Origin: Pirellulales bacterium
GTDB lineage: Bacteria > Planctomycetota > Planctomycetia > Pirellulales > Thermoguttaceae
Assembly (NCBI GenBank): GCA_016935315.1
Contig: JAFGRD010000025.1
Coordinates: 1-38,636 of the forward strand
Direction of reading: 5' to 3'
DNA length: 38,636 nt
Shown here: in pieces, positions 1 through 38,636 of the stretch
Position numbering within the stretch: the stretch's first letter is position 1
How the letters are laid out: every line of letters starts with the position of its first letter
Program-made: the position numbers and the translations under genes
The notes under the pieces: model-generated
Told to the model about the DNA's origin: nothing
The model's database searches: none
Seen by the model: only the letters and a program-made list of their open reading frames with translations

Positions 1-44
1 AGTGCTCTGTCAAACCTTGAAATTGGGGTGGCTTCGGGCATCGC

Positions 45-107
45 AACCCGAAGCGTAAGCGAGGAAGAACGCGGAATCCGCCGCATCACTCGCTCACGCT
101 TCGGGTT
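45..107. repeat. REP-like inverted repeat with inner hairpin
   Basis: The arms AACCCGAAGCGTAAGCGAG (45-63) and its near-exact reverse complement (89-107, one mismatch) would form a 19-bp stem. The 25-nt loop holds a second small hairpin, GCGG-AAT-CCGC (71-81). An extra CTTCGGG at 33-39 can also pair with CCCGAAG in the left arm, so alternative folds are possible. It lies downstream of the minus-strand ABC-F gene. From memory, CCCGA(A/C)GCGT-AGCGAG palindromes are dispersed in planctomycete genomes; that was not checked here. It could act as a transcript end or be a mobile palindrome. Confidence 0.7.
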
Positions 108-294
108 ACTCGGCCGGGGGATCCGGCCCCGAATTCGCCAAGGGACAATAGAACGCACGCGTGTTCTGCCACCGGAGCGGAATGTCGGGCCGTTGCGGGT
201 AGCGCAGCAGCGGCTGGACCGATGCCCCGCGGGACAGAGGCAAGAGCAGGATCACCCAGGTCAGCAGAATCCGGAGTGCGGTCCAAGGTCGCAT
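106..294 (-). CDS. Possible small secreted protein (62 aa)
   Basis: This 62-codon reading frame begins with ATG about 8 nt after AAGGTG, which could serve as a ribosome binding site. It starts 28 bp downstream of the ABC-F stop codon, in the same direction. The N-terminus has the form of a signal peptide: MRPWTALR, then a hydrophobic stretch to about residue 20. The rest is proline-rich with one Cys and no recognisable domain. The stop codon falls inside the right arm of the palindromic repeat. No family is recognised. It could equally be a chance frame in GC-rich DNA. Confidence 0.25.
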   Translation of the reverse strand: MRPWTALRILLTWVILLLPLSRGASVQPLLRYPQRPDIPLRWQNTRAFYCPLANSGPDPPAE

Positions 295-322
295 AGGCCG
301 TCACCTTGGTTGCCTTCGCAGG

Positions 323-2239
323 TCAGCTTGAATCGATGGTTCCGGCCGCGTCCAGATCCTCCAACGTTTCCCAGCGTCGATATACGTCGGCCAACTCGAC
401 TTCCAGCTCCTTCAGTTGCATCGAGGCCTTGGCAATCGCGCTGCCGTCTTGCTGGTAGAACGCCGGATCGGCCATGGCTTCGTGCAATTGGCGCTGCCGC
501 TGTTCGAGCGTCTCGATGCGCTCCGGCAACGCCCGCAGCTCGAGTTGCTCTTTGTACGTGAGCCGGCGGCGGCGTTGCGGCGATCGGGGCGGAGCCGCGG
601 GCTTGATCACCGGCCTCGACGCTTCGGGCTCTGCCGGTGTTTCCGTGCGGCGCTGGATCAGCCAATCATCGTAGCCGCCCGCGTATTCCTTGACCCGGCC
701 TTCGCCTTCCAGCACCAGCGTGCTGGTGACCACGTTGTTGAGGAAGTCGCGATCGTGGCTGACCACCAGCAGCGTGCCGGGGTAGTCCAGCAGGAGCTCT
801 TCCAACAGTTCGAGCGTTTCGGCGTCGAGGTCGTTGGTGGGCTCGTCGAAGACCAGCACGTTGGACGGTTTGGTGAACAGCCGGGCCAGCAGCAGCCGGT
901 TGCGCTCGCCGCCGGAGAGGTACTTCACCGCACTTCGGGCCCGGTCCGGCGGGAACAGAAAATCCTGCAAGTAGCCGAGGATGTGCTTCTTCTTCCCGTC
1001 GATGACGATCGACTGGCTGCCCTGGCCGACGTTTTCCTGCACGGTTTCTTCTTCGTCCAGTTGGGCGTGAAGCTGGTCGAAATAGGCGACTTGCAGACGC
1101 GTGCCATGGCGAAGCGTTCCCCGTTGCGGGGCCGCCTCGCCCAACAGAACGCGCAGCAAGGTGGTCTTGCCAGAACCGTTGGGGCCGATGATACCCACCT
1201 TGTCGCCCCGCATGATCACGGTAGACAGATCCCGAATAACGGTGTGCTCGCCGTAGCCGAAGGTAACGCGTTTCGCTTCGATGACCAGCCGCCCGGTGCG
1301 GTCGCCCTCCTGCAACTGCATCCGCACGGCGCCGGGCTGCTCGCGGCGCTGCCGCCGGACTTCGCGCATCCGCTTCAGCGCCCGAACGCGTCCTTCATTG
1401 CGGGTGCGCCGGGCTTGGATGCCTTGCCGGATCCACGCCTCTTCCTGGGCGAGTCGCTTGTCGAACAGGGCCTGCTGGCGGGCTTCCGCCTCCAGGGCGG
1501 CCTGCTTGCGTTTCAGATAGGTCGGGTAGTCGCACGACCAACCGGTCAGCCGTCCGCGATCGATCTCGAGGATTCGCGTAGCCAGCCTTCGCAGGAACAT
1601 CCGATCGTGGGTGACGAATAGAAGCGTGGCCGGATAACGCCGCAAGAACTCCTCGAGCCAGCAGATGGCTTCGATGTCGAGGTGGTTGGTGGGCTCGTCC
1701 AACAACAGAATATCGGGATCGCGAACCAGGGCTTTGGCCAACAGAACCCGCCGCTTCATGCCGGCGGAAAGGGCTGCACATTCGGCGTCGGCGTCGAGGC
1801 TCATCCGCGAGATAACCGTTTCGACCTGACGTTGCGCCTGCCAGCCCTTGCTCAAGTCCAGGCGGTGACCGAGGCGATCCAACTCGGCTGCCAGGGCGTT
1901 GTCGCCTTCGTGGGCCAGGCGGTTGCCCACCCGGTGATACTCGGCCAGCAGCCCGCCGTGCTCGCCCAAGCCGTCGGCCACCTGGTCGAAAATGGACCCC
2001 TGGAGTTCCCGAGGCACTTCCTGGGCGAGGCAGGCGATGCGCACCCCTTGCTGGCGGGTGATCTCTCCCCGATCCGGCTCGAGCTGGCCGTCAATCAGCC
2101 TCAGCAGCGTCGATTTACCGGTGCCGTTGCGGCCCAAAAGGCAGATGCGCTCGCCGCGCTCGATTTGCAGGTGGACGTCGTCGAGCAGTAGGGGGCCGCC
2201 GAAGCCCAAGCTCACGTCCCGCATGTACACCAACGCCAT
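323..2239 (-). CDS. uup: ABC-F family ATPase, Uup type
   Basis: The 638-residue protein has two ATP-binding cassettes and no membrane domain, as in the ABC-F family of ribosome-associated or DNA-associated ATPases. The first cassette has a Walker A motif GRNGTGKST (36-44), a signature LSAGM (normally LSGG) and Walker B LLLDEPTNHLD. The second has GPNGSGKTT, LSGGERNR and VFDEPTNDLD. A basic linker is followed by a C-terminal coiled-coil segment (about 560-630), which points to Uup rather than EttA or YbiT. The ATG is preceded by GAGG at 7 nt. A TAGAAT hexamer (2269-2274) about 30 nt upstream might be a -10 element, without a clear -35. In E. coli Uup has been tied to precise transposon excision and ribosome function; its role here is inferred from the family. 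Confidence 0.93.
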   Translation of the reverse strand: MALVYMRDVSLGFGGPLLLDDVHLQIERGERICLLGRNGTGKSTLLRLIDGQLEPDRGEITRQQGVRIACLAQEVPRELQGSIFDQVADGLGEHGGLLAEYHRVGNRLAHEGDNALAAELDRLGHRLDLSKGWQAQRQVETVISRMSLDADAECAALSAGMKRRVLLAKALVRDPDILLLDEPTNHLDIEAICWLEEFLRRYPATLLFVTHDRMFLRRLATRILEIDRGRLTGWSCDYPTYLKRKQAALEAEARQQALFDKRLAQEEAWIRQGIQARRTRNEGRVRALKRMREVRRQRREQPGAVRMQLQEGDRTGRLVIEAKRVTFGYGEHTVIRDLSTVIMRGDKVGIIGPNGSGKTTLLRVLLGEAAPQRGTLRHGTRLQVAYFDQLHAQLDEEETVQENVGQGSQSIVIDGKKKHILGYLQDFLFPPDRARSAVKYLSGGERNRLLLARLFTKPSNVLVFDEPTNDLDAETLELLEELLLDYPGTLLVVSHDRDFLNNVVTSTLVLEGEGRVKEYAGGYDDWLIQRRTETPAEPEASRPVIKPAAPPRSPQRRRRLTYKEQLELRALPERIETLEQRQRQLHEAMADPAFYQQDGSAIAKASMQLKELEVELADVYRRWETLEDLDAAGTIDSS

Positions 2240-2284
2240 GGATGACCTCGTGTCCGGACCGACCCTACATTCTACGTTTCTGCC

Positions 2285-5200
2285 CTAGAAAAGGGGATAG
2301 CCGGCCAGCAGTTGGTCCAGGGTTTCCTCATCCACGTCGCCTTGGCCCGGCGAGCGCTGTCGGGCGCCGATCCGGTCGAACTCGTACAGCCACGCCGGGT
2401 CGTGCGATGACTGCTTCGCGCCGACGACCCGATCGGTGGCCTGTTTGGCCTCGGCGACGCCTTCCGCATCGGGCGACAACTCCGGCTGCCCGGCTGCCGC
2501 GGCCACGGCGTCCGGCACGGTGATCAGCCACAAGGCGTTGAGGAAGTGCGTTTGGTTGTTCCGCGCGATGAGCATGTCGGTGGCATTGACCCGCGCATCG
2601 CGGTTGAAGTCGTAGGGGAAATCGATGGGGGCCGGGTTGAGGAAGGTCCGCGGGTTGTTTCGCGCCAGGAGCATGTCGGAGGCGTTGACCTTGGCGTCGG
2701 CCGCCGAGTTGCCCGCCTCGCCCACCGCGTTGCCGAAGTAGAACACGTCTTCGTCGGCCAGCCCGGTGTTTGCCGTGGCCAACACGGTCACCTGCAGCCA
2801 TTGTCCGCGAACGGCGTCGTCGCCGAAGAGAATCGTCAGGCGATCACAGCCGTCGGTGCCCGCCCCACGCCGGACGGCAATCGCCAAGGGGGTTGGGCCG
2901 TCGGTCCAGGCGTCGGGCGTGTTGTTGTTCCCGACGCGGAATCGGAAGTCGTCGGCACCGGGCGTACTTCCTTCCGGCAGCCCCTCGATATCGACCATCA
3001 ACCCGTTGATGCCGCGGCTGAAGCTGGTGTAGTTGGCAAAGGTCGCCGTGCCGCCCGGCAGCAGCGGTTCCTTGTCGGTCGCGACGGCGTTGTCGTCGGC
3101 CGCATTGGCCGCGGCGGCGTTGCCGTCGAAGCTCGATTGGTTGTAGAAAACGTAACGGCCCGCGACACGCGCCGCGGTGGGTGAAAACCAGGTCCATCCC
3201 GGCGTGGGCGGGGCGGAGCTCCAGCTTCCCGCGTCGTTGCCCCAACCGCCCTCGTGAAGCCGATGGAGCGATGGGCCGCCGCCGTCCGGGTCTGTGGGCC
3301 AGTCGCCCTCATCGTCGTAGATGACTTCGTCCTCCAGCAGCCTTGGAATGAAGTCGGGCTCCTCGGCCGGTGGCGCATCGGGGCGTTGCAACTGCACGCG
3401 AGCGCCGCCGTTGCTCAACAGCCCGGAGTAACCGCCCAACAGCACCACGGAATCGGTAATCCCGTAGTAGTCGCGAAATGCGGTTAGCTTGTCGGTCTGG
3501 TGGAGATCGAACGGCACCAGCACCAGGGCCGCTCCGGGAGCCAGCATCGTGCCCATGGGGAAATTGTAGTCGATCTCCTTGCGGACTCGCCACTCGGTCA
3601 AATCGACCGGCTGGCTGGTCGGGTTGCAGATCTCAATGAACTCCAAATCGTCGGCGCCCGCGAAATCGCCCGCGTTGTAGTGGATTTCGCTGATGAGGAT
3701 CGGCCCGACGCGGGGGCCGCTGTTGGCTCCCTGGGCCGGATCCAGCGTGCGTTCGATCATGGGAACCAGATCCCCGGCTCCGTTGGGCCAGCGGCCGAAC
3801 GATTCGCCGCTGCGGGCGGCCGGGAACTCGACATGATCGACGAAACTCAGCAGCGTGCCCGTCGCGTCGGTCTCCAGAAGCCACACGTCGTCGCCGTGGG
3901 CCCCGTCCAAGGCGAAATCGGTCGGGCCGGGGTTCAACGGCGTGGGGTTGAAGCTGTCCTCGTCAAACACGAGATAACCGCCGGCGGCGATGTTGGTGCC
4001 GGCGGGAATTCGGAACTTCTGGTACAGGCCGCTGGAATCGCTGAGGTACCACCCGCTGACGTCTATCGCCGTACCGGTCGTGTTGTGCAGTTCGATGGCA
4101 TCGGTCCACGGGTCGTCGGTGTGCGAGAGAACCTCGTTGACCACGATGCCGATTTCCGGCCCCGGAGCCGTGCCGGGACTGCCGCCGTATTCACGGCTGG
4201 CGCGCCAGTTCTCGCTGTCGCCATAGTCGCCCGACGTGTCGAGAACCTCCAGCGAGCTGCCCTTGCCGTCGGCCCGACCGGGCCACGAACCGGATGGGCT
4301 GTAGGTGAAGTCGTGAATGATGCGCTCGAACGGATCAGTCAGCTCGATATGCTCGCCTTCGTTGCTCAGCTTGCCGGAGTACGTGCCGGCGACCGGGATG
4401 GCCGTCCCGTAGCGGGCCTGAAATGCCGCCAGGTTCTTCACCACCACCACGTAGGCGCCCGGGACAAGCTCCGTGAGATTGCCGTCGCTGAAATCGAAGT
4501 CGATCCCGTCGGTGAACGCGACACCGCCCAGGCCCAGCGTCTGGTCGGTCGTGTTGTAGAGCTCGACGTACTCGAAGTCTTCGCTCTGGAAGGAGGGATC
4601 CACGGCCAACTCGGCCGCAGTGGGATCATGCGGGCTGTAGTTGATCTCCGTGATCCGCAGACCGGTGGCCAGCGGCCCCACGGCGCCTCCGGCGACCAAT
4701 TGCACCGGCGCCGACCAATGACTCCAGCGTCCCGCGCTGTCCTTCATCCGTACCCGCACGCGATACGTTTTGCCCACTTCCAGGTCTTCGCCGGGAATGG
4801 CGATCGTATCGTGGAACGTGGCCAGCTCGCCGCTCTCCCAGGTGGCGTCAATCTCGTATCGGCGCGGCTGGGTGGGATCGAAATCGGGGCTTTCCCGATC
4901 CGTCACTTCGGCGATCCGCCATGCCATGCCGGCAAACGAGTTGCCGCCGGGGCTCCTGAACGCTGAGGACCGGAACGTCAACCCATCGACCGGATAACCG
5001 AACTCGCCCACGTAGGAGACCGAAGGCTGGTCGGGAATCAACGCCCGATCGGAGAGAATCGCCGAATCGATATACGCCCCGCGCGAGACGACGTAGTTCT
5101 TCATCAACTGGACCATGTCGGCAAAGGTCTGCTTGCCCGACGATCCCGGTGGACGATAGAACCGGTCGTGGCCCGCCTTGCTGGAATTAACGTAGCCGGA

Positions 5201-8200
5201 GGCAAGGATCGGGTTGAAGTCCCACATGGCGCAATCGGCGTCGACCAGGGACAGCTCGCCGGGCGTATAGATGAGCCGGGCCATCTCGTCGATCAACATG
5301 CCGGTCTGCTCGGGATTGTAGAGCAGGTCACGAATCTCCCGCATGCGGTTGAGATATTCCTGGTTGAGCACGGGCTGGGCGGCCAAGACGCGGCTGCGGA
5401 ACGGCTCGTCGCCGCTGCCGTACATGTTGTTGGCCCAGGTCAGATCGAGATCCCAGGGATGGACCGACCACGCGCCCGTCTCCGGGTTGTGGTAGTAGAA
5501 GTAGTTTTTGCCGTCCGCAATGTCGTAGTGATGGATGGCCTCGACGATCGAGCGGTAACTGTAATACCGTTGCAGATCGAGGTTGCTGCGCCACCAAGCC
5601 AGGCTGGGCGAGCTGCTGTAGGTGGCCATGAAGGAGTCCAGATCGGACCGGTTGGTCGGCTGCGTGGGACCCTGGTTATTGAGCGTGCCGGTGCCGCCCT
5701 CCATCTTGTAGAAGTTGCCGTCGGCCAGGCCGTGCTCGTCCAACAGTCGTCCGTCGGGCTGTTCGGTGACCAGGTACAATCCCTGGAAATCACCGCTGTA
5801 CTGGTTCGCGCCCGTCTCGTCGGTGCCTTCGACGATGCGGAACGTGACGTAGTTGGTGTACGGGCTCTCGACCCCCGCCAGGTTGAACAGCTTGAAACCG
5901 ACGGCCTCGAACATCCCCTGCTCGCCACGGTGCCCGAAGTCGCCCTGTTGGATGCAGGCGGAGAAGTTCAGCTTGTCCCACTTGGTGGCGTACTTGTTGC
6001 CGTAGTCGTCGCGGGCCTGGAACTGGTGCCCCCGGTTGAAATCGAACTTCCACATGTTCTTGCCCATGGCGTACCGCCAGACGCCGCCGCGTGCCCGGTA
6101 GCGGATGTGGTCGTACACGTCGCCGTCGTAGATCAGCGTTCCTTCCCACAGGTATTCGCTGCCGCCGTAGCTGCCCGGCGAGGAATACGGAATGTTCATG
6201 GCATCTTCGTGATGCTGCCGCGTGGTAATCAACTGGTAGACGGGGAGGCTCTCGAGCAACTCGGAGCTGTACGTGACCTCGGTCGCCCCCGGCCGGGCCG
6301 AGCCGGTCCATGACGGAACGCCATCGTAGACGTAGTAGGCGAAGTTGGGCTGCGGATCGTCGACGTAGGGCGCCGTGACCGACGCGCCCAGCACGTCCTC
6401 GACGCTGATCCGATAGCGAACCAGCCGCCGATGGACCTGCAACGTACCCGGCAAGACCGCCGTGTAGACGTCGTCGCCCGCGTCGGCGTCGCCGTGCGTG
6501 CCGTCGTCGTACATCGCCACGGTGGTCCAATAGGCCGGGTGGTTGTAGCGGGAATCACTCAGGCTGATGTAGTCGCCCGGATTGACCAACTGGTAGTCCA
6601 GGGCGACGTCTTCGACGCCGTCGGGGTCGGTGACTTTGACTGTAATCGTGACGTCTTCGCCGGCGGTGGGCTGCTCGGGCGCATGTTCGAGCTGCCGCAT
6701 CTGCGGGGGGGCGTTGAACGCATAGACCGAGTTGCGCGAACCCGGCGTTGCCCCAGGCTCACCACCGGTGACGACTCGCAGGTAGGCATCGAAATAGGCG
6801 TCGGTGCTGGCGCCCAAGGAGCTGTTGAGCAACTGCACGGCAATCACGTTGGTGCCGGCAACAAGATACGTGCTCGGGTCGGGGGTCGGTAAGGGAACGT
6901 ACTCGCCCGTCTCCACGCCGCCGGCGGTCGTCGCATAGAACGGCAGCTCGTCGGACGACACGTTGGCGTCGGCCACGTGCCATCCGTTGATCCACACGTT
7001 GATGCCGTCGTCGTAGAGTGCCTCCAGCGACAGCGCACCCACCGCGCTGGGATCGGGAATCTCGAACTCCTTGCGGAAATAGACGGTCGAGTAGCCGCCC
7101 CGCATGTCGGTCAACTCCGTTTCGATGAAATCCTCGCCATAGCCGATGACCCCGTTTCCGCTGAGCCACTGCGAATCGTCGAAGCCGATCTGCCGCCATG
7201 CCCCGGACGTCTCCGAAGGCTCCGCCGTGCCCTTGAAGTAGCGCCACGGGGAGCCTCCGTCGATCAGCGTGTACTGGCCGATCTCCGATCCCACCGACGC
7301 ACGCCAGCTTCCGGCCAGGTCGTTGTCCAGCACCGGGTTGATCAGTTCGATCGAATAGCCCGGCGGATCGCCGACGGTGGGCCAGGGAAAGCCGATCTGG
7401 TAGTCGACCTCGTCCTGCTTGAAGTTGTCCGCGTCGCGCAGCACCAGCGACTCGCCGTCGTTGGACAGGCTGCCCCCAAACGGCCCCAGCGGCAGGGAAA
7501 TCCCGAACTTGTTGCGCACGGCGGTGGGGTTCTCGGCCACTACCACGTAGCCGCCGACAGGCAGGGTCGTTTGCGGCGGGAACGTGTAGGAGATCCCGGC
7601 CGAGAAATACCAGCCGGAAAGGTCCACGTCCTGGCTGCCCGCGTTGTAGAGCTCGACGTACTCGACCGGCTGCGTCTTCACGTCGGGATCGTAGTGGATC
7701 TCGTTGATGATGACCGATCCCACCCGCGGCGCACTGTTGGCCCTGCCCAGCGTCTCGTCGGCCAGCAGCGCGAAGTTGTCGGCCCCGTCGGGCGAGCGGC
7801 CGAAGGTGACGCCGCTGATGGCGGCGCCGAACTCGACGTGGTCGGCAAACCAGAGATCGCCTTGGGTGTCGGTCTGCAGCAGCCAGACGTCATCGCCGCC
7901 GGCGCCGAGGGCAAAATCGTTCGGGCCGCCGGAACGATTGAAATCGTTCTCGTCAAACACCAAGAACGCTCCCGCCGCGACCGTGGTGCCGCCGGGGATC
8001 GCAAACTTGCGGTAGTCGCCGCTCGAATCGCTCAGGTACCAGCCGCCGACGTCAACCGTCCCGCCGGTCGTGTTGTACAGCTCGATGGCGTCGAGACCAC
8101 CGGGCAAGGGCTGCGAAAGCACCTCGTTGACGACCACGTCGGTCGGCCGCATCACCAGGGCCGCGCCGGGAGTGCCGCCGTAGCGGCTGCTGCTGAGCCA

Positions 8201-11200
8201 ATTGGCGCCGTCGTTGTAGTCGCCGGCCGGATCGAGAAGCTCGAGCGTGCTGCCGTTGCCGTCTGCCCGGCCGGGCCACGCCCCTGAATCGCCATAGCGA
8301 AAATCCGCGATCGACTGGCCGAAGCGATCCTTCAGCGTGATCCGCTCGCCGTCGTTGTCCAGACTCCCGTCGTATTGGCCGGCCACGGCGATCTGCGTGC
8401 CGTAGCGGGCCTCGAACCCTTCCCGGTTCCGCACGATCACCACGAACCTGCCTGGCTCGAGTTCGGTTACACCGCTGCCGGTGAAATCAAAGGCGATGCC
8501 GCTGGTGAAGCGCACGCCCGTCAGATCGATCATCTGGTCCGACCTGTTGTGCAGCTCGACAAACTCGAAGTCGTCGTTGTTCAAGCCGGGGTCGATGCCG
8601 AGTTCCACGTCGATGGCGTCGTGGGGATTGTAGTTCAGCTCCGTTACGGCCAGATTGGCCGCGATGGCCGGATCGCCCACGTAGAAATGCGCGGCATTCA
8701 ACGCCGACCACTTTCCGCCCAGCAGTACCCGCGACTTGACCAATGTGGAATGCTCGATCGGAATCGGCGAGGCTCCGAAGATCAGCGCGTCCGGCGCCAC
8801 GTTGCCGCCGGGCAGCCGCGGGTCGGAGCCGTCCAGCGTGTAGTAGACGACGCCCGCGGGGGCACCGATCGAGAGCGCGAAGCCTTGGTCCACCTGGCCA
8901 CCATGCTGGCTGTATGCGGGCGCGGCGACGCCGGGGTACAACGGGGCAAACGAGCCGTCCCGCAGCGTGGTAACGCGCAACTGTTGGAGCACGATCTGCG
9001 TTCGCCCGGGAAAGAAGCCGTCGACCATCTCTTCGATCGCGCTGAGCCAGTCGTACTTGTCCAGCGGCGAAGCGGGCCGTTTGGCGTCGCCCCAGCGCGC
9101 CGACTCGGCGATGATCGCCATGTCAATCTGATCCGCCCGGGCCTGCAAGCGGGCCGTCGCCCGCTGCGGCGTCAACAGCCCGTCGTTGAACAGGTGCTCG
9201 TGGGCATGGTCGGCGAACCGCAGCCGGTACTCGGGATGGGCCATCAGTTGCTGGTGGAGCCACTGCGGATTGCTCTTTTCGAACTGGTCGCCCGCCGAGA
9301 ACGGGCCGGTGCGGTCTTCGGCGCCCACGGTCAAGGTGTGCTCCGCGTCGTGAGCGAAGAACTGGAATCCCTCCTCGCCGTGGCGATCGCGCACCGCGTA
9401 CCAGTTCCGCGGGCTGGTATTGCCCAAGAAGGACGAGATCGGGCCGTCGCGGTCGCCCGTGTAGAAGATCACCAGCATGTAATCGATCAGGTTGTCGACA
9501 TCCAGCAGCACGGGATAGCCGGGATTTCGGGTGCCGTCGGGATTGAGACCTTGAGCCCGATAATAGGCCCCGTCGGTGGCAAACCCGGCGCTGGCCTGGT
9601 TCCAGAGGTCTTGCCAGGCGTCCAGGTTGCCGTCGGTGGCGTGGATCGTGTAACCGGTGTCCGGATCCACCTTGACCACGTCGTAGTCGTCTCGCTGGCC
9701 GCCGAGGTAGGACGCCGCGTAGGAGGCTTCGCTGCGTTCCTGGCTTTGGTACAGGCCCCAGTACTGGCCGTTGATGTAGAGATGATAGTAGTTGCTGCGC
9801 GTGTACGGTTGGCCCATCGCGCCTTGAGTGTCGCGCGAGAAGATGTCGCGAACCATGGCGTTGCGCCCGTCGCCCTCGAAGGCCCAGGAGTAGTTCTGGC
9901 TGGTGCGCAGATCGAGCTTGTCGAACGTGTCGACTCCCTCGTCGCCGAACAAGGGGTATGCGAGCTTGGCGTCGCCGTACTCGGCGCGGAAGAACAGCCG
10001 GAAGGCGTGTTTGGGATTGGTGCCCATGCGGCTCACGCCGCCGCGGATCCGCAGCCCGGCGTCGATTTGGAACCCGTCGGTGCCGTCCGGGTAGATCAGC
10101 TCGACCGAAGTCGGACGCTCCCACGCGCGCCCGTCCTGCTGGGCGTTGACGTAAATACCGGCACCGGCGTCGACCAGGTTGCCCAAGTCGGTTACCAGAG
10201 AGATCGTAGGAATCGCCGTCAGGGCGGCTTCGAGCTGAGGTCCCCACACCGGATCGTTGACGATATCCGGGTCCATGCCGTAGTCGAACGTCTGCATGTT
10301 GACCAGGCCGGAGGGCCATCCGGCGGCCGTTGCCGTGCCGGGCGACTGGGTCGACACGTCGTCGAGGAACACGTACGTCTGGGTATCCACGTTGGTGGGG
10401 AGATACCCGGGCTTGAACGCCGCGGCCCGCAGTGTGGTCGTGTGGCTGATGGTCAACGGCCCCGTGTACAGGGTGCCGCCGGCTTCGGTTGGTTCGCTGC
10501 CGTCGGTGGTGTATCGGATCGTGGCCCCGGACGTATCCGTGCGGATGGTCACGGTAATCGGGTCGTTATAGAAGCCGCGGTCCACGTCGAACTCGGTGTC
10601 GTCGACGAAAGCAAGGTACCCGGCCGCGTTGGGACCACCCGGGGTCGGGGTGGCGAAGTAGCGTTGGGCGCTCTCCACTCCCGTTCCGGCCAACTTGGCG
10701 ACCACAAGGCAATTGTCGTCCGCAACGCTGGCGTTGAGCCCGTGGACGGCCAGCACGTTCTTGCCGCTGTGCAGCTCGCCGAGGAATTCGCTGATGTTGA
10801 TTTCCTCATATTGCAGCGAGTCCTCGATGCTGCGCGAGGTCGTGGCCGCCGAATTCCATTGCGGCGGCTCGGGCGCGTTGCGGCGGGCAATCTCCCGCCC
10901 GTTGAGATACGCCACGAAGCCGTCGTTGTACTTCATCTGCAACTGCAGTGCGCCGATCGACGACGGATCCACCAGCTCGAAGGCCATTCGCGTCCAGAGG
11001 GAGGCGTTCACGCCGTGCATGTCGTCCCCGACGTCGGTCTGGATCGCCGCGGCCAGGCCCGGCGGATTGAGCTCGAATCCGACGCCGTTGGCCATGGCTG
11101 GCCCGCCGCCAGGGGCGAAGGGCGTCGTCAGGCCTTCGTTCTGCTGGCCCATCGTGATCGGCCCGACGAACGCCCAATCGGTGGCGTCGCCGTGATCGGC

Positions 11201-12304
11201 GTAGCCGCTGCGCTGCAGGGAGAGGCCCGAAGCCGTGGCGACCAGCTCGGCGTCGCCCTCCCAGGCGCCGGCGGCGGTGATGTCGAAACCGTTGACGTTG
11301 ACTGTCAGCGAGGCGATCTCCGCAGGGCTGTAGCCCCAGACGACAAAATCGACCACGCCCCCGGTGTCATCGACGATCATTACCCAACCGGGTCCGGACG
11401 TCCTCCATGCAATTCCTCCGCCCCAGTAGTGATCCGGATCCGTCGCTTCGTCGCGTCGATACAGGACCTGATCGGAAGCCATCGAAGGAGGCAGCTCCCA
11501 GACAATGGTATTCACGTCGTTCACATCGGCAGGCAACCCGGCCGCATCGTTGACTGCCACGACCCAGCCCGACGTATCGATCGCATGGGCGGAGACATTC
11601 TGAATCTCGACGAAGTCGTCGCCGGTACCCGCTTCCGTGATGAGTATCCGGGCTTCGTAACGGCCGCCCACCCACGAGGAGTCGATGAAACCCGAGGAGG
11701 TCCAACTCGTTCCCAGCGAGGCCTCGGCGGCGGTGGGCACCAGGTAGCTCAGCTCCGATCCTTCCGAAACCATCGTCGTCGTGTTCTGAACCAAGCCGTA
11801 CGAGACCCCGTAGTGCTGGTTGGGATACTCCGGCGCGAACTTGTGGGCCACCGTCGTGCCGTCGGGCCGAATCAGGGCCAGGTACTCGCCGCCGCCGTCG
11901 AGTTGGAAGTTCGTGTGCAGCTCGGCCGGGTCGGTGCGGTCCTTCTCCGACGCGAACACGACCAGATAGCCGCCGGGCTCCACCAGCACCTCGGGAAACT
12001 CCCACTTCGTCCTCTCGGCAAGCGCGTCCGTCAGATACCAGCCGTCGAGGTTGACCGTCGTGTCGGTCGGATTGTGGATTTCGATCCAATCGGGGAAGTC
12101 GCCGTCGGCGTCGGCCAGCGTGCCGTCGTTTTCGGCCATGAACTCGGTGATCAGCAGCGGACCGGCGTCGAGCATCATTCGTGGTTCGAGCGTCTCAAAC
12201 GCCTTCGCGGTGCCTCGCCGAGGTCTGGATTCGGCGCTCGCCCGCCCGCCGGCCCGCAGGGCGCGATGTGCCACCGATATCCGTCTCGCGAAACTGCGCA
12301 ACAC
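2285..12304 (-). CDS. Giant exported LEPR protein: lamin-tail, CotH and dockerin-like domains
   Basis: This 3,339-residue protein is probably exported, in an unknown role. After a basic N-terminus it carries the planctomycete LEPR motif (LEPRMML, 39-45). About eight lamin-tail domains follow, recognisable by repeated ITEF/VNEV/INEI-type strands, EL(Y/H)N and GWYLSD motifs. There are two chitobiase-C-terminal-like repeats (TTDGSEP and TLDGSDP). Two CotH-kinase-like regions lie at about residues 755-1070 and 2070-2420; the second has HPWDLDLTW, matching the metal-binding motif of CotH kinases. The C-terminus (about 3195-3255) has paired NASDMLLARNN/NATDMLIARNN units, as in dockerin type I repeats. 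An in-frame ATG lies at 12457, but the GTG at 12304 has a GGGGAGG site and a promoter placed to give a leader, so it is preferred. A block of three lamin-tail domains is duplicated within the protein. The function is not known; cell-surface adhesion or spore-coat-like protein phosphorylation are possibilities. Confidence 0.88.
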   Translation of the reverse strand: MLRSFARRISVAHRALRAGGRASAESRPRRGTAKAFETLEPRMMLDAGPLLITEFMAENDGTLADADGDFPDWIEIHNPTDTTVNLDGWYLTDALAERTKWEFPEVLVEPGGYLVVFASEKDRTDPAELHTNFQLDGGGEYLALIRPDGTTVAHKFAPEYPNQHYGVSYGLVQNTTTMVSEGSELSYLVPTAAEASLGTSWTSSGFIDSSWVGGRYEARILITEAGTGDDFVEIQNVSAHAIDTSGWVVAVNDAAGLPADVNDVNTIVWELPPSMASDQVLYRRDEATDPDHYWGGGIAWRTSGPGWVMIVDDTGGVVDFVVWGYSPAEIASLTVNVNGFDITAAGAWEGDAELVATASGLSLQRSGYADHGDATDWAFVGPITMGQQNEGLTTPFAPGGGPAMANGVGFELNPPGLAAAIQTDVGDDMHGVNASLWTRMAFELVDPSSIGALQLQMKYNDGFVAYLNGREIARRNAPEPPQWNSAATTSRSIEDSLQYEEINISEFLGELHSGKNVLAVHGLNASVADDNCLVVAKLAGTGVESAQRYFATPTPGGPNAAGYLAFVDDTEFDVDRGFYNDPITVTIRTDTSGATIRYTTDGSEPTEAGGTLYTGPLTISHTTTLRAAAFKPGYLPTNVDTQTYVFLDDVSTQSPGTATAAGWPSGLVNMQTFDYGMDPDIVNDPVWGPQLEAALTAIPTISLVTDLGNLVDAGAGIYVNAQQDGRAWERPTSVELIYPDGTDGFQIDAGLRIRGGVSRMGTNPKHAFRLFFRAEYGDAKLAYPLFGDEGVDTFDKLDLRTSQNYSWAFEGDGRNAMVRDIFSRDTQGAMGQPYTRSNYYHLYINGQYWGLYQSQERSEASYAASYLGGQRDDYDVVKVDPDTGYTIHATDGNLDAWQDLWNQASAGFATDGAYYRAQGLNPDGTRNPGYPVLLDVDNLIDYMLVIFYTGDRDGPISSFLGNTSPRNWYAVRDRHGEEGFQFFAHDAEHTLTVGAEDRTGPFSAGDQFEKSNPQWLHQQLMAHPEYRLRFADHAHEHLFNDGLLTPQRATARLQARADQIDMAIIAESARWGDAKRPASPLDKYDWLSAIEEMVDGFFPGRTQIVLQQLRVTTLRDGSFAPLYPGVAAPAYSQHGGQVDQGFALSIGAPAGVVYYTLDGSDPRLPGGNVAPDALIFGASPIPIEHSTLVKSRVLLGGKWSALNAAHFYVGDPAIAANLAVTELNYNPHDAIDVELGIDPGLNNDDFEFVELHNRSDQMIDLTGVRFTSGIAFDFTGSGVTELEPGRFVVIVRNREGFEARYGTQIAVAGQYDGSLDNDGERITLKDRFGQSIADFRYGDSGAWPGRADGNGSTLELLDPAGDYNDGANWLSSSRYGGTPGAALVMRPTDVVVNEVLSQPLPGGLDAIELYNTTGGTVDVGGWYLSDSSGDYRKFAIPGGTTVAAGAFLVFDENDFNRSGGPNDFALGAGGDDVWLLQTDTQGDLWFADHVEFGAAISGVTFGRSPDGADNFALLADETLGRANSAPRVGSVIINEIHYDPDVKTQPVEYVELYNAGSQDVDLSGWYFSAGISYTFPPQTTLPVGGYVVVAENPTAVRNKFGISLPLGPFGGSLSNDGESLVLRDADNFKQDEVDYQIGFPWPTVGDPPGYSIELINPVLDNDLAGSWRASVGSEIGQYTLIDGGSPWRYFKGTAEPSETSGAWRQIGFDDSQWLSGNGVIGYGEDFIETELTDMRGGYSTVYFRKEFEIPDPSAVGALSLEALYDDGINVWINGWHVADANVSSDELPFYATTAGGVETGEYVPLPTPDPSTYLVAGTNVIAVQLLNSSLGASTDAYFDAYLRVVTGGEPGATPGSRNSVYAFNAPPQMRQLEHAPEQPTAGEDVTITVKVTDPDGVEDVALDYQLVNPGDYISLSDSRYNHPAYWTTVAMYDDGTHGDADAGDDVYTAVLPGTLQVHRRLVRYRISVEDVLGASVTAPYVDDPQPNFAYYVYDGVPSWTGSARPGATEVTYSSELLESLPVYQLITTRQHHEDAMNIPYSSPGSYGGSEYLWEGTLIYDGDVYDHIRYRARGGVWRYAMGKNMWKFDFNRGHQFQARDDYGNKYATKWDKLNFSACIQQGDFGHRGEQGMFEAVGFKLFNLAGVESPYTNYVTFRIVEGTDETGANQYSGDFQGLYLVTEQPDGRLLDEHGLADGNFYKMEGGTGTLNNQGPTQPTNRSDLDSFMATYSSSPSLAWWRSNLDLQRYYSYRSIVEAIHHYDIADGKNYFYYHNPETGAWSVHPWDLDLTWANNMYGSGDEPFRSRVLAAQPVLNQEYLNRMREIRDLLYNPEQTGMLIDEMARLIYTPGELSLVDADCAMWDFNPILASGYVNSSKAGHDRFYRPPGSSGKQTFADMVQLMKNYVVSRGAYIDSAILSDRALIPDQPSVSYVGEFGYPVDGLTFRSSAFRSPGGNSFAGMAWRIAEVTDRESPDFDPTQPRRYEIDATWESGELATFHDTIAIPGEDLEVGKTYRVRVRMKDSAGRWSHWSAPVQLVAGGAVGPLATGLRITEINYSPHDPTAAELAVDPSFQSEDFEYVELYNTTDQTLGLGGVAFTDGIDFDFSDGNLTELVPGAYVVVVKNLAAFQARYGTAIPVAGTYSGKLSNEGEHIELTDPFERIIHDFTYSPSGSWPGRADGKGSSLEVLDTSGDYGDSENWRASREYGGSPGTAPGPEIGIVVNEVLSHTDDPWTDAIELHNTTGTAIDVSGWYLSDSSGLYQKFRIPAGTNIAAGGYLVFDEDSFNPTPLNPGPTDFALDGAHGDDVWLLETDATGTLLSFVDHVEFPAARSGESFGRWPNGAGDLVPMIERTLDPAQGANSGPRVGPILISEIHYNAGDFAGADDLEFIEICNPTSQPVDLTEWRVRKEIDYNFPMGTMLAPGAALVLVPFDLHQTDKLTAFRDYYGITDSVVLLGGYSGLLSNGGARVQLQRPDAPPAEEPDFIPRLLEDEVIYDDEGDWPTDPDGGGPSLHRLHEGGWGNDAGSWSSAPPTPGWTWFSPTAARVAGRYVFYNQSSFDGNAAAANAADDNAVATDKEPLLPGGTATFANYTSFSRGINGLMVDIEGLPEGSTPGADDFRFRVGNNNTPDAWTDGPTPLAIAVRRGAGTDGCDRLTILFGDDAVRGQWLQVTVLATANTGLADEDVFYFGNAVGEAGNSAADAKVNASDMLLARNNPRTFLNPAPIDFPYDFNRDARVNATDMLIARNNQTHFLNALWLITVPDAVAAAAGQPELSPDAEGVAEAKQATDRVVGAKQSSHDPAWLYEFDRIGARQRSPGQGDVDEETLDQLLAGYPLF

Positions 12305-12309
12305 GACGA

Positions 12310-12316
12310 CCTCCCC
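12310..12316 (-). promoter_or_regulatory. Ribosome binding site deciding the giant gene's GTG start
   Basis: On the minus strand GGGGAGG is followed by 5 nt and then GTG (12304-12302), with an in-frame TTG directly after. No comparable site precedes the in-frame ATG at 12457. Confidence 0.6.
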
Positions 12317-12466
12317 TGGGTCTGAGATTGGATTCCCGGACGCAACGCCTTGGCTCGTCGCTGAGCGCCCGACCTTGAGCAGTGTGATGACGAAGAACTG
12401 TTCCGCCTGGGCGCACGGCCCAGCGAAAGGCACAAACAGCCCCCCATGAGGCTGCACCCCAGATAC

Positions 12467-12495
12467 ATTATCCTCAAATTCGCGAGAAACTGCAA
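12467..12495 (-). promoter_or_regulatory. Sigma-70-like promoter of the giant protein gene
   Basis: A TTGCAG -35 (12490-12495) and a GATAAT -10 (12467-12472) are separated by exactly 17 nt. Transcription would begin near 12460, leaving a leader of about 155 nt before the GTG at 12304. The in-frame ATG at 12457 would have almost no leader. The rest of the gene-free stretch 12305-12610 shows no other clear signal. Confidence 0.5.
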
Positions 12496-12610
12496 CTTAT
12501 TCGCAAACCGGGCGCAAAGAGCCTTGTCGACGGCGGATTTGCCATTGCCCTGGCCCCGGAAAGCCGTGCGGCCGCCCCCTTGGTCGCCCCGCGCGCTGAC
12601 GGTGTAGACG

Positions 12611-13495
12611 TCAAGAAGAGGACCCACACTCTTGCGAAGGTGTGGCGGCAGCCGTTTGGCGGGGAGGACGGCAATGGGCGCCGGGAAACAGGCGACTTCG
12701 GGCCGCATCGTCGGCCGAGGCGGCGTAGTCGCTGATTTCGTATACCTCGACCCACTCGATCCGCTGGCCCTGCTGTTGGCCATAGGCGGCAATCAGATCC
12801 TGCCGAAAATGCTCCGCCCGCGGAAGCATGTGCTTGCGATACCATTGGCGAAGCCAGACGAGCTTCGCCGCCTCGTCGTCCGGGATCGTGTCGAGGATAC
12901 CCTCTTGGTACGGCAGCCATTCGAATACCTGCGAGCGCTGGCACGCCAGCATGGCCACGATTGTGTCCACGCGCTTCGTCACGTCCAGCACGACATCGGC
13001 AATCATCGGGGACGGCCGGCGGAAAAGATCGGGCATGTAGGCCACGACCGGCTCGCGAAAAAGCGCCGGAATCTGCGGCAGGAAGTTCGGCACGGTAACC
13101 AGATAGGTAGCGTCCTGGACGACCTGCCCGGCCGCTCGGTGGTCGGGATGGTAGTCGCAGGGTCGGTGTGTTAGCACCAAATCCGGTGCAAACGTCCGGA
13201 TTTCGCGGACGACGCGTCGCCGTAGGTCGAGGGTGGGCATCAGTTCGCCGTCGGGAATGTCCCAGACCTCATAGATTGCACCAAGGACTCGCCCCGCGGC
13301 GGCCGCTTCCCGGCGGCGCATCTCGGCGACCTCGTCCGGTGGACGCTCGTGGTGGCCGGCGGCGCCGTTGGTCAGCGAGACCATTTTGACGACGTGCCCA
13401 AGCTCGCGATGGACCGAGGCCAGCCCGCCCGCGTGAAATTCCGCGTCGTCGGGGTGCGCCCCGAGGATCAATAACCTGGGCAGTCCTGCGGGCAT
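12611..13495 (-). CDS. PIG-L family deacetylase (LmbE-like)
   Basis: The 294-residue protein has the zinc-binding AHPDDAEF motif at its N-terminus (His14, Asp16, Asp17) and the second metal motif HRPCDYHPDH. Both are typical of PIG-L/LmbE N-acetylglucosaminyl deacetylases acting on GlcNAc-type amides. No signal peptide is visible, so it is probably cytoplasmic. Two earlier in-frame ATGs (13537 and 13534) coincide with a near-consensus -10 element and could not be translated from that promoter. The ATG at 13495 follows AGGATGG at about 5-7 nt and gives the usual family N-terminus. It is divergent from the fucosidase gene, so a joint role in glycan processing is possible. The last 30 or so residues are low-complexity and probably not part of the fold. 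Confidence 0.85.
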   Translation of the reverse strand: MPAGLPRLLILGAHPDDAEFHAGGLASVHRELGHVVKMVSLTNGAAGHHERPPDEVAEMRRREAAAAGRVLGAIYEVWDIPDGELMPTLDLRRRVVREIRTFAPDLVLTHRPCDYHPDHRAAGQVVQDATYLVTVPNFLPQIPALFREPVVAYMPDLFRRPSPMIADVVLDVTKRVDTIVAMLACQRSQVFEWLPYQEGILDTIPDDEAAKLVWLRQWYRKHMLPRAEHFRQDLIAAYGQQQGQRIEWVEVYEISDYAASADDAARSRLFPGAHCRPPRQTAAATPSQECGSSS

Positions 13496-13532
13496 TTGGC
13501 CATCCTGGAGGTCTGGAGTCTCGCTGGCCGCC

Positions 13533-13561
13533 ATCATAAGCCCCCGGACGCATCCTGCCAA
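13533..13561 (-). promoter_or_regulatory. Promoter of the PIG-L gene
   Basis: TTGGCA (-35, 13556-13561) and TATGAT (-10, 13533-13538) are separated by 17 nt, and each matches five of six consensus bases. The -10 overlaps the upstream ATGATG, so the downstream ATG at 13495 is the better start. Confidence 0.55.
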
Positions 13562-13607
13562 CACGGGTGCCGTTTGCCCGGCGGCCTTCCACTCCGCCGA
13601 GGGGATT

Positions 13608-13635
13608 TTGCCGGCCGGTTTCCGTGTGTTATAAC
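13608..13635 (+). promoter_or_regulatory. Possible promoter of the fucosidase gene
   Basis: TTGCCG (-35) and TATAAC (-10, 13630-13635) have a 16-nt spacer. It stands back to back with the PIG-L promoter and would give a leader of about 108 nt before the GTG at 13750. Confidence 0.4.
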
Positions 13636-13749
13636 CAAGCAGGCGAGGGAGGCGGGACTGGCCGAAGTTGCAGCGTTTGCGGCAGCACCGTCTCCAGCGC
13701 CACGCACGTTCCATCGAGCCATCTGTTTTCCGATCGCAAGGAGACCACC

Positions 13750-15498
13750 GTGTTGTACCTCCCCAGCCTATCGCGCCCGCTGGGCGTTCTTCTGCTGAGT
13801 TGTTTCGTGGCCGGTGGTTTCGCGGCGCTGGACGCCCGGACCGTCCACGCGGCCTTGCCCGGCGAGAGCAAAGAAGCCACGGATCAGCGGATGGCGTGGT
13901 GGCGCGACGCGAAGTTCGGGATGTTCATTCACTGGGGCTTGTACGCCATTCCAGCCGGCGAATGGAAGGGCCGGAAGGTTCCGGGCATCGGCGAATGGAT
14001 CATGGATCGGGGGCACATTCCGGTCCAGGAGTACGCCCCGCTGCAAAAGCAGTTCAATCCGGTGAAGTTCGACGCGGCCAAGTGGGTCGGCATTGCGAAG
14101 CGAGCGGGCATGAAGTACATCGTGATCACCAGCAAGCACCACGACGGCTTCTGCCTGTTCGACTCGAAGCTGACCGACTACGACGTGATGGGCGCGCCGT
14201 TTCAGCGCGACATCATGAAGGAGCTGGCCGACGAATGCCATAAGCAGGGCATCCAGATTTGCTGGTACCATTCGATCATGGACTGGTACCAACCCGACGC
14301 CAAGGGGGCGAACTTTCCCAAGTACGCCGAGCATCTGCGGGGCCAATTGAAGGAGCTTCTGACCAACTACGGCAAGATCGGCGTGCTCTGGTTCGACGGC
14401 GAGTGGATCGGCGAGTGGACCGAAGAGCAGGGCCGCGAGCTGGAAAAGACCATCCGCGACTTGCAGCCCCAACTGATCGTCAACAACCGGATCGGTAAAC
14501 GGAAGCGTTCGCCGGGCGACTTCGGCACGCCCGAACAGGAAATCCCCGCCACCGGCATGCCCGGCTGGGATTGGGAAACCTGCATGACCATGAACGACAC
14601 TTGGGGATTCAAGAAGGACGACCATAACTGGAAATCGACCGACGATATCATCCGCAAGCTGGTCGACATCGTCAGCAAGGGCGGCAACTTTCTGCTGAAC
14701 GTGGGACCCACGGCCGAGGGCGTGATCCCGCAGCCGAGCGTCGAGCGGTTGGCGGCCGTGGGCAAGTGGCTGGAGGTCAACGGCGAGAGCATCTACGGCA
14801 CCGGTGCCAGCCCGTTCAGCCGGCTCGCTTGGGGACGATGCACGCAGAAGCCCGGGCGGCTGTACCTGCACGTGTTCGAGTGGCCGACGGAAGGGCAACT
14901 CGCGGTGAGGGGTCTGGGAAACAGCGTGAACAAGGCGTATCTGCTGGCTGATGCCGATCGGGCTGCGCTGGAGGTAGCGGCCACGGACGACAGCCTCTCG
15001 ATTCGCCTTCCGGCCAAGGCGCCCGATCCGATCGATTCGGTGATCGTGCTGGAAATCGAGGGCGAGCCCAACGTGACCAATCCAGCGATCACGCAGTCGT
15101 CCGGCAACGCGCTCACGTTGCACGCCCGCGATGCGTCCACCCATGGCGAACGGATCCGGTACGAGTCGGGGAGCGGGAAGGACAACCTCGGCTTCTGGAC
15201 AAGTCCCGAGGATTGGGCCGACTGGGTCCTGCGGATCACCAAGCCGGGAACGTTCGAGGTCGAGGTCACCTACGCCTGCCCCAATGTCTCGGCCGGCAGC
15301 GAGTACGTGATCGAGGTTGCCGGAACACGGCTGGCGGGCAAGGTCCAGGGAACGGGCAGTTGGACACAGTTCAAGACGGAGAAGCTGGGGACCGTGAAGC
15401 TGCCCGCCGATCGCCTTACGCTTTCCGTCAAGGCAAAGAACCTCGTCGGCGAAGGCGTGATGAACCTGCAGTCGATTGTCCTGAGGCCGGTTGAGTAG
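13750..15498 (+). CDS. Secreted alpha-L-fucosidase, GH29, with C-terminal accessory domain
   Basis: The 582-residue enzyme is predicted to remove terminal alpha-L-fucose from glycans by a retaining mechanism. The GTG start follows AAGGAG by 6 nt. A signal peptide spans about residues 1-34, probably cleaved after TVHA. The GH29 barrel follows: WWRDAKFGMFIHWGLY, the ITSKHHDGF motif, and GVLWFDGEW, whose Asp216 is the expected nucleophile. The acid/base residue of GH29 is not conserved in sequence and cannot be assigned by eye. Residues about 460-582 form a beta-rich accessory region resembling CBM6-like or DUF5077 domains in fucosidase-type proteins, so carbohydrate binding is likely. It probably acts in the periplasm or outside the cell. 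It stands alone, with its own promoter. Confidence 0.92.
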   Translation: MLYLPSLSRPLGVLLLSCFVAGGFAALDARTVHAALPGESKEATDQRMAWWRDAKFGMFIHWGLYAIPAGEWKGRKVPGIGEWIMDRGHIPVQEYAPLQKQFNPVKFDAAKWVGIAKRAGMKYIVITSKHHDGFCLFDSKLTDYDVMGAPFQRDIMKELADECHKQGIQICWYHSIMDWYQPDAKGANFPKYAEHLRGQLKELLTNYGKIGVLWFDGEWIGEWTEEQGRELEKTIRDLQPQLIVNNRIGKRKRSPGDFGTPEQEIPATGMPGWDWETCMTMNDTWGFKKDDHNWKSTDDIIRKLVDIVSKGGNFLLNVGPTAEGVIPQPSVERLAAVGKWLEVNGESIYGTGASPFSRLAWGRCTQKPGRLYLHVFEWPTEGQLAVRGLGNSVNKAYLLADADRAALEVAATDDSLSIRLPAKAPDPIDSVIVLEIEGEPNVTNPAITQSSGNALTLHARDASTHGERIRYESGSGKDNLGFWTSPEDWADWVLRITKPGTFEVEVTYACPNVSAGSEYVIEVAGTRLAGKVQGTGSWTQFKTEKLGTVKLPADRLTLSVKAKNLVGEGVMNLQSIVLRPVE

Positions 15499-15534
15499 TC
15501 ATCTGAATTCCAGCGAAGTCAGCTACGAGTCGCC

Positions 15535-15553
15535 TCAGCCGCCATTTGGCTGA
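15535..15553 (+). terminator. Stem-loop after the fucosidase gene
   Basis: TCAGCC and GGCTGA form a 6-bp stem with a 7-nt loop, 36 bp past the stop codon. There is no T-run, so it is at best a weak terminator or a small palindrome. Confidence 0.25.
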
Positions 15554-15643
15554 AGTGCTACCGGTTCTGAAGGATTTCCCCCGCGGGTTTGTTCGGCGCA
15601 GGACGCCCCGTGGCAGGTTGGAATGAGCATACCAGGATAGACT

Positions 15644-17050
15644 ATGGCCAAACGAGGCATCCTCTCGCGGATCGGGCCCGCGTTCATCGTCGGTGCGTGC
15701 ATCATCGGTCCGGGGAGCGTGACCCTGATGTCGCGAACCGGGGCCAATTACGGTTACCAACTCATCTGGCTATCCCTGCTCTCGGGCGCCATGATGGCCG
15801 GCTTCCTGGCCGTTTTCATGCGATTGGGGGTCTACAGCGACGAGACCTTCCTGACCTTGACCGCCAACCGGCTCGGCCGGTGGTACGCCGTGCTCTGTGG
15901 CATCACGTTGTTCTCGGTCGACGCTGCGTTCCAGTTCGGCAACGCGCTGGGTGTCAAGGCGGGCATGCAGGCGATTTTCCCCGCAGTACCGGCCTACGCA
16001 TGGCCCTTGTTGTTCACCGCCACGGCCATCCTGTTTCTGTTCGGCCTGAAGCGGATCTACGGCGTGCTTGAGAAGATGATGACCTTCTTCCTCGTGTTCA
16101 TGGTGGCGGCGTTTCTGGTCAATCTGCTTTGGGCACTTCGGGCCGAACCGGATCTTCCCAAGACGCTGGCGGCCATGGCGCAGGGTGCATTCATTCCCAG
16201 CCTGCCCAAGGGCGTCAATTGGGTCGTTCTCGGAGGGCTGGTCGGCACCACGCTTGTGATCGTGGCCGCGTTCCTGCAGCCCTACCTGGTGAAGGCCAAA
16301 GGCTGGACCGAGAAGGACTTCGCCAGCGGCGTGACCGATACGGTGTTGGCGTCGATCATGCTGACCCTGGTGGGAACCATGATCATGATGACCGCGGCCA
16401 CGGTGCTCTACCCGGGCGACGGGCAGGTCAACTTCGAAGTGATGATCACCCAGCTAGAGCAAGTCTTCGGCGCCCATGCCCGCCTCGTCTTCAGCATCGG
16501 TTTCTTCGCGGCGGCATTTTCCAGCTTCATCACCAACTCGGTCATCGGCGGCGTGCTGCTGAACGACGGGCTGGGACTGGGCGGCCGTCTCGATTCGCTG
16601 CCCACGAAGATCTTCGCCACGCTCGTGCTATTGATCGGCATGGGCACGGCGCTGGGTATCGTTTACGCGGAAGCGAACTACCACCGCGACCTGACGGTTC
16701 AGGCAATTACGGTCGGACAGGCGGTGACCCTGCTTGCCCTGCCGCTGGGCACGATCGCCATGGTGGTGGTGCTTTTCGACGCCAATTCCACGCGGGGCCG
16801 CGCGCTGCCGATCTGGGCGAAGGCGTTCGTGCTCTTCGGCGCAACGGTGATCCTGGGAGTCGCGGCCGTCGTGTTCGTCAAGCTGTTTTTCTCGGGTGAG
16901 TCGCGCGTGCCCGACAAACCAGCACACTCCGTCGCCGCGGAAGACACGCTACCGTGCGGTCTGGACTCAGACCAGGGACTCGTTATCGAACAGGTTGGAC
17001 ATTCTTGTGAGGGAGGAGAATCATGGCCGAAGATTCGGGTTGGTATTTAG
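15644..17050 (+). CDS. Nramp-family transporter with altered metal-binding site
   Basis: The 468-residue integral membrane protein has about eleven hydrophobic helices and the overall layout of Nramp (MntH-type) divalent-metal transporters. In helix 1 the canonical DPGN motif is replaced by IGPGS (Gly22-Ser25), so the metal-binding Asp and Asn are missing. In helix 6 the usual A-x-x-M-P-H type segment reads [11 protein letters not shown] (about 204-214), without the metal-ligating Met. This is therefore not an ordinary Mn/Fe importer. It may carry another ion or solute. The ATG follows AGGA at about 8 nt. The 50-residue tail after the last helix is hydrophilic, and its final 28 nt overlap the next gene, suggesting translational coupling. 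Confidence 0.8.
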
Positions 17051-18030
17051 CGATGGGGTCGAAATCAGTGGGTCCCATGTCGTTGCCTCAGTTGCAGCAG
17101 CGGTTGTGCGGCGGTTCCGGGATGAACACGCTGGTGTACGGACCGGGGGTGAGCGAGTGGACCGAGGCGAAGCACATCGCGGCAGTTGCCGAAGGCGTCG
17201 GCCCCAACGCCGCGCCTCCGCCGCCTCCCTCGGCGCGCCGGGCCGACGAAATCGACTACGAGATCTTCGGCGAAGAAATGCAGTACGTCGAGATCACGCT
17301 CGACCCGAATGAGATGGTGCTGGCCGAAGCCGGGGCCATGATGTACATGGACCCCGCCATCACGATGGAAACCGTCTTCGGCGATCCCTCCAAGCAGGAC
17401 ACCGGCCTGTTGGGCAAATTCATGTCGGCCGGAAAGCGGATACTCACCGGCGAATCGTTGTTTATGACGACCTTCACCAACTCCGGGTCGCAGCGGGCCG
17501 CGGTGGCCTTCGCCTCGCCCTATCCCGGCAAGGTCGTCCCGATGCACCTCGACCTGCTCGGAAGCGAACTGATCTGCCAGAAGGACGCGTTCCTCTGCGC
17601 CGCCCGGGGAATCCAAATCGGCATCGCCTTCCAGAAGCGAATCGGCGTCGGGCTGTTCGGCGGCGAGGGCTTCATCATGCAACGGCTGACCGGCGACGGC
17701 ATCGCTCTGGTGCATGCCGGCGGCACGCTGATGCGACGGAGCCTGCAAGCCGGCGAAACGCTCAAGCTCGATACCGGCTGCCTGGTGGCCCTGAGCCCGA
17801 GCGTCGATTACGACATCCAGTTCGTCGGTGGAATCAAGAACACGATCTTCGGCGGCGAGGGCCTCTTCTTCGCCACGCTGACCGGGCCGGGCGAAATCTG
17901 GTGCCAGTCGCTTCCATTTTCCCGACTGGCGGGCCGGATTCTTGCAAATGCCCCCCGATCCGGGGGAAGTAAAGGCGAGGGTTCAATCCTGGGTGGCCTG
18001 GGCCGAATGCTGGACGGCGACAACGATTAG
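17023..18030 (+). CDS. GYF_2-AIM24 (TIGR00266) family protein
   Basis: The 335-residue protein has two parts. Residues 1-55 ([19 protein letters not shown]) match the GYF_2 domain, a small module common in planctomycete and other bacterial membrane-linked proteins. After a proline-rich linker (PPPPPS, about 66-71), residues about 75-310 match the AIM24/TIGR00266 family, recognisable by [29 protein letters not shown] and LDTGCLVAL. The bacterial role of AIM24 proteins is not known; the mitochondrial homologue supports inner-membrane organisation. The ATG has a strong GGGAGGAG site and lies inside the 3' end of the Nramp-like gene. No signal peptide is seen. The stop codon falls in a 16-bp tandem repeat. 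Confidence 0.85.
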
Positions 18031-18056
18031 GGCCTGTCAAGATTAGGGCCTGCCAA
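18025..18056 (+). repeat. 16-bp tandem duplication at a stop codon
   Basis: GATTAGGGCCTGTCAA (18025-18040) is followed directly by GATTAGGGCCTGCCAA (18041-18056), with one difference. The TAG in the first unit is the stop codon of the AIM24 gene. The second unit begins a copy of the dispersed 3'-end repeat. Confidence 0.85.
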
Positions 18057-18079
18057 GAAACAAGTTGGGCATAATCGGT
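18043..18079 (-). repeat. Dispersed 3'-end repeat, copy 1
   Basis: On the minus strand the core reads TGCCCAACTTGTTTCTTGG and runs into CCCTAA. It aligns with copies at 19128-19176 and 38121-38170, including the flanking GGTGG on the plus strand. It lies just after the AIM24 stop codon. Confidence 0.55.
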
Positions 18080-18106
18080 GGTGTTCTTGCGCGGAAGTGC
18101 TGGACT

Positions 18107-18140
18107 TTGCCGACCCCATATGGCATCTTAGCAAAGATGC
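18107..18140 (+). promoter_or_regulatory. Possible promoter and hairpin upstream of the DUF1080 gene
   Basis: TTGCCG (18107-18112) and TAGCAA (18129-18134) have a 16-nt spacer, a poor match. A 7-bp inverted repeat, GCATCTT-AGCA-AAGATGC (18123-18140), overlaps the putative -10. It may be an operator or a leader hairpin. Confidence 0.25.
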
Positions 18141-18189
18141 GTATTGGTGAACGGTCGTCGGGACAAACGCTTTGGGAGGAACCGGGACG

Positions 18190-19143
18190 ATGATTGACAA
18201 GCAACGAACCTGTTACGCCGAGAATCGATGGCGAAGGGACGCCCGCCCCTTTTTACGCCGGGCTGGCCTGGCGACCATGCTGCTGGCCTTGCTGGGTGTC
18301 CTGTTGTTCGGCCAGCCAATCGCCGCCGGCCCGCAACAGACCTCCGATTCCGGCGCCAACGCGTCGGCCAGCCCCAGCGACACAGCCCCCGCTCCGGCGG
18401 ACGCGGCGACCGAGACGGCCAAGGCTGCGTGCTGCCCGGTCTGCAAGCCGTCTCGCCTGCGATGCGGCGTGCTTCGGGCGAGGCTTCGCAATCTGTGCCG
18501 GCCCTGTTGCTGCCCTCCGTGCCGCCACCGCTCGGAGCCGGCCGCCGAGAAGCCCGATCCCTACGCCTGGCAGGATCTATTCGACGGCAAGACGCTCGAA
18601 GGCTGGAAGGTACCCGAGTTCGGCGGCGAGGGCGAAGTCCACATCGACGACGGCGCAATCGTGCTCGAGATGGGCAGCGAGATGACGGGAATCGTCTACG
18701 TCGGCGGCGAAGTGCCTCGGGAGAATTACGAATTCGCCTGGGAAGGCGCGCGGCTGGACGGCATCGACTTCTTCGCTACGGCCACCTTTCCCGTCGGCAA
18801 GGACGAGTGCTCGCTGGTGACGGGGGGCTGGGGTGGCATGGTCGTGGGAATCTCGAGCGTCGACTTCTACTACGCCGACGACAACGTGACCACCACCTTC
18901 CACGAATTCAAGGACAAGCAGTGGTACAAGTTTCGCGTTCGCGTTACGACCGGGAAGATCGAGGCATGGATCGATGGCGAACAGGTGGTCGATTTGGAGC
19001 GGGAAGGCCGCAAAATCGGCTACCACGACGCCGTGTACTTGTGCCGCCCGCTGGGCATCTCCGCCTGGGTGACCAAGGGCGGTGTGCGGAACATCCGCCT
19101 TCGCAAGCTGCCGCCGTCGGATTCCCCGCCTTTCCACCCATAA
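18190..19143 (+). CDS. DUF1080 (3-keto-disaccharide hydrolase-like) protein with Cys-rich linker
   Basis: The 317-residue protein begins with a basic segment and one hydrophobic helix (about 25-45), a signal peptide or membrane anchor. An Ala/Pro/Ser-rich stretch follows, then a very unusual cluster of nine cysteines in 31 residues (81, 82, 85, 92, 103, 106, 107, 108, 111). Residues about 125-310 form a concanavalin-like DUF1080 domain: DLFDGKTLEGW, FFATATFPVG, GGWGGMVVGISS and VRVTTGKIEAWIDG. Some DUF1080 proteins hydrolyse 3-keto-glycosides; activity here is not established. The ATG follows GGGAGGA by 9 nt, so the in-frame TTG at 18172 is less likely. The domain is homologous to the C-terminus of the 21809 protein. 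Its last codons and stop lie in a dispersed repeat. Confidence 0.85.
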   Translation: MIDKQRTCYAENRWRRDARPFLRRAGLATMLLALLGVLLFGQPIAAGPQQTSDSGANASASPSDTAPAPADAATETAKAACCPVCKPSRLRCGVLRARLRNLCRPCCCPPCRHRSEPAAEKPDPYAWQDLFDGKTLEGWKVPEFGGEGEVHIDDGAIVLEMGSEMTGIVYVGGEVPRENYEFAWEGARLDGIDFFATATFPVGKDECSLVTGGWGGMVVGISSVDFYYADDNVTTTFHEFKDKQWYKFRVRVTTGKIEAWIDGEQVVDLEREGRKIGYHDAVYLCRPLGISAWVTKGGVRNIRLRKLPPSDSPPFHP

Positions 19144-19176
19144 GAACGCCCAACTTGTTCTTTTACGAGTCCTTAG
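19128..19176 (+). repeat. Dispersed 3'-end repeat, copy 2, between convergent genes
   Basis: The sequence runs from CCGCCTTTCCACCCATAA through GCCCAACTTGTT to TTTTACGAGTCCTTAG. It supplies the plus-gene stop (TAA, 19141-19143) and the minus-gene stop (19173-19175). It is nearly identical to the reverse complement of 38121-38170. Confidence 0.8.
19142..19164. terminator. Weak hairpin between convergent genes
   Basis: AAGAAC and GTTCTT pair around a 9-nt loop and are followed by TT. In the repeat copy at 38121 the stem is AAGAAT/ATTCTT, a compensatory change, which supports a folded element. It could end transcripts from both sides. Confidence 0.4.
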
Positions 19177-21623
19177 CCGCCGATCTCCCTTAGCATTCGC
19201 CGGATTTCCTCGACGGCGGCCGTTGCATCGTCGGGCACGATCTCCAGTGCGGCGCGCAACTCGGCGACGGCTTGCTGCTTCTGGCCGCGCCCGCTCAGCG
19301 CGAGGGCCAGGACGATGCGGGCACGGACCATATTGGGCCAGATTCTCAGCACGGATCGACAGTGCTTGACTGCCTGATCGTACTTTCCCTGCCGGGTCAG
19401 GGCGTAGGCCAAATTGACGTGTGCCTTGAGGTATTTCGGATCGATCCGCAACGCCTGCTCGTAGTGGCGGACCGCTTGGTCGAGCTGCCCGGGAATCCGC
19501 AGCAACACGTTGCCCAGATTGTAGTGTGCCACGGCCGAGTGGGGCTTCAGCTCCAGGAGGTCCAGGTACTGTAGACGGGCTTCCTCGGGGCGGCCGAGCT
19601 TCGTCAACGCCTCGCCCAATTGCAGGCGCGTGGCCACGTGGTTCGGGTTCAGTTCAACGGCCTTGCGCAGGTGCCCGACGGCGCGGGCGGTCTCTTCGCG
19701 CTCGGCCAAGAGCATTCCCAGGTAGAAGTGTGCCAGGCAGTGGTCGAAGTTGATTCGCAGAGCGGCCTTCAGGTGACGCTCGGCCGCCGCCACTTCTCCC
19801 ATCCGCCAGCAGGCGTCGGCCATCTGGCAGCGCACGTCGGCGTCGGAGAGGTCCGGCACCATCGCCGGATGGTCTGCAACCGGCGAATCCGTCGCGGCCG
19901 CCACGATCAGGCCTGGAAAGCGGCTCCAATCGTCCGGCGGGGCGGCGAAGTCGTGGATGGGCAGCTCCGGCTTCCAGGTATAGCCCCAGTACGGCGCGAT
20001 CGGCCGTTTCAGCTCGTACGAATCCGCTCCCCGCAGGAACAACAGTTCGCCCAGCTTTTGGCGAAGGTGGGGCACGGCCACCACGAGAACCTCCGGCCGC
20101 GCCCGCTCGACAAACAAGTAGTCGGGCAACTGCTTTAACAGATCGGGACGGACTGGTTTCGCTTCGGTCAACTGGTCGCAATAGTGCAGCTGGGGAACGT
20201 AGAACATCGCCGGATAGGCCAGGTACGGTGGCCAGATTCGGACGGTCGTCCCGGCGGGAAGCTCCTTCAAGAAGGCTATCATCGCCTTGTTGCCCGTCTG
20301 GTAGTCGTCGAAAACCTCGCACCAGTATCGATACCAGATCGGCGGCCACGACGGGTTGGTCTCGTCGGCCCGGTCCGCCAGGAAGCCCAGGTGAAAGAGA
20401 TTCGTGGCCAACAGAATCAGCAACGCCGCGGCGCCCAGCGTCCGGGCCCATCGCCAAAGGATCACCACTCCCAAGGCGCCCAACGCGGCACCGACGGCCA
20501 TCAACGGCACCACGTATCGCATCTCGGCGGTCGGACCGCCCCCCATGTCGGCCGGCGTCAGCAGGGCCGCTACCGCGACATATCCGAGGATCACCGTCAC
20601 CAGGATGACGCCGCGCCGAGCAATCGGGCGCAGCCGCCGAAGCCGTTTGGACTTCTGCGGCAACGGCAGCCAAGGGACGATCAGCACCGGCACCAGGCAC
20701 CAGGGAACAAACTCGTGCGTGCCCAGATCGCGAAAGTACCAGAGGAAGTTGTCCCGGGCGTGCGGCCAGTAGGGTACTTCCGTTCCGCTGTCGTAGAAGG
20801 CGTCCTTGACCAGGTAGTCGGCCGAGAAGGGATTGGCCGCAATCCATGTGTGGAGCCCGTAAGACACGGTAACCAGGGCGATCCATCCCAACAGCACGTA
20901 CTGAGTCGGCTGTCGATAACGCCGATCGAAAAAGAACAGCGGCAACGTGACCAGCGCCGCCGCCGCGTTCAGGTAGTGGGTCGAAAGCAGCAGCAACACG
21001 GCCGTCGCGGCGCCGGCAAAGCGGCACAGCAGTCGGCCGTCGAGCCGACGGCTCCGGGGCACCAGGGCGCGCGTCGTTTCCGGGGTCCAGAACATCCATA
21101 CCAGGACGGTGAGCGTGACGCCCAGAGCATAGTAGCGACAGTTGCGAATGAACAGCAGGTACGCCGGACTGAGGGCAAGGATCAGCGGCGGCAGATACCA
21201 GGGAAAACGCCGCCCGAGAAAACGCCGCAGCCATAGGGCCAACAGCCCCACGCCTGCCACGCCGGTGAGCACAAACGGGATGCGGCCGCCGAAGGTGGTC
21301 TCGCCGCAGAAGAGCATGCCCAACGCGGCCACATAAGCAGGCAATGCCGGAACGCGCAGCTCCTTGCCCAGGTCGTCGCCCAACGATCCACCGTAGGAAT
21401 AGCCCAACAGGTTCGTCCCGTCCCAAGCGGTCAACCGGTGGAATTTCAGGAGGTTTCGGGCGTAGATGGCCGTATTGGCCTCGTCGTCCCAGAAGATCTG
21501 GTTGTCCAAGCCGGCAACACCGAATCCGGTGGCCAGCGACATGGCCGCGACGACGGCACCGACACGCAAGACGCGCCGACGGCGAAGAAGCCCCTCCGCG
21601 CGTGCAGCTATCCCATTCTCCAT
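19173..21623 (-). CDS. GT39-like polytopic membrane protein with TPR tail
   Basis: The 816-residue protein has many hydrophobic helices in residues about 20-450. Its N-terminal loop carries a WDDE motif (45-48), as in GT39/PMT_2-type glycosyltransferases that use lipid-linked sugars. A periplasmic-type segment follows, and residues about 590-816 contain six or seven TPR repeats, such as AHYNLGNVLL and AHVNLAYALTRQGKYDQAVKH. The protein may transfer a sugar to an exported acceptor, with the TPRs binding a partner. The ATG at 21623 fits the promoter 34 nt upstream; an upstream in-frame extension is not supported. The gene is divergent from another membrane/TPR gene. Its stop codon lies in the dispersed repeat. 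Confidence 0.8.
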   Translation of the reverse strand: MENGIAARAEGLLRRRRVLRVGAVVAAMSLATGFGVAGLDNQIFWDDEANTAIYARNLLKFHRLTAWDGTNLLGYSYGGSLGDDLGKELRVPALPAYVAALGMLFCGETTFGGRIPFVLTGVAGVGLLALWLRRFLGRRFPWYLPPLILALSPAYLLFIRNCRYYALGVTLTVLVWMFWTPETTRALVPRSRRLDGRLLCRFAGAATAVLLLLSTHYLNAAAALVTLPLFFFDRRYRQPTQYVLLGWIALVTVSYGLHTWIAANPFSADYLVKDAFYDSGTEVPYWPHARDNFLWYFRDLGTHEFVPWCLVPVLIVPWLPLPQKSKRLRRLRPIARRGVILVTVILGYVAVAALLTPADMGGGPTAEMRYVVPLMAVGAALGALGVVILWRWARTLGAAALLILLATNLFHLGFLADRADETNPSWPPIWYRYWCEVFDDYQTGNKAMIAFLKELPAGTTVRIWPPYLAYPAMFYVPQLHYCDQLTEAKPVRPDLLKQLPDYLFVERARPEVLVVAVPHLRQKLGELLFLRGADSYELKRPIAPYWGYTWKPELPIHDFAAPPDDWSRFPGLIVAAATDSPVADHPAMVPDLSDADVRCQMADACWRMGEVAAAERHLKAALRINFDHCLAHFYLGMLLAEREETARAVGHLRKAVELNPNHVATRLQLGEALTKLGRPEEARLQYLDLLELKPHSAVAHYNLGNVLLRIPGQLDQAVRHYEQALRIDPKYLKAHVNLAYALTRQGKYDQAVKHCRSVLRIWPNMVRARIVLALALSGRGQKQQAVAELRAALEIVPDDATAAVEEIRRMLREIGG

Positions 21624-21663
21624 GGACTCATCTCGCCGAAGACGCACAACGGACCGTCTTTCG

Positions 21664-21692
21664 AGCCTATACGGGTCCGCTCCGATTGTCAA
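21664..21692 (-). promoter_or_regulatory. Promoter of the GT39-like gene, shared -35 region
   Basis: A perfect TTGACA (-35, 21687-21692) is followed after 17 nt by TAGGCT (21664-21669), a weak -10. The -35 bases overlap the -35 of the divergent plus-strand promoter. Confidence 0.45.
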
Positions 21693-21714
21693 CGCTTTGC
21701 AGCGGGGATAGGAT
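21686..21714 (+). promoter_or_regulatory. Promoter of the membrane/TPR/DUF1080 gene, shared -35 region
   Basis: TTGTCA (21686-21691) and TAGGAT (21709-21714) have a 17-nt spacer. The -35 overlaps the TTGACA of the opposite promoter, so the two genes could compete for polymerase or share control. Confidence 0.45.
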
Positions 21715-21808
21715 GATGGTAGACGTTGCCGGCGCAAGCGGGACCGGGGTGACTTGCGGTCGGCAGAAAGCGTCGGCGGGGATTCCTCGAAACCATCACG
21801 GAGCGTCC

Positions 21809-24430
21809 ATGGCCTCTTCAGCCGATCCCACGATGCCGCGTCGGCCATGGGCGGATCTGCTCACCGCGGCTGCCCTCGCCGCCCTGTTGGCAGCGGCCGT
21901 GACGGCCGTCTTCGGCCGGGTTGCCGATTACGGGTTCCTGGCGTGGGACGACACCACACACGTGACCGAGAACCCGTATCTGAATCCCGCCCCGTGGGAG
22001 AGCGTAAAGCACTTTTGGCAGAAGCCTTATTGGGGACTCTATGCTCCGCTGAGCTACACCTTCTTCGCCGCCGAAGCATCGGTTTTTCCCCGGCCCTTGC
22101 CCGACGGCGGCTGGGGGCCGAACCCGATGGTCTTCCATCTGGGCAGCCTCTCGCTGCACATCGGCTGCGTTCTGCTGGTGTTCGTGATTCTGCGGCGACT
22201 GTTCCGCCACGATGGGGCTGCCTGTCTCGGGGCGCTGCTGTTCGGCTTGCACCCGGTACAAGTGGAGTCGGTGGCATGGATTTCGGAGACCCGCGGCCTG
22301 CTCTGCGGGCTGTTTTCGCTGCTGGCCCTTTGGCAGTACCTGGGCTACGCGGACACGTCGCAACCTGGCAGCAGCGCCGCAGTTCGCTATGCCCTCGCCA
22401 CAGTGTGCTTCGTGCTGGCGTTGTTGTGCAAGCCCGCGGCGGTGGCCCTGCCGTTGCTGGTTGCCGTGCTGGATTTCGGTGTCTTGCAGCGGTCGGTGCG
22501 CCGGGTGTTGTCGGCGGTGGGCCCGTGGCTGCTTGTGGCGGCTGCGTGGGTGCTGATCACGAAGATGCAGCAGCCGGACCGGCAATTGCCGTTCGTCTCG
22601 CCGCTCTGGGCGCGACCGCTGCTGGCCGGCGACGCGCTGGCCTTCTATGCCACGAAGCTGGTTGTCCCCTGGCCGCTGGGACCGGACTACGGGCGTTCTC
22701 CCGAGTGGGTCATGCGGCAAGGGGGCTTCTATGTCGCCTGGCTGTTGCCGGCGATCTTGTTAGCGATTCTGGGATGGTTGAAGCACCGTCGGATCTGGCT
22801 GACCGCCGCGGGTGTCTCGATCGCTTGGGTCCTGCCGGTGCTGGGACTGGTGCCATTTGTCTTTCAACGGGTTTCCACGGTTGCCGATCGCTACCTGTAC
22901 CTCGTGCTGTTGGGCCCGGCCCTGGCGCTAAGCTGGCTACTGGCACGCCACTGGAATCGCCGCACCGTGGTCCCGACATCTTGCCTGCTCGGCCTGCTGG
23001 CGATTCTCAGCTTCGTCCAGACCGGATATTGGCGCGACAACGACGCCTTGCTGAATCAGGCGATGCAAGTCAACCCGCACAGCGGAGTGATGCGACAGCT
23101 CCGGGGTTTCCTGTTGACGAGACAGCGGGAATATGGCCGAGCCATCGCGCTGCTGCGCGAGACCGTCGAGGATCACCCGCAACTGGTGGAAGCACACCTC
23201 GGCCTGGCGGCGGCCCTAACGGCCGACGGCCAGGCCGAGGAAGCAATCGATGCGCTGAAGAAGGCCGCGAGGCGATTCCCCCGCGAGCCGTTGGTCGAGA
23301 GCGAACTGGGCGTCATCTTGGCCGGGCAAGGGGCGCTGGACGAGGCGGAGGGGCATTATCGACGGGCGCTGCAAATCGATCCGCACTGCGTTCGGGCCCA
23401 TTTGACCTGGGGCAAACTGCTGTTGGATCGCGGCCAGCCGGCAGCGGCGGTCGAGCATTTCCGCAAGGCGCTCGATGTGGTCCCCAACCACGTGGCGGCG
23501 CGCGTCAATCTGGCCGTGGCGCTCCAGGCGTTGAACCGACCGGACGAAGCACGCTATCATTACCTCCGCGCGATCCAGCTCCGTCCCCACTGGCCGGTGG
23601 CGCATTACAACCTCGCGAACCTCCTGCGATTGCAGGGGGCCGCCGACGAGGCCGTGCGGCATTATCGGGCGGCCCTGAAGGCCGATCCGGATTACGTCGC
23701 CGCCCGCATCAACCTGGGGACCACGCTGCTCGAACAAGGCACGACGGCCGAGGCACGCGACCATCTCCGCCGGGCCCTCGCCCAGGTGCCGCCCGATTCG
23801 CCGGAGGCCAGACAGATTCGCGATCTGCTGCCGCAGCAAGACCAATGGAGAAGCCTGTTCGACGGCAAGCAGCTCGGCGCGTGGCAAGTCGTCGAGTACT
23901 TCGATTTCATCCACCATGGCCAGGTCGAGGTGAAAGAGGGCACGCTCGTGTTGGGCCGGGGCAAGCCGGGAACGGCCGTCCGCTACACCGGCGAGGTCCC
24001 GGAAATCGACTACGAGATCTCGCTTCAGGCGATGCGGGTCGACGGCGAGGACTTCTTCTGCGGCATGACGTTTCCCGTGGGCCGCTCGGCGCTGACGCTG
24101 ATCGTCGGCGGCTGGCGCGGCCCCGTCGTGGGCCTCTCGTGCATCGACGGCGAGCCGGCGGTGGACAACGAGACGTGCTTCTATCAGGACTTCCAGAAGC
24201 TGCGATGGTACGCCATTCGCCTGCGGGTCCAGCGGGAGAGGATTCAGGTCTGGATCGACGAGGAGAGAGTGGTCGACCTGCCGACACACGACCGCGAGTT
24301 CACCATCTGGTTCGAGCCGGAAACGGCCCTGCCGCTGAGCATCGCCACTTGGGATACAACCGGCGCGCTGCGAGATATCCGTGTGCGGCCCTGCCGGGAG
24401 CATCTCGACCCGTCGCAGAGCCCGGATTGA
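21809..24430 (+). CDS. Membrane glycosyltransferase-like/TPR/DUF1080 fusion protein
   Basis: The 873-residue protein joins three modules. Residues about 15-400 are a polytopic membrane domain with AWDD (45-48) in the first loop and [11 protein letters not shown], the pattern of TMTC/PMT-like O-glycosyltransferases. Residues about 410-670 hold seven or so TPR repeats ([20 protein letters not shown] and similar). Residues about 679-873 form a DUF1080 domain: [35 protein letters not shown] and [14 protein letters not shown]. That domain is clearly homologous to the DUF1080 protein at 18190. The start ATG follows CGGAG by 5 nt; upstream in-frame codons have no such site. It may bind or modify exported glycoproteins. 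The reaction is unknown. Confidence 0.85.
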
Positions 24431-24520
24431 CCTGGAACCGAGAACGCATCTTGGATCGCGAACGTGTTTTGGACAACGAGCCCGCCCCACGGCAAGGGGC
24501 TGGACAAACCTCGCCGTAGC

Positions 24521-24549
24521 TTGCATCCGCGTGCCGCCTTGGGTATCGT
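24521..24549 (+). promoter_or_regulatory. Possible promoter of the esterase gene
   Basis: TTGCAT (24521-24526) and TATCGT (24544-24549) are 17 nt apart. The leader before the start codon would be about 85 nt. Confidence 0.4.
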
Positions 24550-24638
24550 GGTGGCATGTAGGTTATCGTTCGCTGGCGCCCGATTGTCACTTTATGCCGT
24601 CGCAGAGGGTCGCTCGTCCGACTGCTCTTGGCAGGGAG

Positions 24639-25937
24639 ATGTTCACCGTGTGTTGTCCGAGAATGTTGTCCGTACTGGCCGGTGTGTTCCTGTTGGCTTT
24701 GGCGTGTGCGGCCGCGGCATGTGCTGCGGATGCGAACTACGACGAGAGCAAGGTGCCCGCCTATACGCTTCCCGACCCCCTGGTGCTCTCCGATGGTCAA
24801 CGAGTTGCCGACGCGGCGACGTGGCGCTCGCGCCGCCGTGGCGAAATCCTTCGCTTGTTCGAGCAGCATGTCTACGGTGCGGCGCCTGGGCGGCCCGCCG
24901 CCATGACCTTTGACGTGCGATCGGCGACCGCCGACGCCCTGGGCGGCAAAGCCACACGCAAGGAGGTCTCCGTCCGCTTCACCGGCGCCGAGGACGGCCC
25001 GGCCATGGACATCCTGATCTATCTGCCCAACGCCGCCGAGAAACCGTCGCCGATATTCCTGGGGTTGAATTTCGCCGGCAACCACACCATCCATAGCGAT
25101 CCGGGCATCACGCTTTCCGATCGATGGATGCGGGACAATCCGAACTACAACGTCGCCGATCATCGCGCCACCGAGCAATCACGGGGCAAAGCCCGTGGCC
25201 GCTGGCCGGTGGAGATGATCCTCGATCGCGGGTACGGTCTGGCGACGGTCTACTACGGCGACATCGACCCGGATTTCGACGACGGCTTTCAGAACGGCGT
25301 ACACCCCGCGTTCTACAAGCAGGGACAGACGCGACCCGAACCGGATCAATGGGGCTCCATCGCCGCGTGGGCCTGGGGATTGAGCCGGGCCATGGACTAT
25401 CTCGAGACCGATGTCGACGTCGACCATCGCCACGTGGCGGTCATGGGCCACTCGCGATTGGGAAAGACGGCGCTTTGGGCAGGGGCGCGGGATGAGCGTT
25501 TTGCGTTGACGATTTCCAACGATTCGGGCTGCGGCGGAGCTGCACTCAGCCGGCGCCGGTTCGGCGAGACGGTCGGCCGCATCAACACGTCCTTCCCGCA
25601 TTGGTTCTGCGGCAACTTCAAAAGGTACAACAACCGCGAGGACGAGTTGCCGGTCGACCAGCACATGCTGCTTGCCCTGATTGCGCCGCGACCCGTCTAC
25701 GTGGCCAGCGCGGAGGAGGACCGCTGGGCCGATCCCCGAGGCGAGTTCCTTGCCGCGAAGGGGGCCGACCCCGTCTATCGCCTGCTGGGCACTGATGGCC
25801 TGCCTGCGAAAGACATGCCCAAAATCGAGCGACCGGCGGTCGGCACGATCGGGTATCACGTCCGTCGCGGCAAGCACGACGTGACCGACTACGACTGGCA
25901 GCGATACCTGGACTTCGCCGACCGGCACTTCAAGTAA
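24639..25937 (+). CDS. Secreted CE15-like glucuronoyl esterase (alpha/beta hydrolase)
   Basis: The 432-residue protein (counted from ATG 24639) has a hydrophobic signal peptide to about residue 30, followed by an alpha/beta-hydrolase domain. [14 protein letters not shown] (270-283) corresponds to the GCSRxGKGA motif of CE15 4-O-methyl-glucuronoyl methylesterases, with Ser272 as nucleophile. FPHWFCGNF and [10 protein letters not shown] (His413) match other conserved CE15 segments. CE15 enzymes cleave ester links between glucuronoxylan and lignin or methanol; some relatives act as acetyl xylan esterases. Start choice is uncertain: AGGGAG lies directly before ATG 24639, but is 9 nt before an in-frame GTG at 24648, which is then the better spaced start. 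The mature protein is unaffected. Confidence 0.87.
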
Positions 25938-26134
25938 TCGCCACTGGGGAGCAGAATCGCCGCTCGGCAGTTCGCGCCGCACGCGGCGACACCCCGCCTC
26001 CGGTCATCGGGGCAACGCTGCAACGTTATCGCCGCAACCTGCTGGAGTGACGAGACTTACCGAATTCCATAGGTGGCACGAGCATGCTGATCGGCCCAAG
26101 GAAGAGCGACTGGCCGTAGTGGCTTGGGGACCGC

Positions 26135-26163
26135 TTTGGTATCCTTCGCGAAGGTGATATCAT
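26135..26163 (+). promoter_or_regulatory. Promoter with palindrome in the spacer
   Basis: TTTGGT (26135-26140) and TATCAT (26158-26163) are 17 nt apart. The spacer contains a perfect 12-bp palindrome, CCTTCGCGAAGG (26143-26154), a plausible operator. The start codon of the TIM-barrel gene is about 56 nt downstream. Confidence 0.45.
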
Positions 26164-26219
26164 GGCGTCGATATCAACTGCCTGGCCCGGAGTCGGCAAG
26201 CCAACAGCAGGAGTCGAGC

Positions 26220-27119
26220 ATGAGGCACTTCCGAGTTGCTGAATTATGTGTGCTGGTCGCGGCGTGGTTTCAAGGCGATATTCTCGATGCTGCCGAGACG
26301 GCACGGGAGCGCCCGCCGCTGTTCGCCCTTTGCCATGACATGCAGGACGCCAGGCAGCGAACTCCGGCGCAGCAGGCAGAAATGCTTGCCGCGCTGGGGT
26401 TCGACGGTGTCGCGCATCTCTGGTTCAGTGGCGTTGAAGAACGTCTGAAGACGATCGACCGGCAGGGGCTGAGACTGTTCCAAATCTACGAACGGGTCAA
26501 CCTGGCCGCATCGCCCGCCTACGACAAGGAGCGTTTCGCGGAAGTGCTCCCGTTGCTGAAAGGGCGTGATATCCAGATCGCGTTGCTTCTGACCGGCGGT
26601 CGCGCTTCGGACCCATCCCTCGATGACCGAGCGGCGGCAATTCTCCGGGAGATGGCTGACAAGGCAGCGGGCTATGGCGTCTCGCTGGTAGTCTATCCCC
26701 ACCGAGCCAACTGGGCGGAGACGGTCGATGACGGCATTCGGGTTGCCAAGAAGGTCGACCGCAAGAACGTGGGCACCATGTTCAATCTGTGCCATTGGGC
26801 CATAGTCGACCAGGAGGAGGATCTCCAGGCGCTCCTCACACGTGCCATGCCACACCTTCTCTGTGTCACCATCAATGGCAGCGATTCGCCGGCGGCCGTG
26901 AAGACGCCGGAAGGAAAGTGGATTGTGCCGCTTGACGAGGGCGACTACGACGTTCGACGCGTTGTGCAACTTCTGCAAAGCCTGGGCTATCGGGGGGCCA
27001 TCGGCCTGCAATGCTATGGAATCCAGGGCGATGCCCAGACTCACCTGCAACGTTCGATGCGAGTGTGGCGCTCCTGGCACGAGAAGCAGAATCCACCCAT
27101 GCAGGCCGCCGAGCGATAG
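26220..27119 (+). CDS. Secreted xylose-isomerase-like TIM-barrel protein
   Basis: The 299-residue protein matches the sugar phosphate isomerase/epimerase-like (AP_endonuc_2) family in the secreted form common in planctomycetes. A signal peptide spans about residues 1-25. Conserved segments are MLAALGFDGVAHLW, VVYPHRANWAETVDDGIRVAKKVDRKNVG, MFNLCHWAIVD, CVTINGSD and GAIGLQCYGIQGD. Metal ligands of true isomerases appear changed: the expected Glu of the LxxEPH strand is Tyr (VVYPH), and the terminal Glu is in a GLQCY context. Enzymatic activity is therefore uncertain. The ATG follows AGGAG by 6 nt, a strong site. The gene is alone behind its own promoter. Confidence 0.8.
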   Translation: MRHFRVAELCVLVAAWFQGDILDAAETARERPPLFALCHDMQDARQRTPAQQAEMLAALGFDGVAHLWFSGVEERLKTIDRQGLRLFQIYERVNLAASPAYDKERFAEVLPLLKGRDIQIALLLTGGRASDPSLDDRAAAILREMADKAAGYGVSLVVYPHRANWAETVDDGIRVAKKVDRKNVGTMFNLCHWAIVDQEEDLQALLTRAMPHLLCVTINGSDSPAAVKTPEGKWIVPLDEGDYDVRRVVQLLQSLGYRGAIGLQCYGIQGDAQTHLQRSMRVWRSWHEKQNPPMQAAER

Positions 27120-27176
27120 GGTCTGACGCCGCGACTTCAGCGCAGCGCGCACGCATGTTTCGGCGTCCCTCTTAGG

Positions 27177-27329
27177 TTGCGGGCCCAGCCTGCAATAGAA
27201 TCTGACGCGGCAAATCTCTCCGACTGCGTCGAGCCGCTGGCCGATGTGCCACCGGTGGGCGTACATCCTCGCGTGCTGATGAGCCCCAGCCACCTGCCCG
27301 CTCGGCGGATCATCAATCGCTTGCGATCA
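27177..27329 (+). pseudogene. Remnant of a heparinase-like gene (N-terminal piece)
   Basis: The plus-strand frame encodes ADVPPVGVHPRVLMSPSHLP followed by ARRIINRL. This resembles the HPRLLF-x-x-x-DLP-x-(L/I)RRR segment found near the N-terminus of heparinase II/III-like and related lyases. The frame runs straight into the 3' end of the opposite-strand GH27 gene, with no catalytic domain. It is most likely a decayed fragment. The similarity is recalled by eye from a short motif. Confidence 0.35.
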
Positions 27330-29049
27330 CACGCGCGTCGGCCCAATTGCCAAGGGCACCGTCGCCGTCGAAGACCAGCATCAGACACTGCACGTCCTTC
27401 AGCGAGACGTCGACCTCATTCGCGGGCGACTCTCTGCCCATTGCGCCACTATCCCACAGGACCTTGTTGGCGAAGAAATCCTCATTGTAGACGCGGAAGC
27501 GGCCCTTGGCATCCTCCACGGAAGCTCGATCCAGCGCCACGATCGCTCGGAAACGATCGGCGCGGCCATCGACCTTGAACATCACGGCGCACTTGGCCTT
27601 GCAGCCGAGCCCTCGCTTGAAGGGGCGGCCATCGATCGCGATCGGCGCGCCGGCGAAGGCGGCATCATAGGCCGGCACGTTTCCGGATTTCCAGATGTAG
27701 TACAGATCGCTTAGGTATGTCTCGCCCTGACGGGTGACCGCGTATTCCTCCAGCGGCATCGGCGCCGGCGCCGGCAACGCCGCGCCGGGCCTGCCGATTT
27801 TCAACACGCGATGCCCGTGCTCACCGAAATTCTGGGCCGAGAAAGAGCCCTGAAAGTCGCCCAGATCCCTCTGTGCCCACAGATCTCGGACGGGTTGCTC
27901 GCCTGCGAGACCTATTTGACTCCAGCGCACGGTGATGGCGGCCGGCTGCCGCCGCTTGTTCAAGAGCAGGACGGCCGTGGTCCCATCCGACAGCGGCTTG
28001 TTGTATACCTCGCAGCCATTCTGGGCAAAGATCTTGCAGCCCTGAATCCCGCGGCTGTCCTGATTAACGGCGATCAGTTCGGGCGCCGTCAACACGTCGC
28101 GAACATCCCGGCTCATCGTGCGGAGATCGTTGCCCGCCATCAGGGGCGCCGCGAGAATGCACCACAGGCTGAAATGGGCCCGATCCGCGATCTTCCGTCG
28201 GTTCTCCTCCATGTTTTTGAGGTTGCCGACCTGGAGCATGTCCGGGTCGTTCCAATGACCGGGGCCGGCGAACTGCCAAAGCCCGTTGAATGCCGGGTGA
28301 ATGGCCCGGTCACCGGCTGACGTTTCGGCACAGGCGTAGATCGAATCCATCCACGGGTAGATGTCGTTGGACGTTCGCCACAGTTGTGCGGAGTTCTTGC
28401 CGCCCCAGGCCCAGGCGGCGTTGCCGAAATCGGAGATGCTCAGCACGATTGGTCGGCCGGTTGCCTCGATGTGCCTGCGGTAGATGGCATAGTCTTCCGA
28501 ACTCATCCGCCCGTTACTCTCGGCAAAGCAACTGTCCATCTTGACGTAGTCGACGCCCCATGCGGCGAACGTCTCCATGTCGATCTGTTCGTGTCCGAAA
28601 CTCCCAGGCAACTGCTGGCAGGTCCATTTGCCGCGATCCTGGTAGATGCCGAACTTCAGCCCCTTGCCGTGGATGTAGTCGCCGATCGCTTTCATGCCGC
28701 TGGGGAATTTGACGGGATCAGCCTGGAGACGGCCGTCCTTGTCGCGATCCTTGGCCATCCAGGCGTCGTCAAGGACCAAATAGACGTATCCGGCATCGCG
28801 CATGCCTGAACTGACCATAGCGTCGGCAATCGCCTGGATCTTCTTCTCGTCGATGTCCTTCTCGAACGCGTTCCAACTGTTCCAACCCATCGGCGGCGTC
28901 GGGGCCAGGACGTGGTCGGCGGGCGGCCTGCGCGAAACGGCGTCATCGGCCGCTCGGACTACCGCCGCTGGCTTGGCACGCATCGGGGAGGTGAGGCCGA
29001 GAAGCAGAGCGACGGCGACCACGGCCTTTGTCAAGGGATATCGATTCAT
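27313..29049 (-). CDS. Secreted alpha-galactosidase, GH27, with NPCBM domain
   Basis: The 578-residue enzyme is predicted to release terminal alpha-galactose from raffinose-type sugars, galactomannan or glycolipids. A signal peptide lies in residues 1-34. The GH27 barrel begins at PPMGWNSWN (52-60). The nucleophile is Asp172 in VDYVKMDSC, and the acid/base is expected to be Asp229 in LWRTSNDI. GHWNDPDML (265-272) is another family signature. After a C-terminal beta domain, residues about 455-578 form an NPCBM-type module (YLSDLYYIW, KRGLGCKAKCAVMF, NKVLWDSGAMG), associated with glycan binding. The ATG is preceded by AAAGGGA at about 8 nt. The gene follows the GH32 gene by 144 bp in the same direction and may share its transcript. 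Confidence 0.93.
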   Translation of the reverse strand: MNRYPLTKAVVAVALLLGLTSPMRAKPAAVVRAADDAVSRRPPADHVLAPTPPMGWNSWNAFEKDIDEKKIQAIADAMVSSGMRDAGYVYLVLDDAWMAKDRDKDGRLQADPVKFPSGMKAIGDYIHGKGLKFGIYQDRGKWTCQQLPGSFGHEQIDMETFAAWGVDYVKMDSCFAESNGRMSSEDYAIYRRHIEATGRPIVLSISDFGNAAWAWGGKNSAQLWRTSNDIYPWMDSIYACAETSAGDRAIHPAFNGLWQFAGPGHWNDPDMLQVGNLKNMEENRRKIADRAHFSLWCILAAPLMAGNDLRTMSRDVRDVLTAPELIAVNQDSRGIQGCKIFAQNGCEVYNKPLSDGTTAVLLLNKRRQPAAITVRWSQIGLAGEQPVRDLWAQRDLGDFQGSFSAQNFGEHGHRVLKIGRPGAALPAPAPMPLEEYAVTRQGETYLSDLYYIWKSGNVPAYDAAFAGAPIAIDGRPFKRGLGCKAKCAVMFKVDGRADRFRAIVALDRASVEDAKGRFRVYNEDFFANKVLWDSGAMGRESPANEVDVSLKDVQCLMLVFDGDGALGNWADARVIASD

Positions 29050-29193
29050 GGGAAGTGTCCCTTTCCAGCGAGCAGTTTCCGGTCGAAAGAAGAGGCAACC
29101 ATCGGGAGCAACAAAGGGTGAATCTCTTGCCCAATCGAAAAGCCGGCCCGGCGGCAATGGTTCACTAATTCATGCTCGCGGTAGTAACAAACC

Positions 29194-31389
29194 CTACTTC
29201 TTCCAGGCCGATGTCATTGCATAAGCCTTGAACGACTCAACCGTCGAGGAACCCCCTTCGGTGGTCAGCGAGATCTTGCCGATCGGCCGGCCCATGTCGC
29301 GACGGGCGCTGGTCTTATAGACTGCACCACCGCCACCGATCAACTCATACATCGGACGGTCGACGAGTACGCGGAACGTGACTCTGCCGTCTTTCGTCTT
29401 CAGCGGCATTTCGTCGAGTTTCTGGCCGGCGAAATCGTACGTGACCACATTGTCACCAAACCGGAGCACGGCCTTCGCGGCGGTTCCCTGCTTCAAGGTT
29501 ACCACAACATCGAACAGTTGATCCTCGACGTCGAATTCGATGACGGGCGATTCGCCTGTCAGCTCCGCGTTGTCAGCCGTCTTCGGATTCGGCTTGCGCA
29601 GTTGTTCCAGTTCCTTGATTGGAGTGGCGAACATCCGGACGCCGTCTTCCGTTGTGTGCAGCGTCAAGTTGGTTGGCACACTGAACGTTTGGTTGAAGGG
29701 CATGTCCGGGGTGTTGATCCGTGCCCAACCGACCTGAACAACGCGACCGTCCGGGCTGTTACTGAAGCACTGCGAGGCATAGTAAGGACCCCAGTGAACC
29801 TGGTATTTTCCTTCGTGTTCCGGAGTGAACTCCTTGCCGTCGAAGTGACCCAATGCATATCGTGCGTCCGCGGCATAGATCACCCACCTGGTCTTTGAAG
29901 GGTCACCATCCACCGGCAGTTCGAAAATCTCCGCACACTCGAAGTAGCCGGGAATGTAGCTGGCGAGCTTCCATTCTTTGAGGTTGGTGCTCGTATAGAT
30001 GGCGATATTCCGGCCTACTTCTGGGGTTTCGTCAAACACAGCGATCACCCAGTGCTGACCCGGTGCGTACCACATCAGCTTCGGATCACGGCCTCGGTGT
30101 TCGATGACCGGATTCCCCTCGTAGTACTTCCAGGTCCGCCCGCGGTCGTTTGAGTAGGCCAGCGACTCGCCGCAACCTGTGTCGGTAAACACCAGCACGA
30201 TCGTCTTCTCGTCGCCCTTTTGCCAGCCCGCGGTGTTGTTCAGATCGACGTTCCCACTGCCGGAGAAGCAGTTCTTATCGGCCATTTTCGGATGGCGGTT
30301 TGCGACATCGCCGCCGCCGGAGCGGAGCGCCCGGTCCTTTTCGGTCCAGTGGACCATGTCGGGACTGGTGGCGTGGCCCCAGTACATGTTGGCCCAATTG
30401 CGACCCGCCGGATTGCATTGCCAGAAGAAGTGGTACTCGCCGTCGTAGTAGCACATCCCATTCGGGTCGTTGTTCCAGCCGCGCATCTGGCTCATGTGAA
30501 ACTGGGGACGCAGCGCCTCGTCGTAGAGCGGCTGCAGGTGGCGAATCTCGTTGCTCGACTCGAACATCTCGCAGATCTCAGGCGCCGCCTGGGCGACGAC
30601 CTTCGCGGTCCTGCCAACGTATTCTCCCATGTCGAGGTAGGTCCACCAGTCGACGGCGTCCTTGTCCGGCGGGAAATCGCAATCGAGATTGTGGACGAGT
30701 TGGTCGCCGACGTGGATCGTCATCCGGCCGCGCCGTCCGCTGTTCGAAACGGGGAAGAGGATATACTTGCCCGTGATCCTGATCTCTTGGGCGTTCTCCG
30801 GATGAGGAGTTTCCTCGACGCGTCGCGGCGGTGCGACGAAGGGCTTCTTCTTCGCCTGCGTATTGCTCTGCGAGATCTGATCGACGTTGATGTGGCCCCA
30901 GCCGCCGGTCGCGTCGTCGACGATCTGCAGCGAGGCCTTCTTGCCCCTGTACGGCTTGACGTCCCAGTTCTGCCAGTTGAGAAACTCGCTGCCGCCCGGC
31001 TGGGTGTTGGGGCCCGTGGCGCTGAGGACGACTTTGCCGTCGACCAGCAGATTCATGCAGGTCTTGCCTCGATGTCCGCCGCCGCCGATGAGGAACGTGA
31101 TGTAGTCGCGCTCGATGGTGAACTCGGGCGACGTGAGCTTGCCGGTCGCGCTGTCGCCGCCGAGGAATGTGTTGACCAGTCGCTTACCTTCGAAACCGGT
31201 GACCTGCATCTGGCCGCCGAGTGTTCCCTTCGCCGGGGCCGTGCCGAATGCCGCGCCTTCGACCTTCCAGTCGCCATAGTTGGCAGTCTCGAAGTCGCTG
31301 ATCAGGATGTTGTCGTCGGCGCCGGCCGGTGCTGCATGTGCGACAAGCAAAAACGAAAGACAACTCGCAAAGAGTAGAAGCTTCTTCAT
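29194..31389 (-). CDS. Secreted GH32 fructan hydrolase (levanase/invertase type)
   Basis: The 731-residue enzyme is predicted to hydrolyse fructans, sucrose or the fructose unit of raffinose-type sugars. A signal peptide ends near HAAPAGA (residue about 24). Residues about 28-175 form an accessory beta domain often found ahead of bacterial GH32 barrels. The GH32 motifs are all present: RGWNNDPNG with nucleophile Asp308, GRDPKLMW with Asp435, and YFECAEIFE with acid/base Glu484. The C-terminal beta-sandwich follows. The start has an excellent AAGGAG site. Exact specificity (exo or endo, levan or inulin) cannot be told from sequence. The adjacent GH27 gene suggests raffinose-family oligosaccharides as a substrate. 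Confidence 0.94.
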   Translation of the reverse strand: MKKLLLFASCLSFLLVAHAAPAGADDNILISDFETANYGDWKVEGAAFGTAPAKGTLGGQMQVTGFEGKRLVNTFLGGDSATGKLTSPEFTIERDYITFLIGGGGHRGKTCMNLLVDGKVVLSATGPNTQPGGSEFLNWQNWDVKPYRGKKASLQIVDDATGGWGHINVDQISQSNTQAKKKPFVAPPRRVEETPHPENAQEIRITGKYILFPVSNSGRRGRMTIHVGDQLVHNLDCDFPPDKDAVDWWTYLDMGEYVGRTAKVVAQAAPEICEMFESSNEIRHLQPLYDEALRPQFHMSQMRGWNNDPNGMCYYDGEYHFFWQCNPAGRNWANMYWGHATSPDMVHWTEKDRALRSGGGDVANRHPKMADKNCFSGSGNVDLNNTAGWQKGDEKTIVLVFTDTGCGESLAYSNDRGRTWKYYEGNPVIEHRGRDPKLMWYAPGQHWVIAVFDETPEVGRNIAIYTSTNLKEWKLASYIPGYFECAEIFELPVDGDPSKTRWVIYAADARYALGHFDGKEFTPEHEGKYQVHWGPYYASQCFSNSPDGRVVQVGWARINTPDMPFNQTFSVPTNLTLHTTEDGVRMFATPIKELEQLRKPNPKTADNAELTGESPVIEFDVEDQLFDVVVTLKQGTAAKAVLRFGDNVVTYDFAGQKLDEMPLKTKDGRVTFRVLVDRPMYELIGGGGAVYKTSARRDMGRPIGKISLTTEGGSSTVESFKAYAMTSAWKK

Positions 31390-31429
31390 GGGGCTCTCCT
31401 TCTAACGCGGATCACATGTTCAGAAGCCT

Positions 31430-31438
31430 GTTATACCA
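31430..31438 (-). promoter_or_regulatory. Extended -10 element upstream of GH32
   Basis: TGGTATAAC on the minus strand is an extended -10 (TGnTATAAC), about 41 nt before the start codon. No good -35 is seen, as is usual for extended -10 promoters. Confidence 0.4.
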
Positions 31439-31496
31439 TGGATTCGGAGTCCGTGACTAGCGTTACGTGAAAGCGAGTTGCATTCCGGGGGGGATC

Positions 31497-31730
31497 GTGC
31501 TGACGATCGAGCGTAAGGCGGAGACCGGTCGCTGTGCCACCTGTGGCTCGGGGAACGTTTGGCGGGAAAGGGCACCGATACGTGACGATCGTGATGGACC
31601 TCGCAAACGGCGCGGCGGTGCACGTGGGCGAGGAAAGAGGCGGTGATGCGTTGCTGCCTTTGTGGCGACGGCTCCGCGCTCGCCACGCCAAGATCGAGGC
31701 CGTGGCCACCGACATGTCTCCGGCCTCCCG
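31497..31730 (+). pseudogene. ISL3-family transposase remnant
   Basis: Two pieces of an ISL3 transposase lie in different frames. GRCATCGSGNV, a CxxC zinc-finger-like motif, is read in the frame of 31497. GKGHRYVTIVMDLANG through IEAVATDMSPA, the start of the DDE domain, is read in the frame of 31534. Sequence between them is missing and the DDE domain is cut off after MSPA. The gene cannot be active. Confidence 0.65.
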
Positions 31731-31857
31731 TTGGTCGGCCTGGATCATTCGCCATGTAGACGTCGAGGACCACAACCAGCTTGCGAGAGAGTTGTGCGAT
31801 CGACGCGAGACCGTCTCAAGGCAGGTGCCGTGTGACCACACCCGGACCAGGCCCCAA

Positions 31858-32439
31858 GACCGGCTGTCGCTGGACTTCACGGGCCGCCGGCCGATGCTCC
31901 GGATTCCGGCCACCCTCGAAAAGGGCAACCAGGATCGCTTTCTGCCCGTGTCCCCTGAGTTTGCCGAGTTCCTGCTGGCCGTCCCCAAAGCCGAGCGATC
32001 GGGCCCCGTGTTCGACCCCAAGCCCCGACGTGTCAAGGGTGGTCGGTTGCAGGCACATCGGGTCGGGGAACTGGTGGCGGCAATAGGCAAGGCCGCCAAA
32101 ATCATCGTGGACCGCCGTCCGAAGCGGGACCCAGAGACCGGGGAAGTCCGGGAGGTTGTCAAGTACGCCAGTGCCCACGATCTGCGCCGGTCCTTCGGGG
32201 AACGGTGGGCGCCCCGGGTCATGCCCCAGGTACTGATGGAGCTGATGCGCCACGAGTCGTTCGAGACGGCGCAAAGGTACTACGTGGTCAGGAACGCAAG
32301 GACGACGGCCGAGGCCCTCTGGAGAGCCGACGGAGAAAACGGGGCCAGTAACACTTTTGGCAACAGTGCAGCAAGATCATCGTCCGCCAACGAGAAAGCC
32401 CCGCCGCAACCTATTGGTACGACAGGACTTGTAGAGTAG
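31858..32439 (+). pseudogene. Tyrosine recombinase (integrase) remnant
   Basis: The frame continues from the transposase remnant into the catalytic half of a phage-type integrase. Recognisable parts are RPMLRIPATLEKGNQDR, HDLRRSFGERW (the H-x-x-R box) and LMRHESFETAQRYYV, with the second His and the nucleophilic Tyr. The N-terminal arm and the first catalytic Arg are missing, so it is not functional. The TAG stop (32437-32439) is part of the tRNA-Met 3' end. About 125 bp before it (31731-31857) cannot be assigned. Confidence 0.7.
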
Positions 32440-32510
32440 CGGCGCAGGGACTCGAACCCCGGACACGCGGATTATGATTCCGCTGCTCTAACCAACTGAG
32501 CTACGCCGCC
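32437..32510 (-). tRNA. tRNA-Met (CAT anticodon)
   Basis: All four arms can be drawn: an acceptor stem GGCGGCG/CGCCGCT with a G-U first pair, the D arm AGCTCAGTTGGTTAGAGC, an anticodon stem GCGGA/TCCGC with loop ATCATAA, and a T arm with TTCGAGT. The anticodon is CAT. The first pair is not the unpaired type of initiator tRNA, so it is most likely elongator Met. An Ile2 (lysidine) tRNA cannot be fully excluded. CCA is not encoded. The 3' end is the probable integration site of the neighbouring decayed element. Confidence 0.93.
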
Positions 32511-32636
32511 GTCTGGGCCATCTCGCCAAGCGTGTTGCCAACACGGAAAGCATACCCCAGGCAACGTCGGGCGACAAGGGTGGAGTGTCTCGATTGGTGC
32601 ATCCTCGCCGCTGGGCTCCGGCGCCCGGACAATTGC

Positions 32637-32665
32637 TTGATCGACGCCTGCGGAGCGTGTAGCAT
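32637..32665 (+). promoter_or_regulatory. Possible promoter of the acetylesterase gene
   Basis: TTGATC (32637-32642) and TAGCAT (32660-32665) are separated by 17 nt, giving a leader of about 70 nt before the start codon. Confidence 0.4.
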
Positions 32666-32742
32666 GGTCTCGCTGCGCCGCCGGTGGTGACAGCCGTCTG
32701 TTCTACCTGTGAGAGATACCTGCGAGAGAAGGGAGCCGCCTG

Positions 32743-33825
32743 ATGAGGTGTTTTCGATGGTTGCCGGCTTTGGTTGTATGTGGCGTTCTTGCGGAAGTCG
32801 CCTCGGCCCAGGTTCCGGAGTCTGCGTTCAACAGGGATCCTTGGCCCGCGGTCCAGGAGGGGCCGGTGAAGGTCTTCATTCTGGCCGGCCAGTCGAACAT
32901 GCAGGGCCATGCGGCCTTGCGGACGCTCGAATACCTGATCTACAACGAGGAGACGGCCGCGGAATACCAGCAGTGGAAGGACCGTGACGGTCGTTGGACC
33001 GAACGCAGAGACGTCTGGATCTGGACGACCGACGGCCAGCGCAGCGGCAATCTCAAGCCCGGCTTCGGCGCCAACGAGATCAAGCTGGGCCCGGAGTTGG
33101 GTTTCGGCTGGGTAATCGGCCAGCGGGTGGAGCAGCAGGTGTTGCTGATCAAGACCTGCTGGGGCGGCCGAAGCGTGCGGCGCGACTTCCTGCCGCCCAG
33201 CGCCGAGATGCCCTCGGAGGAAGTCCTCCAACAGGAATTGGAGAACGCCAGGAAGCGGAACCCGGACGCCACCATGGAGGAGATCAAGGGGCGGTACGGC
33301 AAGGCCTATCGCGACATGATCGCCCAGGTGGGCGACGTGCTGGGGCATCTCAAGGAACATTTCCCCGGCTACAACGAGGAGCGGGGCTACGAGCTGGCCG
33401 GGTTCGTCTTCTTCCAAGGCTGGAACGACATGGTCGACGGCCAGCAGCGCGACGAGAAGTACGTCAACTACACCCAACGGCTGGCCACGCTGATCAAGGA
33501 CGTCCGCAACGATCTGAAGACGCCGAAGCTGCCGGTGATCGTCGGCGAGCTGGGCGCCAGCCAGCGGGGCGATTTCCAGGCGGCCCAGGAAGCCGCCACC
33601 AAGCTGCCCGAGTTCGAGGGCAACGTCGCGTTCGTCAAGACCCGCGAGTTCTGGGACGCGGAGGTCGAGCAACTGGTCGACGATAACACATGGCAGGGTC
33701 CGGACTGGGTGAAGTTCTACAACGTCGGCTCCGAGCGCGGCTACCATTACCTGGGCAGCGCCAAGATCTATTGCCAGATGGGCAGGGCCTTTGGCGAGGC
33801 CATGGTCGATCTGCTCGGGCAGTAG
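32743..33825 (+). CDS. Secreted SASA-type carbohydrate acetylesterase
   Basis: The 360-residue protein belongs to the sialate O-acetylesterase (SASA, DUF303) family of SGNH-like hydrolases, related to CE6 acetyl xylan esterases. The signal peptide is residues 1-22, with cleavage after ASA. The nucleophile is Ser51 in FILAGQSNMQGH. Further conserved blocks are LGPELGFGWVIG, IKTCWGGRS, FVFFQGWNDM, VIVGELGAS and GYHYLGSAKIY, whose His is the likely catalytic base. It would remove acetyl groups from plant or algal polysaccharides outside the cytoplasm; true sialate specificity is unlikely in this setting. The ATG follows AAGGGAG by 9 nt. It converges with the hydrogenase operon over a 25-bp gap. 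Confidence 0.88.
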   Translation: MRCFRWLPALVVCGVLAEVASAQVPESAFNRDPWPAVQEGPVKVFILAGQSNMQGHAALRTLEYLIYNEETAAEYQQWKDRDGRWTERRDVWIWTTDGQRSGNLKPGFGANEIKLGPELGFGWVIGQRVEQQVLLIKTCWGGRSVRRDFLPPSAEMPSEEVLQQELENARKRNPDATMEEIKGRYGKAYRDMIAQVGDVLGHLKEHFPGYNEERGYELAGFVFFQGWNDMVDGQQRDEKYVNYTQRLATLIKDVRNDLKTPKLPVIVGELGASQRGDFQAAQEAATKLPEFEGNVAFVKTREFWDAEVEQLVDDNTWQGPDWVKFYNVGSERGYHYLGSAKIYCQMGRAFGEAMVDLLGQ

Positions 33826-33828
33826 ACG

Positions 33829-33854
33829 GCCCAGGTGCTCTTACGAGTCCCTAG
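33829..33854 (+). repeat. Dispersed 3'-end repeat, copy 3, between convergent genes
   Basis: GGCCCAGGTGCTCTTACGAGTCCCTAG aligns, with a 2-nt gap, to the copy at 19148-19176. Again the repeat ends in the minus-strand gene's stop codon (CTA at 33851-33853). It is more diverged than copy 2. Confidence 0.5.
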
Positions 33855-35149
33855 TGAACCGAGCAGGAGATGCACGGGTCGTACGCCCGCACGAGCATCG
33901 AGCAAAGCAACTCGAGCTTCTCGTCGGTCATGCCTTCGGTGGCGAACTGCTCGGCGAGGGCCTTGAGGTCGAAGTGGATGTTGGCGTTGTTCTGGGTCGT
34001 GGGAATCACGCAATTTGCCCGCACGACGCGGCCCTGGTCGTCATACTCGTAGTCGTGGTAGAGGATGCCTCGCGGGACCTCGACGGCCCCGACGCCCTGT
34101 CCTGCCCGCGGCGTCACCTCGGCCATGATCGGAGCGGGGCCGGTGCCGATCAGTTCGTCGACCAGCCGCAGCGAGTCGTAGACGACGTGGACGCACTCGA
34201 CCAATTGGGCGACGTTGTTCATGAAAGGATTGTGGTTGATCGGGGCCAGGTCGAAAGGCACGGCCGCCGCCCTGGCCTTGGGGTGAAGCCGGTGATAGTT
34301 GTTGTTGATTCGGGCCAGCGCCCCGACGGCGAAGGATTCGCGCGAGAGCTTGCACCACTTGGACGTGTTTTCCTCGGTGACGTACTCGTTGGTCATCACC
34401 CGATAGCTGGCCTCGGGGCGTTCCACCCCGTCGGTCGAGAGCAGGCGTCCGCCGATGAAGGCGTATTCCCGCTCGCCCTTGAGCGAGACGAACTCGGTCT
34501 CGCGGACGAAGTCGGGGATCTCCATGGTGCGGAACAGCTCGATGGCGGCGTCGAGATCCCTGCAGCCGCGCTCGAGTCCCGCTTTCAGCTCCAGCAGGGT
34601 CTGCACGTCGGGCATCTTGGCCATGCCGCCGACCTGGATCGAGACGGGATGCGTGGTGCGTCCGGCCACGACGTCGCAGACGCGGTTGGCCAGTCCTTTC
34701 AGCCGCGCCGCCAGGGCAAAGGCCTCGGGATTGACGTCCTTCAGCGGAATCGCGCTGGGCAACCCGAGGAAATCGGGGGCAGCCAGGAAGAACAGGTGCA
34801 GGACGTGGCTCTGGAGCGTTTCGCCGTGCTTGGCCAACAGGCGCAGCTTGGCCGCGGCCTCGGGAATCGTCACGCCGAAGGCGTCTTCGGTGGCTCGCAC
34901 GCTGGCCAGGCAGTGGCCGATCGAGCAGATTCCGCAGATACGGGCCGTGAGAATCCCCGCCGCCGTGTAGTGCTTGTCTTTGAGCATCACCTCGAAGAAA
35001 CGGGGCGTCTCGACGATGTCCCAGCGGGCTTCGACCACCTGGCCATCGACAACCCGGACCTTGATGTTGCCGTGCCCTTCCACCCGGGCAAGGTGACGGA
35101 CGTCAACGTTGAGATTGACTCGGTTTCTACTCTCCTCAGAGATGCTCAT
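33851..35149 (-). CDS. hydA: [NiFe] hydrogenase large (alpha) subunit, group 3b type
   Basis: The 432-residue subunit carries the Ni-Fe active site. The N-terminal motif RICGICSIGHC (Cys72, Cys75) and the C-terminal DPCISCSVH (Cys426, Cys429) give the four metal-binding cysteines. Overall similarity is to cytoplasmic group 3b NADP-linked sulfhydrogenases, such as the Pyrococcus alpha subunit. The protein ends exactly at the final His of DPCISCSVH. Most [NiFe] large subunits have a tail beyond this that is cut off during maturation; here there is none. The start overlaps the delta gene stop by 4 nt (ATGA), so translation is probably coupled. It is the last gene of the operon. Assignment to group 3b rests on operon make-up and motifs. 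Confidence 0.93.
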   Translation of the reverse strand: MSISEESRNRVNLNVDVRHLARVEGHGNIKVRVVDGQVVEARWDIVETPRFFEVMLKDKHYTAAGILTARICGICSIGHCLASVRATEDAFGVTIPEAAAKLRLLAKHGETLQSHVLHLFFLAAPDFLGLPSAIPLKDVNPEAFALAARLKGLANRVCDVVAGRTTHPVSIQVGGMAKMPDVQTLLELKAGLERGCRDLDAAIELFRTMEIPDFVRETEFVSLKGEREYAFIGGRLLSTDGVERPEASYRVMTNEYVTEENTSKWCKLSRESFAVGALARINNNYHRLHPKARAAAVPFDLAPINHNPFMNNVAQLVECVHVVYDSLRLVDELIGTGPAPIMAEVTPRAGQGVGAVEVPRGILYHDYEYDDQGRVVRANCVIPTTQNNANIHFDLKALAEQFATEGMTDEKLELLCSMLVRAYDPCISCSVH

Positions 35150-35898
35150 AACAGGTCCTCAAAGCCGCCGAAGAAACCGAGCCGGTCGTGGAGCTCCCGC
35201 TCGGTAAAGCCCTTTTCTTTCACCAACGCGAAAAACTCCTGGTAGTTGGGGTTCTTGGCCGGTCCCCGGCATCCCCAGCACCCCAATCCGCCGGCCGGGC
35301 ACGGCGCGTTGCAGCCGGCGCGGGTAATCGGCCCCAAGCAGAGTTCCCCCATGTCGAAGCGGCAGACCGTGAAGCGCTGCTTGCACTGGAGACAGACCGG
35401 GTAGGCAAACGTGCACAGCGGCAAGTCCCAAACCAGGTGCTGCACGACGCGCTCGATCTCATCCTTGTTGACCGGACAGCCGGGCACCTCCAGGTCGACC
35501 GCAACGAAGTGCTTGACCGCCTGGGTGGGCATGGTTTCCTTGGGGCAATCGCCGTAGACTTCCCGGTTGGCCTCCTGAAGATCGTAAGCGTTCTTCAGCC
35601 GGTTGACGCCGCCGAAGCAAGCGCAACTCCCCATCGCCACCAGCACCTTGGCCTGCTGGCGAATGGCCTTCAGACGCTCCACCTCGTCGGGGCGGCTGAT
35701 GGCGCCGTCGACCAGGGCCACGTCGTAATCGTCCCCCTCGGCCGACGAGACCTCGCGGAAATGGACGACGTCGATGGCGCTGAGGAAGGCACCCAGGGTT
35801 TCCTCCTTGTTGGCCAGTTGCAGCTCGCAGCCCTCGCATCCCGTGAAATCAAACACGGCGACTCTGGGGAGCTTCTTCTCGATTCTCAGATGATCCAT
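35146..35898 (-). CDS. hydD: [NiFe] hydrogenase small (delta) subunit
   Basis: The 250-residue subunit passes electrons from the Ni-Fe site to the flavin subunit. Proximal cluster cysteines are visible in FTGCEGCE (Cys21, Cys24), MGSCACFGG and PGCPV. A second cysteine-rich region, PVCLQCKQRF through GCWGCRGP (about 168-212), would hold two more [4Fe-4S] clusters. There is no twin-arginine signal, which agrees with a cytoplasmic enzyme. It begins 7 nt after the gamma gene stop. The ribosome site is weak, so coupling to gamma translation is likely. Confidence 0.92.
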   Translation of the reverse strand: MDHLRIEKKLPRVAVFDFTGCEGCELQLANKEETLGAFLSAIDVVHFREVSSAEGDDYDVALVDGAISRPDEVERLKAIRQQAKVLVAMGSCACFGGVNRLKNAYDLQEANREVYGDCPKETMPTQAVKHFVAVDLEVPGCPVNKDEIERVVQHLVWDLPLCTFAYPVCLQCKQRFTVCRFDMGELCLGPITRAGCNAPCPAGGLGCWGCRGPAKNPNYQEFFALVKEKGFTERELHDRLGFFGGFEDLL

Positions 35899-35905
35899 GG
35901 CAAGG

Positions 35906-36811
35906 TCAAATGGCTTCTTTGAGGTTCATCACCGACCAGTAGTCGAACACCGGACCGTCGGTGCACGTGTAGGTGGCCCCAACGTTGCACCGGCAGCACT
36001 TCCCCATCCCGCACTGCATCCGCCGCTCCAGGGAAACAAACATGCGATCCATGGGGATTCCCATCTCGTTGAGGCGCCGGCAGACGAACTTGAACATGAC
36101 GGGAGGGCCGCAGACGATGGCAAACGTCTGCTGGGGGTCGACCTCCACGCCGTCGAGCAGCTCGGTGATCAACCCGACCGGCCCGTCCCAGGAACCGTTG
36201 GGCTGCTCCACGATGATCTGCATGTTCACGTCGTCGATTCGCCGCCACGATTCGTACTGGTAATCAAAGAGCAACTGGTCGGGGCTCCTGGTTCCGTAGA
36301 GGATGTGGACGTCCTTGAACTCGGCCCGGTTCTCGGTCACGTAATAGATCGGCGCCCGCAGGGGCGCCAATCCGAGCCCTCCGGCAATCAGCAGCACCGA
36401 GTGGCCCTCCATCTGCTCCAGCGGGAAGTGGGTCCCGAAGGGGCCGCGGATGCCCACCTTGGCGCCGCGCTGGGCCTGGTGCAGGGCGTTGGTCACCGTG
36501 CCGGCGTTGCGGATGCAGACCTCAAGGTATCCCTTATTCGACGTGGAACTGGAGATCGAGATCGGCACTTCGCCGTAGCCGGGGACTTCGATCATCACGA
36601 ACTGTCCGGGCAGGAAGCTGAACCGCTGTCTTTCGGTATCGTCGCAGATCCGCAGATGGAAGAGCTTCTCCCAATCGGTCAGCCGGATCACGTTGGTGAT
36701 TTCCGCTTTGAATACGCCGTCGACCGACTTCAACCCCAAGCGGTCGTTGAAGTCCAGCGGCTGAATCATCGTGCTCTCTTGCCGCACGTCGTAGGCCCGC
36801 AAGGTCCCCAT
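35906..36811 (-). CDS. hydG: Hydrogenase gamma subunit, FAD/NAD(P)-binding reductase
   Basis: The 301-residue flavoprotein is the NAD(P)H-linked diaphorase of the complex. Residues about 35-135 form the FAD domain ([22 protein letters not shown]) and about 138-260 the NAD(P) domain ([20 protein letters not shown]). The end has a cysteine cluster (267, 272, 275, 283) for a [2Fe-2S] centre, as in dihydroorotate dehydrogenase electron-transfer subunits and AsrB. The ATG shares one base with the beta stop codon (TGATG) and follows GAGGAGG. A GTG lies directly upstream. A later ATG (residue 15) is possible. Confidence 0.92.
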
Positions 36812-37851
36812 CACAGATCCTCCTCGTACAAGTCTTTGATCACGGCCGGCGGGTTGATCCCCGCGAGGCAAACCCGGCCGCAACGATTGCAGCCCACGCA
36901 CTTCGGCTCATCGTAGTCTTCCATGAAGCCCCGGTGCTGGTGGTAGTAGCGGTATTTCAAGCGCGTTTCGTGGTCGGGCCGGAAATTATGCCCGCCGGCC
37001 ACCTCGGCAAAGTCGAGAATGTTGCACGAATAGAGCTGCTTCACCCGCTTGGCCTCGGAGAAGTCCATCGTGACTTCCTCGTTCACGCCGTAGCAGTAAC
37101 ACGTGGGGCAGACCATGGCGCAGCTTCCGCAACTGAGGCACTTCTTCCCCCACTTCTTCCAGACTTCCGAAGTGAACTCGAGATCCAGCAGATTCGGCAG
37201 GTTCTTCGCGTTGATCTGCGTCTTGAAACCCTCGAGGATCCGCCGGCGCACCTCCTTGTACGTTTGCGTGTCGTCGTCGGTCACCTCGGCCGTCTCGACC
37301 ATGCTCAGCAGACTGAACGCGTGGTCCGACGCGATGGCCACGAAATAGCGGTCGCCCAAATCGGTCAAGAACAGATCAAACCCGTGGGTCACGATGTCCG
37401 CACCCATCGACTGGCTGAACTCGTCCTCCAGCGGATCGTGGTCGATCCCGACAATGAACGTATTCTTGCGGCGGGAGATATAGTAAGGCGACGGGAAACG
37501 GCCGCGGGCGAAGACCTTGTCGAGCTTCACCAGCGCGTTGACGTCGTAGGCCCGCAATCCGATAATCGCCCTCGGCTCGGACCGGTACGCGATCTCCTGC
37601 TCCCAATCCCCGCCGTGGAGGCGGAACGTCGAGAGGGTCTCCTGGTACGGCAAGAAATAGGTCTTGGCCGAATACTGGGTCGACCGGTAGTGGAGGTCCA
37701 TCTCGTCGAACGCGCTAATCGGCAGGAATTCGTGGATGGGCTGACCGTTGGCCTTGGCCCCGATCCGTTTCGGCGCAATCACCTCGTTGGATTTCAAGAT
37801 GATTTCGACCAACGCGTGGAACTGGTCCTTGCCCAGAATCCTGAAAAGCAT
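36811..37851 (-). CDS. hydB: Hydrogenase beta subunit, 4Fe-4S dicluster protein
   Basis: The 346-residue protein is the first gene of the operon and resembles HydB of sulfhydrogenase and AsrA of anaerobic sulfite reductase. The N-terminal two-thirds have no cofactor motif. Two ferredoxin-like cysteine groups follow: [14 protein letters not shown] near residue 238, and [11 protein letters not shown] at 318-328. It would carry electrons between the flavin subunit and outside acceptors such as ferredoxin or sulfur. The ATG follows GGGAG by 8 nt. No clear promoter was found upstream, where repeats begin 70 bp away. Confidence 0.92.
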
Positions 37852-37921
37852 CGGTTAGACTCCCGAGATAATCACTTCAACACCGCTGGGGACTCGCAAC
37901 GGAATACGAAAGGTGCTGGAT

Positions 37922-38064
37922 GAAACGTCGATCCCGCCGATTTCCCATCGGGAAAGACCCGCGAAACCCAAAGGGCTCTCCAGTCCGCATACGGTGAAAG
38001 CGCAAGGCCGCTTTGCGTCCTCGCTCTCTCGGACATGCCCATTTGCTCGCTCACGAGTCCTGAA
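37922..38064 (+). repeat. Direct repeat of about 140 bp, copy A
   Basis: It begins GAAACGTCGATCCCG, contains GGTGAAAGCGCAAGGCCGCT, and ends in a diverged version of the dispersed 3'-end repeat (ATGCCCATTTG...CACGAGTCCT). Copy B is at 38208-38352. Confidence 0.65.
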
Positions 38065-38120
38065 GGAAAGATAGGTTACTTGTCGCTCGGCCAGCGTACC
38101 GGTTGCGCGGGCTGGACAGT

Positions 38121-38170
38121 TTAGGACTCGTAAAAGAATGAGTTGGGCATTCTTATGGGTGGAAAGGCGG
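38121..38170 (-). repeat. Dispersed 3'-end repeat, copy 4
   Basis: Read on the minus strand it runs from CCGCCTTTCCACCCATAAGA through TGCCCAACTC to TTTTACGAGTCCTAA. It matches copy 2 at about 46 of 50 positions and overlaps the left arm of the 17-bp palindrome. Confidence 0.8.
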
Positions 38171-38193
38171 CGCAAACGCCTTTCCACCCATAA
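38153..38193. repeat. Perfect 17-bp inverted repeat
   Basis: TTATGGGTGGAAAGGCG (38153-38169), a 7-nt loop, and CGCCTTTCCACCCATAA (38177-38193) form a perfect stem. One arm of the same sequence forms the end of the DUF1080 gene at 19143. Confidence 0.85.
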
Positions 38194-38207
38194 TGCTCGC
38201 CCCGTGT

Positions 38208-38352
38208 GAAACGTCGATTCCGGTGGTTTCTGGTTGGGGAAAGCACCAGAAAACTCACAGGTATCCTCACTCCGCATGTGATGAAAGCGCAAGGCCGCTG
38301 CGCGTCCTGGCACTTTCATGATGTCCAACTTGTTTTTTACGAGTTCTTATGG
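38208..38352 (+). repeat. Direct repeat of about 140 bp, copy B
   Basis: It begins GAAACGTCGATTCCGG, contains GATGAAAGCGCAAGGCCGCT, and ends in GTCCAACTTG...TTTACGAGTTCTTATGGG, another version of the dispersed 3'-end repeat. It lies 286 bp after copy A in the same orientation. Confidence 0.65.
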
Positions 38353-38554
38353 GAGATACGCCCCCCCAATCCGTGGGGCGCGTCGGGGTTTCAACCGGCT
38401 CGGAACTCGGCGTCTTGGTTGAAACATGCATCCATGGCCAGACACTTGCGCCCCCGCTGCCCCAGCGCAACGCGGCCCGCGATTCAGCATCGCCAGAACT
38501 GTTGATTCTACCAGTGCCTTGCTCGGCGGTCAAATGCTGTAGGTGGCCCCGGCA

Positions 38555-38636
38555 ATCGGGATAGGGGGCGGCCTCGCGGCCGCTCCCCTCCCACACCACC
38601 GGGCATACGGGTCCGTACCACGGCGGTTCAGCTTGC
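38555..38636 (-). mobile_element. 3' end of a group II intron (domains V and VI)
   Basis: On the minus strand, 38595-38629 (GAACCGCCGTGG...GGTGGT) folds like domain V: a 9-bp lower helix with one mismatch, a 2-nt bulge on the 3' side, and a short upper helix with a tetraloop. Domain VI follows (38558-38592), a long GC hairpin with a GCGA loop and an unpaired A at 38562, eight nucleotides from a GAT 3' end at 38555. A bulged A 7-8 nt from an AY terminus is the hallmark of group II introns. The triad pairing ACC is not the usual AGC. Any reverse-transcriptase gene would be to the right, outside the window. Confidence 0.6.

Follow-up and report, generated by a model that had tools for sequence, protein, structure and literature searches.

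A dispersed repeat flush with stop codons in a Pirellulales bacterium very probably forms the inverted termini of a non-autonomous DNA transposon

Introduction

Several families of short dispersed bacterial repeats, including RUP, Correia/NEMIS, ERIC and Nezha, are portrayed in the relevant passages of PMC3733652 and PMC2229807 as non-coding, multi-copy and mostly intergenic units of 70–300 bp that are bounded by terminal inverted repeats (TIRs) and form hairpins. Most such MITE repeats are A+T-rich and carry TA motifs, as a passage of PMC2229807 puts it. A different kind of repeat, the REPs, occupies spaces that separate convergent or tandem genes, close to their 3′ ends; the termini of GTAG REPs "often provide" a TAG stop codon (PMC3733652, section on these repeats). 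Among insertion sequences, members of the IS1031 group prefer TNA as a target and generate 3-bp repeats, according to the passage on this group in PMC12016507.

In this study, we are discussing a repeat from a Pirellulales bacterium, based on a window of 38,636 nucleotides (the whole of the analysed stretch of contig JAFGRD010000025.1) and on the draft genome to which it belongs. A preliminary description of the window had interpreted the repeat as a selected 3′-end element, perhaps a bidirectional terminator or RNA-processing site, that supplies the stop codons of neighbouring genes. Here, this candidate regulatory element is replaced by a concrete transposon family: the repeat is very probably the TIR of a MITE, a non-autonomous DNA transposon, whose multiplication in the lineage took place long ago. 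With RUP, Correia/NEMIS, ERIC and Nezha, as they are characterised in the passages cited above, the element has all of the listed features in common; in contrast to the A+T-rich repeats of PMC2229807 (as far as the passage goes), its target is TNA/CTNAG, and its position is flush with stop codons. The literature searched yielded no account of it, and within that literature it is a new MITE family; the notion of stop-supplying repeats itself is already in print for REPs (PMC3733652, same section).

Architecture and copy number of the element

At up to three mismatches, CAACTTGTTCTTTTACGAGTCC occurs 140 times in the draft genome (172 contigs, 7.10 Mb), and its reversed pattern does not occur at all. 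As stated earlier, the repeat is not random debris, and its placement at gene 3′ ends is non-random. Many matches to the 22-bp core are arranged as inverted pairs approximately 202 bases apart. Thirteen of these pairs, 11 of them full length, were aligned end to end and yield a consensus of 224 bp, composed of 27-bp TIRs with the termini GGACTCG...CGAGTCC and two subterminal hairpins. Searched with a profile built from 11 of the 13 copies, those of full length, 832 kb give 38 matches, and the reversed sequence gives none. Pairwise identity among these 11 copies ranges from 79 to 93% (mean 87%), a level of divergence that suggests the spread of a MITE-like element in an old burst.

Detailed examination covers 2.30 Mb (32%) of the 7.10-Mb genome, on contigs chosen partly for containing copies. 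In these 2.30 Mb, 128 element ends are present at up to five mismatches, against one in the reversed control; over the genome, full or truncated ends number in the hundreds. None of the full copies examined contains a called gene; as is characteristic of MITEs, the element is short, non-coding, constant in length and bounded by TIRs.

Two minor observations concern solo ends. Their breakpoints seemingly cluster at the inner edge of the TIR (18–35 bp) and at the hairpin tips (45–62 bp), a pattern which is uncorrected for detection bias and from which nothing is concluded. Furthermore, a second repeated segment (GGCCTAAGTGCCGTTTTTTCAGAAAG or similar) lies just inside three solo ends, namely near 94463 and 104234 of G000:C51 and at L029; this segment is perhaps another element family.

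Target site and mobility

For the analysis of flanking sequences, full copies are the 18 inverted pairs of 205–240 bp in the 2.30 Mb. Exact 3-bp flanking repeats are found in 8 of the 18 (permutation mean 3.0, p = 0.0007) and are absent in 10; the middle flank base is equal in 13 (permutation mean 6.4, p = 0.0009), and identical flanks at lengths 2 and 4–9 do not occur in any of them. Read outward, the flanks are T-N-A-G, which corresponds to a C-TNA-G target. The combination of TIRs and a target duplication identifies the element as mobile, a duplicated triplet being the hallmark of DDE-type transposons; a pair of filled and empty sites within one species was not encountered. In the mechanism proposed, an IS5/IS1031-type transposase would have moved it in trans, duplicating TNA upon insertion.

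The likeness to the IS1031 group of the IS5 family, as presented in the passage of PMC12016507, comprises the TNA target, the 3-bp duplication and short TIRs; the latter, however, measure 27 bp in the present element versus 17 bp in ISLrh, the member given in that passage. A further difference is that the present element has no transposase gene, and membership in this group is inferred from the target type only.

The search for a parent has been negative so far. A transposase carrying these TIRs was not found in the draft genome, of which 32% was read, so that this is weak evidence. Genome searches with PF01797, PF01609, PF13340, PF13359 and PF13586 return one DDE_Tnp_1 and one Y1_Tnp match only, the last three models having no match in the element's own genome. 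Neither match is accompanied by a TIR (at up to eight mismatches) in the surrounding 1.9–3.1 kb; in particular, the single DDE_Tnp_1 match, as the candidate for an IS5/IS1031-type enzyme, has none nearby, and the Y1_Tnp match is weak, situated at a contig end and without a TIR in 1.9 kb. Inverted TIR pairs 0.4–3.5 kb apart, of which there are four in 2.30 Mb, do not enclose a transposase in any instance; their interior genes encode CBS-domain, UPF0047, AIM24 and 3-keto-disaccharide hydrolase proteins, and one pair is devoid of genes. Thus, TIRs in common with an autonomous element, which are likewise expected of a MITE, were not found in these searches. Many MITEs outlive their parent element.

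A different route of mobility would be that of a REP/REPIN system, in which a RAYT (tyrosine) transposase moves hairpins that lie at gene ends, either singly or in inverted pairs. Likeness does exist: a hairpin in each half, inverted pairs along with many single ends, short palindromic repeats near 3′ ends of convergent and tandem genes, and termini that supply stops, as in the GTAG REPs of PMC3733652 (section cited above). Against this stand the constant 224-bp length of the unit, the 27-bp TIRs and the 3-bp target duplication, as well as ends that read GGACTCG and lack a GTAG or CGTC tag; moreover, no linked RAYT was found, the one weak Y1_Tnp match being without a TIR in its vicinity. RAYT mechanisms are not known to leave a constant-length TIR unit with a 3-bp duplication. 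On these grounds—length, TIRs, duplication, absent tag, and a Y1_Tnp match without a neighbouring TIR—REP/RAYT was rejected as the main reading, and we regard it as extremely improbable.

Occurrence in relatives

Besides the element's own genome, a partial match is present in 2 of 146 relatives. Within the family, 3-mismatch matches are found in 7 of 118 members, compared with reversed-control matches in 6. Judged from these comparisons of sequence, the matches in relatives are background and the element appears as a lineage-specific, dispersed, multi-copy one; the search of relatives that had been proposed reveals no conservation of the repeat. In genome_contigs, the exact 22-mer pattern matches a single record, a Desulfobacteraceae MAG; this was discarded as a chance match, there being no element around it and no blastn similarity to the examined contigs.

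Copies in the window

All six copies listed in the preliminary description exist as sequence, those other than 19148–19172 (+), an exact core, and 38124–38145 (−), the 22-bp core with two substitutions, being weaker; what they represent are the ends of at most five elements. Three exact occurrences of the 10-mer TTACGAGTCC are present in the window, where a shuffled window has 0.06 on average; the exact 12-mer GCCCAACTTGTT, present twice, is absent from 200 shuffles.

The repeats at 38121–38170 (−) and 38325–38352 (+), formerly counted as separate copies, are the two ends of one intact full-length element at 38124–38346 (+), which comprises 223 bp with both TIRs and both subterminal hairpins (nhmmer E = 5.3e-65, profile positions 1–223). 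As read from the sequence, the 3-bp target duplication TTA flanks it on either side, at 38121–38123 (+) and 38347–38349 (+); downstream of it, no gene is called in the window. The copy at 38034–38064 is a real repeat sequence, too, but not an independent one, since it constitutes the right end of a decayed second element at approximately 37890–38060 (+; about 171 bp, nhmmer E = 5.4e-23 over 37916–38060). The left end of this element, read from the sequence, is GGACTCGC at 37890; its left hairpin region is gone, and its flanks are TGG and TGA.

A truncated left end occupies 19122–19172 (−; nhmmer E = 8.4e-12, profile positions 2–51) between two convergent genes, the stops of both of which, within 19141–19175, had been ascribed to the repeat. 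This holds for one of them: the CCCATAA of the remnant supplies the stop (TAA, 19141–19143) of the upstream 3-keto-disaccharide hydrolase gene, whose PF06439 domain (Pfam) is present in full and leaves 12 residues to that stop. The stop of the TPR gene (19173–21848, −), in contrast, is a TAA at 19173–19175 (−; TTA on the forward strand) that consists of flanking target bases, a TNA triplet flush with the TIR. The situation at hydA is comparable. Its stop (TAG at 33851–33853, −, reading CTA on the forward strand) and the nearby SASA stop (TAG, 33823–33825) are positioned as reported, but the hydA stop is again made of flanking target bases and not of the repeat core. It is flush with a probable TIR remnant at 33829–33850 (+), which includes an exact TTACGAGTCC at 33841–33850 and to which the profile search gives no match at E ≤ 100.

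Beside the AIM24 stop, for which the TAG at 18028–18030 is confirmed, a weak TIR remnant lies at 18052–18076 (−; profile E = 0.43, exact 12-bp core). The two do not adjoin directly, but are separated by a near-perfect 16-bp tandem duplication (15/16 identical; 18025–18040 and 18041–18056). One more weak TIR remnant, additional to those reported before, is located at 16976–17011 (+; nhmmer E = 8.8e-4) and differs from the 22-bp core by four mismatches; it lies within an Nramp-family ORF (15644–17050), in its 3′ part.

Placement relative to genes

For a quantitative view of placement, genes were called with a purpose-made hexamer caller instead of a standard one. Only 3 of the 128 element ends lie in called coding sequence, although this makes up 86% of the DNA. 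Leaving out these three and one end without an outward gene, 124 ends are scored, and in 33 of these the end directly abuts the stop codon of the outward gene (offset 0 in 20, −1 in 11, +1 in one and −2 in one); the location next to stops that had been noticed in the window is thereby put into numbers. The stops at flush ends are TAA in 15, TAG in 13 and TGA in 5 cases, compared with 191, 559 and 783, respectively, over 1533 called genes. Regarding gene arrangement, 73 ends are found between tandem, 23 between convergent and 13 between divergent genes, where 63.7, 10.9 and 34.4 are expected from non-coding length (p = 8e-7); element ends are, hence, commoner than expected between convergent genes and rarer between divergent ones.

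How strong the preference for stops appears depends on the target model, with an expected flush fraction of 2.3% for the flank PWM, 2.0% for YWRG, 5.2% for TNA, 7.9% for TNAG and 14.1% for CTNAG. Over CTNAG sites, the model nearest to the flanks of full copies, the flush excess is 2.0-fold (33/120, p = 9e-5, the four ends inside gene ends being left out of this zone test), and it is 3.5- to 14-fold over looser models. The flank PWM as a null gives an approximately 11-fold excess, to which little weight is assigned because the palindromic CTNAG target is ignored by it. At 2–20 bp downstream of stops, the excess is 2.3-fold (8 ends) and, thus, about the same as at the flush position; at distances from genes beyond 150 bp, element ends are rarer than expected.

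Target content and purifying selection together explain most of the stop-flush excess, with a residue remaining. In the course of events envisaged, insertion at a native stop would leave the protein unchanged, insertions into coding sequence would be purged, the survivors would accumulate at stop codons and 3′ flanks, and later deletions would reduce full copies to solo ends. Two properties would let the stop survive such an insertion: both TAA and TGA fit the TNA pattern of the target, and the first G of the element makes a cut TA read TAG. As for the residue, the transposition machinery might favour stop-codon contexts beyond the sequence target, using stops as safe harbours, with pausing at gene ends or opening of the DNA there as examples of a means; we consider this rather unlikely. 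Persistence of the 2-fold residue in a complete genome would be an indication of target choice beyond sequence.

The element is a clean example of how a stop-like target (TNA in CTNAG) and a matching first base place an element flush on stops with the protein unchanged. Flush transposon ends on stops can be mistaken for a selected 3′-end signal, and other "stop-supplying" repeats may have an explanation of this kind.

Native or element-supplied stop codons

Eighteen of the 20 offset-0 stops are TAA or TGA. Under the duplication model, an in-frame duplicated TAA or TGA was in frame before the insertion; therefore, these 18 stops are native. The offset −1 stops are composed of TA and the first G of the element in 10 of 11 cases; such a stop would be native if the original target had a G at this position, which the CTNAG motif favours.

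An alternative is that the element truncates genes, thereby creating new stops, and is retained because the truncation is useful. The remnant at 19122–19172 does give its upstream gene the TAA at 19141–19143, and at the 11 offset −1 ends a base of the element forms part of the stop. Yet in 18 of the 33 flush cases the stop is a TAA or TGA target triplet (offset 0). An NCBIfam scan covers 29 of the 33 flush genes and hydA, with the 1941-aa, 81-aa and 77-aa proteins and the TPR gene of the window omitted. Six of the 29 pass the cut-off, and all six reach to within 11 positions of the model end: XerD (reaching position 290 of 290), SelA (454/455), dCTP deaminase (178/180), thioredoxin (99/101), YfiR-like (145/150) and PRK08645 (600/611). 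For 14 of the 29 there is no match at 1e-10, and several others are uninformative. Also hydA argues against truncation, given that two relatives carry orthologues of it without the element (80% and 78% identical) that end at the same final histidine with TGA directly after it. Gene truncation is, accordingly, judged very improbable, and insertion of a MITE at stops that were mostly already there is preferred.

The hydrogenase large subunit (33851–35149, −) is worth a separate remark, as it ends at the final His of DPCxxCxxH. In hydrogenase large subunits, the C-terminal extension is normally cleaved off in maturation. At 16 loci (L177–L192), two hydA C-termini have no extension after the final His and 14 have one; by comparison of these sequences, there seems to be a sub-clade of hydrogenase large subunits without a C-terminal extension.

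Hairpins and the question of a terminator

The reading of the preliminary description, i.e., a selected 3′-end element (a bidirectional terminator or RNA-processing hairpin) placed after genes by its function there, can draw on the stop-codon enrichment (33/124) and on the excess between convergent genes (23 versus 10.9 expected). It can also draw on folding: among full copies that are flush with stops, 7 of 10 fold strongly (z < −2), a level attained by 29 of 250 control ends (p = 5e-5). When the 33 flush copies are pooled, their folding is likewise better than that of the controls (p = 0.0014). In truncated flush copies, however, a fold of z < −2 is seen in 0 of 19 versus 29 of 250 control gene ends (p = 0.24); they fold like ordinary gene ends, and therefore the stem effect is not kept after truncation. 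Full copies may have a secondary effect on RNA 3′ ends. Intrinsic terminators consist of a G+C-rich hairpin with a T-run behind it; a TTTTT within 70 nt occurs at 0 of 33 flush ends and 39 of 1500 control ends (p = 1), which is uninformative since T-runs are rare at control ends, too.

The co-variation of stem bases that had been noted between two copies does not hold up in the larger sample. Across 54 left-type ends, the closing pair of the small stem is T.G in 36, T-A in 10, C-G in 6, C.A in one and G.G in one, and its two sides change without relation to each other (Fisher p = 1.0 for 53 ends). In the left subterminal hairpin (consensus 30–68; 28 of 29 rows), 16 double-changed cells versus 8.1 in shuffles (reached in 0 of 1000) would speak for a selected structure, but 10 of these 16 belong to a single pair and follow subfamily lines; in the right hairpin, the count is 3 versus 0.9 (55 of 1000 shuffles). 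In 10 of 28 copies, both partners of one stem pair of the left hairpin have changed, which could be due to subfamily inheritance or to hairpin-templated repair.

With TIRs and a target duplication marking a mobile element, no fold kept in truncated flush copies, the claimed small-stem co-variation failing, a left-hairpin signal that is mostly one subfamily pair and no conservation of the repeat in relatives, a selected 3′-end element is improbable, and the transposon interpretation is favoured over it.

Other features of the window

A Rfam scan of the whole window returns, at gathering scores, only a tRNA (32437–32510). Below threshold, a group II intron match (RF00029, 29.6 bits at a gathering score of 40, E = 0.0012) is located at 38555–38628 (−), at the contig end, and the assembly may break at this intron-like sequence. 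At 2285–12457 (−), there is an ORF of 3390 aa that contains seven lamin-tail (LTD) stretches together with CotH kinase domains.
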